This document shows, piece by piece, positions 1-64,000 of a stretch of 64,000 nucleotides of DNA; positions within the stretch are counted from its first letter, which is position 1; every line of letters begins with the position of its first letter. A program made the translations under genes and the position numbers. Origin of the DNA: Pseudomonas abietaniphila. Its GTDB lineage: Bacteria; Pseudomonadota; Gammaproteobacteria; Pseudomonadales; Pseudomonadaceae. Below the pieces are notes generated by a model. The model made no database searches and had not been told where the DNA came from. It was given only the letters and a program-made list of their open reading frames with translations. The stretch spans positions 1,674,001 through 1,738,000 of the forward strand of contig NZ_CP155619.1 in assembly GCF_039697315.1 (NCBI RefSeq). The letters are read 5' to 3'.

Positions 1-140
1 TACCGCGTTCATCGGAATAAGAGGGGGCCGTGTTTTCCCGGGGCGCGCGATGCCGATTCCGACACGCGGTGTGGGATGAAAAAAAACGCTCAGACCTTTA
101 TAGTGGCCGACCTCCGTTTCACTTCAAGTAGCCGAGCCCC
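1..140. other. Upstream region of metG, no gene seen
   Basis: No convincing coding frame. It probably holds the metG promoter and part of the control region of whatever gene lies to the left; an A/T-rich segment near 76-106 (run of A, then TTTATAGT) is the only promoter-like patch. No terminator or known operator was recognised. Confidence 0.5.
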
Positions 141-2189
141 ATGTCCGAGCCACGCAAGATTCTCGTCACCAGCGCCCTGCCCTATGCCAATGGTTCCATT
201 CACCTTGGCCACATGCTCGAGTACATCCAGACCGACATGTGGGTGCGCTTCCAGAAGCACCGCGGCAATCAGTGCATCTATGTGTGCGCGGACGATGCCC
301 ACGGCTCGGCAATCATGCTGCGCGCCGAAAAGGAAGGCATCACGCCAGAACAACTGATCGCCAATGTCCAGGCTGAACACAGCGCCGACTTTGCCGATTT
401 CCTGGTGAACTTCGACAACTTTCACTCGACCCACGCCGAAGAAAACCGTGAGCTGTCGAGCCTGATCTATACCCGGCTGCGCGACGCGGGCCACATCGCC
501 ACGCGCTCGGTGACCCAGTATTTCGACCCGGAAAAGAAAATGTTCCTGGCCGACCGCTTCATCAAGGGCACCTGCCCGAAGTGCGGCACCGAAGACCAAT
601 ACGGCGACAACTGCGAGAAGTGCGGCGCCACCTACGCACCGACCGACCTGAAAGACCCGAAATCGGCGATCTCCGGTGCGACCCCGGTCCTCAAGGACTC
701 CAAGCACTTCTTCTTCGACCTGCCCGCCTTCGACGCCATGCTCAAAAGCTGGACCCGCAGCGGCACACTGCAGGACGCCGTGGCGAACAAGATCGCCGAA
801 TGGCTGGATTCGGGCCTGCAGCAGTGGGACATCTCCCGCGACGCGCCGTATTTCGGTTTTGAAATCCCCGACGAGCCAGGCAAATACTTCTACGTCTGGC
901 TGGATGCACCGATCGGCTACATGGCCAGCTTCAAAAACCTGTGCGATCGCACGCCGACGCTCGACTTCGACGCGTTCTGGAACAAGGACTCGACCGCCGA
1001 GCTGTATCACTTCATCGGCAAGGACATCGTCAATTTCCATGCGCTGTTCTGGCCGGCGATGCTCGAAGGCTCCGGCTTCCGCAAACCGACCGGCATCAAC
1101 GTGCACGGCTACCTGACCGTCAACGGCCAGAAAATGTCGAAGTCGCGCGGCACCTTCATCAAGGCGCGCACCTACCTTGAGCACCTGTCGCCGGAATACC
1201 TGCGTTACTACTACGCCGCCAAACTGGGCCGTGGTGTCGACGACCTCGACCTGAACCTGGAAGACTTCGTGCAGAAGGTCAACTCGGACCTCATCGGCAA
1301 GGTGGTGAACATCGCCAGCCGCTGCGCAGGCTTTATCCACAAAGGCAACGCAGGTGTTCTGGTGGCCGGCAACGCCGCACCGGAATTGACCGACGCTTTC
1401 CTGGCCGCGGCACCCAGCATCGCAGACGCCTACGAGGCCCGTGATTTTGCCCGTGCCATGCGCGAAATCATGGCGCTGGCCGACCGCGCCAACGCCTGGA
1501 TCGCCGACAAGGCACCGTGGTCGCTGGCCAAGCAGGAAGGCAAACAGGATGAAGTCCAGGCCATCTGCGCACTGGGCATCAACCTGTTCCGCCAACTGGT
1601 GATTTTCCTGAAGCCGGTCCTGCCTAATCTGGCCGCCGACGCAGAGCAGTTCCTCAATGTCGCTCCACTGACCTGGGACGACCACCTGACACTGCTCAGC
1701 AATCATCAATTGAACCCGTTCCAGGCCCTGATGACCCGAATCGATCCGGCCAAGGTGGAAGCCATGACCAACGCTTCGAAAGAAGACCTGACGGCCAGCG
1801 CCACCGACACCGGCGCAGCCGCTCAGGGCAATGGCGAACTGGCCAAGGATCCGCTGTCGCCGGAAATCGACTTCGACGCCTTCGCCGCCATCGACCTGCG
1901 CGTCGCGCTGATCGAGAAAGCCGAACACGTCGAAGGGGCCGACAAACTGCTGCGCCTCACGCTGGACATCGGTGATGAAAAACGCAACGTGTTCTCCGGC
2001 ATCAAGAGCGCCTACCCGAACCCGGCGGAGCTGGAAGGTCGTCTGACCATGATGATCGCCAACCTCAAGCCTCGGAAAATGCGCTTCGGTATTTCCGAAG
2101 GCATGGTGATGGCGGCCGGTCCTGGCGGCGAAGAAATCTACCTGCTGAGTCCTGACAGCGGCGCCAAGCCGGGTCAGCGCATCAAGTAA
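141..2189 (+). CDS. metG: Methionyl-tRNA synthetase
   Basis: Charges tRNA-Met with methionine in the cytoplasm; essential for translation. The 682-residue product has the class I signature [10 protein letters not shown] at residues 15-24 (HIGH-type), four zinc-knuckle cysteines at about 145, 148, 158 and 161, the KMSKS loop near residue 332, and from about residue 575 the C-terminal tRNA-binding (EMAP/Trbp111-like) domain used for dimerisation. Length matches the long gammaproteobacterial form. The ATG at 141 gives the conserved [18 protein letters not shown] start. rnfB follows 47 bases downstream on the same strand. Confidence 0.98.
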
Positions 2190-2236
2190 CCCTGAACGCG
2201 GCCGACGACCTCCGGGGTCGTCGGTCTGGTCAAAGC

Positions 2237-3274
2237 ATGAGCCTGATTCAGCGTATCGATGCCCTCCTGCCGCAGACCCAATGCGGCAAATGTGGCCACC
2301 CCGGCTGCAAGCCCTACGCCGAAGGCATTGCCAGCGGCGAATCGATCAACAAATGCCCACCTGGCGGCGATGAAACCATCGCAGCTTTAGCGCGCCTGTT
2401 GAACGTCCCGGTCCTGCAACTGGACACCGAACGTGGAAGCGCCCCTCCTCAGGTTGCATTCATTCGTGAAGCGGAATGCATCGGTTGCACCAAGTGCATT
2501 CAGGCTTGCCCCGTAGATGCCATTGTCGGCGCTGCGAAACTGATGCACACCGTGATCGTCGACGAGTGCACCGGCTGCGACCTGTGCGTGGCACCCTGCC
2601 CCGTCGACTGCATCGACATGCTGCCTCTGCCATCGGCCACCGTGGTGCCGATTGTCGGTGGGTTGGCGTTTGACGAAGCTCAGCGGGTGGCGCGAGCGGC
2701 GAAGCGCGGTCATGCACGTCAGCGCTTCGAAGCGCGCAACGCGCGACTGGAACGGGAAGAACAACAGCGCCAGGCCGAACGTCTGGCTCGTCAGCGAAAG
2801 CCCGCAGCCTCGACGCCAGTTCAGGCAGATCCTGTGCAGGCGGCGCTGGAACGGGTTCGGGCGCAGAAGACGGCTGACCGCGACGCAGCTTTGAAGCAGG
2901 CACGCATCGACGTCACGATGAGCCGCGCACAGCTGAACAAGTCACTCAAAGCGTTCGGACACCCACCCATTGCAGAACAGGCCGCGCGGCTGGTGGAGTT
3001 GCAGAGGGAACTCGACGAAGCCGAGCGCGCCTTGGCTGCACTTCAAGGCGTTGAGCAACCCGGTCAGGCGACGCAAACCGTGGCTCCAGTCAACAATGAG
3101 CCCGCCGCCAAACCTGACAAGGCTGCCTTGAACAGGGCGAAAATCCAGCTTGCCATGCGCCGTGCCGCCCTTGCCAAAGCTCGATCTGCCGAGCTGCCGT
3201 CTGATCAGATAGCGGTATTGAGCGCTGAAGTCGCACACGCCGAACAGGCGCTGCAGACCCTTGAGGGCTCATAG
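2237..3274 (+). CDS. rnfB: RnfB-type iron-sulfur protein, Pseudomonas form without membrane anchor
   Basis: 345 residues. The N-terminus has the RnfB Fe-S domain (Cys 16, 19, 24 and 40, ending CPPGG), followed by two ferredoxin-like 4Fe-4S motifs (Cys 81/84/87/91 and 111/114/117/121). From about residue 150 the protein is a charged Arg/Glu/Ala-rich helical extension that looks like coiled coil. RnfB normally carries electrons within the Rnf/Rsx membrane complex, but here the usual N-terminal membrane helix is absent and rnfA, C, D, G and E are not adjacent. nth follows directly, as it does after full rnf operons. Whether it works with an Rnf complex encoded elsewhere or has another role is open. 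Confidence 0.88.
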
Positions 3275-3344
3275 ACTGACTCACGCCTGCCACCAGGCCC
3301 GAAGCCACACTTGATACGACCGTTTCTCAGGGAAAGCGCACTTC

Positions 3345-3983
3345 ATGAACGCAGCAAAACGTCTGGAAATTTTTCGTCGCCTCCACGAAGACAATCCCGA
3401 TCCCAAAACGGAGCTGTCCTACAGTTCGCCGTTCGAACTGCTGATCGCGGTGATCCTGTCGGCGCAAGCCACGGACGTCAGCGTGAACAAGGCGACGGCC
3501 AGGCTGTACCCGGTCGCCAACACCCCCCAGGCGATTTATGACCTGGGGGTCGACGGGCTGTCCGAGTACATCAAGACCATCGGTTTGTACAACAGCAAGG
3601 CCAGGAACGTTATCGAAACCTGCCGCATGCTGGTTGAACTGCATGGCGGCGAAGTACCGCAAACCCGAGAAGCGCTGGAAGCGCTACCGGGCGTAGGTCG
3701 CAAGACCGCTAACGTCGTGCTCAATACAGCATTCCGCCAGTTGGCCATGGCGGTGGACACGCATATTTTCAGGGTCAGCAACCGCACCGGAATCGCCCCG
3801 GGCAAGAACGTTGTTGAAGTGGAAAACAAACTGATGAAGTTCGTGCCCAAGGATTATCTCCTCGACGCCCATCACTGGTTGATCCTGCATGGTCGTTATG
3901 TCTGCATCGCCCGCAAGCCAAGGTGTGGCAGTTGCAGGATCGAAGACCTGTGCGAATACAAGGCAAAGACATCCGACGATTGA
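3345..3983 (+). CDS. nth: Endonuclease III, base-excision DNA glycosylase/AP lyase
   Basis: Removes oxidised pyrimidines from DNA and nicks the abasic site. 212 residues, the usual length. The helix-hairpin-helix GVGRKTANVVL carries the catalytic Lys120, the catalytic Asp is at 138 (AVDTHIFRV), and the C-terminal 4Fe-4S cluster has the family spacing C-x6-C-x2-C-x5-C. Lies about 70 bases after rnfB on the same strand, the conserved rnf-nth neighbourhood. Confidence 0.97.
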   Translation: MNAAKRLEIFRRLHEDNPDPKTELSYSSPFELLIAVILSAQATDVSVNKATARLYPVANTPQAIYDLGVDGLSEYIKTIGLYNSKARNVIETCRMLVELHGGEVPQTREALEALPGVGRKTANVVLNTAFRQLAMAVDTHIFRVSNRTGIAPGKNVVEVENKLMKFVPKDYLLDAHHWLILHGRYVCIARKPRCGSCRIEDLCEYKAKTSDD

Positions 3984-4089
3984 GCGATAGCGTTTTTGAC
4001 GGTTGATCGATTGAAAAAATCTTTTTTACCCGGTCGAAGTTTGTCGCTATAAGGTCCGCCAATGACAGTCTAAGCCTGGAGTCAACTTG

Positions 4090-4272
4090 ATGAGCACTGG
4101 CAAAGAGCAAATGGACGTAGAGGACGACTTCGTGTCCGGGGATACCGACGACGCCGCCCAAGTACCTGTAGAAACGGCAAAAACCAATCTCAGCAAGCGC
4201 CGCACCATCGACAACCTGCTGGAAGAGCGTCGGCTCCAGAAACAACTGGCCGATTACGATTTCGACCTCTGA
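4090..4272 (+). CDS. Small conserved Pseudomonas protein, PA3496-like
   Basis: 60 residues, acidic N-terminal half and a basic segment near the middle (NLSKRRTIDNLLEERRLQ), ending YDFDL. It resembles the small proteins annotated as PA3496 family (putative envelope integrity) found next to nth in Pseudomonas. No signal peptide or membrane helix is visible. The ATG at 4090 is preferred to the TTG one codon upstream. Function unknown to me; the family match is from memory. Confidence 0.75.
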   Translation: MSTGKEQMDVEDDFVSGDTDDAAQVPVETAKTNLSKRRTIDNLLEERRLQKQLADYDFDL

Positions 4273-4404
4273 TACGCCCCGAAAAAAAGTTGTTCAAAGC
4301 CTCTCTTGTACCTGAGAGGCTTTAGCCTGTCGGCAAAATTCATGGTTCCTGCCTGCAGCGTCGCGACATCGCTGACACCTGTTTCGAGCCTGGACTCCTT
4401 TTTT

Positions 4405-5031
4405 TTACACCAGCCCGTTACGTTGGGCGAGCTCAATGAGATCCACCAGCGAATGCGCGTTGAGCTTCAGGAGCAGACGCGTTTTATAAGTACTGACTGT
4501 TTTATTACTCAGAAACATTCCATCGGCAATTTCCTTGTTGGTTTTTCCCCGAGCCAACTGCTGCAGGACCATCATCTCCCGCCCCGATAGACGATCCACC
4601 ATTTCGGCCTCGCTGGCGTTCCCCAGACTCGAACGCACCGTGTGCAGCGCCTGATTTGGAAAATAGCTGTAGCCGGACAATACCGCCTTGATGGCACTGA
4701 GCAACTCGGTCAGGTCTTGCTGTTTGCAGACATATCCCGCAGCGCCCGCCTGCATGCAACGCATCGAAAAATGCCCAGGCGCCTGAGACGTCAGGATCAA
4801 CACCTTGAAAGGCAGCGTCATCGCCGTCAACCGGGCAATGACCTCCAGGCCGTCGAGCTTGGGAATACCAATGTCCAGTATGACGATGTCAGGCAAATGC
4901 TCGCGTGCCAGTTGCAGCGCATCCACGCCGTTGTCCGTCTCGGCGATGACTTCGTAGCCATGACGCTCCATTAACATCCGTACAGCGAGCCGAATGACAG
5001 GGTGATCATCCACGATCAACACTTTATTCAT
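4405..5031 (-). CDS. NarL/FixJ (BvgA/EvgA-like) response regulator
   Basis: 208 residues. Receiver domain at 1-120 with the acidic pocket DD at 8-9 and phospho-acceptor Asp53 (ILDIGIP), followed by a LuxR-type helix-turn-helix at about 145-205 (LSGREMMVLQQLARGKTNKEIAD). Expected to bind DNA after phosphorylation. No sensor kinase is adjacent, so its partner is encoded elsewhere. The gene reads into a long A/T-rich gap on its promoter side (5032-6205), which probably includes an extended control region. Confidence 0.9.
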   Translation of the reverse strand: MNKVLIVDDHPVIRLAVRMLMERHGYEVIAETDNGVDALQLAREHLPDIVILDIGIPKLDGLEVIARLTAMTLPFKVLILTSQAPGHFSMRCMQAGAAGYVCKQQDLTELLSAIKAVLSGYSYFPNQALHTVRSSLGNASEAEMVDRLSGREMMVLQQLARGKTNKEIADGMFLSNKTVSTYKTRLLLKLNAHSLVDLIELAQRNGLV

Positions 5032-6205
5032 GAGCAGTCCATTTTTTTTCTGTTCGAATTTTCAGAGCCCGCACAATAGCTTAGTCGTTTAGTGCTTTGC
5101 ATGGCGCTCCTCCCTACGGACTAGCAGGCAAAGACCTTTCCTACTCAACCAACAGAAAGATCCTACAAAACCTGACTTTTCCATCCTTACTTGGAGGCTA
5201 TTCATATCGTTTGCTTCCTGAATTGGAGCCTGTCGGAAACGTAAAAACCTCTCCGAAGAATCCGGGATGACGGTCGTTCACATTTCAGCACTCGGTTCAC
5301 AGATTTATTACCTCTTCGCACCTTTCCGTCCATGGAAAGGCTGAATAAAGAATAGGCGAACACGTTGCGGCCCTTTTTTCTCCGAGCTCATGCCGGCCCA
5401 TGCCGACAACCTGGCGTTCCCGTTCTGCCGGTCCACCTGACGCTGGCATTTCGGAAGTCGCCGTACGAATCCGTATCCCTCACTGAGAGGATAAGCGGAT
5501 CCGCGGAACATGCGAGTCGAGAACCTCCATAAAGTATTGCGACTCCCTTCCGGCTCAATACCCCTGCGTCGCGTTGAAAAATTACACACCTGAAAATGCT
5601 TTTCCTCATACATATTTATTTAGAGAAATGGACTACAAGATGATCGGATTAATCCGAAAACCCCTAATCGGGTGCGCTCCGCCGCAGCGCCTGCTGACAA
5701 AACATCGCGAGAGCCGACAAACTCGCTAACAGTTCAAAAAACACCATTCATACGCTATACAAACAGGCTTCTCTTAATTAACATTTTATTGATACAGCCC
5801 TTCCGCCACCCACGTAATACCATCCCACTCTGTAAATCCAGCAAACTTCGCGCAAACCAGAAAAATACTACACAACTAACAGACCGCAAGATCCCTCCTG
5901 TAAGACTCTAAAAAATAACAAAACTCAAATGGCCGTAATTTGATTTTTTACTTGCCAAAACTATTTCCAGTCGTTACTTTTTTCTGCAAACAACCTTTCG
6001 GTTTTCGACAACTACCGACCTTCATTAGCTGTTTTAACCGAATCAACATTTGCCCTTAATCACCTTTCTATTTCCTTGCCTGGACTTCAAGCGCGAGCAG
6101 GGTTCGGCCGGCTCGAAGAAGCCTGTCCCGCCCTGAAAATAGTTGATGACGGACAACGGCCGGCGATAAGGCCGTCTATATGAAACTTGTTCAAAGGAAT
6201 AAACC
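5032..6205. other. A/T-rich 1.2 kb intergenic region
   Basis: No convincing gene. The part from about 5640 to 6050 is visibly poorer in G+C than its surroundings. The short open frames here (for example 101 codons on the minus strand at 5308-5613) lack family resemblance and good ribosome sites. It probably contains the promoters of the response regulator (minus strand) and of the 6206 gene (plus strand), and may be a remnant of acquired DNA. Confidence 0.5.
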
Positions 6206-6763
6206 ATGACTAAAAAAACAGGAGTGTTTTCAGCGATCACCTCCGAACCTCTGAAAATAGCTGAAGCGATAGAGCAATACGTCGCCCAGGGCGGTGTCAT
6301 TAACGTGGTCCCGGAGGGTGAGTCCGGAGAAATGGCCTGCGAGGCGGCAAAGATGGCCCAAGCGGTGGATCCTGAAGCGCAGATGAACGCCAAACTTGAA
6401 CAACTCAAAGGTCTGGTCGCGAAAGGCGCGGGCGTCTCGGCGCTCCAGTACTCGTTGCGGATGAACCGCAAAGAGATCAAGCGTCTGGCGAACGAGAACG
6501 GCCTTAAGATCCTCTACAGCCGCCCGGTAAGATCAAGGCCTGCCCGTAGCCATGACACGGTTATGGTGGATGATTCTGTCGCCGGTCATGCCATGCACTA
6601 CTCCTCGCTGGGTTATACCGCGCAGGAAATTGCACAGTTGCTTGATCTGAGCGTGCGTGATGTCTGGAACATCGGTAAGGCGTATCGCTTCGAGTTCAAG
6701 AACACGGAAAAAATCGACGCTTGCCGACATCCATCTTCGGATGTGTCGGAGCCGGAGAAATAG
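6206..6763 (+). CDS. Uncharacterised protein with HTH-like segments
   Basis: 185 residues, not a family I recognise. No signal peptide or membrane helices. Two segments look like helix-turn-helix units: about 92-112 (SALQYSLRMNRKEIKRLANE) and about 130-160 (YTAQEIAQLLDLSVRDVWNI). A small DNA-binding protein is the most economical reading, but this is inference. The ATG is preceded by AAAGGA at good spacing. It stands alone between the A/T-rich gap and the argG terminator. Confidence 0.7.
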   Translation: MTKKTGVFSAITSEPLKIAEAIEQYVAQGGVINVVPEGESGEMACEAAKMAQAVDPEAQMNAKLEQLKGLVAKGAGVSALQYSLRMNRKEIKRLANENGLKILYSRPVRSRPARSHDTVMVDDSVAGHAMHYSSLGYTAQEIAQLLDLSVRDVWNIGKAYRFEFKNTEKIDACRHPSSDVSEPEK

Positions 6764-6838
6764 CGGTCATCAAGCAAGGGATAAACGAATTGGAGACGCC
6801 CGCAATGCTGCGTGAGCGCAAGCAGGATCTGAAAGAAC

Positions 6839-6864
6839 GGTGCAGCCCCGGGCGGGGCTGCACC
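6839..6864 (-). terminator. Terminator hairpin downstream of argG
   Basis: Perfect 11-base-pair stem (GGTGCAGCCCC / GGGGCTGCACC) with a four-base loop, followed on the minus strand by a short T-rich stretch. It lies 19 bases past the argG stop. Confidence 0.75.
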
Positions 6865-6882
6865 TCGACACGTTGACGGCGA

Positions 6883-8100
6883 TCAGAACAACTTGCGGTT
6901 CTTGTTCGCGGCAATGCGCATACGCAGTGCATTGAGCTTGATGAAGCCAGCGGCGTCTGCCTGGTTGTAAGCGCCGCCGTCTTCTTCGAAGGTCGCGATG
7001 TTGGCATCGAACAGCGAATCGTCGGACTTGCGGCCCGTGACGATGACGTTACCTTTGTACAGTTTCAGGCGGACGACACCGTTCACGTGAGCTTGCGACG
7101 CGTCGATCATCTGCTGCAGCATCAGACGCTCAGGGCTCCACCAGTAACCGGTGTAGATGAGGCTGGCGTACTTCGGCATCAGCTCATCCTTGAGGTGAGC
7201 GACTTCACGGTCCAGGGTAATCGACTCGATGGCGCGGTGCGCCTTGAGCATGATGGTGCCGCCCGGGGTTTCGTAGCAGCCGCGGGACTTCATGCCGACG
7301 TAGCGGTTCTCGACGATGTCCAGACGGCCGATGCCGTGTTCGCCACCGATGCGGTTCAGGGTCGCCAGCACGGTGGCCGGGCTCATTTCGACGCCATCCA
7401 GCGCGACGATGTCGCCGTTGCGGTAGGTCAGTTCCAGGTACTGCGCCTTGTCGGGAGCCTTTTCCGGGGAAACGGTCCAACGCCACATGTCTTCTTCATG
7501 CTCGGTCCAGGTGTCTTCCAGCACGCCGCCTTCATAAGAAATGTGCAGCAGGTTGGCGTCCATCGAGTACGGAGATTTCTTCTTGCCGTGACGCTCGATC
7601 GGGATTGCATGCTTCTCGGCGTAATCCATCAACTTCTCGCGGGACAGCAGGTCCCACTCGCGCCAAGGGGCGATCACTTTCACACCTGGTTTGAGCGCGT
7701 AGGCACCCAGTTCGAAACGCACCTGGTCGTTACCCTTGCCGGTCGCGCCGTGGGAAATGGCGTCGGCGCCGGTTTCGTTGGCGATTTCGATCAGACGCTT
7801 GGCAATCAGAGGACGGGCGATGGAGGTACCCAGCAGGTACTCGCCTTCATAGACGGTGTTGGCGCGGAACATCGGGAACACGAAATCGCGCACGAATTCT
7901 TCGCGCAGATCGTCGATGTAAATTTCTTTTACGCCCATGGCTTGCGCCTTGGCGCGTGCTGGCTCGACTTCTTCACCCTGACCCAGGTCAGCCGTAAAGG
8001 TCACCACTTCGCAGTTGTACGTATCCTGCAGCCACTTGAGGATTACCGAAGTATCCAGGCCACCGGAATACGCGAGAACTACCTTGTTAACGTCCGCCAT
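6883..8100 (-). CDS. argG: Argininosuccinate synthase
   Basis: Condenses citrulline and aspartate with ATP in the penultimate step of arginine synthesis. 405 residues, family-typical. The ATP-pyrophosphatase loop AYSGGLDTS is at residues 10-18. An ArgR-type operator lies 60-96 bases upstream, and argF, the preceding pathway step, is in the same window at 17487. Confidence 0.98.
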
Positions 8101-8159
8101 GCCATCACTCCAACGCGTTGTACGGAAAACCGCTGATTCTACCGTTCAAACCCGTGGAA

Positions 8160-8196
8160 TTACAGTGTCGCGACAGCTTCTGACGACGAAGCGACA
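8160..8196 (-). promoter_or_regulatory. ArgR operator upstream of argG
   Basis: Read on the minus strand, two TGTCGC half-sites stand exactly 21 bases apart as direct repeats, and the promoter-proximal one also has AA eight bases later. This fits the P. aeruginosa ArgR pattern TGTCGC-N8-AA-N5 in tandem. The placement suggests arginine-dependent control of argG. Confidence 0.7.
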
Positions 8197-8229
8197 GAAT
8201 CTGTCGAACAGACGACGGTTGCAGCGCGG

Positions 8230-9210
8230 TCAGGAAGTCTTGGCGGCCGGAGTGCCGGATGCGGCCGTGGGTGCCGGGGCAGCCGTCGGCGGTGGTACAG
8301 GGGTCGACGCAGGAACTGGCGCGGGCGCGGCGGTCGGGGCCACCGCAGGTTTCTGCTCGGCGACGCGGTCCAGATGGATATTCACCCGGCGATTGCGCGC
8401 GCGATTGGCGTTGTTGGTGTTGGGGACCAAGGGGTATTGCTCGCCATGAAAGCGCAGGGTGATCTGCTCTTCCGGCACGCCCTGGGCCTTCAGGTAGTCC
8501 ATGACGGCCAATGCACGGCGACGCGACAGGTCACGGTTGGTCAGACGATTGCCGCTGTTATCCGAATGCCCGTCCAGCTCGACACGGTTCACCGAAGGAT
8601 CGGCCTTCATATAAGCCAACACCGTATCGAGGCGACGTTTGGCTTGAGCATCGAGGTCGATGCCGCCTCCCGGAAACCCGATTTCGGCCTGCCGCACTTG
8701 CTCGAAGTTCATGGGCAGCAGTTTGGCGGTGCAGACTTGAAAGTCAGCGTACGCATGGCTGAACTTGACCGGAAGCAAGCGCACTTCCATCGCCCCGCCG
8801 CCATCACGCAGGACGTGGCGAATCACGGGACTGCGCCCTTCCATCAAACCGGCGATCAAACGGCCGGCCTGGGCCTGGCTGGTGTTAAACGGAATGTCAC
8901 CATTGCCGACTTTTACCGCACCGAGATTGAGATCACTTCGGCCGGGCTGCCACGGCGCGGCAGCCGCAATCAGCGTTGCCGACCCGGAGGCGAGGCTGTA
9001 GCCGGACGCCTTCAGTCGGAAAGTCGCTTGTTCACCCGCACGACGCACGAACTCGCCCGCGCCGAAATCGGTGATCGGCTGGCTAAGGCGGCATTCGAAC
9101 TGATCGCCTTCTACCTTCCACTCGATATTCTCCAGACGTGTCTGGAAAGTGAGAGCCATGGCCGGCAGGCTGGCAAACACGCTGAGCAGGGCTAGATATC
9201 GCTGGCGCAC
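8230..9210 (-). CDS. motY: MotY-like flagellar stator-associated protein, OmpA-like domain
   Basis: 326 residues from the chosen GTG. N-terminal signal peptide (ending about ...LPAMA), an N-terminal domain beginning [14 protein letters not shown], and a C-terminal OmpA-like peptidoglycan-binding domain ([11 protein letters not shown] ... [12 protein letters not shown]), then a Pro/Ala-rich tail of about 40 residues. MotY forms the T-ring that anchors flagellar stators in the periplasm. The order argG-motY-pyrC matches Pseudomonas. The GTG at 9210 is preferred over the in-frame GTG at 9222 because GGAG sits at proper distance before it. Confidence 0.88.
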
Positions 9211-9357
9211 GGGAGGCTCCACAAAAAATTCACCGCGTTACAAAATTTATCGCTTACACGTGTCTATCGGTTACTTCCTACAAAACTTGATAGCGAGTGC
9301 CTGGAAGAGTCTTTTCCGGTAGCATTCCCAGCGAGTTTGACCCGCCTGGAATCCCCA

Positions 9358-10404
9358 ATGTCCGAACGCCTGACCCTCCTGCGCCCCGACGACTGGCACA
9401 TCCATCTTCGTGATGGCGCCGTCTTGCCCCATACCGTCGCTGACGTAGCGCGCACCTTTAGCCGCGCCATCATCATGCCGAACCTCGTGCCGCCGGTACG
9501 CAATGCGCAGGAAGCTGATGCCTACCGCCAGCGCATCCTCGCCGCACGCCCGGCAGGCAGCCGCTTCGAGCCTTTGATGGTGCTTTACCTCACCGACCTG
9601 ACTCAGCCTGCGGACATCAGTGCCGCCAAGGCCACGGGCTTCGTCCACGCCGCCAAGCTTTACCCGGCCGGTGCCACGACCAACTCCGATTCCGGCGTGA
9701 CCAGCATCGACAAGATTTTCCCGGTGCTCGAAGCCATGGCAGAAGTTGGCATGCCGCTATTGATCCACGGCGAGGTGACGCGTGGCGACATCGACGTGTT
9801 CGACCGCGAAAAAATCTTCATCGATGAACACATGCGTCGTGTGGTCGAGCGCTTCCCGACACTCAAAGTGGTGTTCGAACACATCACCACGGCCGACGCG
9901 GTGCAATTCGTCAACGAAGCTTCGGCCAACGTTGGCGCGACCATCACTGCGCATCACCTGCTGTATAACCGCAACCACATGCTGGTTGGCGGTATCCGTC
10001 CGCACTTCTATTGCCTGCCGATCCTGAAGCGCAACACGCATCAGGTCGCGCTGCTGGATGCCGCCACCAGCGGCAGCAGCAAGTTCTTCCTGGGCACTGA
10101 CTCGGCGCCTCACGCGCAGCATGCCAAGGAAGCCGCTTGCGGTTGTGCCGGCTGCTACACCGCGTATGCCGCGATCGAGCTGTATGCCGAAGCGTTCGAA
10201 CAGCGCAATGCGCTGGACAAGCTGGAAGGCTTCGCCAGTCGCAATGGCCCGGCGTTCTACGGCCTGCCAGCGAACACCGACACCATTACTCTGGTTCGTG
10301 AAGAATGGACCGCCCCGACCAGCCTGCCCTTCGGCGAGCTGTCCGTTATCCCGCTGCGCGCCGGTGAGACACTGCGCTGGCGCCTGCTGGAGGAACACGC
10401 GTGA
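9358..10404 (+). CDS. pyrC: Dihydroorotase
   Basis: Third step of pyrimidine synthesis, closing carbamoyl-aspartate to dihydroorotate. 348 residues, the length of the E. coli-type monofunctional enzyme. The metal-binding HIH is at residues 14-16 and the carbamylated lysine lies near residue 100 in AAKLYPAG. The ATG at 9358 ([20 protein letters not shown]) is chosen over an upstream TTG. Its stop overlaps the rnt start, so the two genes are probably co-translated. Confidence 0.97.
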
Positions 10405-11078
10405 GTGAAGACCATTACGACGACGATCAGGAAGGCTCTGGCGGCGGAACCAGCTCCAGGCATCCGATGGCAGCCCGCTTTCGCGGCTACCTGCCAGTCG
10501 TTGTCGATGTAGAAACCGGCGGTTTCAACTCGGCCACCGACGCATTGCTGGAAATTGCCGCGACCACCATCGGCATGGACGACAAAGGCTTTGTGTTCCC
10601 CGAACACACCTACTTCTTCCGTGTCGAGCCGTTCGAAGGCGCCAACATCGAAGCCGCTGCCCTGGAATTCACCGGCATCAAGCTCGATCACCCGTTGCGC
10701 ATGGCCGTGAGCGAAGAAACCGCGCTGACCGATATTTTTCGTGGCGTGCGCAAGGCCCTGAAGGCCAACGGTTGCAAGCGGGCCATTCTGGTGGGTCACA
10801 ACGCCAGTTTCGACCTGGGCTTCCTCAACGCTGCAGTCGCGCGGCTGGACATGAAGCGCAACCCCTTCCACCCGTTCTCCAGCTTCGACACCGCGACGCT
10901 CGCCGGGCTTGCCTACGGACAGACCGTACTTGCAAAGGCCTGTCAGTCCGCTGACATCGACTTCGACGGTCGCGAGGCCCACTCGGCGCGTTACGACACC
11001 GAGAAAACTGCCGAGTTGTTCTGCGGCATCGTCAACCGCTGGAAGGAAATGGGCGGCTGGCACGACTTCGACGACTGA
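10401..11078 (+). CDS. rnt: Ribonuclease T
   Basis: 3'-exoribonuclease that trims the ends of tRNA and other stable RNAs. 225 residues. DEDDh exonuclease motifs are visible: VVDVETGGF (Exo I), [11 protein letters not shown] (Exo II) and [14 protein letters not shown] (Exo III). GTG start at 10401 overlaps the pyrC stop by four bases. An intrinsic terminator follows. Confidence 0.96.
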
Positions 11079-11095
11079 CGTTCGCGCACGACCAG

Positions 11096-11121
11096 AAACC
11101 GGCCAATCGGCCGGTTTTTTT
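11096..11121 (+). terminator. Rho-independent terminator after rnt
   Basis: CCGGCC / GGCCGG stem extended by flanking A/T pairs, four-base loop, then seven T. Confidence 0.88.
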
Positions 11122-11186
11122 ACGCCTGGCAAATGCCGATAACTGACCACTCATCGGCCGTCATCTGATGCGCATGAAGTAGTTTT

Positions 11187-11205
11187 GACAAGCATTCTCA
11201 TTAAC
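11187..11205 (+). promoter_or_regulatory. Fur-box-like site upstream of bfd
   Basis: GACAAGCATTCTCATTAAC agrees with the 19-base Fur consensus at about 13 positions and lies 50 bases before the bfd start. Iron-repressed bfd is established in P. aeruginosa; the site here is inferred. Confidence 0.6.
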
Positions 11206-11254
11206 ATTAGTATCCGTGGCATTGAGCCAATCACTCAGCGACGGTCCTTTCTCT

Positions 11255-11473
11255 ATGTATGTCTGCCTCTGCCAAGGTGTTACCGACGGACAAATCCGCG
11301 AAGCAATCATGGAAGGATGCTGCAGTTATCGTGAAGTGCGCGAGACCCTGGGTGTCGCGAGCAAATGTGGGAAATGTGCCTGCCTGGCGAAGGAAGTGGT
11401 GCGTGAAACCCTGACCGAACTGCAAACGACACAGGCCGCACTTGCCTACCCCGCGGAATTTTCTGCCGCCTGA
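11255..11473 (+). CDS. bfd: Bacterioferritin-associated ferredoxin
   Basis: 72-residue [2Fe-2S] protein starting MYVCLCQGVTDGQ, with four cysteines in the family pattern (CLC near the start, then CGKCAC). Bfd binds bacterioferritin and passes electrons to its haem so that stored iron is released. The ATG at 11255 gives the conserved N-terminus; an in-frame TTG at 11216 is too far upstream. Its partner bfrB follows about 200 bases later. Confidence 0.95.
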   Translation: MYVCLCQGVTDGQIREAIMEGCCSYREVRETLGVASKCGKCACLAKEVVRETLTELQTTQAALAYPAEFSAA

Positions 11474-11490
11474 TTCAACCGTTTTTGAAG

Positions 11491-11517
11491 AACCGGACCT
11501 TGTGTCCGGTTTTTTTA
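11491..11517 (+). terminator. Rho-independent terminator after bfd
   Basis: AACCGGAC / GTCCGGTT stem with a five-base loop and a T run. It separates bfd from bfrB transcription. Confidence 0.88.
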
Positions 11518-11674
11518 TGCCTGTAATTCAATCGGTTAGCGATAAGATGCGGAACACAAACATTCTTATTTCTATTTATTTTCATTTATTATTCAATCAC
11601 TTAGGTTTGACAGGTGTTTATTGGAGGCTCAAACTTGTGCCTTATAGATAAACATCTTCGACAGGACCTCGATC

Positions 11675-12151
11675 ATGAAAGGCGACATTACCGTCATCCA
11701 GCATCTCAACAAGATCCTCGGAAACGAGCTGGTCGCTATCAACCAGTACTTCCTGCATGCACGCATGTACGAAGATTGGGGCCTGAACAAGCTGGGCAAG
11801 CACGAGTACAAAGAATCCATCGATGAGATGAAACACGCTGACAAGCTGATCAAGCGCATCCTCTTCCTGGAAGGCCTGCCGAACCTGCAGGACCTGGGCA
11901 AGATCCTGATCGGCGAGCACACCAAGGAAATGCTGGAGTGCGACCTGAAGATCGAGCGTAAGGGTCACGCTGATCTCAAAGCGGCCATTGCACATTGCGA
12001 AACAGTGGGTGACTTCGGTAGTCGTGAGATGCTGGAAGACATCCTCGAGTCGGAAGAAGAACACATCGACTGGCTGGAAACGCAGCTGGGCCTGATCGAC
12101 AAGGTCGGCATCGAGAATTACCTGCAATCGCAGATGGGCGAAGAAGACTGA
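11675..12151 (+). CDS. bfrB: Bacterioferritin
   Basis: 158-residue four-helix iron-storage subunit. The haem ligand Met52 is present (DEMKHADKL), as are ferroxidase ligands Glu18, Glu51 and His54 and the second-pair region [13 protein letters not shown]. It closely resembles P. aeruginosa BfrB. It assembles into a 24-mer that oxidises and stores iron; Bfd, encoded upstream, mobilises it. A strong terminator follows. Confidence 0.97.
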
Positions 12152-12170
12152 TATCGGTTTTCGCCCAGAT

Positions 12171-12209
12171 AAAAGCCCCGCCTGGTGTTGAGTCAGGTGG
12201 GGCTTTTTT
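12171..12209 (+). terminator. Terminator after bfrB, near-identical to the grxD terminator
   Basis: AAAAGCCCCGCCTG / CAGGTGGGGCTTTT stem with the loop GTGTTGAGT and a T run. The sequence from GCCCCGC through the loop recurs with two differences in the terminator of grxD at 13965-14003, in opposite orientation. Confidence 0.88.
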
Positions 12210-12278
12210 GCTTCTGAAGGTGTTTCAGGTCCCTTTCGGCGGTGGGAGCCAGTGCGTTCTGCCAAAGGGCAAAGGCAA

Positions 12279-12324
12279 GATCAGGGTCAGGATCAGGATC
12301 AGGATCAGGATCAGGATCAGGATC
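12279..12324. repeat. Hexanucleotide run (AGGATC)n
   Basis: Nearly eight tandem copies of AGGATC with one variant near the start. Each unit of the large array that follows carries two copies of the same hexamer at its boundary, so the run looks like a local expansion of that spacer. Confidence 0.9.
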
Positions 12325-13573
12325 TCAAATCTGACGCAGAACCTGTGGGAGCTGCTGGAGGTTACGACAGTGGCGAAAGCCGTATAACTGACACCCCACC
12401 CGTACCTGACCCACCGCGTTCGCGGCCGTCGTAACCTCCGACTGCTCCTACAAGAGATCGGGGCAAATACAGGATCAGGATCTCAAACCTTACTCAGAAC
12501 CTGTGGGAGCTGCTGGAGGTTACGACAGTGGCGAAAGCCGTATAACTGACACCCCAACCGTGCCTGACCCACCGCGTTCGCGGCCGTCATAACCTCCGAC
12601 TGCTCCTACAAGAGATCGGGGCAAAGGCAGGATCAGGATCTCAAACCTGACGCAGAACCTGTGGGAGCTGCTGGAGGTTACGACAGTGGCGAAAGCCGTA
12701 TAACTGACACCCCAACCGTGCCTGACCCACCGCGTTCGCGGCCGTCATAACCTCCGACTGCTCCTACAAGAGATCGGGGCAAAGGCAGGATCAGGATCTC
12801 AAACCTGACGCAGAACCTGTGGGAGCTGCTGGAGGTTACGACAGTGGCGAAAGCGGTATAACTGACACCCCAACCGTGCCTGACCCACCGCGTTCGCGGC
12901 CGTCGTAACCTCCGACTGCTCCTACAAGAGATCGGGGCAAATACAGGATCAGGACTCTCAAACCTGACGCAGAACCTGTGGGAGCTGCTGGAGGTTACGA
13001 CAGTGGCGAAAGCGGTGTAACTGACACCCCAACCGTGCCTGACCCACCGCGTTCGCGCCCGTCGTAACCTCCGACTGCTCCTACAAGAGATCGGGGCAAA
13101 GGCAGGATCAGGATCTCAAACCTGACGCAGAACCTGTGGGAGCTGCTGGAGGTTACGACAGTGGCGAAAGCGGTATAACTGACACCCCAACCGTGCCTGA
13201 CCCACCGCGTTCGCGGCCGTCGTAACCTCCGACTGCTCCTACAAGAGATCGGGGCAAATACAGGATCAGGACTCTCAAACCTAACGCAGAACCTGTGGGA
13301 GCTGCTGGAGGTACGACAGTGGCGAAAGCCGTATAACTGCCCCCCCCAACCGTACCTGACCCACCGCGTTCGCGGCCGTCGTAACCTCCGACTGCTCCTA
13401 CAAGAGATCGGGGCAAAGGCAGGATCAGGACTCTCAAACCTGACGCAGAACCTGTGGGAGCTGCTGGAGGTTACGACAGTGGCGAAAGCGGTATAACTGA
13501 CACCCCAACCGTGCCTGACTCACCGCGTTCGCGGCCATCGTAACCTCCGACTGCTCCTACAAGAGATCGGGGG
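12325..13573. repeat. Tandem array of eight 158-159 bp units, each a REPIN
   Basis: Eight copies: the string ACCTGTGGGA begins at 12341, 12499, 12657, 12815, 12974, 13132, 13291 and 13450. Each unit has a REP-like arm (GTGGGAGCTGCTGGAGG, then TTACGACAGTGGCGAA), a middle of about 50 bases, an inverted arm (TTCGCGGCCGTCGTAACCTC, then CGACTGCTCCTAC) and a short spacer containing GATCAGGATC. Units differ by a few substitutions and one-base indels. The array is intergenic, between bfrB and grxD. REPINs usually occur singly, so this multiplication is unusual. Confidence 0.95.
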
Positions 13574-13880
13574 GAAGCCAAGATCAATGTTTGCTTTTGA
13601 TCTTGATCTTTATACGAGATAGATCAGACGCCGCAGAACGCGACTTGGGTGCAGGCTGAACGCAGGCGGCGCGCAGTGGGCCGAGCGGCATGGATGCCGC
13701 GAGAGCGCCGTCAGGACATGGATGTCCGTTCGGCGCGGGCCCACGGAGCGTCGCCGAAGTGAAGGAACCTCGACGAAGTCGAGGCCAAACCAGGAGCTCA
13801 GACCCTTGGTTACTTGGGGTCTTTTCAAGTAACCCGCCGAAGGCGGAACAGGTCTGGCGTTAGCCAGAGCCCATCAGCGC
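13574..13880. repeat. Long intergenic element with several hairpins
   Basis: No gene. It contains perfect stems such as CCTCGAC/GTCGAGG (13768-13784) and GGTTACTTG/CAAGTAACC (13808-13834). From memory it resembles a dispersed intergenic sequence of fluorescent pseudomonads, often seen with the words GGTTACTTGGGG and AAGTAACCCGCC. Identity as a named repeat family is not established here. Confidence 0.55.
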
Positions 13881-13918
13881 CGACACAGACAACGGATATT
13901 CAAACCTCATCAGCACCA

Positions 13919-13970
13919 ATAAAAACCAAAAAACAAAAAACCAAAAACCAAAAACCAAAAACCAAAAAAG
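13919..13970. repeat. CCAAAAA microsatellite-like run
   Basis: Tandem copies of CCAAAAA with A-tract variants, directly abutting the T-tract end of the grxD terminator. Read from grxD it forms an extended T-rich tail. Confidence 0.85.
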
Positions 13971-14003
13971 CCCCGCCTGACTCAACACCAAGCGGGGCTT
14001 TTC
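13965..14003 (-). terminator. Terminator of grxD
   Basis: Stem AAAAGCCCCGC / GCGGGGCTTTT with a 15-base loop and T tract when read on the minus strand. It is nearly identical to the bfrB terminator at 12171-12209; the two are inverted with respect to one another and flank the repeat block. Confidence 0.85.
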
Positions 14004-14018
14004 GAATACCAGACTGAA

Positions 14019-14348
14019 TCAAGCAGTAGCGTTCTTCTCAACCGCTTCCTTGACCAGCTTCTGCAGCGAACCGTCGGCATGCATCTCAACGATGATATCG
14101 CTACCGCCTACCAGCTCACCGTCCACCCACAGCTGTGGGAACGTCGGCCAGTTGGCGTACTTCGGCAGGTTGGCGCGGATCTCAGGGTTCTGCAGGATAT
14201 CGACGTACGCGAACTTTTCGCCACACGCCATCAATGCCTGAGACGCCTTGGCCGAGAAGCCGCATTGTGGGGCATTCGGAGCGCCTTTCATGTAAAGCAG
14301 AACGGTGTTTTTGGCAATCTGGTCTTTGATCGTTTCGATGATATCCAT
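14019..14348 (-). CDS. grxD: Monothiol glutaredoxin
   Basis: 109 residues with the CGFS active site at 29-32, the Fe-S-carrier glutaredoxin class (Grx4/GrxD). Binds a [2Fe-2S] cluster with glutathione and works in Fe-S delivery and iron sensing. The start MDIIETIKDQIAKN gives the family length; the open frame extends further upstream but without homology. Close to bfd/bfrB, in keeping with an iron theme. Confidence 0.97.
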   Translation of the reverse strand: MDIIETIKDQIAKNTVLLYMKGAPNAPQCGFSAKASQALMACGEKFAYVDILQNPEIRANLPKYANWPTFPQLWVDGELVGGSDIIVEMHADGSLQKLVKEAVEKNATA

Positions 14349-14464
14349 GGAGCACCTCGGCTTAACTTTACGACTGTATGAGTCGACACGGTGGCGCATT
14401 GTAACGGAATCCCTAGCGTAACGCTCGGTCTTGGCTTTAATCGACCCGATAAATATGATGAGCG

Positions 14465-16573
14465 TCATGCCGCCGCGACAGTCACCGGCACCCCATTCAG
14501 CGCAGCGTTGCCGGACACCGCGTCCATCTGCCGTTCGTCGGTCAGGTCGTTGGCGCTTTCTCCAGGTTGATCGCGAGCGATGTCCATTTTTACGCCAGGA
14601 CGCCCGTGTCCCCAACCGTGTGGAAGACTCACGACGCCCGGCATCATGTCCGTGCTGCCCATCACTTCAACTTCAATCACGCCCACCCGCGAACTCACGC
14701 GAACTCGCTGCCCATCGCTCAAACCTCGGCTGGTCAGATCCTGAGGGTTCATCAATAACTGGTGCCGTGGCTTGCCTTTGACCAGGCGGTGATAGTTATG
14801 CATCCACGAGTTGTTGCTGCGCACGTGGCGGCGCCCGATCAGTAAGAGCTCCCCGCTTTGCGGCGCGGGCAGCGTTGCGAAGCGGACGAGGTCGGCGAGG
14901 ATCACCTCCGGTGCCGCCTGTATCCGCTGGTTGGCGGTACGTAGCCGTGCCGCGAGGTTAGGTTTCAGCGCTCCGAGGTCCAGGCCGTGAGAATGATCGT
15001 AGAGCGTTTCCAACGACAGCTTGAAGTCGGACGCATCCCCGTAAAGCCCGGCACGCAGACCACGATCCACGATCTGCGCCGGTGGAATCGTCGGCTTCAG
15101 TTCCCGCTCGGCTTTCGAGGCGAAGGCCTTGGCCAGCCCCACGAAAATCTCCCAGTCATGCAGCGCGCCTTCGGGTTTGGCGAGGATGGCGCGGTTGAAA
15201 CGCGTGACGTTGCGCACGGCGAACATGTTGAAGGTCGTGTCGTAGTGATCATTCTCAAGCGCCGAAGTCGAGGGCAGGATCAGGTCGGCGTGGCGCGTGG
15301 TTTCGTTGATGTAGAGATCGATGCTGACCATGAACTCCAGCCCCTCCAGCGCCTGATCGAGGCGACGACCGTTAGGCGTGGATAACACGGGGTTACCGGC
15401 GACCGTCACCAACGCCCTCACCTGCCCTTCGCCCTCGGTCAGCATCTCTTCTGCCAGGGCCGAGACTGGCAATTCACCGCCGTACTCCGGCAGCCCGGAT
15501 ACGCGACTCTGCCAGCGATTGAATCCGCCCCCTGAGGTGGAAGCCACCAGGTCCAGCGCAGGCTCCGTGCACAAGGCCCCGCCGACGCGGTCGAGGTTGC
15601 CCGTGACCAGGTTGATCAATTGCACCAGCCAGTGGCAAACCGTGCCGAATGCCTGGGTGGAAATGCCCATGCGCCCGTAACACACCGCACTATTGGCGCC
15701 CGCAAAGTCTCTGGCCAGCTGTCGAATCTGCTCAGCCGGGACGCCGCAGCGCTGGCTCATGGCGTCGGCATCCATAGGCGCAACGGCGGCGCGCACTTCC
15801 TCCAGGCCATCGACAGGCAAGTGGGTCTCACGGGTCAGCCCTTCTGCGAAGAGTGTGTGCAACACGCCAAACAACAGCGCGGCATCGCCGCCGGGACGGA
15901 TGAAGAGATGCTGGTCGGCGATGGAAGCGGTCTCGCTGCGACGTGGATCGACCACCACCACCTTGCCGCCGCGGGCCTGAATGGCCTTCAAGCGCTTCTC
16001 GACGTCAGGCACGGTCATGATGCTGCCGTTGGACGCGAGCGGGTTGCCGCCCAGGATCAACATGAAATCGGTGTGATCGATGTCGGCGATGGGCAGCAGC
16101 AGGCCGTGGCCGTACATGAGGTAGCTGGTCAAATGATGGGGCAATTGATCAACCGATGTCGCGGAAAAGCGATTGCGGGTCTTGAGCAAACCGAGAAAGT
16201 AATTGCTATGGGTCATCAACCCATAGTTGTGCACGCTGGGATTGCCCTGGTACACGGCGACGGCGTTTTGCCCATGACGTTGCTGGATGTCATGGAAACG
16301 TTCGGCAACCAGCTCGAAGGCCGCTTCCCATTCGATAGGCCGCCACTCATCACCGACACGGCGCATGGGCTGACGCAGACGATCAGGGTCGTTCTGAATG
16401 TCTTGCAGCGCCACCGCTTTGGGACAGATATGCCCTCGACTGAACGTGTCCTGCGCATCGCCCTTGATCGAACTGATACGCACCGACGCGTCGTCTTCGC
16501 GTGTGGTTTCGATAGTCAGGCCGCAAATGGCCTCACACAAGTGACAAGCACGGTGGTGGAGAGTCTTGGTCAT
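14465..16573 (-). CDS. Molybdopterin (bis-MGD) oxidoreductase
   Basis: 702 residues of the formate dehydrogenase/DMSO reductase superfamily. The N-terminal 4Fe-4S motif has Cys10, 13, 17 and 50 (CHLCEAIC ... GHICPK), followed by the Mo-cofactor domain (LILGGNPLASNGS, VVVVDPRRSETA) and a C-terminal molydopterin dinucleotide-binding domain (residues ~585-700). No twin-arginine signal is visible, so it is probably cytoplasmic. The substrate cannot be assigned. No partner Fe-S or membrane subunit lies next to it. Confidence 0.9.
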   Translation of the reverse strand: MTKTLHHRACHLCEAICGLTIETTREDDASVRISSIKGDAQDTFSRGHICPKAVALQDIQNDPDRLRQPMRRVGDEWRPIEWEAAFELVAERFHDIQQRHGQNAVAVYQGNPSVHNYGLMTHSNYFLGLLKTRNRFSATSVDQLPHHLTSYLMYGHGLLLPIADIDHTDFMLILGGNPLASNGSIMTVPDVEKRLKAIQARGGKVVVVDPRRSETASIADQHLFIRPGGDAALLFGVLHTLFAEGLTRETHLPVDGLEEVRAAVAPMDADAMSQRCGVPAEQIRQLARDFAGANSAVCYGRMGISTQAFGTVCHWLVQLINLVTGNLDRVGGALCTEPALDLVASTSGGGFNRWQSRVSGLPEYGGELPVSALAEEMLTEGEGQVRALVTVAGNPVLSTPNGRRLDQALEGLEFMVSIDLYINETTRHADLILPSTSALENDHYDTTFNMFAVRNVTRFNRAILAKPEGALHDWEIFVGLAKAFASKAERELKPTIPPAQIVDRGLRAGLYGDASDFKLSLETLYDHSHGLDLGALKPNLAARLRTANQRIQAAPEVILADLVRFATLPAPQSGELLLIGRRHVRSNNSWMHNYHRLVKGKPRHQLLMNPQDLTSRGLSDGQRVRVSSRVGVIEVEVMGSTDMMPGVVSLPHGWGHGRPGVKMDIARDQPGESANDLTDERQMDAVSGNAALNGVPVTVAAA

Positions 16574-16734
16574 CGCCAGTCTCATATTCTTGTATGGCGA
16601 TCAGCGTGATCGCGGAAACAAAACTATGGAGCCTGGCACGGCACTTCGCCAGAAACGTCAGTGCCGTGAATCGGACAGCATCAGGCGAGCCGATAGCTCA
16701 CCCGAGCGAAAAGGAGGGACTCACATGAAAAGAC

Positions 16735-17037
16735 TCAGGAAGCGGAACCGCCAATAGGCGTGACCACTTTGCGCTGCATCTGAATCTCGTGAACGGTTTC
16801 GACTTGTTCCTGTGACACTTGAACGCCGGTGAGCTCCCCGATCAAACGCCAATGGTCATCCAGCCCAGCACTGATGGTCGCCATGCGATCGATCATCCGG
16901 CGACCTGCCGAGCGTGTCACCTCGTCTTCACTGCGCATCAGCTCGAACGACATCGATGTCATGGAAGCGGTGAGGTGCGTGAGGGTGCGAGCCGTGAGCC
17001 CGAGCAGTTCCGTCAGTTGTTTCTCTTTTGAATCCAT
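16735..17037 (-). CDS. Hypothetical protein, about 100 residues
   Basis: Helical protein without signal peptide, starting MDSKEKQLTELLGLTARTLT and ending GGSAS. A purine-rich ribosome site (AAGGGGTGGGGA) precedes the chosen ATG at 17037; the frame stays open upstream, but no sequence supports a longer protein. It shares the strand of the molybdopterin oxidoreductase gene, about 160 bases upstream of it. Not recognised; a small structural or regulatory protein is possible. Confidence 0.6.
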   Translation of the reverse strand: MDSKEKQLTELLGLTARTLTHLTASMTSMSFELMRSEDEVTRSAGRRMIDRMATISAGLDDHWRLIGELTGVQVSQEQVETVHEIQMQRKVVTPIGGSAS

Positions 17038-17344
17038 TCCCCACCCCTTTTGGAGGACATAAGCAGCCTTTATAACCCACGCCAGTGCATTAGGAAACGT
17101 CCGGGTTTCCGCGGCGTGAAGCATGTCGCATAAGGTTCTGAAGCAATTTGAAACTGTTACAGAATCGGCAGTAATTGCCACCGTGCGACGCGACGATGTA
17201 AAACGACGACCGACTTGCCGAGCGAAGATGGCTAAGTGCCTCTGCGTGTACATAACTGTAGCACTTCGTTACATGAAAAGCGTACTGAGCGCGGCACTTT
17301 CAGGCGACCGGATGTCTGACGAACACTTTCCCTAACCGCGGCAC

Positions 17345-17381
17345 TTGGCACGAGGCGACATTTTCTTATACCCTCGCGCCT
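17345..17381 (+). promoter_or_regulatory. argF promoter with overlapping ArgR-type site
   Basis: TTGGCA (17345) and TATACC (17367) are separated by 16 bases and could be -35 and -10. Overlapping them, TT-N8-GCGACA (17345-17360) is the reverse complement of the ArgR half-site, and a weaker copy TT-N8-GCGCCT follows at the 21-base register. This fits arginine repression. The rest of the 449-base gap between 17038 and 17486 shows no gene. Confidence 0.55.
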
Positions 17382-17486
17382 TCCCTATTCGTCGCCCCGT
17401 GCGGCTTTTGCCGCAGGTCTCGCCCGTTTTCCCGATAAAACCCGGCTTTGAGGATCTGCGGTCTGTTGCAGACAAGGTAGTTAATG

Positions 17487-18407
17487 ATGAGCGCAAGGCA
17501 CTTTCTCTCGATGATGGATTACACGCCGGATGAGCTCGTCGGCATGATTCGTCGCGGCATTGAGCTGAAGGACCTGCGAAATCGAGGTGTGCTCTTCGAG
17601 CCGCTGAGAGGCCGTGTGCTGGCGATGATCTTCGAGAAATCTTCGACTCGTACCCGTGTTTCGTTCGAAGCCGGCATGATTCAACTGGGTGGTCAGGCTA
17701 TTTTTCTGTCGCCTCGTGACACCCAACTGGGCCGCGGCGAGCCTATTGCCGACGGTGCACGCGTGATGTCGCGCATGGTCGACGCGGTCATGATCCGTAC
17801 TTTCGCGCACAGCAATCTCACCGAGTTCGCCGCCAATTCCCGCGTGCCGGTCATCAACGGTCTGTCGGACGACTTGCATCCCTGCCAACTGCTGGCGGAC
17901 ATGCAAACCTTCCTGGAGCACCGGGGTTCGATCAAAGGCAAGACCGTGGCCTGGATCGGCGACGGCAACAATATGTGCAACAGCTATATAGAAGCGGCAA
18001 TCCAGTTCGACTTCCAGCTGCGTGTTGCCTGCCCCGAAGGCTACGAACCCAGTCCACACTTCATGGCCCTGGCCGGTGATCGCGTCACGCTGACCCGGGA
18101 CCCGCGCGAAGCGGTAAAAGGCGCACACCTGATCAGCACCGACGTCTGGACCTCCATGGGCCAGGAAGAAGAAACCGCCAAGCGGATCGCCCTCTTCAAA
18201 CCTTTCCAGGTCACCCGCGCCTTGCTGGACCTGGCCGCCGACGATGCCTTGTTCATGCACTGCCTGCCCGCTCACCGTGGCGAGGAAATCAGTGAAGACC
18301 TGCTCGACGATGCCCGTTCGGTCGCATGGGATCAGGCAGAAAACCGCCTGCACGCGCAGAAGGCGCTGCTGGAGTTTCTTGTGGCGCCCGCCTACCAACC
18401 CGCGTGA
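17487..18407 (+). CDS. argF: Anabolic ornithine carbamoyltransferase
   Basis: Converts ornithine and carbamoyl phosphate to citrulline for arginine synthesis. 306 residues. The carbamoyl-phosphate loop STRTR is at 53-57, with HPCQLLADM and the ornithine-binding [10 protein letters not shown] further on. [17 protein letters not shown] matches the P. aeruginosa ArgF start, so the second of two consecutive ATGs is used. Confidence 0.97.
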
Positions 18408-18415
18408 GTGATTCC

Positions 18416-19483
18416 ATGCTGCTGAAGCTGAGCAACCTCGCCTGCGGCTATCAGGATCAGCGGGTGGTGCAGAACCTGAATCTGCACCTCAACGCGGGCG
18501 ATATCGGTTGCCTGCTGGGCTCCTCGGGCTGCGGCAAAACCACGACACTGCGCGCCATTGCCGGCTTCGAGCCGGTGCATGAAGGCGAAATCGTGCTGGC
18601 CGGGGACGTGATCTCCAAACCCGGTTTTACCCTGGCCCCGGAAAAGCGCCGGATCGGCATGGTGTTTCAGGATTACGCGCTGTTCCCGCACTTGACGGTT
18701 GCCGACAACATCGCGTTCGGCATCCGCAATCACCCTCGCCTGACACAGGTGGTCAGCGAAATGCTGGAGCTGGTCAATCTCGGGTCGCTGGGCAAACGTC
18801 ACCCTCACGAACTCTCCGGAGGGCAGCAGCAACGCGTCGCGCTGGCCCGCGCCCTGGCGCCTGAGCCGCAACTGCTGTTACTCGACGAACCCTTCTCCAA
18901 CCTCGATGGTGAACTTCGTCGGCGCTTGAGCCATGAGGTCCGCGACATCCTGAAAGCGCGTGGCACCAGCGCGATCCTGGTGACACACGATCAGGAAGAA
19001 GCCTTCGCCGTCAGCGATCACGTAGGGGTCTTCAAAGAGGGGCGGCTTGAGCAGTGGGACACGCCTTACAACCTCTATCACGAACCTGCCACGCCTTACG
19101 TCGCCAGTTTCGTCGGTCAGGGCTATTTCATTAGGGGTCAGCTGATCGATAGCGAGTCCGTGCAAACCGAACTGGGCGTGCTGCGTGGCAACCGGGCCTA
19201 TCGGGGCGTGCGCGGCATGCCGATGGATGTGCTGTTGCGTCCCGACGATATCGTTCATGCCCCGGACAGCGCGTTGAAAGCCCGGGTCGCGAGCAAGACC
19301 TTTCAGGGCGCAGCGACGCTGTATCGCCTGCAACTGCCGACCGGCACCCTGCTGGAAGCACTGTTCCCGAGCCATGCGGATTTTGGCGTCGGGGAAGACG
19401 TCGGCATTCGAGTGTCAGCCGAGCATCTGGTGCTGTTTCCGGCGGTCGGTAGCGTGCCGGTGCATCAGGATGTTGCGATCTGA
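18416..19483 (+). CDS. ABC transporter ATP-binding protein, CysA/PotA/FbpC type
   Basis: 355 residues. Walker A GSSGCGKTT at about 35-43, Q-loop, signature [15 protein letters not shown], Walker B LLLLDEPFSNLD and the switch histidine in LVTHDQEEA; about 120 C-terminal residues form a TOBE-like regulatory domain. It follows argF by nine bases and may share its transcript. No permease or binding-protein gene is adjacent, so the substrate is unknown. Confidence 0.93.
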   Translation: MLLKLSNLACGYQDQRVVQNLNLHLNAGDIGCLLGSSGCGKTTTLRAIAGFEPVHEGEIVLAGDVISKPGFTLAPEKRRIGMVFQDYALFPHLTVADNIAFGIRNHPRLTQVVSEMLELVNLGSLGKRHPHELSGGQQQRVALARALAPEPQLLLLDEPFSNLDGELRRRLSHEVRDILKARGTSAILVTHDQEEAFAVSDHVGVFKEGRLEQWDTPYNLYHEPATPYVASFVGQGYFIRGQLIDSESVQTELGVLRGNRAYRGVRGMPMDVLLRPDDIVHAPDSALKARVASKTFQGAATLYRLQLPTGTLLEALFPSHADFGVGEDVGIRVSAEHLVLFPAVGSVPVHQDVAI

Positions 19484-19515
19484 CATGCACTTGCTCTGAT
19501 GAATTGAAATGCGAC

Positions 19516-19611
19516 CCTGTGGGAGTGAGCGTGCTCACGAAGAGGTCAGTCCATCCGCCGCATGTTCTGGCGATACAACGCACTCTTCGTGAGCGAGCTC
19601 ACTCCCACAAG
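19516..19611. repeat. REPIN (inverted pair of REP sequences)
   Basis: CTGTGGGAGTGAGCGTGCTC and its inverted counterpart GAGCGAGCTCACTCCCACAA enclose about 45 bases. Between the ABC ATPase and the convergent phzF-like gene. Confidence 0.9.
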
Positions 19612-19637
19612 TCATGTGTCTTGGCGAAAAGTGTACG

Positions 19638-20426
19638 TCACCCCAACCTTAACGTCCCACTCGCCACCAGCGCCGCGTATCCGCCGATCTTCACTCTGTC
19701 CCCTTCCAGGCGGCAAAACAGCTCGCCCCCGCGCGCCGAACACTGATAAGCCGTCAGGCTGAACTTGTTCAATCGGCCTGACCAGTAAGGAATCAGGCTG
19801 CAATGGGTCGAGCCGGTCACCGGATCTTCCGGGATGCCGATCGCCGGGGCGAAATACCGGGACACGAAGTCGTAGCGTTCGCCATCGCCCTTGGCGGTGA
19901 CGATCACACCAGGCCAGGGCAGCCGGGCAATCGCAGCGAAATCGGGTTTGCATTCCCGAACCGCCTGTTCGGACTCCAGCACCACTAGAAGCTCCGCAGA
20001 CCCGAGCACATCAACGATATCGGTTCCCAGCGCACGCTCAACGTCCACCGTGACGCCCACTTCGCTGGGAGGCATCGCCGGGAAATCCAGCAGCAAGCGT
20101 CCGTTTTCCCGCGTCACACTCAAAGGGCCGGATTTGCCCACGAAGTCTATGGTGTCGGCCGTTTCGCCATAGACCTCAAACAGGACGTGGGCGCTGGCCA
20201 GCGTGGCGTGGCCGCACAACGGCACTTCGTGGGTCGGCGTGAACCAGCGAATATGCCAACCTTGGGCTTCACGCACCACGAAGGCGGTTTCCGACAGGTT
20301 GTGTTCGGTCGCAATGTGTTGCATCAGCTCATCCGACAGCCAGGCATCGAGGCGATAGACCATCGCAGGATTGCCCGCGAACAACCGATCGCTGAAAGCG
20401 TCGACCTGATGAAATTCAAGCTGCAT
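19638..20426 (-). CDS. PhzF-family isomerase/epimerase-like protein
   Basis: 262 residues of the PhzF/diaminopimelate-epimerase fold. The conserved acid of the family is Glu46 in HNLSETAFVV; other family signatures are GNPAMV, LCGHATLA and EDPVTGSTHC. PhzF itself isomerises dihydro-hydroxyanthranilate in phenazine synthesis, but no phenazine genes are near, so the reaction is undefined. ATG at 20426 (MQLEFHQVDAFSD) gives the typical N-terminus. Confidence 0.88.
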   Translation of the reverse strand: MQLEFHQVDAFSDRLFAGNPAMVYRLDAWLSDELMQHIATEHNLSETAFVVREAQGWHIRWFTPTHEVPLCGHATLASAHVLFEVYGETADTIDFVGKSGPLSVTRENGRLLLDFPAMPPSEVGVTVDVERALGTDIVDVLGSAELLVVLESEQAVRECKPDFAAIARLPWPGVIVTAKGDGERYDFVSRYFAPAIGIPEDPVTGSTHCSLIPYWSGRLNKFSLTAYQCSARGGELFCRLEGDRVKIGGYAALVASGTLRLG

Positions 20427-20526
20427 GGACGGCGTCCCCAATCGTTGAGTCTGGCAGCGCCCTACCCTGGTCGCTGCAACGGGTTACTGCGTGAAGGCTT
20501 GAGGCATTGCTGACGATGCCCGCGGA

Positions 20527-20997
20527 TCATTCACGGCCAATCTGCGCAAATGTCGCCTGGGTGTGGTGTGCAAGTACCGCGGCCGACAGCTCAACCTCAA
20601 GCCCGCGTCGACCAGCGCTGACATAAATGGTCGCGAACGGTTGAGCGGTCTCATCAATGAACGTCCGCAGCCTTTTCTTCTGCCCCAACGGGCTGATGCC
20701 ACCCAGCAAATAACCGGTGGCACGCTGTGCCGCGGCCGGGTCCGCCATTTCTGCCTTCTTGGCGCCAGCGGCATGGGCCAGCGCCTTGAGATCCAGCGAT
20801 CCCACCACGGGAACGACCGCGACCAGCAGCTCGCCCTTCTCCGTGCTGGCCAACAATGTCTTGAACACTTGAGCCGGTGGCAGATTCAGTTTTTCTGCGG
20901 CTTCCAGACCGTAGGAAGCGGCTTTGGGATCGTGCTCGTAGCTGTGTATACGGTGTTCGGCGCGAACCTTTTTCAATAAATCCAATGCGGGGGTCAT
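20527..20997 (-). CDS. ybaK: YbaK-type Cys-tRNA(Pro)/aminoacyl-tRNA deacylase
   Basis: 156 residues starting [15 protein letters not shown]. YbaK domain with [13 protein letters not shown] and an invariant lysine in VFKTLLA. The family hydrolyses Cys-tRNA-Pro made by mistake by prolyl-tRNA synthetase. The upstream extension of the reading frame is not part of the family. Confidence 0.9.
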
Positions 20998-21170
20998 GCA
21001 GCACTCCAGACGACCGGGAGGTTTCTTGTTCGGTGCCGTTACTTTAGGCCATCCGCCTTCGAAACGCCTTAGGCAGATAGGGCGGCGAGCCTTAAAAATC
21101 AGCGGGGGTGTAAATCTCACCCCGGTTCGCTTTCGACCTTTGACAAGGTTCGTTTACGTCTATATTTTTT

Positions 21171-21186
21171 CGAATACGAATATTCG
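21171..21186. promoter_or_regulatory. Inverted repeat upstream of glpK, candidate GlpR operator
   Basis: CGAATA-CGAA-TATTCG is a perfect palindrome 95 bases before the glpK start in an A/T-rich promoter-like stretch. GlpR is encoded just downstream; its binding here is inference. Confidence 0.4.
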
Positions 21187-21281
21187 GCCATCAATGTCAC
21201 TGCCAACCGCGCACTGCACGCGAATTCGCACGTAAACTGATGGCAGTTCCCGGATACCCGCTTTATCACCAGGCCACCGAC

Positions 21282-22787
21282 ATGACCGACAACGACAACA
21301 AGAATTACATCATCGCCCTCGATCAAGGTACGACCAGCTCTCGCGCCATCATTTTCGACCGCGACGCCAACGTGGTGAGCACTGCCCAGAGCGAGTTCGT
21401 TCAGCATTACCCGCAGCCTGGCTGGGTCGAACACGACCCGATGGAGATCTTCGCCACCCAGACGGCCTGCATGACCAAAGTCCTGGCCCAGGCCAACCTG
21501 CATCACAACCAGATCGCAGCCATCGGCATCACCAACCAGCGTGAGACCACGGTGGTGTGGGAAAAGGACAGCGGCCGCCCGATTTACAACGCGGTGGTCT
21601 GGCAATGCCGACGCAGCACCGAAATCTGCCAGCAGCTCAAGCGCGATGGTCTTGAGGACTACATCAAGGACACCACGGGCCTGGTCATCGACCCGTACTT
21701 TTCCGGCAGCAAACTGAAGTGGATTCTTGACCATGTCGAAGGCAGCCGTGAGCGCGCCCGCCGTGGCGAACTCTTGTTCGGCACGGTCGATAGCTGGCTG
21801 ATCTGGAAATTCACCGGCGGCAAGGTGCATGTCACTGACTACACCAACGCCTCGCGCACCATGATGTTCAACATCCATACCCTGGAGTGGGATCAGCGGA
21901 TGCTGGACGTGCTGGACGTTCCCCGGGAAATGCTGCCCGAGGTCAAATCCTCCTCCGAAGTCTACGGTCACAGCAAAAGCGGCATCGCTATCGCGGGCAT
22001 CGCCGGCGACCAGCAATCGGCGCTGTTCGGCCAGATGTGTGTGGAGCCGGGCCAGGCGAAAAACACCTACGGCACCGGCTGTTTCCTGCTGATGAACACC
22101 GGCAAGAAAGCCGTCAAATCCAACCACGGCTTGCTCACCACCATCGGCTGCGGCCCGCGCGGCGAAGTGGCTTACGCGCTGGAAGGCGCGGTCTTCAATG
22201 GCGGCTCGACCGTGCAGTGGCTGCGAGACGAGTTGAAAATCGTCAATGACTCGATGGACACCGAGTATTTCGCGACCAAGGTGAAAAACAGCAACGGCGT
22301 TTATCTGGTCCCGGCATTTACCGGCCTGGGTGCGCCCTACTGGGACCCTTATGCGCGCGGCGCCTTGTTCGGGCTGACCCGCGGCGTGAAGGTCGATCAC
22401 ATCATTCGTGCTGCGCTGGAATCCATCGCTTATCAGACCCGTGACGTACTGGACGCGATGCAGCAAGACGCAGGCGAACCCCTGAAAGCCTTGCGCGTGG
22501 ACGGTGGCGCGGTGGCGAACAACTTCCTGATGCAGTTCCAGGCGGACATCCTCGGCACGCCGGTGGAACGTCCGAAAATGCGTGAAACCACGGCGTTGGG
22601 CGCTGCCTACCTGGCGGGTCTGGCCATCGGTTTCTGGAGCGGTCTGGACGAGTTGAAGGACAAAGCGGTCATCGAGCGAAAGTTCGAGCCGCAGTGCGAC
22701 GATGCGGAAAAGGAAAAACTGTATGCGGGCTGGCGCAAGGCCGTGGACCGTACCCGCGACTGGGAGCCACACGAAGACGCGGAGTAA
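21282..22787 (+). CDS. glpK: Glycerol kinase
   Basis: Phosphorylates glycerol to glycerol-3-phosphate. 501 residues of the FGGY family, with the start [17 protein letters not shown], the glycerol-binding region RETTVVW and the C-terminal ATP-binding [15 protein letters not shown] at 21282 is used rather than one 14 codons upstream. It begins the glpK-glpR-glpD set; no glpF facilitator gene precedes it. Confidence 0.98.
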
Positions 22788-22825
22788 CCTGCCACACCGC
22801 GACTCAACTGCTGGACCTGTTGAAC

Positions 22826-22917
22826 GGTGGGAGCGAATTCATTCGCGATGCTGTGGTACATCCGATATACCTCTATCGAATCTACTGGCCTCTCGCAAAT
22901 AAATTCGCTTCCACAGG
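22826..22917. repeat. REPIN between glpK and glpR
   Basis: GGTGGGAGCGAATTCATTCG and inverted AATAAATTCGCTTCCACAGG arms around a core of about 50 bases. Confidence 0.85.
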
Positions 22918-23009
22918 TTTTGGGCGCCCTGACCCTTGAGATTCTTTTTCCGGCTGACAGGTAATGGCTGCCTGCGGCATCATGGGCGCCCTTGCCCGAA
23001 GGAAAAAAA

Positions 23010-23765
23010 ATGAATCTGCCACCCCGTCAACAGCAGATCCTCGAGCTGGTCCGTGAGCGCGGCTACGTCAGCATCGAAGAAATGGCCCAATTGTTTGTCG
23101 TGACGCCGCAAACCATCCGGCGCGACATCAACCAGCTGGCGGAAATGAACCTGCTGCGTCGGTATCATGGCGGCGCCGCCTACGACTCCAGCATCGAGAA
23201 CACCGCGTACGCCATGCGTGCCGACCAGATGCGCGACGAAAAGCAGCGCATCGCCGAAGCCATTGCCGCGCAGATCCCCGATCACGCCTCGCTGTTCATC
23301 AACATCGGCACCACCACCGAATCGATTGCGCGCGCCCTGCTCAACCATAACCACCTGAAGATCATCACCAACAACCTCCACGTGGCGTCGATCCTCAGCG
23401 GCAAGGACGACTTCGAAGTGTTGCTGGCCGGTGGCAATGTTCGTCGCGACGGCGGCGTGGTGGGTCAGGCGAGCGTGGATTTCATCACACAGTTCAAAGT
23501 CGACTTTGCGCTGGTGGGTATCAGCGGGATCGACGAAGACGGCAGCCTGCTGGACTTCGACTATCAGGAAGTGCGCGTTTCTCAGGCCATCATTGCCAAT
23601 GCCCGCCAGGTGATCCTGGCAGCCGACTCCAGCAAGTTCGGCCGTAACGCCATGGTCCGCTTGGGCCCGATCACCCTGATCGACTGCCTGGTGACCGATC
23701 AGGCGCCGGTTCCTGCATTGGCGCAACTGCTGACGCAGAACAAGATTCGTCTGGAAGTGGTTTAA
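23010..23765 (+). CDS. glpR: DeoR-family repressor of glycerol metabolism
   Basis: 251 residues. N-terminal DeoR helix-turn-helix ([20 protein letters not shown]) and a C-terminal sugar-phosphate sensor domain ([10 protein letters not shown]). GlpR represses glp genes and is released by glycerol-3-phosphate. ATG at 23010 follows GAAGGAAA at good distance. Flanked by glpK and glpD. Confidence 0.96.
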
Positions 23766-23790
23766 ACATCCCGTCGCGTTTGCGCTCTCA

Positions 23791-23883
23791 CCTTGTGAGA
23801 GCGAGTTCATTCGCGAAAATTTTCCAGACGACACAATGGATAGCGAAGATTCCGGCGTCTCGCGAATGAATTAGCTCCCACAG
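23791..23883. repeat. REPIN between glpR and glpD
   Basis: Arms GTGAGAGCGAGTTCATTCGC and GCGAATGAATTAGCTCCCAC, the left arm somewhat degenerate. Confidence 0.8.
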
Positions 23884-24022
23884 GTCTGGCGCCCGTCAGC
23901 CTTCTCACGCCCACCGCCCTCCTACCATGTTCGTTTTTGTTCTTTTCCTGCGCCTCCCATCAGTATTTTCAATCAATACCGAGTGGCCGGGTGCTCGTTA
24001 TTGCGTTACTATTTTCGGAAAT

Positions 24023-24036
24023 GAACATAAATGTTC
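24023..24036. promoter_or_regulatory. Inverted repeat upstream of glpD, candidate GlpR operator
   Basis: GAACAT-AA-ATGTTC, perfect, followed by GAATTCG; it resembles GlpR half-sites (TGTTCG) of enterics and lies 63 bases before glpD. Confidence 0.45.
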
Positions 24037-24098
24037 GAATTCGCCTTTAGCGAATGCCTTTGCATTCAGGCGTGATCGAATTCAGACAGGAGGCCCCG

Positions 24099-25637
24099 AT
24101 GGCCCATTCCAGCTTGCCCACCCCGCCCCTTTCCGAGGTCTATGACATCGCCGTCATCGGTGGTGGCATCAACGGTGTCGGGATCGCGGCGGATGCATCG
24201 GGGCGCGGTCTGTCGGTGTTCCTTTGCGAAAAGGACGACCTGGCCAGCCACACCTCCTCCGCCAGCAGTAAGCTGATCCACGGCGGCCTGCGCTACCTCG
24301 AACACTATGAATTCCGTCTCGTGCGCGAAGCCTTGGCCGAACGTGAAGTGCTGCTGGAAAAAGCGCCACACATTGTCAAGCCGATGCGTTTCGTATTGCC
24401 TCACCGTCCGCATCTGCGTCCTGCGTGGATGATCCGCGCGGGCCTGTTTCTGTATGACCATCTGGGCAAACGCGAAAAACTGCCGGCATCGAAAAACCTG
24501 CGGTTCGGCGCTGACAGCCCACTGAACAGCTCGATCACGCGCGGTTTCGAATACTCGGATTGCTGGGTCGACGACGCACGTCTTGTCGTGCTCAACGCCA
24601 TGGCCGCCCGCGAGAAAGGCGCACACATCCACACCCAGACACGCTGCCTGAGCGCTCGCCGCAGCGGCGGGTTGTGGCACCTGAACATGGAACGCGCCGA
24701 CGGCAGCCTGTTTTCGATCCGCGCCAAGGCACTGGTCAACGCCGCAGGCCCTTGGGTCGCCAAGTTCATTCGCGAAGACCTGAAACTGGAATCGCAGTAC
24801 GGCATCCGCCTGATCCAGGGCAGCCACCTGATCGTGCCGAAACTGTACGAAGGTGAGAACGCGTTCATTCTGCAGAACGAAGACCAGCGAATCGTTTTCG
24901 CCATTCCGTATCTGGAACGCTTCACCATCATCGGTACCACCGACCGCGAATACACCGGCGATCCTGCAAAAGTGGCGATTACCGAAGGTGAAACCGATTA
25001 CCTGCTGAAGATCGTCAACGAACATTTCAAGAAGCAGCTCAGCCGCGACGACATCATCCGCACGTATTCGGGTGTGCGTCCGCTTTGCAACGATGAGTCG
25101 GACAACCCGTCGGCAATCACTCGCGACTACACCTTGTCGCTATCAGGCAGTGCCGAGGAAGCCCCGATCCTGTCGGTCTTCGGCGGCAAGCTGACGACGT
25201 ACCGCAAGCTGGCTGAATCAGCAATGCAGCAGCTCGCACCGTTCTTCACTCAGATGAAGCCAAGCTGGACTGCCAAGGCGAGTCTGCCGGGCGGTGAGAA
25301 CATGACCACACCGGCCGCACTGGCCGCGGAGCTGCAACAGCGCTGCAACTGGCTGAGCGCAGACATCGCCAACCGCTGGGCAATTACCTACGGCTCGCGC
25401 AGCTGGCGGATCGTTGAAGGCGTGCAAGGCGTGTCGGACATGGGCGAACATCTTGGTGGCGGCCTTTACAGTCGCGAAGTGGATTACCTGTGCAGCCAGG
25501 AGTGGGCGACCAAGGCTGAAGACATTCTGTGGCGCCGGACCAAGCTGGGCCTGTTCACTACGGATGCGGAACAGCAGAATGTGCAGGCGTACCTCGACAA
25601 GGTGGCGCGTAATAAAGGCGCTATAGAAGCCGCCTGA
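24099..25637 (+). CDS. glpD: Aerobic glycerol-3-phosphate dehydrogenase
   Basis: Membrane-associated flavoenzyme that oxidises glycerol-3-phosphate to dihydroxyacetone phosphate and passes electrons to quinone. 512 residues; the FAD dinucleotide fold GGGINGVG is at 21-28, followed by SSASSKLIHGGLRYLE. The ribosome site ACAGGAGG is well placed before the ATG at 24099. Confidence 0.98.
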   Translation: MAHSSLPTPPLSEVYDIAVIGGGINGVGIAADASGRGLSVFLCEKDDLASHTSSASSKLIHGGLRYLEHYEFRLVREALAEREVLLEKAPHIVKPMRFVLPHRPHLRPAWMIRAGLFLYDHLGKREKLPASKNLRFGADSPLNSSITRGFEYSDCWVDDARLVVLNAMAAREKGAHIHTQTRCLSARRSGGLWHLNMERADGSLFSIRAKALVNAAGPWVAKFIREDLKLESQYGIRLIQGSHLIVPKLYEGENAFILQNEDQRIVFAIPYLERFTIIGTTDREYTGDPAKVAITEGETDYLLKIVNEHFKKQLSRDDIIRTYSGVRPLCNDESDNPSAITRDYTLSLSGSAEEAPILSVFGGKLTTYRKLAESAMQQLAPFFTQMKPSWTAKASLPGGENMTTPAALAAELQQRCNWLSADIANRWAITYGSRSWRIVEGVQGVSDMGEHLGGGLYSREVDYLCSQEWATKAEDILWRRTKLGLFTTDAEQQNVQAYLDKVARNKGAIEAA

Positions 25638-25667
25638 GTCACCCACCCTCTTTCAATCGAGGCACCT

Positions 25668-25762
25668 CTGTGGGAGCGAGATTGCTCGCGAAGGCTTTAG
25701 ATCAGACGCTGTATATGCGTGATCAGCAATGGCCCCTTCGCGAGCAAGCTCGCTCCCACAGG
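25668..25762. repeat. REPIN after glpD
   Basis: CTGTGGGAGCGAGATTGCTC and GAGCAAGCTCGCTCCCACAG arms around a core of about 45 bases. Confidence 0.9.
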
Positions 25763-25788
25763 ATTTTTACCGACCCGCCCACCTTCCA

Positions 25789-25833
25789 TTCGGATTTCCG
25801 AACACCCATCCCTAACGTATTCGGTATCCCGGA
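25789..25833. promoter_or_regulatory. Two AauR-type boxes upstream of aatJ
   Basis: TTCGG-ATTT-CCGAA (25789-25802) is an exact match and TTCGG-TATC-CCGGA (25820-25833) a one-mismatch match to the inverted repeat TTCGG-N4-CCGAA that I recall for AauR of P. putida. They sit about 75-120 bases upstream of the sigma-54 element, the usual enhancer distance. Confidence 0.7.
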
Positions 25834-25907
25834 CACGAAATTCCCGCTGCGCCCTCCCTACTTAAAAAATACCTATAAATTTCAATCGCTTGCCTAGTGT
25901 CACGTGC

Positions 25908-25924
25908 TTGGCATGACTCATGCT
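25908..25924 (+). promoter_or_regulatory. Candidate sigma-54 promoter of aatJQMP
   Basis: TTGGCATGACTCATGCT has the invariant GG and GC separated by exactly ten bases (-24/-12). Transcription would start about 110 bases before aatJ. AauR, the matching activator type, is encoded at the end of the locus. Confidence 0.68.
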
Positions 25925-26048
25925 CTACACTCATTCACGATTGCTCCGATGTAGCGTGCCGCCTGTCTGGGCCGCCGTTGAAGCGTTCTGAAACGATAGG
26001 GCCGTCCAACACCGGACCCATAAAAAAAACAATGTCGAGGATTAACAG

Positions 26049-26963
26049 ATGCGCATCGTTCCCCATATTCTGGGCGCAGCCATTGCTGCCGCTTTGATCA
26101 CCACCCCGGTTTTCGCCGCCGAATTGACCGGCACTCTGAAGAAAATCAAAGAGTCTGGCGTCATTACTCTCGGGCACCGCGACTCGTCTATTCCGTTTTC
26201 CTACATCGCTGACGCTTCCGGCGTTCCCGTTGGCTACTCCGCTGACATCCAGCTGAAAATCGTGGAAGCGATCAAAAAAGACCTGGGCATGCCCGACCTT
26301 AAGGTCAAGTACAACCTGGTCACCTCCCAGACCCGTATCCCGCTGGTTCAAAACGGCACCGTTGACGTTGAATGCGGTTCGACCACCAACAACGCCGAGC
26401 GCGCCCAGCAAGTCGACTTCTCTGTCGGTATCTTCGAAATCGGTACGCGTCTGCTGACCAAGGCAGACTCCCAGTACAAAGACTTCGATGACCTCAAAGG
26501 CAAGAACGTCGTAACCACCGCCGGCACCACGTCCGAGCGCATCCTCAAGTCCATGAACGCCGACAAGCAAATGGGCATGAACGTCATTTCCGCCAAAGAC
26601 CACGGCGAGTCCTTCCAGATGCTGGAATCGGGCCGCGCTGTTGCGTTCATGATGGACGACGCCTTGCTGGCCGGCGAAATGGCCAAGGCCAAGAAGCCAA
26701 CCGACTGGCACGTGACCGGCACCGCGCAATCCAACGAAATCTATGGCTGCATGGTTCGCAAGGACGACGCGCCATTCAAGAAAGCCGTGGATGACGCCAT
26801 CGTCGCTACCTACAAATCCGGCGAGATCAACAAGATCTACGACAAGTGGTTCACCCAGCCGATTCCTCCAAAAGGCCTGAACCTGATGTTCCCGATGAGC
26901 GAAGAGCTCAAAGCGCTGATCGCCAACCCGAACGACAAGCCGGCGCCGGACAAGAAGGCCTGA
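26049..26963 (+). CDS. aatJ: Glutamate/aspartate ABC transporter periplasmic binding protein
   Basis: 304 residues with a signal peptide cleaved after about residue 23 (PVFA/AEL). Solute-binding domain of the polar amino-acid family (HRDSSIPFSY, GTVDVECGSTTNN). It captures acidic amino acids in the periplasm and delivers them to AatQM. First gene of the aatJQMP operon, preceded by a sigma-54 element and AauR-type boxes. A strong stem-loop lies between it and aatQ. Confidence 0.95.
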   Translation: MRIVPHILGAAIAAALITTPVFAAELTGTLKKIKESGVITLGHRDSSIPFSYIADASGVPVGYSADIQLKIVEAIKKDLGMPDLKVKYNLVTSQTRIPLVQNGTVDVECGSTTNNAERAQQVDFSVGIFEIGTRLLTKADSQYKDFDDLKGKNVVTTAGTTSERILKSMNADKQMGMNVISAKDHGESFQMLESGRAVAFMMDDALLAGEMAKAKKPTDWHVTGTAQSNEIYGCMVRKDDAPFKKAVDDAIVATYKSGEINKIYDKWFTQPIPPKGLNLMFPMSEELKALIANPNDKPAPDKKA

Positions 26964-27004
26964 GTCCTTCACCGCAGATCATAAAAACGTAAAAAAGCCT
27001 GATT

Positions 27005-27032
27005 CCCGGGAAAGCCCATGGGTTTTCCCGGG
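27005..27032 (+). promoter_or_regulatory. Intercistronic stem-loop between aatJ and aatQ
   Basis: CCCGGGAAAGCCCA / TGGGTTTTCCCGGG is a 28-base near-perfect palindrome with a single G-T mismatch. It has no T run after it, so it more likely protects or processes the mRNA, keeping binding-protein mRNA more abundant than permease mRNA. Confidence 0.7.
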
Positions 27033-27084
27033 AGCCGCTACCAAGCGTATGCGTGCATAACGATCGATCAGAGGGGAGACCCTG

Positions 27085-27831
27085 ATGAATTACAACTGGG
27101 ACTGGGGCGTGTTCTTCAAGTCCACCGGCGTCGGCAGCGAGACCTATCTGGACTGGTACATTTCCGGTCTGGGATGGACCATCGCGATTGCCGTGACCGC
27201 CTGGATCATCGCGTTACTCCTGGGCTCGGTGCTCGGGGTCATGCGCACGGTGCCTAACCGCATCGTTTCTTCCATTGCCACGGTCTACGTGGAAATATTC
27301 CGTAATGTGCCGCTGCTGGTTCAGCTGTTCATCTGGTACTTCCTGGTACCCGATCTGCTGCCTGAAAACCTGCAGGAGTGGTACAAGCAAGACCTCAACC
27401 CGACCACCTCGGCGTTTCTGAGCGTCGTCGTGTGCCTGGGTCTGTTCACCGCCGCGCGGGTGTGCGAACAAGTGCGCACCGGTATCCAGGCGCTGCCGCC
27501 CGGCCAGGAATCCGCCGCGCGCGCCATGGGGTTCAAACTGCCGCAGATCTACTGGAACGTGCTGCTGCCGCAGGCGTACCGGATCATCATTCCGCCGCTC
27601 ACCTCCGAGTTCCTCAACGTGTTCAAGAACTCGTCCGTGGCGTCGCTGATCGGCCTGATGGAGCTGCTCGCGCAGACCAAACAGACCGCCGAGTTTTCCG
27701 CGAACCTGTTCGAAGCCTTCACCCTTGCCACGCTGATCTACTTCACCCTGAACATGAGCCTGATGCTGCTCATGCGTGTGATCGAGAAGAAAGTCGCGGT
27801 GCCGGGCCTGATCTCCGTGGGAGGTAAATAA
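27085..27831 (+). CDS. aatQ: Glutamate/aspartate ABC permease subunit 1
   Basis: 248-residue inner-membrane protein of the HisMQ family, with several hydrophobic helices and the ATPase-contact EAA-type loop (PPGQESAARAMGFKLPQ). Partner of AatM. Start MNYNWDWGVFFKS after GAGGGGAG. Its stop overlaps the aatM start. Confidence 0.95.
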   Translation: MNYNWDWGVFFKSTGVGSETYLDWYISGLGWTIAIAVTAWIIALLLGSVLGVMRTVPNRIVSSIATVYVEIFRNVPLLVQLFIWYFLVPDLLPENLQEWYKQDLNPTTSAFLSVVVCLGLFTAARVCEQVRTGIQALPPGQESAARAMGFKLPQIYWNVLLPQAYRIIIPPLTSEFLNVFKNSSVASLIGLMELLAQTKQTAEFSANLFEAFTLATLIYFTLNMSLMLLMRVIEKKVAVPGLISVGGK

Positions 27832-28496
27832 TGGACTTCTCTGGCGTCATTCCCGCTATCCCAGGCATGTGGAACGGCATGGTCATGACCTTGCAACTGA
27901 TGGTCATGGGCATCGTCGGCGGCCTCATCATCGGCACGATCCTGGCCCTGATGCGCCTGTCATCGAACAAGCTGCTGTCGCGTCTGGCCGGTGCCTACGT
28001 CAACTACTTCCGTTCGATCCCGCTGCTGCTGGTCATCACCTGGTTCTACCTGGCCGTGCCGTTCGTGCTGCGCTGGATCACCGGACAAGACACCCCGATC
28101 GGTGCGTTCACCTCGTGCGTCGTGGCGTTCATGATGTTCGAGGCCGCGTACTTCTGTGAAATCGTCCGTGCCGGTGTGCAGTCGATCTCCCGCGGCCAGA
28201 TGGGTGCCGCTCAGGCGCTGGGCATGACCTACGGGCAGATGATGCGCCTGATCATCCTCCCGCAGGCGTTCCGCAAGATGACCCCGCTGCTGTTGCAGCA
28301 GAGCATCATCCTGTTTCAGGACACCTCGCTGGTTTACACGGTCGGTCTGGTGGACTTCCTCAACTCGGCCCGCTCCAGTGGCGACATCATTGGTCGTTCC
28401 AATGAGTTCCTGATCGTCGCGGGTCTGGTGTACTTCACGATCAGCTTTGTCGCTTCGCGTCTGGTCAAGCTCATGCAGAAAAGGTTAGCCGTATGA
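27831..28496 (+). CDS. aatM: Glutamate/aspartate ABC permease subunit 2
   Basis: 221-residue HisMQ-type inner-membrane permease with the EAA-type loop ([20 protein letters not shown]). Forms the channel with AatQ. Overlaps both neighbours by a few bases, consistent with coupled translation. Confidence 0.95.
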
Positions 28497-29227
28497 TTTC
28501 CATCAAAAATATCAACAAGTGGTATGGGGACTTCCAGGTGCTGACCGATTGCAGCACCGAGGTCAAGAAAGGCGAAGTGATCGTGGTGTGCGGACCTTCG
28601 GGTTCGGGCAAGTCGACCCTGATCAAGTGCGTGAACGCGCTGGAGCCATTTCAGAAAGGCGACATCGTGGTCGACGGCACCTCCATCGCCGACCCCAAAA
28701 CCAATCTGCCGAAACTGCGTTCGCGCGTCGGCATGGTGTTCCAGCACTTCGAGCTGTTTCCTCACCTGACCATTACCGAGAACCTGACCATCGCGCAGAT
28801 CAAGGTACTGGGCCGAAGCAAGGAAGAGGCCACCAAGAAAGGCCTTCAACTGCTCGAGCGCGTAGGCCTGTCGGCGCATGCCCACAAGCATCCCGGTCAA
28901 CTGTCCGGTGGCCAGCAGCAACGTGTGGCGATTGCCCGCGCACTTGCAATGGACCCGGTGGTCATGCTGTTCGACGAACCCACTTCCGCGCTTGACCCGG
29001 AAATGGTCAACGAAGTGCTCGACGTGATGGTGCAACTGGCCCACGAAGGCATGACCATGATGTGCGTCACCCACGAAATGGGCTTCGCCCGCAAAGTGGC
29101 GGACCGCGTGATCTTCATGGACAAAGGCCAGATCGTCGAAGACTGCGCCAAGGAAGAGTTTTTCGGTGACGTCAACGCACGCTCCGAACGTGCCCAGCAC
29201 TTCCTCAACAAAATCCTGCAACATTGA
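28493..29227 (+). CDS. aatP: Glutamate/aspartate ABC transporter ATPase
   Basis: 244 residues, cytoplasmic motor of the uptake system. Walker [10 protein letters not shown], signature [15 protein letters not shown], Walker [14 protein letters not shown], switch His in VTHEMGFA. Overlaps aatM by four bases; last gene of the transport operon. Confidence 0.96.
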
Positions 29228-29269
29228 AGGATCTTTTCGAAAAGTCGGCGAGCGAAGGTCAGGCAAGGC

Positions 29270-29327
29270 AAAAACAGGCGAGCAAGTGGAGTTGAGGCAC
29301 CTCAATGAGCATTGCCAGCCTGTTTTT
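29270..29327 (+). terminator. Stem-loop after aatP, dispersed-repeat-like
   Basis: AAAAACAGGC pairs with GCCTGTTTTT across about 38 bases that contain a nested TTGAGG/CCTCAA stem; the 3' arm ends in five T. The sequence resembles a recurring 3'-end element of Pseudomonas genomes (from memory). Confidence 0.55.
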
Positions 29328-29397
29328 AACACCGCATGGCTGAGCGCAGCCACTTTTAGTGAGAGACAATGCCCCACAAGGGCAAAAAAACCCTCCC

Positions 29398-29430
29398 GCC
29401 GCTCGTGTCGACATCAACGACACGAGCGGC
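29398..29430. other. Perfect 13-bp hairpin upstream of aauS
   Basis: GCCGCTCGTGTCG / CGACACGAGCGGC with a seven-base loop. It lacks a T run on the plus strand but has one on the minus strand (GGGAGGGTTTTTTT). It argues against the alternative aauS start at 29369, since it would then lie inside the coding sequence. Confidence 0.6.
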
Positions 29431-29452
29431 TGGTCGGTCCAGGACGACTGTG

Positions 29453-31345
29453 ATGAAATGCGATCCCCCTCTTAGCGCGCCGCCATCACTTGCCGTGAAA
29501 CCCCGCCTGATCCGCCATCTGTTCCTGCCGCCACTGGTCATCCTGCTGATGATCGCGCTGGGTTATGTCACCTATCTGTACAGCGAAAAGAACGGCATCA
29601 AGGCACTGGGCGAGAACGGTGAGCGTCAGCTCGAGCTGCACGCCCGCACCGTCGAAAGCGAAATCAACAAATACAACTACCTGCCCAGCGTGCTGGAGCT
29701 CGAATCCAATGTCTCTGATCTGCTCAACGACCCGTCGCCGGAGTTGAGAAGCAAGGTCAACGACTACCTCGAAGGCCTGAATCGTCGCAGCCGTAGCCGC
29801 GCCATCTATGTGCTCGACACCACGGGCCGCGTGCTGGCCACCAGTAACTGGCGTGACGCCGACAGTTATCTGGGTGAAGACCTGTCCTTCCGCGCGTATT
29901 ACCAGGACGCGATTCGCGGTCTGCCCGGTCGCTTCTACGGCATCGGCAGCACCACCGGTGAACCCGGTTATTACCTGGCCCACGGGCTGGAGGAGAAAGG
30001 CAAGATCATCGGCGTGGCGGTGATCAAAGTACGCCTGGAAGCCCTCGAAGAACGCTGGCAGCGTGCGCGCCTGGAGGCGTTCGTCAGTGACGAGAACGGC
30101 ATCATCATTCTGTCCAGCGACCCGGCCAGACGCCTGAAATCGGTCCGTCCGTTGACCGCAGAGGTCAAGGAACGCCTGGCGCGCAGCCTGCAATATTACT
30201 GGTGGCCGCTGAACGAGTTGGTGCCCCTTGAGCGGGAGTTGATCGCCGACGGCGTCGAGAAGCTGACCTTTCCCGCCAACAGCAGCGTCGACCATGAACA
30301 CACCGTAGTGAGCTATCTGGCACAGACCCGCGACCTCGCGGACACGCCGTGGCACCTGACCTTGCTCACGCCGCTGGAAGACTTGCGTCGCGAAGCGGCC
30401 AACCAAGGCATGCTGGTGGCCGTTGCCTGCGCGCTGGTGGCGTTCCTGCTGATCGCCTGGAACGAGCGCCGCAAGGTGATTTCCACCCGCCTCGCCGCGC
30501 GGGAGGCCCTCGAGCAAGCCAACAACGAACTGGAGCGTCGGATTACCGAACGCACCGCCGATCTGCGCGCCAGCAACGAGCGCCTCAAGGGCCAGATTCG
30601 TGAACGACGTCAGGCCGAGGAAACCCTGCGTCAGGCGCAAGACGAACTGGTTCAGGCCGGCAAGCTGGCCGCCATCGGACAGATGTCCACCAGCATCGCC
30701 CATGAACTCAACCAGCCGCTGGCGGCGTTGCGCACGCTGTCGGGCAACACCGTACGCTTCATCGAGCGCGGCGCGCTGGACACCGCCAGCACCAACCTGC
30801 GAACCATCAACGATCTGGTCGACCGTATGGGCCGAATCACCGCCAGCCTGAGGGCGTTTGCCCGACGCGGCGAAGACAAAGGTCAGGCGTCGTTGGGCAA
30901 GGCCGTGGAAGCGGCCTTGCAGTTGTTGGCCGGACGCCTGGAAGCCAGCGCTCTGGATCTGCATCAGCAGATCGATGATGTCGAACTGGCAATCGATCAA
31001 ACCCGCCTTGAACAGATTCTGGTGAACCTGATCGGCAACGCGCTGGACGCCATGCAGGCGCAACCGCTGCCCGTGCTGTGGCTCGAAGGTGACCTGTTCG
31101 AAGGCCGGTATCGCTTGCGGGTTCGCGACAACGGACATGGCATCGACGCCGAAGCACGCAAGCATCTGTTCGAACCGTTTTTTACCACCAAACCTGGCGA
31201 GCAGGGTCTGGGATTGGGACTGACCCTGTCGGCCAGTCTCGCCGCTGCCGCGGGTGGCAGCCTCAATGCTGAAGACCCGGCCGAAGGCGGCACGATGTTC
31301 GTGCTGATTTTGCCGCTGGTGAACAGCGGGGCTCCGATCATATGA
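29453..31345 (+). CDS. aauS: Sensor histidine kinase for acidic amino acids, DctB-type
   Basis: 630 residues. One membrane helix near residues 18-40, a periplasmic Cache-like sensor region to about 325, a second helix (MLVAVACALVAFLLIAW), a coiled coil, then the kinase: phospho-accepting His417 in IAHELNQPLAAL and ATP-binding boxes NALDAM, DNGHGI and GLGLGL. It should sense glutamate/aspartate and phosphorylate AauR. Start at 29453; ATG at 29369 is the alternative. Confidence 0.9.
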   Translation: MKCDPPLSAPPSLAVKPRLIRHLFLPPLVILLMIALGYVTYLYSEKNGIKALGENGERQLELHARTVESEINKYNYLPSVLELESNVSDLLNDPSPELRSKVNDYLEGLNRRSRSRAIYVLDTTGRVLATSNWRDADSYLGEDLSFRAYYQDAIRGLPGRFYGIGSTTGEPGYYLAHGLEEKGKIIGVAVIKVRLEALEERWQRARLEAFVSDENGIIILSSDPARRLKSVRPLTAEVKERLARSLQYYWWPLNELVPLERELIADGVEKLTFPANSSVDHEHTVVSYLAQTRDLADTPWHLTLLTPLEDLRREAANQGMLVAVACALVAFLLIAWNERRKVISTRLAAREALEQANNELERRITERTADLRASNERLKGQIRERRQAEETLRQAQDELVQAGKLAAIGQMSTSIAHELNQPLAALRTLSGNTVRFIERGALDTASTNLRTINDLVDRMGRITASLRAFARRGEDKGQASLGKAVEAALQLLAGRLEASALDLHQQIDDVELAIDQTRLEQILVNLIGNALDAMQAQPLPVLWLEGDLFEGRYRLRVRDNGHGIDAEARKHLFEPFFTTKPGEQGLGLGLTLSASLAAAAGGSLNAEDPAEGGTMFVLILPLVNSGAPII

Positions 31346-31380
31346 ATCACATCCCGGAAAGTCGCCGACCGGGCCATTTT

Positions 31381-31444
31381 TTCGCGGATGAATCCGCTCC
31401 CACAGAGGGTCGCATTCTTCCTGTGGGAGCGAATTCATTCGCGA
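31381..31444. repeat. REP pair in outward orientation between aauS and aauR
   Basis: TTCGCGGATGAATCCGCTCC, then a spacer, then TGTGGGAGCGAATTCATTCG. The two arms point away from one another, unlike the REPINs elsewhere in the window, and separate the kinase and regulator genes. Confidence 0.85.
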
Positions 31445-31475
31445 TGAAGGCAACGCTGATGGATTGGATTTGCAC

Positions 31476-32801
31476 ATGAACACTGAATTGACCGTCCTCA
31501 TCGTCGAAGACGATCCTCATGTCCTGCTTGGCTGCCAACAGGCGCTCGCGCTGGAGGACATTCACAGTCAGGGCGTCGGCAGCGCCGAAGAGGCGTTGGC
31601 GCTGGTCGGCGACGATTTTGCCGGTATCGTCATCAGTGATATCCGTCTGCCTGGCATCGACGGCCTTGAACTGCTCAAACGCCTGAAGGAACGCGACCGC
31701 ACACTGCCAGTGGTGCTGATCACCGGCCATGGCGACGTGTCGATGGCCGTCGGCGCGATGCGCGATGGCGCGTACGACTTCATGGAAAAGCCCTTCTCTC
31801 CCGAACGCCTGGTGGACGTTGCCCGCCGTGCGCTGGAACAGCGCGGACTGGCGCGGGAAGTCTGGTCACTGCGTCGGCAACTGGCCGAGCGCGACTCGCT
31901 CGAAGGCAAGATCATCGGCCGTTCGGCGGCGATGCAGAACCTGCGCGCGTTGATCGCCAACGTCGCCGACACCTCGGCGAACGTGCTGATCGAAGGTGAA
32001 ACCGGGACCGGCAAAGAGCTGGTTGCCCGCTGCCTGCATGATTTCAGTCGGCGTCACGCCAGTCAGTTCGTCGCCCTGAACTGCGGCGGCCTGCCGGAAA
32101 ACCTGTTCGAGAGTGAAATATTCGGTCATGAAGCCAACGCCTTTACGGGCGCGGGCAAGCGTCGTATCGGCAAGATCGAGCACGCCCACAACGGCACGCT
32201 ATTCCTCGATGAGGTCGAAAGCATGCCGATCAATCTGCAGATCAAGCTGCTGCGGGTCTTGCAGGAGCGCACGCTGGAACGGCTGGGTTCCAATCAGAGC
32301 GTGGCCGTCGATTGCCGGGTCATCGCGGCCACCAAATCCGACCTCAATGAACTGAGCCAGGCCAGTCAGTTCCGCAGCGACCTGTATTACCGCCTTAACG
32401 TGGTGACCCTGGAATTGCCGCCGTTGCGTGAACGTCGCGAGGACATCCTGCAACTGTTCGAGCATTTCCTACAGTTGTCCTCACTGCGTTTCGACCGTGA
32501 ACCGCCACAGCTCGACCCGCAGACAATGTCGGCTCTGATGAGCCACGACTGGCCCGGCAACGTCCGCGAACTGCGCAATGTCGCCGAGCGTTACGCGCTG
32601 GGCCTTCCAGCCTTCAAGAAGTCAGGGCTGACGGCGGCCAGCCAGAGCCTTGGCTTTTCCGAGGCCGTCGAAGCCTTCGAGAAGAACCTGCTCACTGAAG
32701 CTTTGCAGCGCAGCGGCGGCAATCTCAGTCAGGCGAGCCAGGAATTGGGGATGGCCAAGACCACGCTGTTCGATAAGGTGAAGAAGTACGGGTTGGGTTG
32801 A
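31476..32801 (+). CDS. aauR: Sigma-54-dependent response regulator
   Basis: 441 residues, NtrC/DctD type. Receiver with Asp55; AAA+ ATPase with Walker A GETGTGKE and Walker B GTLFLDEV; C-terminal Fis-type HTH (GGNLSQASQELGMAKTTLFD). The sigma-54 contact loop reads NAFTGA (residues 221-226) instead of GAFTGA. Expected to activate aatJQMP. ATG at 31476 (MNTELTVLIVEDD) is used. Confidence 0.93.
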   Translation: MNTELTVLIVEDDPHVLLGCQQALALEDIHSQGVGSAEEALALVGDDFAGIVISDIRLPGIDGLELLKRLKERDRTLPVVLITGHGDVSMAVGAMRDGAYDFMEKPFSPERLVDVARRALEQRGLAREVWSLRRQLAERDSLEGKIIGRSAAMQNLRALIANVADTSANVLIEGETGTGKELVARCLHDFSRRHASQFVALNCGGLPENLFESEIFGHEANAFTGAGKRRIGKIEHAHNGTLFLDEVESMPINLQIKLLRVLQERTLERLGSNQSVAVDCRVIAATKSDLNELSQASQFRSDLYYRLNVVTLELPPLRERREDILQLFEHFLQLSSLRFDREPPQLDPQTMSALMSHDWPGNVRELRNVAERYALGLPAFKKSGLTAASQSLGFSEAVEAFEKNLLTEALQRSGGNLSQASQELGMAKTTLFDKVKKYGLG

Positions 32802-32812
32802 ACGCAGACCTC

Positions 32813-32855
32813 TGCAGGTGCGTTTTGCGTGAGTCACGCCTGGATACCACCTGCA
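32813..32855. promoter_or_regulatory. Nested inverted repeats upstream of the 32973 operon
   Basis: TGCAGGTG (32813) pairs with CACCTGCA (32848) and inside them GCGTGA-G-TCACGC (32827-32839) is a perfect palindrome. They lie about 35-75 bases upstream of the -24 element. They could be an activator site, or a hairpin ending aauR transcription (no T run). Confidence 0.45.
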
Positions 32856-32885
32856 CGTCGCTTCATTCAGGCCGCGTTCAGACCG

Positions 32886-32903
32886 TTGGCCCACCCTTTG
32901 CAA
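32886..32903 (+). promoter_or_regulatory. Candidate sigma-54 promoter of the 32973-35850 operon
   Basis: TTGGCCCACCCTTTGCAA: GG and GC exactly ten bases apart and a near-consensus -12 (TTTGCA). Start of transcription would be near 32913, 60 bases before the first gene. Confidence 0.7.
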
Positions 32904-32972
32904 TCCTCCTGAAAGCCCCGCCCGGCCAGCGTTCATGCCCATGAACCCGGTGTCTGGAGCGGCCTTTCACGA

Positions 32973-33905
32973 GTGAACACAACGTTGAACATTCTCGATC
33001 TCGATCACAGCTTGACGCAGCAGGCCCCGATCAAGGAGCGTCTGCAAGACGGCCGCGCAATGCGTCTGGACCTTCTTGAACTGGGGCCTTCACTGCGACT
33101 CTGGTCCACGGAACGCAATTACAAACGGTTTGCCGGACACTTGAGCCAACGCGCCAGGCCGCTGGCTGACCGTCCGGAAATCTTTTTCGTCGGCTCCGGC
33201 GACTACCACCACCTTACCCCTGCGTTGCTCGCCGATCTTGAAGAACCGGTGAGCCTGATCCATTTCGACAATCACCCCGACTGGGTGCATTTCGCGCCGA
33301 AGCGGCATTGCGGCTCATGGGTCAACCGAGCGCTGAAGCTGCCGAACGTCCGGCGCATCGTCACGCTGGGGCCCTGCAGCGACGATCTGCAAACGCCGCA
33401 ATTGAAGGGCGGAAACCTCAGCGCATTGAAGCGCGGCACCCTGCAGCTGTTTCCCTGGCGCCATCCACCTTCCAGGGTCTGGGGCCATGTGGGCGACGGG
33501 CCAGGCCATCAACAGGCGGAGGGTCACCTGCACTGGCATAACCTGGTCGAGGTCGACTGGCCGATTTTCCTTGAACAACTGCTGGCGAGCCTGCCCACCC
33601 AAGCGGTGTGGATCACCATCGACAAAGACGTGCTTGCGGACGAAGACGCCGCCACCAATTGGGACCAGGGCGGTATGCGCCTGCATCATTTGCTCTCCGC
33701 CGTGCGCGCGCTGGCGACCGGCAAGCGTGTGCTGGGCATCGATGTGTGCGGCGAGTTCGCCCCCCCTGCCTTCAGCAACCCGTTTAAACGCTGGGAAGCC
33801 AGGTCCGATCAACCACCGGCCGAGCGATGGAGCGAACACGATCTGCAGCGTAATGCGCGGACCAATGCTGCGCTGATCGCGTTGTTCGAGGAGCTGTTTC
33901 CATGA
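32973..33905 (+). CDS. Ureohydrolase-fold (arginase/UPF0489-like) protein
   Basis: 310 residues, GTG start. Three stretches resemble the metal ligands of arginase/agmatinase: GSGDYHH (residues ~73-79), HFDNHPDW (~97-104) and ITIDKDVLADEDA (~213-225). The spacing and exact residues differ from true arginases and are nearer to UPF0489-like proteins. I infer a metal-dependent hydrolase of unknown substrate. Its stop overlaps the next gene by four bases; first gene behind a sigma-54 element. Confidence 0.65.
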   Translation: MNTTLNILDLDHSLTQQAPIKERLQDGRAMRLDLLELGPSLRLWSTERNYKRFAGHLSQRARPLADRPEIFFVGSGDYHHLTPALLADLEEPVSLIHFDNHPDWVHFAPKRHCGSWVNRALKLPNVRRIVTLGPCSDDLQTPQLKGGNLSALKRGTLQLFPWRHPPSRVWGHVGDGPGHQQAEGHLHWHNLVEVDWPIFLEQLLASLPTQAVWITIDKDVLADEDAATNWDQGGMRLHHLLSAVRALATGKRVLGIDVCGEFAPPAFSNPFKRWEARSDQPPAERWSEHDLQRNARTNAALIALFEELFP

Positions 33906-34276
33906 CGCCGACTGTTGTACTGCTGACAGCGCTGTCGATTCTGCTCGATGTGATTGGACAACTGGCGTTCAAGCTCGGCCTGGACCAGCTTCCTGAACAC
34001 GAGGACGGGTTTCGGCTGGGTCATTTCTGGCGGCAGATCGCCGGCGCGCCGTTGTTGTGGTGCGGAGTGAGCGCCTACGTGATCGAGTTCATCACCTGGT
34101 TGTTCGTACTGTCGCTGGCACCGCTGAGCCTGGTCTTTCCCGCCGCCAGCCTGAGCTATGTCGGGGTGGTGCTGGGCGGAAGGCTGGTGCTGGGGGAAAC
34201 CGTCAGCCGCCGTCGCTGGCTCGGCACCCTGGTCATCACCACCGGCGTCATGCTGGTTTGCGCCACGGGCGCGTGA
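33902..34276 (+). CDS. Small DMT-type membrane protein, ArnE/ArnF-like (first of a pair)
   Basis: 124 residues with four hydrophobic helices (about 4-24, 48-70, 75-95, 105-122). The motifs GQLAFKLG near the start and LSLVFPAASLSYV in helix 3 resemble ArnE/ArnF, the paired small subunits that flip undecaprenyl-linked aminoarabinose, and more distantly EmrE-type exporters. Co-transcribed with a transferase and a second such protein, so lipid-linked or small-molecule export is likely. Substrate unknown. Confidence 0.78.
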   Translation: MTPTVVLLTALSILLDVIGQLAFKLGLDQLPEHEDGFRLGHFWRQIAGAPLLWCGVSAYVIEFITWLFVLSLAPLSLVFPAASLSYVGVVLGGRLVLGETVSRRRWLGTLVITTGVMLVCATGA

Positions 34277-34283
34277 GGATTTC

Positions 34284-35444
34284 ATGACACAACTGCAAGC
34301 GGTTACCGCGCACCTGTCCCCGGCCAGCCTGACCGACGCCCCCGCGCTGAACGTCGAGGTCAGTCACAGCATCCATCGCATCAGTCGCACTGACTGGGCT
34401 CAACTGCAAAGCGATGAGCTGGAAGGCTATGACTATTACGCCGCCATTGAGGAAGCCGAACTACCAGGTATTGAACCTCGTTATTTCATGGTTCGCCACG
34501 GCCAGCGTCTGATTGCCGTCGCACCGGCCTATTGCCAGAGGTTCAAGCTCAATCAGGTGCTTGAGGGCCTGCCCCGCCGTCTGTTCGGAAGGTATTCAGC
34601 ACCGATACTGGCGATCGGCTCCCCTGTCACCGAGGCGTGCTCCATCGCCTGCGCGCCAGACTGGCTGCCGCGCACACCCGAGCTGATCAATGCGCTGGTC
34701 GCCCAGTTACACCGCCAATGCCGCCTGGAAGGTGCTTGGCTTTACCTGTTCAAGGACGTCGCCGAAGAACAGACGAGCGTGCGCAGTGCGCTGGAGCACC
34801 TGAGGTTCAACCGCATCAGCGGTATGCCTCGCACACGACTGCCGCTGCCTTATCCAGATCTGGCCGGGTATCTCGCCCGTCTTGGCCGCGCCACGCGCAA
34901 AGGGCTCAGGCGCAAGCTCAATACCCCATCCGATTTGCGTATCGAAGCGCGTCACCATCAGGTCGATGACGTCATTGAACGCATGCTTGAACTGTACGCC
35001 GACACGGTGGCGCGCAGTGGTGAAGAGATCGAGCCGCTGAACGCCGGGTACTTCAAGGCCGTGTTGGCCAAACTCGGCGAGCGCGCCACGTGTTACCTGT
35101 TCTGGTCGGGGAAAACCCTGATCGGCTTCAACCTGCTGCTAGGCAACGGAACACGGCAAATCGACAAGGTCTTCGCCTCCGACGGGTCGGCTGCGTGTGA
35201 ACACAATCTGTACCACCGCACATGGCTGGCCCATGTAGACCGATGCATTACCGCCGGCATTCCGGCCTTCGAAGCCAGTCAGGCCGCGTACGCTGAAAAG
35301 CTGCGATTGGGCTGTGGGCTGCTGGCAAACGACCACTACTTCCATCATCGCAACGCGCTGGTGACTCGCGCGCTGGGCTGGCTCGTGCGCAAGGCGGGGC
35401 TGGATCAGGCGACGGTTGTCGCAAAGGAGTCGGAACATGAGTGA
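34284..35444 (+). CDS. FemAB/GNAT-like transferase A
   Basis: 386 residues, no signal peptide or membrane helix. The C-terminal half has the acyl-CoA N-acyltransferase-like (Acetyltransf_6/FemAB-like) pattern: CYLFWSGKTLIGFNLLLG, EHNLYHRTWLAHVD and AYAEKLRLGCG. Clearly paralogous to the protein at 41086-42213. Members transfer acyl or aminoacyl groups to amines. Start ATG at 34284 follows GAGGATTTC; the reading frame extends upstream into the previous gene. Sandwiched between two ArnE/F-like genes. Confidence 0.75.
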   Translation: MTQLQAVTAHLSPASLTDAPALNVEVSHSIHRISRTDWAQLQSDELEGYDYYAAIEEAELPGIEPRYFMVRHGQRLIAVAPAYCQRFKLNQVLEGLPRRLFGRYSAPILAIGSPVTEACSIACAPDWLPRTPELINALVAQLHRQCRLEGAWLYLFKDVAEEQTSVRSALEHLRFNRISGMPRTRLPLPYPDLAGYLARLGRATRKGLRRKLNTPSDLRIEARHHQVDDVIERMLELYADTVARSGEEIEPLNAGYFKAVLAKLGERATCYLFWSGKTLIGFNLLLGNGTRQIDKVFASDGSAACEHNLYHRTWLAHVDRCITAGIPAFEASQAAYAEKLRLGCGLLANDHYFHHRNALVTRALGWLVRKAGLDQATVVAKESEHE

Positions 35445-35850
35445 TCAGACGTTGAGCACAAAACCGGCGTGGCGCTGGCTGGAAAGCCGTGCCGCGACCA
35501 TCGGCCTGTGGACCTTGCTGATCGGTACCGAGAGCGCCGCACAGCTAGCGCTGAAGGTCGGCGGCGACGGGTTGGCGACCGTGCCGTTCGGCGTCGAGTG
35601 GCTTCTCGCGGCGCTGAGCAATATCGCGGTGCTGACGGCGGGGGGCTGTTACATCGGCTCGTTCCTGAGCTGGATGTTGATCCTGCGGCGTAGCAGCCTG
35701 TCGCTGGCGTTTCCATTGAGTTCGCTGGTGTTTGTGGTGGTGCTGCTGGGCTCATGGCTAGGCCTGGGCGAGCACATCAGCGCCCTGCACTGGTTGGGGG
35801 TGTGGGTGATCATTGGCGGGATAGGGTTGCTGGCGGAGGGTGAAGCATGA
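35437..35850 (+). CDS. Small DMT-type membrane protein, ArnE/ArnF-like (second of a pair)
   Basis: 137 residues, four hydrophobic helices after a short cytoplasmic N-terminus. AAQLALKVGG, SLAFPLSSLVFV and HWLGVWVIIGGIGLL align by eye with ArnE/ArnF. Probably forms a heterodimer with the 33902 protein. Overlaps the transferase gene by eight bases. Last gene of the operon; a REPIN follows. Confidence 0.8.
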   Translation: MSDQTLSTKPAWRWLESRAATIGLWTLLIGTESAAQLALKVGGDGLATVPFGVEWLLAALSNIAVLTAGGCYIGSFLSWMLILRRSSLSLAFPLSSLVFVVVLLGSWLGLGEHISALHWLGVWVIIGGIGLLAEGEA

Positions 35851-35935
35851 AACGGCAGCTCAGGGTTTCAACGCGAAATCCGGGAGCCGCTCCTACCACT
35901 CTGGTGTCCGCCGCACATCCCGGTTGACGCTGAAC

Positions 35936-36075
35936 CCTGTAGGAGCGTGGCTTGTCCCGCGATCTGGCGGGAACCGCCAGTAGAGCCACTCAACCGCGTT
36001 GAATCTGACATACAGCATTTGCCGGATTTGCGACGGGTTCCCCGCCGATCGCGGGACAAGCCACGCTCCTACAGG
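35936..36075. repeat. Long REPIN of the GTAGGAGCG...CCGCGA type
   Basis: Arms TGTAGGAGCGTGGCTTGTCC and GGACAAGCCACGCTCCTACA with about 95 bases between; a single further arm (GCCGCTCCTACC) lies at 35885-35897. Between convergent genes. Confidence 0.9.
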
Positions 36076-36107
36076 TTTGGGCTAAAACCGGAAACATGAG
36101 GACACGT

Positions 36108-36974
36108 TCAAGACCTCGAATGATCCAGCAAAAACCCCAACCCGTGCGACACGGGAATCTCCTTCACCCCCATCATGCGTTGCTGCTCCTTGATCTCCTT
36201 GTGGAACGCCTTGACCTTGGTCCAGTGCATCTTGGGCCGATAGTGATGTTCGGCGTGGTAGCCGTTGTTCATCCAGATGAGGTTGTAGAGCTTGCTATAG
36301 GAGCTGACGCCCCAGGCAATGGGCAGGTCGGGGTTGCCGCCAAGATGTTCGTAATAGCCGTTCAACGATGACAGCGATTGCCCCAAATACCAGAACGGCA
36401 CCAGCAGCAGGACCGCGTGCCAGTCGTAGAACGCCAGCGCGATGTAGGCTGCCATCGTCATGTAGATTTCCACCTTCGCCCAACGCGCATCGTCAGGGTG
36501 TTTGCGCTTCATTTCTTCGTAGTAGCTCTTGGGCTCGTCACGAAAAGCGCTGAGGAACACGTAGCGCCACAGGGCTTCAGGCTCGCCATTGTGGCCATAG
36601 CGATAAATCGACAGCGGGTCGACCGTTTCGCCCTTTTCATTGGGCCGGTCGGAGTTGCCGCGATGGTGGCGGTTGTGGATGTCGCGGTACATGGTTTGCG
36701 AGAAGCCGATGGTCACCGACAGCAGCAGATCGAACGCCCGGTTCATGCCTTTGTGAGTGAAATAGGGGTTGTGAATCTGGTTGTGCGAGATGCTGTTGAT
36801 GCTCCACGACAGGCTCACGGCATACAGCAGCGCCAAGGGCACGATGGCCCACCACGACAGACTGTGAAACGCCGTGACCAGCCAGAGCACGAATGCGAAA
36901 TGCGCCAGCGCCATGGCAATCGGGACGACGTCCCAGAGTGAGTACGCGAGCCAGCGATAGACGGGACGAGCCAT
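36108..36974 (-). CDS. Membrane fatty-acid desaturase/hydroxylase-like protein
   Basis: 288 residues, several hydrophobic helices and three histidine boxes of the di-iron membrane desaturase family: SHNQIHNP, HNRHHRG and HAEHHYRP. Such enzymes use O2 and electrons to introduce a double bond or hydroxyl in acyl chains in the inner membrane. Electron donor and acyl substrate unknown. It follows the MipA-like gene by 65 bases on the same strand and lies between the two sigma-54-linked operons. Confidence 0.85.
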   Translation of the reverse strand: MARPVYRWLAYSLWDVVPIAMALAHFAFVLWLVTAFHSLSWWAIVPLALLYAVSLSWSINSISHNQIHNPYFTHKGMNRAFDLLLSVTIGFSQTMYRDIHNRHHRGNSDRPNEKGETVDPLSIYRYGHNGEPEALWRYVFLSAFRDEPKSYYEEMKRKHPDDARWAKVEIYMTMAAYIALAFYDWHAVLLLVPFWYLGQSLSSLNGYYEHLGGNPDLPIAWGVSSYSKLYNLIWMNNGYHAEHHYRPKMHWTKVKAFHKEIKEQQRMMGVKEIPVSHGLGFLLDHSRS

Positions 36975-37039
36975 GAAGAACTTCCTCGAAACAGAGACGT
37001 GTTCTTCAGGTCATTGCAAGGGCCAGACCAATCCGGGGA

Positions 37040-37825
37040 TCACTTGAAATGGTAAGCCACCGCGACGTCCAGTTCGCCTTGATTCACGCGGCCTTGCTGA
37101 CGAACGATGCTGCTGTCGGCTGCTGACCCGACCAGGTGAATCCAGCTGGCGCTTGTGATCAGCGACCAGTTCGGCGCCAACGGGAAGGCCACGCTCTGGG
37201 TGAGGGTCAGGTTCTGGAAGCCGCCGCTCGCGTTGTAGGCGCGTATGCCGGAAGCCTGTGATTCGGGGCCGCTCACGCCATAAAAGGTCTGTGCCTGTTC
37301 GGCATTGGCGTAATGCGCAGCCAGGGTCGTGCCGCCGAAGATGCCTCTGCCCAGCGGGTAGTCCAGTTCACCTCCGACCCGCCCCAACACGCCGCCCTGG
37401 CCATTGCTGCCGCCGAACGTGCGGCCCACCTCGGCGAACACACGCCAGACGTCCGAGGGGCTGTATTCGACGAAACCGCCAACCTCGCCCATGTCCGACA
37501 CGTCATGCAGGCCATGCAGCGCGCCATTGGCCGTGCGGCCCTGAACGTAGTTGACGAAGGGCCCGGCGCTCCAGCCGCTGGCTTTGATCGCATCCCAGGA
37601 CAACCCCTCGTCCGAGCTCAGGTTGACCCGCCCCCATGACAGATCGAGATAGGGCACGGGCCGGGTTTCATAGCGGCTCCCGGTCGGGTCATCCGGCTGG
37701 TAGGCAACCCCGGCGCCGACATCACCGGTCAGGGAATCCGCGTGACACAAAGGGCTGAACCAGGCGGCGCAAAGCAGCCCGGCGACGCACAGGTTGCGCT
37801 TGAAAGAACACGGCAGAACGGTCAT
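37040..37825 (-). CDS. MipA/OmpV-family outer-membrane protein
   Basis: 261 residues with a signal peptide (cleavage near residue 29, CHA/DS) and a C-terminal pattern of alternating residues ending in aromatic Phe-Lys (VAYHFK), as in beta-barrels. Sequence features DVGAGVAYQPDD, RPVPYLDLSWG and AGPFVNY fit MipA/OmpV (MltA-interacting protein). Role: outer-membrane scaffold or channel, substrate unknown. Divergent from the second sigma-54 operon. Confidence 0.82.
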   Translation of the reverse strand: MTVLPCSFKRNLCVAGLLCAAWFSPLCHADSLTGDVGAGVAYQPDDPTGSRYETRPVPYLDLSWGRVNLSSDEGLSWDAIKASGWSAGPFVNYVQGRTANGALHGLHDVSDMGEVGGFVEYSPSDVWRVFAEVGRTFGGSNGQGGVLGRVGGELDYPLGRGIFGGTTLAAHYANAEQAQTFYGVSGPESQASGIRAYNASGGFQNLTLTQSVAFPLAPNWSLITSASWIHLVGSAADSSIVRQQGRVNQGELDVAVAYHFK

Positions 37826-37899
37826 GGCAGCGATCTCGGGGCGGCGAACATGCGCGCATCAATCCCCAGACCTGACCGCCAGCGCAAGCACTGATCTTG

Positions 37900-37926
37900 T
37901 TTGTAGCGAGCTACAAAAATTGTAGC
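37900..37926. promoter_or_regulatory. Palindrome upstream of the second sigma-54 promoter, likely activator site
   Basis: TTTGTAGC-GA-GCTACAAA is a perfect 8-2-8 inverted repeat, followed at once by a further half-site TTGTAGC (37920-37926). Its centre is about 85 bases upstream of the -24 element, typical for an NtrC-class enhancer. The activator is probably the one encoded at 43976-45373. It lies between this operon and the divergent mipA-like gene. Confidence 0.65.
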
Positions 37927-37989
37927 TTCGTGAGTCTCTGATGCCCCCGATCTCGTATCAAAGCCCATCGCAATCAGGCTTCCAGCGCC

Positions 37990-38007
37990 TTGGCACAGTC
38001 CCTGCTC
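37990..38007 (+). promoter_or_regulatory. Candidate sigma-54 promoter of the 38077-45373 operon
   Basis: TTGGCACAGTCCCTGCTC: TGGCAC is the consensus -24 and GG/GC are exactly ten bases apart. Transcription would start near 38017. This also excludes the upstream TTG at 37990 as a translation start. Confidence 0.75.
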
Positions 38008-38076
38008 CTGCCCTGTCACGAGACCCCGGCGCCCCGCTCGCCCGGCTCATTCCTAGGACAAGACAGGCAACCACAG

Positions 38077-38775
38077 ATGATGCAATGGCATATCGTGTGC
38101 GACTTCGACGGGACGATCACCCCGACCGACGTCATCGACAACATTCTGGAGCGCTTCGCCGACCCAAGCTGGGCAGATATCGAAGACGCGTGGATCAGTG
38201 GCCGGATCGGTTCGCGCGAGTGCCTCAGCCTTCAGCTGTCGCTGGTCAAGGCGTACCCGGCGCAACTGCTGGACTATTTCGACAGCGTCGAGATCGACCC
38301 CCACTTTCCGGCGTTCGTCGAGCAAGCGCTTGGGCTGGGTGCGACGATGGCTATCGTCAGCGACGGGCTGGAGCAAGGCATCGCGCGGATTCTTTCCCGG
38401 CACAGGCTTCCCCTTCTCCCGATCATTGCCAACGGCCTGCGTCAGGTTGACCGGGATCGCTGGCGCATCGTGTTCCCTTACGCCAGCGATGCCTGCCGCG
38501 CGGCCTCCGGCAACTGCAAGTGCCGATCCACGCCTGACAACAAGCGCGTGCTGGTGATCGGTGACGGCAAGTCCGACATGTGCGTGGCCGAAACGGCTGA
38601 CTTCGTGTTCGCCAAAGGACGCCTCGCCGAGCATTGCGAACGCAACGGCATCCCCTTCGCCCGCTTCGACTCCTTCGCCGAATTACCCGCGCTGCTGGCC
38701 TTGCTGCCTCACAGCCTGCCATCGCCAACCGTACGCCTCCCTCTTGAACAGCAGGAACTCTTTCACCATGTCTGA
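38077..38775 (+). CDS. HAD-IB phosphatase (MtnX-like)
   Basis: 232 residues. Motif I CDFDGTITPTD (nucleophile Asp near 9), motif II IVSDG and motif IV GDGKSDMCVA of the haloacid dehalogenase superfamily; a C-x-C (SGNCKCRS) precedes motif IV. Nearest in look to phosphoserine phosphatase/MtnX types, so it probably dephosphorylates a small metabolite. Two ATGs (38077, 38080) are possible. Stop overlaps the next gene; first gene of a six-gene operon. Confidence 0.85.
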   Translation: MMQWHIVCDFDGTITPTDVIDNILERFADPSWADIEDAWISGRIGSRECLSLQLSLVKAYPAQLLDYFDSVEIDPHFPAFVEQALGLGATMAIVSDGLEQGIARILSRHRLPLLPIIANGLRQVDRDRWRIVFPYASDACRAASGNCKCRSTPDNKRVLVIGDGKSDMCVAETADFVFAKGRLAEHCERNGIPFARFDSFAELPALLALLPHSLPSPTVRLPLEQQELFHHV

Positions 38776-40162
38776 CATTCGCATCGCAACCCCCGAAGAC
38801 CAGGTCCTCCTGGAGAAAGAAGCCCGATACTGCTCGTATGGCGACACCGTCCATTACATCGACCCGCCACGTATCTTCAGCCGCTGCGAAGGCTCCTACG
38901 TCTACGACACCAGTGATCAGGCTTACCTTGACCTGCAAATGTGGTACTCGGCGGTCAACTTCGGCTACGCCAATCCGCGTTTGAATAACGCGCTCAAGCA
39001 ACAGATCGACACGCTGCCGCAGATCGCCAGCCAGTACCTGCACAAAGGCAAGATCGAGCTGTCGGAACACATCGCGGTGGACGCCAAGAAGAAATTCGGT
39101 CTGGACGGTCGCGTGCATTTCAACGTCGGCGGCTCGCAGTCCATCGAGGACTCGCTGAAAGTGGTGCGCAACGCGAGCAACGGAAAGAGCCTGATGTTTG
39201 CCTTCGAAGGCGGCTATCACGGGCGTACGCTGGGCGCCTCCTCGATCACCTCCAGCTACCGCTATCGTCGTCGTTACGGTCATTTCGGCGAGCGCGCGCA
39301 GTTCATCCCGTTCCCGTACCACTTCCGCGGCCCCAAAGGCATGACCAAAGAGGAATACGGCAGCCACTGCGTTCAGCAATTCGCCCGCCTGTTCGAAACC
39401 GAATACAACGGTGTCTGGGACCCGAAAGTCGGCCAGAGCGAATACGCAGCGTTCTACGTCGAGCCGATTCAAGGCACCGGCGGTTACGTGATCCCGCCCA
39501 TGAACTTCTATTCCGAGCTCAAGCATGTCCTCGACCAGCACGGCATCCTGATGGTGGTCGATGAGATCCAGATGGGTTTCTATCGCACCGGCAAGCTGTG
39601 GTCGATCGAGCATTTCGACGTCAAACCGGACGTGATCGTGTTCGGCAAGGCCCTCACCAACGGGCTTAACCCATTGGGCGGGATCTGGGCCCGAGAAGAG
39701 TTGATCAACCCGAAAATCTTCCCACCAGGCTCCACCCATTCTACTTTCGCCTCCAATCCATTGGGCACGGCGGTGGGTCTGGAAATGTTCAAGATGACCT
39801 CGGAAATCGACTACGGCGCGATGGTCATGAACAAGGGCAAGTATTTCCTTGAAGGGCTGCGCGACTTGCAGAAGCGTTACCCGATCATCGGCGACGTCGA
39901 CGGTCTGGGTTTGGCCCTGCGCGCTGAAATTTGCGGGCCGGACGGCTTCACGCCAGACAAGGCGACGCTGGACTTCATGGTCGAGGAAGGCATGAAGGGC
40001 GACATCGAAATCGATGGCAGACGCCTGGGCCTGGTGCTCGATGTCGGCGGTTACTACAAGAACGTGATCACGCTGGCCCCCTCGCTGGAGATCAGTTATC
40101 CCGAGATCGATCTGGGTATCGCCCTGCTCGACCGCCTGCTGCACCGGGCCATGAAACGATGA
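38768..40162 (+). CDS. Class III PLP aminotransferase
   Basis: 464 residues, fold type I. The PLP pocket shows VVDEIQMGFYRTG and the Schiff-base Lys294 in VFGKALTNGLNPLGG; GGYHGRTLGASS is the phosphate-binding region. Such enzymes transaminate omega-amines or decarboxylate or aminate keto compounds; substrate unknown. ATG at 38768 overlaps the phosphatase stop by eight bases, and its own stop overlaps the hydrolase start by four. Confidence 0.9.
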   Translation: MSDIRIATPEDQVLLEKEARYCSYGDTVHYIDPPRIFSRCEGSYVYDTSDQAYLDLQMWYSAVNFGYANPRLNNALKQQIDTLPQIASQYLHKGKIELSEHIAVDAKKKFGLDGRVHFNVGGSQSIEDSLKVVRNASNGKSLMFAFEGGYHGRTLGASSITSSYRYRRRYGHFGERAQFIPFPYHFRGPKGMTKEEYGSHCVQQFARLFETEYNGVWDPKVGQSEYAAFYVEPIQGTGGYVIPPMNFYSELKHVLDQHGILMVVDEIQMGFYRTGKLWSIEHFDVKPDVIVFGKALTNGLNPLGGIWAREELINPKIFPPGSTHSTFASNPLGTAVGLEMFKMTSEIDYGAMVMNKGKYFLEGLRDLQKRYPIIGDVDGLGLALRAEICGPDGFTPDKATLDFMVEEGMKGDIEIDGRRLGLVLDVGGYYKNVITLAPSLEISYPEIDLGIALLDRLLHRAMKR

Positions 40163-41082
40163 ACACGGCGCCGTCGCAAACCGCGATCGACATGGGCGAA
40201 GGCGACGCCGGTTTCATCCTGGGCGATGGCGCAGTGGGTGTGTTGTTGATCCACGGCCTGACGGGCACCCCGACGGAACTGCGTCGGGTCGCCCAAGGCC
40301 TGGCAGACAGAGGCTGCACGGTGTACGTGCCGACGCTGGCCGGCCACTGTGGCGACAACGACGACCTGCAGCGCACCCGCTGGAGCGACTGGTACGAAAG
40401 TGCCCGTCGCACCTTTGTCGGGATTCGCCAGCGACACAGTCAGGTGTTCGTTGGCGGGCTGTCGATGGGGGCGGTCATGTCGATGCACATGGCCGCACAA
40501 CACCCGGGGGAAATTGCCGGGCTTTTGCTGTACTCGACGACCTTGCGCTACGACGGCTGGAACATGCCGTTCGTGGCCAAGTTCACGCACCTCTACATGA
40601 TGGTGCCGTTTGGCGTACACGTTTGTCGCTTCAACGAAAAGCCGCCCTATGGCATCAAGAATCCACGCCTGCGGGCGATCGTCGAAAAGCAGATGAAAGA
40701 CGGCGAAAGTAACAACGCCGGGCTGCTGACCATGTCCGGCATCAGCGTGCGCGAGTTGCACCGCCTGATCGCCGTCGTCAAACGTGGCATGCCGCAGGTG
40801 ACGACACCTGCGCTGGTGCTGCACTCACTTGAAGATGACATCACTAGCCGCTGGAACGCCGATTACGTCGAACGGCGTCTGGGAGCGCCGGTGGTCAAGG
40901 TCCTGCTGGACAACTGCTATCACATGATCACGGTCGATCTGGAATACCGTCAGGTCATTGCCCTGAGCGCTTCATTCATTGAAACCCGTGTGCGGGCAAG
41001 CCTGGGGATGGGCGACGCATCAAGCGACCGTCAACCTGAGAACAGCCTGACCCATCATGACGACTCCCCCCAACTGGCCTGA
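40159..41082 (+). CDS. Alpha/beta hydrolase, carboxylesterase-like
   Basis: 307 residues without signal peptide. Oxyanion region LLIHGLTGTPTE, nucleophile Ser102 in GGLSMG, acid in HSLEDDITS and catalytic His in NCYHMITVD. Resembles Est30-type carboxylesterases or thioesterases. Ends three bases before the transferase gene. Probably releases or transfers an acyl group in the pathway, an inference from context. Confidence 0.87.
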   Translation: MNTAPSQTAIDMGEGDAGFILGDGAVGVLLIHGLTGTPTELRRVAQGLADRGCTVYVPTLAGHCGDNDDLQRTRWSDWYESARRTFVGIRQRHSQVFVGGLSMGAVMSMHMAAQHPGEIAGLLLYSTTLRYDGWNMPFVAKFTHLYMMVPFGVHVCRFNEKPPYGIKNPRLRAIVEKQMKDGESNNAGLLTMSGISVRELHRLIAVVKRGMPQVTTPALVLHSLEDDITSRWNADYVERRLGAPVVKVLLDNCYHMITVDLEYRQVIALSASFIETRVRASLGMGDASSDRQPENSLTHHDDSPQLA

Positions 41083-41085
41083 ATC

Positions 41086-42213
41086 ATGATCACTGCGCAC
41101 GCCTTTTCCAGCATCCGCTCCATTGATCGTGACGAATGGAACAGCTGCTTTCCCGGTCTGCTCGAGGACTGGGATTTTTATCTCGCCGTCGAGCAAGCGG
41201 GCATCGAACGTTTCACCTGGCGCTACCTGGCGGTCTTTGAAGGCCCGACCTTGATGGCGGTCGTTCCCGCTTTCATCACCTGCTACCGCTTGAACACCAC
41301 GATGCAGGGTATCGGAAAACGCATCACCGACACGCTCAGCCGGCTGTGGCCCGGCGTGCTCGATTTGCCGTTGTACGCCCTGGGCTCGCCCGTCGCCGAA
41401 CGATGCAGCGCAGGGATCGCGCGCCACGTGCCCGAGGGCAAACGCCAGGACGTGCTCACCCGCTTGCTGCAATTGGCCCGGCGTGATGCCGACGGCCTGG
41501 GCATCGGTCTGCTGGCCGTGAAAGATGCGCCCCGCGACGACCGTCTGTGGACCGAGACCTGTCGCGGTGCGGGGCTGCAAGTTATGCCGGGAATGCCCAG
41601 CGCCTTGTTGCCTGTGTCGTACGGGTCTCTCGATGCGTATCTGGGTTCATTGGGCAGGTCTACCCGAAAGGATTTGCGACGCACGCTGCGCGGTCCGGGA
41701 CCGCGTATCGAATGGCGCCGACACATCGATGACCTGCTCCCGGACATCATGCGGCTGTACGAATCGACACTGGCGCGCAGTCATCTACAATTCGAACGGC
41801 TCGGCCCCGCTTACTTCACGCGCATTCTGGAACAGCTCGGCGAGCGGGCGGTGTGCGTGCTGTACTGGATCGATGACAGGCTGGTGGCGTTCAACCTGAT
41901 GCTGCTGGATGATCAACGCATGATCGATAAAATCTTCGCCCACGATCTGGAACGCACCCGTGAGCACAACCTCTATGCACGCAGTTGGCTGGCCAATGTC
42001 GAATACTGCATCCACCACGGTATCGCGGTGTACGAAGCGGGCCAGGCAGGCTATGCCAACAAGCTGCGCTTCGGCTGTCGCTTCGAAAACAACCTGCTTT
42101 TCTTCCGCCACCGCAACCGGACGCTGAACACCGTGCTCAAACTGGTCAAACTGTTCGTCCGACCGGACCGATCCGACCCCGCGATGGCCGCCGCCATAAG
42201 CGAACATCAATGA
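41086..42213 (+). CDS. FemAB/GNAT-like transferase B
   Basis: 375 residues, paralogue of the 34284 protein: AYFTRILEQLGERAVCVLYW, EHNLYARSWLANVEYC and AGYANKLRFGCRFENNLLF line up with it along the whole length. Probably an acyl or aminoacyl transferase on an amine made by the upstream aminotransferase (inference). Stop overlaps the kinase start by four bases. Confidence 0.75.
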   Translation: MITAHAFSSIRSIDRDEWNSCFPGLLEDWDFYLAVEQAGIERFTWRYLAVFEGPTLMAVVPAFITCYRLNTTMQGIGKRITDTLSRLWPGVLDLPLYALGSPVAERCSAGIARHVPEGKRQDVLTRLLQLARRDADGLGIGLLAVKDAPRDDRLWTETCRGAGLQVMPGMPSALLPVSYGSLDAYLGSLGRSTRKDLRRTLRGPGPRIEWRRHIDDLLPDIMRLYESTLARSHLQFERLGPAYFTRILEQLGERAVCVLYWIDDRLVAFNLMLLDDQRMIDKIFAHDLERTREHNLYARSWLANVEYCIHHGIAVYEAGQAGYANKLRFGCRFENNLLFFRHRNRTLNTVLKLVKLFVRPDRSDPAMAAAISEHQ

Positions 42214-43979
42214 CTGATACCCCAAAGCAGGCGGTGCGGGCGTTTTTTTCTCTTTCGCGCTGGAGCGTGCAGCGCAAACTGGTGCTGGCGTTCTGGCTGG
42301 TCAGCGTCATCCCGACCATGATCGCCGCCGAGCTGGCCGCCTCCACCCTGTCGCAGATCTTCGAGAGCAACGTGCGCATCTGGTTGCAGGAGTCGACCAA
42401 GATCGTGATTGATGAAACCACCGAAATCATGCACAACAACGCCCGTGTCGCGCAGTTGTTCGAGCGCTATGCACGCCCCAACGCCGACTCGGGCAACAAA
42501 CGCGACAAGTTGATTACCGACATCGCCGACGCCATGGGCATCGACGTGGTGGCGCTGATCCGCAGCGATGATCACAAGGTCGTCTTCTCCACCGCTGCCG
42601 ACGACATCGTCAGCCAGATCAGCCTGGCGCCCAAAGCCGTCCTGCAGACCATCCACGAAGGCGGCAATCCCGTGGGCACCGTTGTCTCCACGTTTCATAC
42701 CCTCCAGGGCGGCGTCGACTATGTGCTGGTGATCGCCACTTACCTGGACAGCAGTTTCCTGACCAGCGTGGCCGATGTGCACTCGCTTGACCTGCGGCTG
42801 TACCTGCGCAACCCCAGCGGCTTCGGCGAAGTATTTTCCACCCAGCGCTTCGAAGACCATCCGACCGAAGTGCCCGCACGCATCGAGAACATTCTGCGCG
42901 AGACGCGGCAGCCCAGCGAACAGTCGACGTCGCGTTACAGCGGCCTGTACTCGCCGATTGTGAACGACAACGGTGAGCTGCAAGGGGTGATATTCAGCGG
43001 CCTGCTGCGTCATTCGACCCTGGTGGGCCTGGTCAACCAGACCAACCTGTTTCTGGCGATTCTGCTGGTCGGTTCCGCGTTGTCGCTGGGCGTCGGCTGG
43101 TTGATATCTCAACACCTGACCCGCCCGCTGCGAGGCCTGCGCGAAGGCGTACGTGCGGTGACCGCCGGTGATTACCATCGCCAGGTCGAGGTCATCGGCG
43201 GCGATGAACTGGCCGAGCTGAGCGTGACCTTCAACCACATGACCGAACGCTTGCGCGAACTTCAGCATCTGGAAGCTCAGCTGCGCCGGCGCGACCGGTT
43301 GCACACGCTGGGCGAAGTGGCGATGGGGCTGGCGCACGAGATCCGCAACCCGCTGGGCATCATCAAGACGGCCACGCAATTGCTGCACCGTCGAGCCAGT
43401 CTGCCGGCAGCCGACATGCGTCATCTGGAATACGTCATTTCTGAAGTGACCCGCATCAATGACCTGATCACTGAATTTCTCGACTTCGCCAAACCCAGCG
43501 CGCCCATTCGCTCAATCCAGCCAGCCCGGCAGTTGCTTGAGCACGTGCTGGGGTTCTGCGCGCCGGAACTGGAGACCCATCACGTTGAGGCAGTGATCGA
43601 TGAGCGCGCGCCGGGAGCCACGGTGTACGCCGATGCCAGACAACTGACCCAGGCCTGTCTCAACCTGATCCTCAACGCCATCGATGCCATGCCCTCAGGA
43701 GGCCGATTGACACTCTCCATCTCTCGCGGGCAGGCTGACAAAGGACGCGCTGTCACGATGATCAGCGTCAGTGACACGGGTCAGGGTATCGAGCCGGAGA
43801 TCATAGAACGTATCTTCAACCCCTTCGTCACCACCAAAGCCTCCGGCACAGGGCTGGGCCTGGCCAAGGTGTTTTCGATCATGGAAAACCATGACGGCCG
43901 AGTGGAATGTGTGAGCGAATCCGGTGCCGGTGCGACGTTCAATCTGTACCTGCCCGCCGATGAAGGAGAACAGGCATGA
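42210..43979 (+). CDS. Membrane sensor histidine kinase, NtrB-class with HAMP
   Basis: 589 residues. Membrane helix 1 near residues 25-45, periplasmic sensor domain to about 270, helix 2 (LFLAILLVGSALSLGVGWLI), HAMP (about 298-350), then His376 in LAHEIRNPLGIIK and ATPase boxes NLILNAIDAM, DTGQGIEPE and GTGLGL. It should sense an envelope or periplasmic signal and phosphorylate the regulator downstream, whose start it overlaps by four bases. Confidence 0.93.
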   Translation: MTDTPKQAVRAFFSLSRWSVQRKLVLAFWLVSVIPTMIAAELAASTLSQIFESNVRIWLQESTKIVIDETTEIMHNNARVAQLFERYARPNADSGNKRDKLITDIADAMGIDVVALIRSDDHKVVFSTAADDIVSQISLAPKAVLQTIHEGGNPVGTVVSTFHTLQGGVDYVLVIATYLDSSFLTSVADVHSLDLRLYLRNPSGFGEVFSTQRFEDHPTEVPARIENILRETRQPSEQSTSRYSGLYSPIVNDNGELQGVIFSGLLRHSTLVGLVNQTNLFLAILLVGSALSLGVGWLISQHLTRPLRGLREGVRAVTAGDYHRQVEVIGGDELAELSVTFNHMTERLRELQHLEAQLRRRDRLHTLGEVAMGLAHEIRNPLGIIKTATQLLHRRASLPAADMRHLEYVISEVTRINDLITEFLDFAKPSAPIRSIQPARQLLEHVLGFCAPELETHHVEAVIDERAPGATVYADARQLTQACLNLILNAIDAMPSGGRLTLSISRGQADKGRAVTMISVSDTGQGIEPEIIERIFNPFVTTKASGTGLGLAKVFSIMENHDGRVECVSESGAGATFNLYLPADEGEQA

Positions 43980-45373
43980 GCCACAATGTGCTGGTGGTCG
44001 ACGACGAGCCCAAGCTCTGCGACCTGCTGGCCTCGGCCTTGGGTCAGAATGACATTCATGTGTTCACCGCCGGCAATGGTCTGCACGCACTTGCCGTGCT
44101 CGAACGCGAGGACATCGATCTGGTGATCAGCGACTGGCGCATGCCGGGCATGGACGGTCCGCAGTTGCTGAGTGAAATCAAACAGCGCTTTCCGCAACTG
44201 CCCGTGATCGTGATGACCGCCTACAGCACGGTCAAGAATGCGGTGCAGTCGATGCGAAACGGCGCTTACGATTACATCAGCAAACCGTTCGATATCGACG
44301 AGCTGGACATGACCGTGCACAAGGCGCTGCAGTTTCGCGACATCCTGCGCGACAACCAGCGACTGCGCGCAGAGCTGAACGAGCATCAACAGATCGAAAG
44401 CCTGGTCGGCGACAGCCCGGCGTTTCGGCGGGTCTTGCAGGCGGTGGAGTCGGTGCGTGAAAGCAGCGCGACCATCCTGCTCACCGGCGAAAGTGGCACG
44501 GGCAAGGAAATGGTCGCGCGCGCCATTCATCAACACGGCAATCGGGCCGAAAAGCCGTTTGTCGCGGTGAACTGTGCGGCGATTCCGGAGGGTTTGCTGG
44601 AAAGCGAGATGTTCGGCCACAAGAAAGGCGCGTTTACGGGTGCCGTTTCCGATCGCGTGGGTCGCTTTCAACAGGCCGACAAGGGCACCTTGTTTCTCGA
44701 TGAAGTGGGCGACATGCCGTTGGCGTTGCAGGCGAAAATTCTGCGGGCGTTGCAGGAGCGCGTGATCGAGCCGGTGGGTGATACCCGCGAGCGCAAGGTG
44801 GACGTCCGCGTGATCGCGGCCACCAACAAAAACCTTCTCGATGCCGTGGCGCGCAAGGAGTTTCGCGAAGACCTGTACTACCGATTGAATGTGTTCCCCA
44901 TACCGCTGCCCGCCTTGCGCGAACGGGTGGAAGACATTCCAGCGCTGGCGCGGCACTTTGCGCTGACGCTCGGCGCCACAGCCGGCAAACGCATCAACGG
45001 TTTCAGCCCGCAGGCCTTGCTCGCCATGACGAACTACAGCTGGCCGGGCAACATTCGCGAGCTGCAAAACTGCGTCGAGCGAGCGACCATCGTCGCGTCC
45101 GGCAGCACCATCGAAGAGTCCGATCTACCGGCCTACCTGTTCGGCTCAAGGCCGCTGGAGGGCTCTAGCGCACGCATTCTCAGCGACGGGCCGGGCATTC
45201 CCAAAGACCTTGATGCCGCCCTGGCAGAAGTCGAAAAAGCCTACATTCTAGCGGCGCTGCAAGAGACCCACGGCGTTCAGGCGGCGGCGGCACAACTGAT
45301 CGGCATCTCCGAGCGCAGCCTGTGGTACCGGCTCAAGAAACTGGAGATTCATGTCGACAAGATTGTGCGGTGA
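43976..45373 (+). CDS. Sigma-54-dependent response regulator, NtrC/ZraR type
   Basis: 465 residues. Receiver with Asp53 (ISDWRMPG), AAA+ domain with GESGTGKE, canonical GAFTGA loop and GTLFLDEVGDM, and a C-terminal Fis-type HTH (VQAAAAQLIGISERSLWYRL). It is the last gene of an operon that itself starts behind a -24/-12 promoter with an upstream palindrome, so positive autoregulation is likely. Confidence 0.94.
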   Translation: MSHNVLVVDDEPKLCDLLASALGQNDIHVFTAGNGLHALAVLEREDIDLVISDWRMPGMDGPQLLSEIKQRFPQLPVIVMTAYSTVKNAVQSMRNGAYDYISKPFDIDELDMTVHKALQFRDILRDNQRLRAELNEHQQIESLVGDSPAFRRVLQAVESVRESSATILLTGESGTGKEMVARAIHQHGNRAEKPFVAVNCAAIPEGLLESEMFGHKKGAFTGAVSDRVGRFQQADKGTLFLDEVGDMPLALQAKILRALQERVIEPVGDTRERKVDVRVIAATNKNLLDAVARKEFREDLYYRLNVFPIPLPALRERVEDIPALARHFALTLGATAGKRINGFSPQALLAMTNYSWPGNIRELQNCVERATIVASGSTIEESDLPAYLFGSRPLEGSSARILSDGPGIPKDLDAALAEVEKAYILAALQETHGVQAAAAQLIGISERSLWYRLKKLEIHVDKIVR

Positions 45374-45422
45374 CGATACTTGGCGATCCCGGCGGGCCTG
45401 ACACATTGTTCGGCCAGACACT

Positions 45423-45438
45423 GAATTCGCTCCCACAA
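45423..45438. repeat. Single REP arm
   Basis: GAATTCGCTCCCACAA, one arm without a visible partner, between convergent genes. Confidence 0.6.
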
Positions 45439-45440
45439 AT

Positions 45441-46370
45441 TTAGACCGTGCAGGCCTTGATCAACACATCCACCTCATCAGCCTTCGGCGCGGTCGCCGG
45501 ACCCCAGCGGGTGACGGCAATCGCCGCCGCCGCGTTGGCGCGCACAGCGGCCTGTTCCGCAGAGAGCCCCGCCGCCAACCCGGCCAGCAATACACCGGCA
45601 TGGGCATCGCCCGCGCCATTGGTGTCGATGGCCGTGACCGGAAAACCGCCCACGTGTTGCGCCTTGCTTCCCTGACGTAACCAGCAACCTTGCGGGCCGT
45701 CGCGCACCACGATCAACGCATCCTCATTCAACCACTTCGCCAATTGCTCCAGCGCATCGGCAATCATCTCGCAGCCGGTGAACCGCAACGCCTCCTCGCA
45801 ATTGCTGGTCCACAGCGTGATCATCGGCAGCACGGCCTGCATCTCGGCGCTGTCCGGTGAATTCACCAACGGTCCCGGGTCGAACACCACGCCTGCGCCC
45901 TTCGGCAATTCAGCCAGCCAGCTCAACAAGGTCGACACTTTGTGCGTGTGCAGCAGGCTGTAACCGCTCACGAACACAAAGTCGTCGGGTTGCACCGTGA
46001 CACTGTGCAGGTCGTCGCGGGACAAGCCGCCCTCCGCGCCGACGTAGGAAATGAAGGATCGCTCGGCCGACGGTTCGATGAGTGCCACCGACAAGCCGGT
46101 GTCCTGATCGTCCGAACCCGGCGTGGCGATTTCAATGCCTTCGGCGGTCATTGCCTGACGTGCCAGGTCGCCGAAGCGACCGTTGCCGTGACGACCAAGA
46201 TAGACCGTCTGCAAGCCGTTACGACAGGCAGCGGCCATCACATTGAAACCACCGCCGGTCTCGAACGAGGCGGACCGGGCGAGCACATCGCCCCCCGAAC
46301 GCGGAAGCGCATCGAGCGCCATGACCAGGTCCACCACGACCTGGCCGGTGTACAGCAATCTAGCGGGCAT
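45441..46370 (-). CDS. PfkB-family (ribokinase-like) kinase
   Basis: 309 residues starting MPARLLYTGQVVVDLVMALD. N-terminal GGGFNVMAAACRNG and the C-terminal signature TAIDTNGAGDAHAGV with the catalytic Asp. Phosphorylates a sugar or nucleoside; with the neighbouring ADP-ribosylglycohydrolase-like enzyme and NCS1 permease, ribose or a nucleoside is plausible. Start overlaps the permease stop by 11 bases. Confidence 0.9.
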   Translation of the reverse strand: MPARLLYTGQVVVDLVMALDALPRSGGDVLARSASFETGGGFNVMAAACRNGLQTVYLGRHGNGRFGDLARQAMTAEGIEIATPGSDDQDTGLSVALIEPSAERSFISYVGAEGGLSRDDLHSVTVQPDDFVFVSGYSLLHTHKVSTLLSWLAELPKGAGVVFDPGPLVNSPDSAEMQAVLPMITLWTSNCEEALRFTGCEMIADALEQLAKWLNEDALIVVRDGPQGCWLRQGSKAQHVGGFPVTAIDTNGAGDAHAGVLLAGLAAGLSAEQAAVRANAAAAIAVTRWGPATAPKADEVDVLIKACTV

Positions 46371-47829
46371 GAGCAGCCTCTTTGGTGACGATGCGACGGT
46401 CGCGGGAACCGCCGAGCAACGCGTACAGGCCGCCGGCAACCACGAACGTCACGATCCAGCCCAGACCGTTATGGCCGAACCAGGAATCAGACAGGAAGCC
46501 CTTGAACAGCACGTTTTCCGGCGTGGTCGCGACGGTGGTGAAGCTGAAGCCCAGCACGATTGCCAGTGCCCAGGCACCCAGCGCACGCCATTCGACACCG
46601 CCGCGATACCAGTAGGCGCTGCGTGGCGACACGTCCATCAGATCCTTGGCCGAATAGTAATGACGATGAATCAGGTCGACCACGAAGATCCCGACCCACG
46701 CCGTGATCGGCACCGCCAGCATCGAGATGAAGGTGATGAACGGACCGTAAAAGCTATCGGCGATCAACATGAAGTAGATCGAACCGGCGAAGATCGCCAC
46801 GATATCGACGATCACCGCGTGAACGCGCTTGATCTTCAGACCCAGGGTCAGCGTGGTCAGGCCCGCCGAGTACACCGACAGGTTGTTCGACAGCAGCAGG
46901 CCACCAAATGCAGTGATCAGGTAAGGAACCGCCATCCACGTCGGCAGCAGTTCGCGAATCGCGATGATCGGGTCGGTCGCCGAGGCCAGGTGATCGTTGC
47001 CGACCGACAGCAGACCGCCGAGGGTGATCAGCAATACCAGCGGGATGCCCGCGCCGAACGCCGCCGAGGCGACCAGGCGAGTGGCCTTGACGCTGCCGTG
47101 CTGATAACGGGACATGTCAGCCCCCGCGTTGGCCCAACCTATACCGGTGCCCGCAGCCATGGTGCCGACGCCGATGATCATCGCGCTCAGCGGCGCTGGC
47201 GTGGCGTTGAACACCGCCGCCCAGTCAATGTGCGCGATCAGGAAGCCGCCGACGATCACGTTCAGCGCACCAAAAATGTAGGTGGCCCATTTCTGGATGA
47301 CCAGCAGCGTGGCGTGCCCTAGACCCGACACGGTCAGGGTCATCAGCACGAAAATCGCGATGAACAGCAGCGTCAGGCCCGGCGAGTTTTTCGCCTCGAC
47401 CGCCGTGCCGAACAGGATCGAGCACAACGACAGCAGCACGAAGGCCGCCGTGGTGGTGTTCACGGTTTCCCAGCCCAGACGAGACATCAGCGAAACGATG
47501 GTAGGACCGATGTTGCCGCGCACCCCGAAGATGGCGCGCGAGAGGGTCAGACTCGGCGCGCGACCGCGACGGCCTGCGATGGAAATCACGCCCACCACGG
47601 CGAAAGAGCCCGCGGCGCCGAGGATCGCCACGATGATTGCCTGCCCGATCGACAGGCCGCGAAAGGCCACCAGCGTTGCGCCCAGCGGCAAGCCGAGAAT
47701 ACTGATGTTGGCCGCGAACCAGACCCAGAACAGCTGCAGCGGATGGCCGTTGCATTCGTTTTCCGGAACCGGCTCGATGCCGCGTGTTTCAAGCTGTCCT
47801 GCGCCTTGAGCGGCGTTGGATGTCGTCAT
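46360..47829 (-). CDS. NCS1-family purine/cytosine-type permease
   Basis: 489 residues, about 12 hydrophobic helices; NCS1 features are ETRGIEPVPENEC near the start and AAGTGIGWANAGADMSRYQ in the middle. Imports a nucleobase, nucleoside or related compound with a cation. ATG at 47829 follows AGGAG at good spacing. Second-last gene of the GntR-linked set. Confidence 0.92.
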   Translation of the reverse strand: MTTSNAAQGAGQLETRGIEPVPENECNGHPLQLFWVWFAANISILGLPLGATLVAFRGLSIGQAIIVAILGAAGSFAVVGVISIAGRRGRAPSLTLSRAIFGVRGNIGPTIVSLMSRLGWETVNTTTAAFVLLSLCSILFGTAVEAKNSPGLTLLFIAIFVLMTLTVSGLGHATLLVIQKWATYIFGALNVIVGGFLIAHIDWAAVFNATPAPLSAMIIGVGTMAAGTGIGWANAGADMSRYQHGSVKATRLVASAAFGAGIPLVLLITLGGLLSVGNDHLASATDPIIAIRELLPTWMAVPYLITAFGGLLLSNNLSVYSAGLTTLTLGLKIKRVHAVIVDIVAIFAGSIYFMLIADSFYGPFITFISMLAVPITAWVGIFVVDLIHRHYYSAKDLMDVSPRSAYWYRGGVEWRALGAWALAIVLGFSFTTVATTPENVLFKGFLSDSWFGHNGLGWIVTFVVAGGLYALLGGSRDRRIVTKEAAHAR

Positions 47830-48012
47830 GGGAAATGCTCCTGTTGCCATTTGTTCTGGTTGTGGGCAGTACGCAACGCAAGTGACATCCGTGTCGCAGG
47901 ACGCCTTCGGTGTCCGGTCGGGACAGCAAAAGGCTCCAAATCGCCGCTGTGATCAGGGCAATGGGTGTGTCTCTTATTTGGTTCCGCTTTTCAGTTCAGC
48001 TTGACGGCGTCG

Positions 48013-49029
48013 TCAGACCGCGCGCAGAGACAGCAAATGCTCGACCACTGGGTAAAGTTCGAGCCCGTTCACGGTCTTGATCTGTTCGATCAGCTTGGCC
48101 GGCCAGGCGCTCATGCCGTGGCATGCACCCAGCATCGCGCCAAGAATTGCGGCGATGGTGTCCGTGTCACCGCCCAGGCTTGCCGCCATGCACAGCGCGT
48201 CGAAGGCCGACAGCTGACCCGAGGCGACCTGATGTGCCAGCGCGAACGCGGCCACCACCGATTCCTGTGACGCCACCGACGTGCCGATCACGTCGTAAAT
48301 CAATTCAGGCAGCTGTTCATTGCTGCAGCCGGCGCAGAGCTTCTTCGCCCAGACGATGCGCGCCGCAATGCGACCGCCTGCAATCCAGTGGCCGTGACGT
48401 TCGGCGCGTTGCGCAATGCGCACGGCGAGGTCCAGCGCATCACTGAGGCTGACGCCGTTGATGCCCGCCGAGACCACCGCCGCCACGGCAGCGGCACTGG
48501 AAATGCCGAGGGTGGTGTTGTGGGTGACCTGACAGGCCTGCACCACCGACTCGACGAACTGCGCTTCTTCCTGCACATCAGCGGCTATGCCGACCGGCGT
48601 GATGCGCATGGCGGCGCCATTGGTGGTGCCGAACCGACCAGACTCTTCAGGGCTGTGGCCTGCCAGAATCATTTCAATGGCGCGCTTGGTGGACGGGCCA
48701 AGCAAGTCTTGTGAGCCTTTCGCCTGCATGACCACTTCCCAGTCGATCAGGCTCTGCGCCAGATCCGACGGCTCAATGCGGCCGCTCCCGGCAATCAGCA
48801 GCTCCGCAACGAGCACCGCTTGTTCGGTATCGTCGGTGATCGAACCGGCCACCATGTTCGGGGCGATGGGTTGATCGGCATCGGCAGCGGTCAGCGTGGT
48901 AATGCAGTCAAAGCGTTGCTTGATCTGCTCGCGACTCAACGACTGCGTGGGCATACCCAGCGCGTCGCCAAGGGCCAGGCCATAGAAAGCGGCCAGCGCG
49001 CGGTCGCGAATGTCGATCAATGCGGTCAT
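48013..49029 (-). CDS. ADP-ribosylglycohydrolase-family protein
   Basis: 338 residues, all-alpha. Metal-binding signatures GSITDDTEQA near residue 65 and SLGGDTDTIAAI near residue 290 are those of ADP-ribosyl(arginine) hydrolases. Here it probably cleaves an N-glycosidic bond of an imported ribosyl compound. Overlaps the regulator gene at its start; a 183-base gap separates it from the permease. Confidence 0.9.
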   Translation of the reverse strand: MTALIDIRDRALAAFYGLALGDALGMPTQSLSREQIKQRFDCITTLTAADADQPIAPNMVAGSITDDTEQAVLVAELLIAGSGRIEPSDLAQSLIDWEVVMQAKGSQDLLGPSTKRAIEMILAGHSPEESGRFGTTNGAAMRITPVGIAADVQEEAQFVESVVQACQVTHNTTLGISSAAAVAAVVSAGINGVSLSDALDLAVRIAQRAERHGHWIAGGRIAARIVWAKKLCAGCSNEQLPELIYDVIGTSVASQESVVAAFALAHQVASGQLSAFDALCMAASLGGDTDTIAAILGAMLGACHGMSAWPAKLIEQIKTVNGLELYPVVEHLLSLRAV

Positions 49030-49739
49030 GTAGACGATCCAAAAGCCAGGTGAAGACGAAAATGCACGGGGTCCAGAAGGCTTTCCACGTGCTCCATGAA
49101 ACGGTGTCGCCGGTCGAAGGTGGTCCGTGTCGCCTTGAGAAACACTGTGCCGGGTTCGCGCAACATCAGCGCGGCATCGTCGTTGCTCAAGGGCTCCGCG
49201 CCGATCCACTGGTCGCCGCGATCACCGACGTACCCATGAGCGGCCATGGTCACGGTCAGCGAGTCATCGATAAGGCCGTCACGCGGCAGGTTTTCCAGGC
49301 CGTCCACGGCCGGGATCAGCACCCGTTCCAGCGACACCACACTGCCGTCCGCCGCTGTACGACGGCGATCCAGCGCAATGAAATCCACAGTGCCAAAGCG
49401 GACCTCAAGATCAGGACGCTGCACGGCAACCAGCCGCAGGATTTCAGTGCTGACCCCGGCGCCGGTGTCCGCCAGTGCCTGCGCCCAGCCCGCGCGTTGA
49501 TCCAGGGAAATCCCGTCGTAGGTGACGATCGAACCCACGCCCGTCTGTGTCGCGATGTAGTTGCGGCGTTTGAGTTCGGACAGCGCCTCACGCAAGGTGC
49601 CGCGGCTGACGTTGAATTCCTGAGCCAGCAGGTTTTCACCCGGAAGCAGCTCACCGGAACCCATCTGGCCGGTTTCTATGCGTCGGGCGAGCTCATCGAC
49701 CACGCGTTTTTTCTTGTCAAATCGAACCTGTCTAATCAT
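49026..49739 (-). CDS. GntR-family (HutC/UTRA-type) regulator
   Basis: 237 residues. N-terminal winged HTH (GELLPGENLLAQEFNVSRGT then LREALSELKRRNYI) and a C-terminal UTRA ligand domain. It starts at 49739 (MIRQVRFDKKKRV) and overlaps the glycohydrolase start by four bases, so it is probably first gene and local repressor of the salvage set, responding to the imported compound. Confidence 0.9.
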   Translation of the reverse strand: MIRQVRFDKKKRVVDELARRIETGQMGSGELLPGENLLAQEFNVSRGTLREALSELKRRNYIATQTGVGSIVTYDGISLDQRAGWAQALADTGAGVSTEILRLVAVQRPDLEVRFGTVDFIALDRRRTAADGSVVSLERVLIPAVDGLENLPRDGLIDDSLTVTMAAHGYVGDRGDQWIGAEPLSNDDAALMLREPGTVFLKATRTTFDRRHRFMEHVESLLDPVHFRLHLAFGSST

Positions 49740-49907
49740 GTACAAATTGATATCCGAAAGTGGTTGATGGGAGCAAGCGATTTTTTTACGCGAGATTGGA
49801 AATGAGTGATTGCGAGTGAAGTGCGTCGCGAGCAGGTTCGCCCTCACCCGGGCAACGAGGAGCCCTGTGAAAGCACGCCTGCTCGCGGACGCGTCAGTCA
49901 GCGTAGC

Positions 49908-50579
49908 TCAACATTGGTCGGCGTTAACGACACTCGACTGTTCGCTGATGATCTGACGAATGGCGCCGACAAACACGTCTACCGGCTGGCCACCGGTCAC
50001 GGCGTATTGGTCGTTGAAGACGATGGTCGGCACCGAACTGACACCGCGCGTGACCCAGAGCTCTTCCAGTTCACGCACTTGAGCGGCGTATTGGTCTGAC
50101 GCCAGTACCGCCTCGGCCCGCACACGGTCCAGGCCGACTTTCTGCGCGACATCCGCCAGCACCTTATGGCTGGACACATCGGCATGCTGGCTGAAATACG
50201 CCGTGAACAGCGCCTCTTTCAGAGCCTGTTGCTTGCCTTCCAGCTCAGCCCAGTGCAGCAGGCGATGCGCGTCGAAGGTGTTGTAGATCCGGCGTTCGCC
50301 CTGTTTGAAGACGAAACCCAGTTCCGCCCCGCGCTCGCGGATGTTCTCGGCATTGGCCTGGTACTGCTCGCGCGTCGAGCCATATTTCTCGGCGATGTGC
50401 TCGAAGATTTCCTGCCCTTCTGGAACCATCTTCGGGTTGAGTTCGAACGGCTGAAAGTGAATCTGCGCCTGAACTTCGTCACCCAAGTGCTCAAGTGCCT
50501 GGTCCAGCGCCCGCAAGCCGATGATGCACCACGGGCAGGAGACGTCAGAGATGAAATCGATTTTCAGCGGAGTGCTCAT
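49908..50579 (-). CDS. DsbA-family (FrnE-like) thiol oxidoreductase
   Basis: 223 residues, no signal peptide, so cytoplasmic. Thioredoxin-fold active site CPWC at residues 15-18, and a cis-Pro loop SSVPTIVFN. FrnE-like proteins act as disulfide oxidoreductases, some in polyketide pathways or stress. ATG at 50579 (MSTPLKIDFISD). Confidence 0.9.
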   Translation of the reverse strand: MSTPLKIDFISDVSCPWCIIGLRALDQALEHLGDEVQAQIHFQPFELNPKMVPEGQEIFEHIAEKYGSTREQYQANAENIRERGAELGFVFKQGERRIYNTFDAHRLLHWAELEGKQQALKEALFTAYFSQHADVSSHKVLADVAQKVGLDRVRAEAVLASDQYAAQVRELEELWVTRGVSSVPTIVFNDQYAVTGGQPVDVFVGAIRQIISEQSSVVNADQC

Positions 50580-50700
50580 GGCAGCCTCGTGCAAAAGAGG
50601 ATAAACGCCACGATACGCCGATCAGGCTCAGGGACAAACCAAAGGCGCTTGCCCACGATAGCCCCGCATCAATGAGGGGGATGGCGCCGGACATGCCTCA

Positions 50701-50830
50701 ATCGCGGGCAAGCGCGCTCCTACACATACGGCGTACCACGTTCAGACACAGTAAATCCCTGAAAAAACGCGAAGCTGCCGAACGTCGCGGCCCCTGTGGG
50801 AGACGTCCGAGGTTACGAGGGCAGCGAACG
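50701..50830. repeat. REP sequences, one related to the tandem array
   Basis: ATCGCGGGCAAGCGCGCTCC TAC at 50701-50723 is one arm; CTGTGGGAGACGTCCGAGGT TACGA at 50793-50817 is an arm of the GAGGTTACGA type otherwise seen only in the 12325-13573 array. Confidence 0.75.
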
Positions 50831-50861
50831 CGGTCTGCCAATCACCCTCGATGGGCCGGCT

Positions 50862-51854
50862 TCAAAGTGCCGCCACGTGCGACGCGTCCTCGCGATGCTC
50901 ACGCAGGTACGGCAAGACGGCCGCCAGCAACGGGGCCTTGAAGGCTTCCTGGAAACGATGAGCCAGCCCCGGAATGAGCTTCAACTGACTGCCTTGAATA
51001 TGCGCGGCGACGTGAATGCCGTGCATCACCGGCAATAACGGATCGGCTGTACCGTGCACCACCAGCGTCGGAACGCGCAGGCGATTCAGCAATTCGACGC
51101 GGCTGGGTTCGGCGAGTATCGCCAGAATCTGCCGCTTCACACCTTCCGGATTAAACGCACGATCGTAGGAAATAGCCGCCTGCTGCAGCAGCTTTTGCCG
51201 ATCGTCTTTGACCTCCGGACTGCCCAGCGCCGCCAGCAAATCCGCCTGCTGTTCCAGCGCCGTCTGACGATCAGGTGCGCCACGGCGGGCGAGCAGCTGC
51301 AGCAATGCAGGGCTTGGCATCGGCAAACCCGGTGCGCCGGAACTGGTCATGATCAGGGTCAGGCTTTCCACACGCTTGGGCGCCATGTCCGCCAGATGCT
51401 GAGCGATCATCCCGCCCATGCTCGCACCCAGCACATGGAAGTGCTGAATGTGCAGGGTGTCCATCAGCCCAATGGCATCCTGGGCCATGTCGGTCAGTGA
51501 ATACGGCGCCGACACCGGCAGGCCAATCTTGTAGCGCAGCACTTCGTACGTCAGGTTCGCAGTGGCCGGTGCCTGAACCCACGTCGACAGACCGACATCG
51601 CGATTGTCGTAGCGAATGACCCGGAAACCTTGCTGACACAGCGCGACCACGACCTCGTCCGGCCAATGAATCAGCTGGCCACCCAGCCCCATGACCAGCA
51701 GCAATGCCGGGTCCGAATCTCGACCGATACTCTGATACGCCAGGTGCACCTCATCGAGTTCGGCCACTTGCGTGGGAACATTGATATCGCATCGAGAAGC
51801 CGCAAAGGACGGCAAGCTGCACAAAAGCGCAGCCAGGAAAAATAAAACCCGCAT
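50862..51854 (-). CDS. Periplasmic alpha/beta hydrolase
   Basis: 330 residues with a signal peptide (cleavage near LPSFA/AS). Oxyanion VMGLGGQLIHW, nucleophile in LGASMGG, acid in HGTADPLL and His in GLAHRFQE. Esterase or lipase-like role in the periplasm; substrate unknown. ATG at 51854 is chosen because a signal peptide follows. Confidence 0.87.
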   Translation of the reverse strand: MRVLFFLAALLCSLPSFAASRCDINVPTQVAELDEVHLAYQSIGRDSDPALLLVMGLGGQLIHWPDEVVVALCQQGFRVIRYDNRDVGLSTWVQAPATANLTYEVLRYKIGLPVSAPYSLTDMAQDAIGLMDTLHIQHFHVLGASMGGMIAQHLADMAPKRVESLTLIMTSSGAPGLPMPSPALLQLLARRGAPDRQTALEQQADLLAALGSPEVKDDRQKLLQQAAISYDRAFNPEGVKRQILAILAEPSRVELLNRLRVPTLVVHGTADPLLPVMHGIHVAAHIQGSQLKLIPGLAHRFQEAFKAPLLAAVLPYLREHREDASHVAAL

Positions 51855-52070
51855 GAAAAACACCGAAACGCAGAACCCCAGTAGGCCGCGAGTCTGATGA
51901 AGTTTTCCCAAGCGCGCTGCCACAGTTGCGTGACATTTTGATGAAGGGGGCTCAACGGTCGTGAGGCAGCCGGAAGTAGCAAGTTGCAAGCGGCAAGAAA
52001 AAGCAGCCCACGCCCGCTTCGGTGCCTCTGTCGAAGGTGATTGAAACGGGGGTCGACGTCCTGCAACGAA

Positions 52071-52162
52071 CCTGTGGGAGCGAGCTTGCTCGCGAATGCT
52101 GAGCCAACCGCCAAGGGTGTGTGGGCTGCAATGACGTCTTCGCGAGCACGCTCACTCCCACC
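52071..52162. repeat. REPIN between metE and the alpha/beta hydrolase
   Basis: CTGTGGGAGCGAGCTTGCTC and GAGCACGCTCACTCCCACCA arms around a core of about 40 bases. The rest of the 338-base gap (51855-52192) shows no gene. Confidence 0.9.
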
Positions 52163-52192
52163 AGTTTTTGCGCCTGTCAGTGTGTTGGCTTG

Positions 52193-54505
52193 TCAGGCCA
52201 ACTCACACCTCAACTGCCGGGCCGCCGCCACCATGTTCACCAACGCGGCTTCGGTTTCGGGCCACGCGCGGGTCTTCAGGCCGCAATCCGGGTTCACCCA
52301 CAACCGCTCAGCGGGAATGCGCTGAACCGCCTTGGTCATCAGTGTGACCATTTCCGCCTTGTCCGGCACCCGTGGCGAGTGGATGTCGTAAACGCCTGGG
52401 CCGATGTCATTCGGGTAATCAAACGCTTTGAACGCCTCCAGCAACTCCATGCTCGAGCGCGAGGTTTCAACGGTGATCACGTCGGCATCCATGGCGGCGA
52501 TAGACGCGATCACCTCATTGAACTCGCTGTAGCACATGTGGGTGTGAATCTGGGTTTCGTCCCGCACACCCGAGGCGCACAGACGGAACGCTTCCACCGC
52601 CCAGTCCAGGTACTCGGTCCATTGCGCGCGACGCAACGGCAACCCCTCACGGAAAGCCGCTTCGTCGATCTGCACGACCTTGATGCCGGCACTCTCCAGG
52701 TCGACCACTTCGTCACGAATCGCCAGCGCCAATTGCTGCGCCTGCACCTTGCGTGAAACGTCTTCACGCGGGAACGACCACATCAGCATGGTCACGGGCC
52801 CGGTCAGCATGCCCTTCATGACCTTATCGGTCAGGCTCTGCGCGTACTCGATCCAGTCCACGGTCATCGCCTGCGGGCGGCTCACGTCGCCGACAATCAC
52901 TGCCGGTTTCACACAACGGGAACCATAGCTCTGAACCCAGCCGAAGCGGCTGAACGCATACCCGTCCAGTTGCTCGGCGAAGTACTCGACCATGTCGTTA
53001 CGTTCCGCTTCGCCATGCACCAGGACGTCCAGACCCAAACGCTCCTGGATTTCCACGGCATGGCGAATCTCGGCGCGCATGGCGTCGTGGTAATCATTGG
53101 CCGACAGCTTGCCCTGCTTCCACGACTGACGAGCCAGACGGATCGACGCAGTCTGTGGGAATGAGCCAATCGTTGTTGTCGGAAACGCCGGCAGATTCAG
53201 GCGGGCACGCTGCACCTCGATGCGGTCGGCAAATGCCGATTGACGCTGGCTGTCGGCGGCAGTAATCGCGGCCACACGTGCCTGCACCTCAGGTTTGTGA
53301 ATGCGTGGCGACTGTTTGCGGCTCAGTTGCACGGCGCGGCTTTCGGCAAACGCCGTCTGGACGCGCTCGTCCTGAGGGTCGTTGAGGGCGGTGCTGAGGA
53401 TCGAAATTTCAGCACATTTTTGCGTGGCAAAGGCCAACCAGCTTTTCAACTCGGCATCCAGTTGGTCTTCGCGTTCCAGATCGACCGGGCTGTGCAGCAG
53501 CGAGCAGGAACCGGCGACCCACAGGTTATCGGCGAAGCGCAGTTGAGCTTCGAGCAAGACCTCACGCGCGGCCTCCAGATCGCAGCGCCAGACGTTGCGG
53601 CCGTTCACGACGCCGAGGGACAGCACTTTGTAAGTCGGCAGACGATCCAGCAAGGCCGGCAATTGCTCAGGCGCGCGCACCAGATCGACGTGCAGACCGG
53701 CCACGGGCAGCGCGACCGCCAGACCGAGGTTGTCTTCCAGACCGCCGAAATAGGTTGCGATGAGCTTCTTCAGCGGCGAGTACTGCAGGCTGTGGTAGGC
53801 GCGTTCAAAAGCGTTTTTCCAGTCCTGCGGCAAGTCCAGGCTGAGGATCGGCTCATCGATCTGCACCCACTCCACGCCTTGCCCGGCCAGACGGCCGAGG
53901 ATCTCGCCATAGATCGGCAGCAAGCGGTCCAGCAGTTCGAGCTTGTCGAAGCTGTCGCCTTTGGCCTTGCCCAGCCACAGATACGTCAGCGGGCCGATGA
54001 TCACCGGCTTGACCTGGTGGCCCAGCGCAGTGGCTTCGTCGACTTCTTCGAACAGCTGCTCCCAGCTCAGTCTGAAGCGTTGATCCCGGGTGAATTCCGG
54101 GACCAGATAGTGGTAGTTGGTGTCGAACCACTTGGTCAGCTCCTGAGCGTATTGCGCCGTGCCGTGACTGCCGCCACAGCAGGGACTGGAGGCGCCACGG
54201 GCCATAGCGAACAGCGTGTCGAGGGTGGGCAGGCCCTTTTCGTTTTTCACCCCGGCGAAGCGCTCGGGGATCACGCCGAAGGTCAGCGAATGCGTCAGTA
54301 CGTGGTCATACCAAGCGAAATCTCCCACAGGCAGCAGGTCGATACCCGACTCTTTCTGTAGTTGCCAGTGAGCCGCGCGCAGCTCGCGTCCTACCGATTG
54401 CAGGGCCGCCTGATCGAGATCGCCTTTCCAGTAGGCTTCCAGTGCTTTCTTCAGTTCGCGGTCGGCGCCAATGCGCGGAAATCCAAGGTTATGGGCCAGG
54501 GCCAT
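52193..54505 (-). CDS. metE: Cobalamin-independent methionine synthase
   Basis: Transfers a methyl group from 5-methyltetrahydropteroyltriglutamate to homocysteine. 770 residues, normal. The zinc site is visible in HTHMCYSEF and NPDCGLKTR near the C-terminus; VQIDEP and GSFPQT are also typical. The N-terminus [13 protein letters not shown] (ATG at 54505) is the family start. Divergent from metR, its likely activator; no cobalamin riboswitch is present in the 107-base gap. Confidence 0.98.
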
Positions 54506-54555
54506 GACAACTACTCCACTCAAAATATGGCGCCATTGTCGACACTCGCTGTTAC

Positions 54556-54570
54556 ATGAGACAAACTCAT
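54556..54570. promoter_or_regulatory. MetR-type site between metE and metR
   Basis: ATGAG-ACAAA-CTCAT, a perfect inverted repeat, is close to the MetR consensus TGAA-N5-TTCA and lies in the divergent gap. Confidence 0.6.
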
Positions 54571-54612
54571 TGTTTTCGTGTTGATCACAAAATTCATTCA
54601 TGGAGCGCCACG

Positions 54613-55530
54613 GTGCTTGAGATACGCCACCTGAAAACCCTGCACGCGTTGCGCGAGGCCGACAGCCTGGTCGATGCGGCGGATCGTCTGCATCTGACGC
54701 AATCCGCCCTGTCCCACCAGTTCAAGGAACTGGAGGAGCGCATGGGGATGCCGCTCTTCGTGCGCAAGACCAAGCCGGTGCGCTTCACCAGCGCGGGGCT
54801 GCGGCTGCTGCAACTGGCCGACTCGGTGTTGCCGCAATTGCGCAGTGCCGAGCGGGACATCTCACGTCTGGCGGGTGGCGTGGCGGGGCGTCTGCACATG
54901 GCAATCGAGTGCCACAGCTGCTTCCAGTGGCTGATGCCGACCATCGATCAGTTCCGGGATGCCTGGCCTGAAGTGGAGCTGGACCTGGCTTCGGGTTTTG
55001 CCTTCGCGCCCCTGCCTGCTCTGGCCCGTGGCGATCTGGACCTGGTGGTGACCTCGGACCCGGTGGATCTGGTAGGCATTACCTACGTGCCGCTGTTCAC
55101 CTACGAGGCCATGCTCGCCGTGGCCAACCAGCACCCGCTGGCGAGCAAGCCCTTTGTCGTCCCGGAAGACCTGGCCACGGAGACGTTGATCACCTACCCG
55201 GTCGAGCGTGACCGTCTGGACATCTTCACGCGTTTTCTGGAGCCCGCCGACGTCGAGCCCGCGCAGGTCCGCACCTCGGAGCTGACGGTGATGATGATGC
55301 AGCTTGTCGCCAGCGGCCGTGGCGTGTGTGGGATGCCGCACTGGGCGTTGCATGAATACAGCTCACGCGGCTACGTGAAAGCCAAGCGGCTGGGTGAGAA
55401 AGGATTATTTGCGACGCTGTACGCGGCGATTCGCGCCGACATGCTGGACGCGCCGTACATGCGAGACTTTCTGCTGACGGCGAAAGATACGTCGTTCTCG
55501 ACGCTGGATGGGGTCAGTGCGGTGCGGTGA
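54613..55530 (+). CDS. metR: LysR-family activator of methionine genes
   Basis: 305 residues. N-terminal LysR HTH ([20 protein letters not shown], then [15 protein letters not shown]) and a C-terminal effector domain. MetR uses homocysteine to activate metE. GTG start at 54613 follows GGAG; the open frame reaches further upstream into the operator region. Divergent from metE, the usual arrangement. Confidence 0.95.
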
Positions 55531-55544
55531 ATGGGGAAACCTTG

Positions 55545-55634
55545 GTGTAGGAACTCGCTTGCCCGCAATAGCTGCGTGTCTGTGATGACGGCGGTGACTG
55601 ACACAACGCAATCGCGGGCAAGCGCGCTCCTACC
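55545..55634. repeat. REPIN after metR
   Basis: TGTAGGAACTCGCTTGCCCG and CGGGCAAGCGCGCTCCTACC arms around a core of about 45 bases, between convergent genes. Confidence 0.88.
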
Positions 55635-55650
55635 GGGTTCGTTGCAGGAC

Positions 55651-56055
55651 TCAGGCGGTTTGCAGGCTTCGATACAGCGGCAGGATCGAATCCCGCGTCA
55701 ACGGCGCCAAGTGCAGATGGTTCACATCACCGGCATCGACCCAGACGACCTCTTCAATCTCGGCTGCTGGTTTGACGTCGTGCGCAACGTCCAGTCGATA
55801 GAGCTGGCAGTTCACTTCAAAGCCCGGCTCGTTGGCGGCTGGCGCTGAAAACTCTCCCAGAAACTGCGCCTGCTCCGGCGCCACACACAACCCAAGCTCT
55901 TCGTGCAGCTCACGCGCCAGCGCATTCACCGCCGTCTCGCCTGCATCGATCTTGCCGCCCGGCTGCATGAACGCCTGCGTTCCGCGCTTTCGCACCAGCA
56001 GGGTTCGACCGTCGGGGCCAATCAGCAGCGCCGCGGCGATGCGAATGACCTTCAC
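55651..56055 (-). CDS. Nudix hydrolase
   Basis: 134 residues. The Nudix box occupies residues 34-56 (GGKIDAGET then [10 protein letters not shown]), with all key Gly and Glu residues. Hydrolyses a nucleoside diphosphate linked to another moiety; substrate not determined. Start overlaps the ddlA stop by four bases. Confidence 0.92.
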
Positions 56056-57143
56056 AGCACCACCTCGGTTTTCAGTGCGCGATGTTCATCCGCGCGCTCC
56101 AGCGCCAGCACGATCAACCGATCAATCAGCTCGGGATAGCTCAAACCGCTGGCCTGCCAGAGTTTCGGGTACATGCTGATGGAGGTGAACCCAGGAAGGG
56201 TGTTGACCTCGTTGATGATGATTTCACGCGCGTCGGTGACGAAGAAATCCACCCGCGACAACCCGGCACAGCCCAATACGCGATACGCCTGCAAGGCGAC
56301 TTCCCGCACGGCTTCGCTGAGGTCTGCCGAGAGCTCGGCAGGGATTGCGATCCGCGCCTGACCGTCGTTCAGGTACTTGGTGTCATAGGCGTAGAACTCA
56401 TCGTTGGCCACCACCTCGCCACACACGCTGACCTGCGGGGCGTGGTTGCCCAACACCGCGCACTCCACTTCCCGCCCGACAATGCCCTGTTCGATCAGGA
56501 CCTTGTTGTCGTAATCGAACGCCAGCTTCAACGCGGCAGCGTAGCTGGCCTCGTCCGTGACCTTGCTGACGCCGACGGAGGAGCCCTGACTGGCAGGTTT
56601 GACGAACAGGGGCAGACCCAGTTGCGCCGACACGCTGACAAAGTCAACCGATTCGCCCCGGTGCAGCACAACGAAAGGCGCCACGGCAATGCCGGCGTCG
56701 CGCAGCAAGCGTTTGGTCACGTCCTTGTCCATGCACACCGCCGAACCCAGCACATCGGGGCCTACGAACGGAATATCGAGCAGCCGCAACAGGCCCTGGA
56801 GCGAACCGTCTTCGCCAGAACTGCCGTGGATCAGCGGGAAGACCACATCAATGCGCGGCACTTCCAGCCCCGTTTCCACTTCAACGAACTGAGGGCCTTG
56901 GGCACCGGGCATCAGCGACAACAGCCGGCCGGATTCGCTGAGCTTGATGTGCGCAGGATCGGTCGCGTTCTGCAGGTAATCGCGCTCGTCAAACCGCAGC
57001 CAGTGACCTTGCTTGTCGATGCCGATGAGGGTGATGTAGTAGTTGTTGCGATCAATCGCATTGATCACGTTGCGTGCCGATTGCAACGACACTTCATGCT
57101 CGGAGGATTGCCCACCGAAAACGATGGCGACTGACTTTTTCAA
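56052..57143 (-). CDS. ddlA: D-alanine--D-alanine ligase
   Basis: Joins two D-alanines for peptidoglycan, using ATP in the cytoplasm. 363 residues, ATP-grasp fold: [12 protein letters not shown] at the start, [25 protein letters not shown] and the metal-binding [17 protein letters not shown] at the end. The longer DdlA type; the cell-division cluster usually encodes the shorter DdlB elsewhere. Overlaps the Nudix gene. Confidence 0.96.
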
Positions 57144-57549
57144 AAGGGGAACTCCTGGATTTCAGGTCGCAGAGCTAAAAGCAATTTGCGTCGATAGTCC
57201 AGTGTCCGGGGCATCTGAATGACGGAATGTCGACCTAGCACACCTGTTGATGGCCGAACATAAAACCTGCGGAAACGAATACGCTGGTTCACCCCCCGTC
57301 GACGTTGCCGACCCATCGCCTCGCCAGCAAGCCGGCTTGTATGGTCTGCATCTCCACTATTTACGGTGACGCTGATGGTTTGTCCTAACGGCCGAACTGT
57401 TCCGCCCCCAGGCAGAACCCATACATCAGCGCCACCCAATAAAACGGATAAATCCGAAAACCCAGCGCCAAATCCCAACACACAGCCAAAAAAAATCCCG
57501 CACCCCAGGTCATCGACAAACGACACCCAAAGCGCGGGACCTGCCTCAG
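57144..57549. other. Gap between ddlA and L31 genes
   Basis: About 400 bases. It contains the L31 terminator near 57487-57540 and a GTTCTGCC/GGCGGAAC hairpin around 57400-57420. A 137-codon open frame crosses it but is not supported. No other element recognised. Confidence 0.5.
57487..57540 (-). terminator. Terminator of the L31 gene
   Basis: Minus-strand stem TCCCGC / GCGGGA with a long loop containing secondary pairing and a run of eight T. Confidence 0.7.
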
Positions 57550-57819
57550 TCATTCAGCCTTCTTGGCACCAGACCCAAACGTAGCAAACCGCTTGTTGAA
57601 CCCCGCAATACGCCCCTCAGTCGTGGTCTTGCGTTGCTGACCGGTGTACATCGGGTGCGAAGCGCTGGACACATCGAGCGCTACGTACGGATAGGTGTTC
57701 CCGTCGGAGTGTTTCTGCGTGCGGTCGGTATCGACAGTCGATCCAATCAGAAAATAGACATCGGCTGCAGTGTCGTGAAACAGGACCTGACGGTAGTCGG
57801 GATGGATATCGGCTTTCAT
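57550..57819 (-). CDS. rpmE2: Ribosomal protein L31 type B, zinc-independent
   Basis: 89 residues, [16 protein letters not shown]; no cysteines, so it cannot bind the structural zinc of the usual L31. Such paralogues replace zinc-L31 on ribosomes when zinc is scarce and are normally Zur-repressed. A palindromic A/T-rich box lies 26 bases upstream. Confidence 0.95.
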
Positions 57820-57845
57820 AACGCTCTCCAGATGTAAGTAATCAT

Positions 57846-57865
57846 GTAATACGTTATACAGTAAC
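57846..57865 (-). promoter_or_regulatory. Candidate Zur box upstream of rpmE2
   Basis: GTAATACGTTATACAGTAAC, an imperfect palindrome with GTAAT/GTAAC-like ends and central TTATA, like Zur sites. Confidence 0.5.
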
Positions 57866-58016
57866 AATTGGAAAAAGTTCAACCCCACTTTTTTGTAACC
57901 GTTACAACTTTGGCCTTTGATCCTGCCGAAAGTGTCTATAAGGTTCGCGCCGCTGCTCAAAGCACCCCCGAATTTTTCGGGAACGGAATGAAAAATCACC
58001 ACCAGGGAGTTGTGCA

Positions 58017-58382
58017 ATGCCAATGATCGATCGATATGAAATGAGCATCCCCAGCCACATGCGTCTGATCGATGCTCGAAGCGCGCTGAATGTTCTAGAG
58101 CGGTTCGTGCAGGAAGCCAACGCTCAAATTGACCGTGATGTACTGGCGGACAAGCTGGAGCCATTGATAGACGCTTTGAACGAAGCCGCGGACGCAACAC
58201 TTCCCGTGGACAGCCATGAAGCCTTCAACCGCTGGGCATGCGAGCTGGGCTACATCGCGCTGTCGCCCAAGGAAGCAGAACTGATCCAGGACATTCGCCG
58301 CTGCACCGAAGAAGGACAGGAAGACATCTACAGGATGGTCGAGCACACGCAAGAAACCAAGGAGCGCGTCTTCGGCCAGTAA
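58017..58382 (+). CDS. Hypothetical protein, 121 residues
   Basis: Soluble, helix-rich, acidic; starts [19 protein letters not shown]. No signal peptide, membrane helix or known motif. Ribosome site AGGGAG is 7-8 bases before the ATG. Not recognised. A bidirectional terminator follows. Confidence 0.7.
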
Positions 58383-58442
58383 CGGGCGGGGCTGATGCTT
58401 TCAACACGTCATCTGATCGAGGGGAGGGTCATGTGAAATGCA

Positions 58443-58472
58443 GGGGCGCGCCGTTGCAGCGCGCCTCCTTTT
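58443..58472. terminator. Bidirectional terminator
   Basis: GGCGCGC / GCGCGCC stem with a seven-base loop, followed by TCCTTTT on the plus strand. Between the 58017 gene and the convergent APC permease. Confidence 0.65.
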
Positions 58473-58476
58473 GAAA

Positions 58477-59802
58477 TCACACCGCTTCCTGGAAATCCAT
58501 TTCAGGCGGCTGACGGCGGAAACCACCGGTGAGCCAGGCCAGGTAAATACAGCCCAACACCAGCCAGCTCACGCCGAGCATGATCGCCAGCTTGTCCAGG
58601 CTGACCATCAGCCACACGTCGGCCAACAGGCCGATCAGCGGGCAGATCAGGAACAGCAACACCTCGCGAAGACCGCGTTTCTCAACGGCGATCCAGTAAT
58701 GGAAAATCACTGAAAGGTTGACCAGGCTGAACGCCAGGAACGCACCGAAGTTGATGAACGACGTCGATGTGGTCACGTCAAGTTTCAGGGCCAGCAGCGC
58801 CACCACGGCGCAGAGCAGAATGCTGTTGACCGGTGTTCCGAAGCGCTCGCTCAACCCCGCGAAAAACGACTTCGGCAACACACCGTCCCGCCCCATCGCA
58901 TACAGCAGACGCGAACCGCTGGCCTGAGCCGACAGCCCCGAGGCGAACTGGCCGACGATCAGGCCGATCAGGAAGATCGTCACGAACAGATCACCGCCAA
59001 TATTGCGGGCGATTTCGTAAGCCGCAGAATCAACGTTCTCGAACTGCGCCGACGGATGCGCCAACTGCACGAAGTAAGACACGCCGACGAAGATCAACCC
59101 ACCGATCAAGGTAATCATCATGATCGCCCTTGGAATGGTCTTGCGCGGGTCCTTGGTTTCTTCCGTCAGGGTGCTGACCGCGTCGAAGCCCAGGAACGAG
59201 TAACAGGCAATCGCGGCGCCACTCATGATCAGCGGCATCTGCATGTCACCGTTGTAGAACGGCGCCAGCGTCCACAACGGTGTGCTGGCATCGCCCCCGA
59301 TGTAGTGGATGCACAGCACGACGAACGCAGCCAGCACGAGGAACTGCACGATCATCAGCAAGGCGTTGACGGTGTTGGCCAGTTTCAGCCCCACGATGTT
59401 GATCACGCTGGTGACAACGATGAAGGCCAGCACCCAGACAGGCTGCGGTACCGAGGGAAAGGCCGAGCCCAGGTACGCAGCGCCGATCAACCAGATCGCC
59501 ATCGGCAGGAACAGGTAGTCAAGCAGCACCGCCCAGCCCGCGATGAAACCGAGCTTCGGGCTGATGGCCTTGCGCACATAGCTGTAGGCCGAGCCCGCGA
59601 CCGGGTAAGCCTGCGCCATACGGCCGTAACTCATGGCGGTGAAGAACATCGCCACCAATGCCGCGAGGTAAGAAGCCGGCACCATGCCGCCTGTGGATTG
59701 CGCCAGGATGCCGAAGGTGCCGAGCACGATGATAGGGGTCATATAGGCGATGCCGAACAGCACCACCGACCCTAATGAAAGGGTGCGTTGCAAACGAGCC
59801 AT
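58477..59802 (-). CDS. APC-family amino-acid/polyamine permease
   Basis: 441 residues, about 12 hydrophobic helices; APC signatures GSVVLFGIAYMTP, AYPVAGSAYSYV and CYSFLGFDAVSTLTEET. Imports an amino acid or polyamine. With the adjacent carbon-nitrogen hydrolase it may import the substrate of that enzyme (inference). ATG follows GGAG. Confidence 0.9.
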   Translation of the reverse strand: MARLQRTLSLGSVVLFGIAYMTPIIVLGTFGILAQSTGGMVPASYLAALVAMFFTAMSYGRMAQAYPVAGSAYSYVRKAISPKLGFIAGWAVLLDYLFLPMAIWLIGAAYLGSAFPSVPQPVWVLAFIVVTSVINIVGLKLANTVNALLMIVQFLVLAAFVVLCIHYIGGDASTPLWTLAPFYNGDMQMPLIMSGAAIACYSFLGFDAVSTLTEETKDPRKTIPRAIMMITLIGGLIFVGVSYFVQLAHPSAQFENVDSAAYEIARNIGGDLFVTIFLIGLIVGQFASGLSAQASGSRLLYAMGRDGVLPKSFFAGLSERFGTPVNSILLCAVVALLALKLDVTTSTSFINFGAFLAFSLVNLSVIFHYWIAVEKRGLREVLLFLICPLIGLLADVWLMVSLDKLAIMLGVSWLVLGCIYLAWLTGGFRRQPPEMDFQEAV

Positions 59803-59921
59803 GAGCGACTACTCCGAATTTATAGGTTTTATGGCAGAGAAAAGTTCGGCAGAACAAAGGCGTTTCTTTTAATTGGGAACTGCTGAGCGTTCGCCGCAGC
59901 GACGCTCGGCAGGCACTGCTT

Positions 59922-60746
59922 TTATGCGGTTTTTGGAATCATCAGTTCGCGCACACCGTTGGCGTGCTCGATCACTTCGCCCGGCAGGCGCAGGCGTTGA
60001 TCGTCCAGGTAGCGGTAGTCGCGGCGTGCCGCTTGCAGCTGGCTGAGATCAAGCTGTGCACTGAACTGGCATTCTTCGCGACCGGCTTCCTGCAACAGCG
60101 TGCCAAACGGGTCGACCAGCGCACTGCCACCGGCAAAGACCAGCCCGCCATCGCCTTCACCCACGCGATTGACCATCAGCGCGAACGCTTGGTTTTCCTG
60201 GGCGCGCGCCATGATTGCGGTGCGATGCGTCGGGCCGTATGGGTCCATGTTGCCGTTGGTCACGATGATCAGCTCGGCACCCAGTTGCGCCAGCGCACGG
60301 GCCGACTCAGGGAACTCGATGTCGTAGCAAATCAGAAGGCCGACCCGCACGCCATTCCACAGACAGGTCGCATAACGGTCTCCGGGCGTGAACACGCCAC
60401 GATCAGATGCCCACAGGTGGGTCTTGCGATAGCGCAGCGCGATACCCTCTGGCGTGATCAACAACGTGGTGTTGTAAAACTGACCGTTGTCGCTTTCGGC
60501 CATACCAATGACCACCGAAACGTTGCGCGCACGCGCGGCCTGCTGCACGGCCTGAACGGTTGGACCGTCCAGTGGCTCGGAGACCTGAGCGACGGTTTCG
60601 CTGGACGGAAAGCCCATCAGGTGAGTTTCCGGAAACACCATCAGCGCGGTGTCATCGGCGCAGGCGGCGATCGCATTGAGCGCGCGTTTCAGGTTATGGC
60701 GCGTGCCATTGTCCTGGCCCGTCATTTGGGCAAATTCGACCTTCAT
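59922..60746 (-). CDS. Carbon-nitrogen hydrolase (nitrilase superfamily)
   Basis: 274 residues with the full Glu40 - Lys108 - Cys140 triad (FPETHL, YRKTHLW, LICYDIEFPE). Amidase class close to N-carbamoylputrescine amidase or R-amidase; substrate not determined. AAGGAGAA precedes the ATG. First gene of a set with the APC permease, divergent from a LuxR-type regulator. Confidence 0.92.
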   Translation of the reverse strand: MKVEFAQMTGQDNGTRHNLKRALNAIAACADDTALMVFPETHLMGFPSSETVAQVSEPLDGPTVQAVQQAARARNVSVVIGMAESDNGQFYNTTLLITPEGIALRYRKTHLWASDRGVFTPGDRYATCLWNGVRVGLLICYDIEFPESARALAQLGAELIIVTNGNMDPYGPTHRTAIMARAQENQAFALMVNRVGEGDGGLVFAGGSALVDPFGTLLQEAGREECQFSAQLDLSQLQAARRDYRYLDDQRLRLPGEVIEHANGVRELMIPKTA

Positions 60747-60878
60747 GGGTTCTCCTTATCGAGTCACGTTGCCGATCGGCACAAAATGCTGGCTGATCAT
60801 TGGCGCTGCGGGCAGTATGCGCATCAGCAACTGTTACGGGGTATTACGCAGCTGTAGTAACCCAATAGGGGTAGATCA

Positions 60879-61691
60879 ATGACAATCGCACTTCAGGACA
60901 TGGCCTGGCATCGCTCGGTCGCGCAGTTGATCGAAGCGCTGGACCGGCCCAACTTCTGGGCACAACTGGTGCGGCTGCTCAATCAATACGTGACCTTCGA
61001 TAGTTGGGTGGCCCTGCAGTTCAGCGCTGGAGAACGGCCTCAGGTCTTCGCCGAATGCCCCGCCGAAGACGGCAGCCCCGATCAGTTGTTTCAGGACTAC
61101 CTGAAAGGCCTGTACCTGCTCGATCCATTCTATATCGCCAGCCGCGAGCGCTCGCAAAGTGGGCTGTTCCGGCTGGCTGAAGTGGCTCCGGAGCACTTCG
61201 AGCTGACTGAGTATTACCAGCGGTACTTTCGTCTGAATGTCGTCGCCGATGAAATCCAGTTCAACTGCCAGCTCGACAGCGACCGCACGCTGTGCCTGTC
61301 GCTGGGCTCGACACAGCGCTTCAGTGCCGAGCAGATCGCCCTGCTGTCGATGATTCAACCATGGGTAATTGCCCTGTTGCGTCAGCGCCTGCCGTTTGAG
61401 CTGGCGGAGCCTGAGGCCGCTGACGAACCCACCGTCGCGCCTTTACCAACAACCGACTGGCGAACACAACTGGAAGCCTCGGTTCAGCAGAGTCGTGGCG
61501 CCCAACTGACGGCGCGTGAGCTGGACGTCGGCCGTTTGATGCTCAGCGGCTGCTCAAGCAAGGAGATCGCGCGCAAACTGGAGATATCTGCAGAAACCGT
61601 GCGCGTTCACAAGAAACACATGTACAGCAAACTCGGAATCAAATCTCAGTCGGAACTGTTTTCGATTTTTCTTCAGGCGCAAAGCGCTTGA
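60879..61691 (+). CDS. LuxR-family regulator
   Basis: 270 residues. No receiver aspartate pattern; about 190 N-terminal residues form an unknown sensing domain, and the C-terminus is a LuxR HTH (LTARELDVGRLMLSGCSSKE then IARKLEISAETVRVHKKHM). Divergent from the nitrilase gene, it is the likely regulator of that gene and the permease. Confidence 0.9.
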   Translation: MTIALQDMAWHRSVAQLIEALDRPNFWAQLVRLLNQYVTFDSWVALQFSAGERPQVFAECPAEDGSPDQLFQDYLKGLYLLDPFYIASRERSQSGLFRLAEVAPEHFELTEYYQRYFRLNVVADEIQFNCQLDSDRTLCLSLGSTQRFSAEQIALLSMIQPWVIALLRQRLPFELAEPEAADEPTVAPLPTTDWRTQLEASVQQSRGAQLTARELDVGRLMLSGCSSKEIARKLEISAETVRVHKKHMYSKLGIKSQSELFSIFLQAQSA

Positions 61692-61768
61692 GGCAAAGGA
61701 AAGTCTTGCCGAAAAAAGGCGCGGCACAGCGTCTCTTCCATCAACCGTGTTAAGACCCAGGATTGTCT

Positions 61769-63382
61769 ATGAGCCTGTCCCTTTTAAGTCGCTACGCCTT
61801 TTTCGTCGGGTGTGTATTGTTCACCCTGCTGAGCCTCCCGTTCCTCTACCACGAGTGGCTTTGGCCGTTCACGCTGGCGACAGCGATTCTCAGCCTGATC
61901 GGTATTTTCGACCTCATTCAAGTCCCGCACTCGGTGCGCCGTAACTACCCGATCCTGGGTAACATCCGGTACGCCGTCGAAACGATCCGCCCTGAAATCC
62001 GCCAGTACCTGCTGGAGTCCGACAGCGACGCCCTGCCCTTTTCCCGTGCGCAGCGTTCGCTGGTGTATGCACGCGCCAAGAATGAATCGGCGGACAAACC
62101 CTTCGGCACCCTGATCGACGTCTACCAGTCCGGCTTCGAATTCATCAGCCACTCCATGCGTCCGGCGCCGCTGTCGGACCCTAACCAGTTCCGGGTCACC
62201 GTAGGCGGTCCGCAGTGCACTCAGCCGTATTCGGCGTCGATCTTCAACATTTCCGCCATGAGCTTCGGCTCGCTCAGCGCCAATGCCATCCGGGCGCTGA
62301 ACAAAGGCGCCAAACTTGGCAACTTCGCCCATGACACCGGCGAAGGCAGCATCAGCCCGTACCACCGCGAAAACGGCGGCGACCTGACGTGGGAGCTGGG
62401 CAGCGGCTATTTCGGCTGCCGCACCGAAGACGGCCGTTTCGACCCCGAGCGTTTTGCCAAACAGGCGCAGGACCCGCAGGTCCGCATGATTGAAATCAAG
62501 ATGAGTCAGGGCGCAAAACCCGGCCACGGCGGCATCCTGCCCAAGCACAAGGTCACGCAGGAAATCGCCGATACCCGCGGCATTCCCATGGGCGAAGACT
62601 GCATCTCGCCCTCCCGTCACAGCGCCTTTTCCACACCGTTCGAGATGATGCAGTTCATTGCGCAACTGCGAGAGCTGTCCGGCGGAAAACCGGTGGGCTT
62701 CAAATTCTGCCTGGGTCATCCCTGGGAGTTCATGGGCATCGTCAAGGCCATGATGGACACCGGCATCCTGCCGGACTTCATCGTCGTCGACGGTACCGAA
62801 GGCGGCACGGGCGCAGCGCCGGTCGAGTTCACCGACCATATGGGCGTGCCGATGCGCGAAGGCCTGCTGTTCGTGCACAACACGTTGGTGGGCGTGAACC
62901 TGCGCGACAAAATCAAGCTGGGCGCCAGCGGCAAGATCGTCAGCGCCTTCGACATCGCCAGCGTGCTGTCCATCGGCGCCGACTGGGCCAACTCGGCGCG
63001 CGGCTTCATGTTCGCCATCGGCTGCATTCAGTCGCAAAGCTGCCACACCAACAAATGCCCGACGGGCGTCGCCACGCAAGACCCGCTGCGCCAGCGCGCG
63101 CTGGTGGTCCCGGACAAAGCCCAGCGCGTCTTCAACTTCCACCGCAACACGCTTCACGCCCTGGCGGAAATGCTCGCGGCGGCCGGTCTGGATTCACCTG
63201 ACCAGCTGGAAGCCAAGCATCTGGTACGTCGCATGTCGGCCACCGAGATTCAGTTGTTCTCCCAATCCCACGTGTTCCTGCAACCCGGCCAGTTGCTCAA
63301 CGGCGTGGTCGACGACAGTTTCTACTCACGCATGTGGCGCATGGCGCGTGCCGACAGCTTCGAGCCCAATGAGATTGATTGA
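61769..63382 (+). CDS. FMN-binding glutamate-synthase-family membrane protein
   Basis: 537 residues. One or two membrane helices in the first 50 residues, then the FMN/Fe-S domain of GltB-type glutamate synthase: SAMSFGSLSANAI, GEGSISPYH, KMSQGAKPGHGG, VDGTEGGTGAAP and the 3Fe-4S cysteines in CIQSQSCHTNKCPTG. No glutaminase domain. Probably an oxidoreductase on the membrane; substrate unknown. ATG at 61769. Confidence 0.9.
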   Translation: MSLSLLSRYAFFVGCVLFTLLSLPFLYHEWLWPFTLATAILSLIGIFDLIQVPHSVRRNYPILGNIRYAVETIRPEIRQYLLESDSDALPFSRAQRSLVYARAKNESADKPFGTLIDVYQSGFEFISHSMRPAPLSDPNQFRVTVGGPQCTQPYSASIFNISAMSFGSLSANAIRALNKGAKLGNFAHDTGEGSISPYHRENGGDLTWELGSGYFGCRTEDGRFDPERFAKQAQDPQVRMIEIKMSQGAKPGHGGILPKHKVTQEIADTRGIPMGEDCISPSRHSAFSTPFEMMQFIAQLRELSGGKPVGFKFCLGHPWEFMGIVKAMMDTGILPDFIVVDGTEGGTGAAPVEFTDHMGVPMREGLLFVHNTLVGVNLRDKIKLGASGKIVSAFDIASVLSIGADWANSARGFMFAIGCIQSQSCHTNKCPTGVATQDPLRQRALVVPDKAQRVFNFHRNTLHALAEMLAAAGLDSPDQLEAKHLVRRMSATEIQLFSQSHVFLQPGQLLNGVVDDSFYSRMWRMARADSFEPNEID

Positions 63383-63633
63383 TCGAATCGTGTGACGCCC
63401 TGACTGCCAGCTGCGGTGATTTCAAGCGTCGCCGCTGCTGGCAAGCATTACCGTTTGCACCTCGCACCGTTCAACCGGTGCCTGCAAACCTGAGACATTC
63501 TGTAATACCCCCCTTTTGCTTTTCCCCCCTGAAAGCGCCACCCTGCGCGCCGCCGATCAGCGCCCGCTGGCGGCGTGGAACCAAGGCCCTGCGCGGCCCT
63601 CTTCTCTAAACAGACTTGCAAGAGCCCACCGTC

Positions 63634-64000
63634 ATGACGAACGGACGCGACCATCGAATCGACTTCTTTCGAGGTTTGGCGCTGATCTTCATTTTTTGGG
63701 ATCACGTACCGGACAACCCTTTCGCGCAACTGACCCTGCGTAATTTCGGATTCAGCGACGCCGCCGAGGTGTTTGTATTCCTCGCGGGTTACGCCGCCGT
63801 GCTGGCCTATGGACGTGTGGTCGAGCGCGATGGCTTTGTCGTCGCCTGCCTCAGAATCCTGCGCCGCACGTGGGTGCTGTATGTGGCGCACATTTTCCTG
63901 CTGACCTTGCTGATGGGCATCGTCTTTGTCGCCAACAACCATGTCGAAACCCGTGACATGGTGCGCGAGATGGGCCTCGAATATTTCGTCGGCAACCCGC
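63634..64000 (+). CDS. opgC: OpgC-like acyltransferase, truncated by window end
   Basis: First 122 residues only. RIDFFRGLALIFIFWDH and SDAAEVFVFLAGYA are the N-terminal signatures of OpgC, the inner-membrane protein that succinylates osmoregulated periplasmic glucans. Several hydrophobic helices already appear. The remainder lies outside the window. Confidence 0.82.
   Translation, partial: MTNGRDHRIDFFRGLALIFIFWDHVPDNPFAQLTLRNFGFSDAAEVFVFLAGYAAVLAYGRVVERDGFVVACLRILRRTWVLYVAHIFLLTLLMGIVFVANNHVETRDMVREMGLEYFVGNP

Follow-up and report, generated by a model that had tools for sequence, protein, structure and literature searches.

The window analyzed here, a 64,000-nucleotide stretch of the Pseudomonas abietaniphila genome, contains six tightly packed genes (HAD, AT3, ABH, FEM1, HK, and RR) that open reading frame and profile analyses place behind a -24/-12 element and a palindrome (Table 1). 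Four of the gene junctions are overlaps, of 8, 4, 4, and 4 bases, and at the remaining one 3 bases separate the genes. This core operon (37900-45373) forms half of a locus spanning approximately 32887-45373, the 5' half of which carries, in order, ARG, the two ArnE/ArnF-like subunit genes together with FEM2, and then DES and MIPA. A set of solute-binding/ABC transporter genes with its own two-component system adjoins the locus in the window.

Table 1. Features of the locus, numbered from the first base of the window.
Feature	Position	Strand	Description
Second sigma-54-type -24/-12 element	32887..32901	+	TGGCCCACCCTTTGC; ahead of arginase-fold/permease operon
ARG	32973..33905	+	Arginase-superfamily protein, GTG start; PF00491 37 bits (cut-off 22)
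PERM1	33902..34276	+	Small EamA/ArnF-like membrane subunit; ArnF model E 1.2e-14, 54.7 bits (cut-off 99)
FEM2	34284..35444	+	Second FemAB-like transferase; PF04339 31.9 bits
PERM2	35437..35850	+	Small EamA/ArnF-like membrane subunit, PERM1 partner; ArnF model E 3e-9, 37.4 bits (cut-off 99)
DES	36108..36974	-	Fatty-acid-desaturase superfamily; PF00487 E 1e-32
MIPA	37040..37825	-	MipA/OmpV outer-membrane protein, divergent from core operon; PF06629 E 1.3e-37
Operator (predicted upstream activating sequence)	37900..37926	+	Two overlapping palindromes
Sigma-54-type -24/-12 element	37991..38006	+	TGGCACAGTCCCTGCT; as TTGGCACAGTCCCTGCTC at 37990-38007
HAD	38077..38775	+	MtnX-like HAD-IB phosphatase; TIGR01489 82.7 bits (cut-off 81.55)
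AT3	38768..40162	+	Class III aminotransferase-fold PLP enzyme, distinct clade; PF00202 240.7 bits
ABH	40159..41082	+	Alpha/beta hydrolase related to bacterial monoacylglycerol lipase; PF12146 E 8.5e-19
FEM1	41086..42213	+	FemAB-like/GNAT-fold transferase; PF04339 41.1 bits (cut-off 27), PF13480 33.4 bits
HK	42210..43979	+	Histidine kinase; HAMP, HisKA, HATPase domains
RR	43976..45373	+	Activator: receiver, sigma-54 AAA+ (GAFTGA), Fis-type HTH; last gene of its own operon

HAD scores far below the cut-offs of the MtnX equivalog models, and ABH has structural homologues in PDB entries 4lhe and 3rli (both E ~1e-29). FEM2 is 37% identical to FEM1; besides the window, two FemAB-like frames are present only at L036 among loci L031-L114. 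By eye, HK has two hydrophobic segments, with a large N-terminal region between them that has no Pfam match. The ARG metal-ligand motifs GSGDxHH, DNHPD, and DKD are invariant among 17 aligned sequences; its score with the agmatinase equivalog model is 16.5 against a cut-off of 174.3, and ureohydrolase activity on arginine or agmatine is a candidate function. Protein-database searches with ARG and with the AT3 relative at L169 returned generic names, where any.

AT3 shares its fold, the PLP lysine K294, and D265 with class III aminotransferases and racemases (7vno, 9wqz, and 9wrf), and both residues are present in 235/235 sequences. It differs from these homologues at two positions: T237 is likewise found in 235/235 sequences and T435 in 233/235 (one gap and one Cys; some sequences are duplicates in both counts), whereas the best solved homologue, 7vno, has Glu and Arg there, respectively; two solved racemases among the best homologues have Asp for the gate Glu and keep the Arg, which is thus present in all three. 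In ordinary class III transaminases the gate Glu and the C-terminal Arg serve 2-oxoglutarate, and because the AT3 clade lacks both, plain transamination is uncertain. An earlier sequence-only reading of this DNA had called AT3 a class III aminotransferase.

That reading had also described the -24/-12 element, an 8-2-8 palindrome upstream, and the six packed genes, all of which we confirm. The element at 37990-38007 is the window's sole zero-mismatch match to TGGCACNNNNNYTGCW; a search tolerating one mismatch gives six matches, compared with a chance mean of 6.5, so the -24/-12 match is weak proof by itself. The first operator palindrome, TTTGTAGC-GA-GCTACAAA (37900-37917), starts 90 bases ahead of the -24 start; no other site in the window fits TTGTAGCNNGCTACAA perfectly, and with up to one mismatch it is the single match in the 6.55-Mb genome. 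The second, GCTACAA-AAA-TTGTAGC (37910-37926), overlaps the first, and it is this second palindrome that reappears in other genera. Another bare palindrome is located at 2985595 in this genome, with no -24/-12 element of the searched form after it. Within 37826-45700, neither sigma-70-like sites (2, shuffle mean 1.5) nor terminator-like sites (6, mean 6.8) are above chance.

Although a one-mismatch match in the window is unremarkable, conservation leads us to reject plain chance as the explanation of the core promoter. Among 73 loci (72 from Pseudomonas, the window included, plus L087 from the Gammaproteobacteria), 72 have both the palindrome (up to two mismatches) and the -24/-12 element (GG and GC ten bases apart, as in TGGCACAGTCCCTGC, up to one mismatch); only L086 departs from this, being a copy that lacks the two-component system. 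Operator-promoter spacing at these 72 loci is 78-79 bases in 21, 88-91 in 48, 100-101 in 2, and 145 in 1, the main classes differing by about one helical turn. A hairpin between the operator and -24, with an arm of at least 7, is found in 12.5% of the 72 loci compared with 0.8% of shuffles; the window's own has only 3 pairs. Across 398 genomes of the genus, the operator and -24/-12 composite occurs in 110 and AT3 in 114, with 109 genomes having both, 5 AT3 alone, 1 the site alone, and 283 neither; a reversed-pattern control gave 0. Each AT3-alone genome has a near-match site, and the contig of the site-alone genome stops within the phosphatase gene. One composite site per carrier genome is the rule; genome G786 has a second operator-promoter site (L174:7955) with no core genes adjoining, which is either a relic or a chance match.

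The neighboring genes vary. In long Pseudomonas loci MIPA is present in 61/62 and DES in 12/62 (DES also in 2/31 non-Pseudomonas loci), and 5/62 keep the core, MipA, and the regulator with FEM, ARG, and the PERM pair all missing from the stretches examined. MipA was rejected as a sigma-54 gene, with 4/70 at or below background. At the arginase-fold/permease operon, a -24/-12 element (up to one mismatch) lies within 300 bases 5' of ARG in 41/41 loci, and 5' of PERM1 in 10 of the 12 loci without ARG, compared with 284 of 3,886 random 300-base stretches. No operator is present in the window within 260 bases 5' of the 32887 promoter. We likewise rejected the core operator as also serving the ARG operon from nearby, as the 260 bases upstream at 51 loci contain none with up to one mismatch and one with up to two.

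Co-occurring gene sets, which the sequence-only reading had suggested seeking, were found: the HAD/AT3/ABH core recurs in other genera, and the locus reaches 5' to approximately 32887, farther than that reading had recognized. Core, FemAB-like, arginase-fold, and permease genes are also present in Xanthomonas, Rhodanobacter, Wohlfahrtiimonas, Rhizobium, and Agrobacterium, and in a phylum sample 25/398 genomes and 12/212 genera carry the locus. The non-Pseudomonas set comprises 31 loci (559 kb scanned), which are not independent, as several share a genus. At these loci there are genes for HAD (28), ABH (28), FEM (18), ARG (17), the PERM pair (16), DegT-family proteins (11), ketoacyl synthase (10), and, near AT3, an FtsX-type exporter (10). 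Ketoacyl synthase adjoins HAD at L162, L167, and L168, with ACP too at L168; among the locus stretches examined, such neighbors are seen in the relatives only. A cyclopropane-synthase family gene lies 3' of ABH at L109, and at L166 and L163 ABH is followed by a fused FemAB-like N-terminal part, coupling the two. The Nevskia loci L106, L107, and L109 keep the core and lack FEM, ARG, and PERM genes in the stretches examined; because core-keeping loci can be without them, the core does not require those steps. The FemAB-like protein of L110 has a weak ATE_C match (E 0.004), which offers a lead toward arginyl transfer as a candidate activity. Glycosyltransferase genes lie near the Agrobacterium locus, and HlyD, ABC transporter, and TolC family genes are annotated near L031.

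The palindrome and -24/-12 element are present 5' of HAD at 5 of these 31 loci (L106, L107, L156, L170, and L165, the last with three palindrome mismatches). Scanning all 31 gave one more match, the L170 palindrome on the opposite strand, and controls gave 1 and 0. Four of the five site-bearing loci have a same-type activator, and at L170 the contig begins too late to show it. This activator is found at only 5/31 loci, so such regulation does not accompany the module everywhere; at L153 the activator is present with no recognizable operator.

We compared the locus with known systems. The PEP-CTERM/exosortase-A system has PrsK/PrsR and resembles this locus in that an envelope gene cluster joins a sensor kinase and a sigma-54 activator to genes for a FemAB-like protein and an alpha/beta hydrolase, but RR scores 408.6 bits against 502.6 for the PrsR equivalog TIGR02915, and the hydrolase-2 model gives 19.6 against 202.75. 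For FEM1 there is no NCBIfam match at E 0.01, and to our knowledge the exosortase-A system has no AT3, HAD, or ARG. Exosortase PF09721 has no match in the window's genome (1/14 control genomes matched), and on this absence and the low PrsR score we reject membership. The Arn pathway, which performs 4-amino-4-deoxyarabinose lipid A modification and whose ArnE/ArnF flippase moves lipid-linked sugars, likewise brings paired small EamA subunits together with a PLP enzyme linked to amines and a two-component system of the envelope, but the PLP enzyme of the window is class III and not DegT-type. Neither a glycosyltransferase or sugar-nucleotide enzyme nor ArnT, ArnC, ArnA, or ArnD is present among the window's locus genes that were scanned, and membership was rejected on the ArnF scores of 54.7 (PERM1) and 37.4 (PERM2), below the cut-off of 99. 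Of the NCBIfam models, AtoS fits HK best and AtoC fits RR best, but the scores (221.4 against 646 and 480.4 against 714 bits, respectively) lie below the equivalog cut-offs. The sequence-only reading knew no characterized system with this gene set, and literature searches agree, with no paper describing it in the portions of the literature returned. A root-attachment screen (PMC13390462) includes PFL_2045, an 'amino acid aminotransferase' of Pf-5, and PFL_1752, a sensor kinase; we claim no tie of either to the present locus.

The genes, their order, their conservation, and the sites can be read directly from the DNA, and from them we infer a mode of activation, a series of steps, and a product. 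An extracytoplasmic signal would activate HK, and phosphorylated RR would bind the predicted operator at 37900-37926. RR and RpoN would then start transcription approximately 12 bases past -12, such that HAD-AT3-ABH-FEM1-HK-RR are expressed and RR raises its own level. This positive feedback through the sigma-54 start, as proposed in the sequence-only reading, gains strong comparative support from the conserved sites, the helical spacing, the usual single site per genome, and activator co-occurrence elsewhere, and dedicated autoactivation is a well-supported prediction. The second predicted promoter would turn on ARG-PERM1-FEM2-PERM2. The conserved core of HAD, AT3, and ABH would make an amine on an acyl precursor, phosphorylated or not, with AT3 perhaps using a PLP reaction without the standard 2-oxoglutarate site; FEM would acylate or aminoacylate the amine, ARG may trim a metal-hydrolyzable group, and the PERM1/PERM2 pair may flip a lipid-linked product over the inner membrane. 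The earlier proposed order of dephosphorylation, amination, and acylation is not established.

Neighboring genes in relatives suggest that the product would be an amine-bearing acyl lipid of the envelope, and the window itself has lipid hints in the ArnE/ArnF-like subunits, with PERM scores below the Arn cut-offs, and in the desaturase. The earlier proposal of an envelope or small-molecule pathway is supported in direction: the window has those subunits and MipA, and relatives have ketoacyl synthase, ACP, and exporter neighbors, which lay outside that reading. We put at roughly even chances the reading of an accessory envelope-lipid locus, with the core operon as its regulatory and core-enzyme half, acting as in the full scheme above.

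It is possible, if rather unlikely, that the product is instead a secreted small molecule (an antibiotic, signal, or metal ligand), for which the permease pair and the exporter of the relatives would be export routes. The patchy distribution (114/398 genus genomes; 25/398 genomes and 12/212 genera in the phylum sample), the FtsX-type exporter (10/31), the HlyD, ABC transporter, and TolC genes near L031, and the DegT-family genes (11/31 non-Pseudomonas loci) are in keeping with this, and an on/off product would fit an autoactivated switch; however, the genes scanned include no synthetase-type assembly line, the small subunits are similar to those of ArnE/ArnF, a flippase for lipid-linked sugars, and MipA and a desaturase are neighbors.

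The locus could also run in the opposite direction, as an AtoSC-like catabolic module degrading an acylated or phosphorylated amine, in which AT3 deaminates, ABH and ARG hydrolyze, and HAD dephosphorylates. Two hydrolases and a phosphatase, the AtoS and AtoC best matches of the kinase and activator, and the adjoining solute-binding/ABC transporter set with its two-component system would agree with such a role. We nonetheless regard it as improbable: none of the locus genes encodes an uptake system, the ABC neighbors lie in different places in different species whereas the core remains together, the FemAB-like transferase and the ketoacyl synthase and ACP of relatives look biosynthetic, and the AtoS/AtoC scores are far below cut-off. 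Feedback would lose its meaning if HAD-AT3-ABH-FEM1 were sigma-54 dependent and HK-RR had a constitutive promoter of their own, as the approximately 100 bases between the ABH end (12270) and the HK start (12374) at L035, which is without FEM1, might suggest; the 4-base FEM1/HK and HK/RR overlaps in the window and sigma-70-like sites no more frequent than chance (2 against a mean of 1.5) make this very improbable.

For the envelope-lipid reading, we offer with considerable reserve the further proposal of an undescribed, widely scattered proteobacterial aminolipid pathway, in which AT3 would act on an acyl or phosphorylated carrier by a new reaction that has no 2-oxoglutarate half-reaction, with FemAB-like transfer, arginase-fold hydrolysis, and ArnE/ArnF-like flipping, and which in Pseudomonas and some other genera would be under a sigma-54 switch with one site per genome as a rule. 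The regulatory logic, a kinase with an autoactivating sigma-54 activator, is of a known kind; it is the enzyme set, which spans Alpha- and Gammaproteobacteria, for which we found no description. As most carrier genomes have just one operator-promoter site, induction and deletion tests would be clean. If a new envelope aminolipid is indeed the product, it would constitute a new lipid class, with new PLP chemistry and a possible route to surface change.

All six reading frames of the operon, with the overlaps between them, lie in the window where the sequence-only reading, which had proposed a self-activating sigma-54 operon, placed them, and so do the palindrome and the -24/-12 element. With one mismatch allowed, the -24/-12 pattern matches the window six times against 6.5 expected, which is unremarkable, and because this frequency is close to chance, conservation across loci was tested instead. 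The set comprised 73 loci, some of them sharing a genome: the window, L035-L105, and L114. Their titles name Pseudomonas, apart from that of L087, which says Gammaproteobacteria. For each locus we took the best palindrome and the best -24/-12 element within 350 bases upstream of the HAD phosphatase gene. The palindrome has no mismatches in 45 loci, one in 24, two in three, and six in one; the promoter element has none in 54, one in 18, and three in one. The failing locus, L086, carries a copy of HAD, AT3 (class III aminotransferase fold), and ABH (alpha/beta hydrolase) lacking the kinase, the activator, and any operator or promoter of the operon's type. Palindrome-to-promoter spacings fall into classes of 78-79 (21 loci), 88-91 (48 loci), and 100-101 (two loci), differing by about one helix turn, with lone outliers at 145 (L104) and 58 (L086).

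A search of 398 Pseudomonas genomes found AT3 in 114 and the operator-promoter composite in 110, with the reversed control pattern in none; both are present in 109 genomes, AT3 alone in five, the site alone in one, and neither in 283. The five AT3-only genomes have the site after all, in a form that carries a single mismatch or has a longer gap; the site-only genome has a contig that breaks off within HAD. Genome G786 has an extra operator and -24/-12 element, with the core genes absent nearby. In the window's own genome the palindrome occurs once at up to one mismatch, an overlapping palindrome (GCTACAA-N3-TTGTAGC) twice, and the composite once.

Outside Pseudomonas, we scanned 31 loci (L031-L034, L106-L113, and L153-L171, several sharing a genus; 559 kb, both strands) for the palindrome with a downstream -24/-12 element. 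The pair lies upstream of HAD and co-directional with it in five, at distances of 111 bases (L106 and L107), 71 bases (L156 and L170), and 82 bases (L165, whose palindrome has three mismatches); the sole remaining match is the L170 palindrome on the opposite strand. The reversed and scrambled palindromes gave one match and none, respectively. An activator of the operon's kind is encoded by five loci (L106, L107, L153, L156, and L165); in one of these, L153, the scan found no such site, and the L170 contig begins too late to reveal any activator. The helix-turn-helix end of the activator is similar among the seven sequences compared with that of the window. This conserved pattern matches the trace expected of a dedicated, autoactivating regulator, although it falls short of a demonstration.

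Features of the locus and its relatives (window numbering unless a locus is named)
Feature	Location	Remarks
ABC transporter set	26049-32801	solute-binding; own kinase and sigma-54 activator
Second sigma-54-type element	32887-32901	TGGCCCACCCTTTGC; conserved across loci
Arginase-superfamily gene, PERM1, second FemAB-like gene, PERM2	32973-35850	
Second FemAB-like gene	34284-35444; L036:5550-6710	between the permease genes
Inverted repeats	~35870-36080	GCGGGACAAGCCACGCTCCTACA and complement, by eye; PERM2-desaturase interval
Operator palindrome(s)	37900-37926	
-24/-12 element	37991-38006	
HAD-AT3-ABH copy	L086:9232-12261	
ABH-FemAB-like fusion	L166:7864-9465 (-)	E 1e-66 and 1e-15
ABH-FemAB-like fusion	L163:2544 to contig end	judged from frame and matches
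245-residue conserved protein	L167:7420-8157; L168:7828-8565	adjoins ABH
Most distant AT3 relative	L169:9412-11732	
Extra operator and -24/-12	L174:7955	G786

The locus exceeds the six-gene operon, and the same genes elsewhere were first seen in plasmid records. Upstream lie four further genes (PERM1 and PERM2 being an ArnE/ArnF-like pair), followed on the opposite strand by a desaturase-superfamily gene and MipA. The arginase-fold gene is preceded by a counterpart of the second sigma-54-type element in all 41 loci examined, and such an element precedes PERM1 in 10 of the 12 loci without that gene, against a background of 284 of 3,886 random stretches. No operator was found within 260 bases upstream of this element, and the promoter may be driven from a distance. 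Of the Pseudomonas loci, 62 are covered over at least 19 kb; among these, the activator and MipA are each present in 61, the PERM pair in 52, a FemAB-like gene in 47, the arginase-fold gene (always accompanied by a FemAB-like gene) in 40, and the desaturase in 12. Five of them keep HAD, AT3, ABH, kinase, activator, and MipA, with the FemAB-like, arginase-fold, and PERM genes absent from the stretch covered. Among L031-L114, only the window and L036 have the second FemAB-like gene between the permease genes. The inverted repeats resemble Pseudomonas REP elements. The adjoining ABC transporter set is inverted or shifted relative to the locus in other Pseudomonas loci.

Within 10 kb of AT3 in the 31 non-Pseudomonas loci, where several contigs or stretches are short, our reference sequences detected HAD in 28 (not in L159, L160, or L169), ABH in 28 (not in L112, L160, or L169), FemAB-like genes in 18, arginase-fold genes in 17, the PERM pair in 16, DegT in 11, an FtsX-type exporter gene in 10, a ketoacyl synthase in 10, and ACP in six. 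FemAB-like genes occur without the arginase-fold gene in L163 and L166, and the reverse holds in L170. L167 and L168 each have, in succession on one strand, a small frame (ACP in L168), ketoacyl synthase, HAD, AT3, and ABH; L162 has the same order with a gap of about 1 kb ahead of AT3. ABH is fused to the N-terminal part of a FemAB-like protein in L163 and L166 (in L166 this part is short), a cyclopropane-synthase-family gene lies downstream of ABH in L109, and in L169 a sulfotransferase-family gene replaces HAD and ABH. The 245-residue protein is found in two related genomes, and its L168 copy has no Pfam match.

AT3 shows 91-97% identity within Pseudomonas; in the other genera encountered the figure is 56-79%, the lowest value being that of L169. 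It retains the PLP lysine and aspartate, and has EPIQGT where its best solved homologue, 7vno, has EPIQGE, and Thr where 7vno has its C-terminal Arg; the solved racemases 9wqz and 9wrf differ from AT3 in having Asp at the first site and Arg at the second. Among 235 AT3 sequences (115 from loci and 120 from a protein search, with some duplicates), T237 is present in all and T435 in 233. In ordinary class III members the gate Glu and C-terminal Arg positions serve 2-oxoglutarate; because AT3 lacks both residues, it is unlikely to be a routine 2-oxoglutarate transaminase. All 235 sequences have R165 and R167, which could bind phosphate or a carrier.

The locus differs from PEP-CTERM/exosortase, Arn, and AtoSC systems, lacking the defining scores or genes tested for each. 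No description of the gene set was found in the literature searched; most subscription journals lay outside that search, so its absence in print is not established. Alternative explanations are that the locus yields a secreted product or serves catabolism, and that transcription of the operon is split. The step order is inferred, as are the signal and the product. From the HAD-AT3-ABH core, the ketoacyl synthase and ACP in relatives, the ArnE/ArnF-like pair, MipA, the desaturase or cyclopropane-synthase-family neighbor in some loci, and the FtsX-type exporter gene, the product is most likely an amine-bearing acyl lipid or lipid-linked envelope product.
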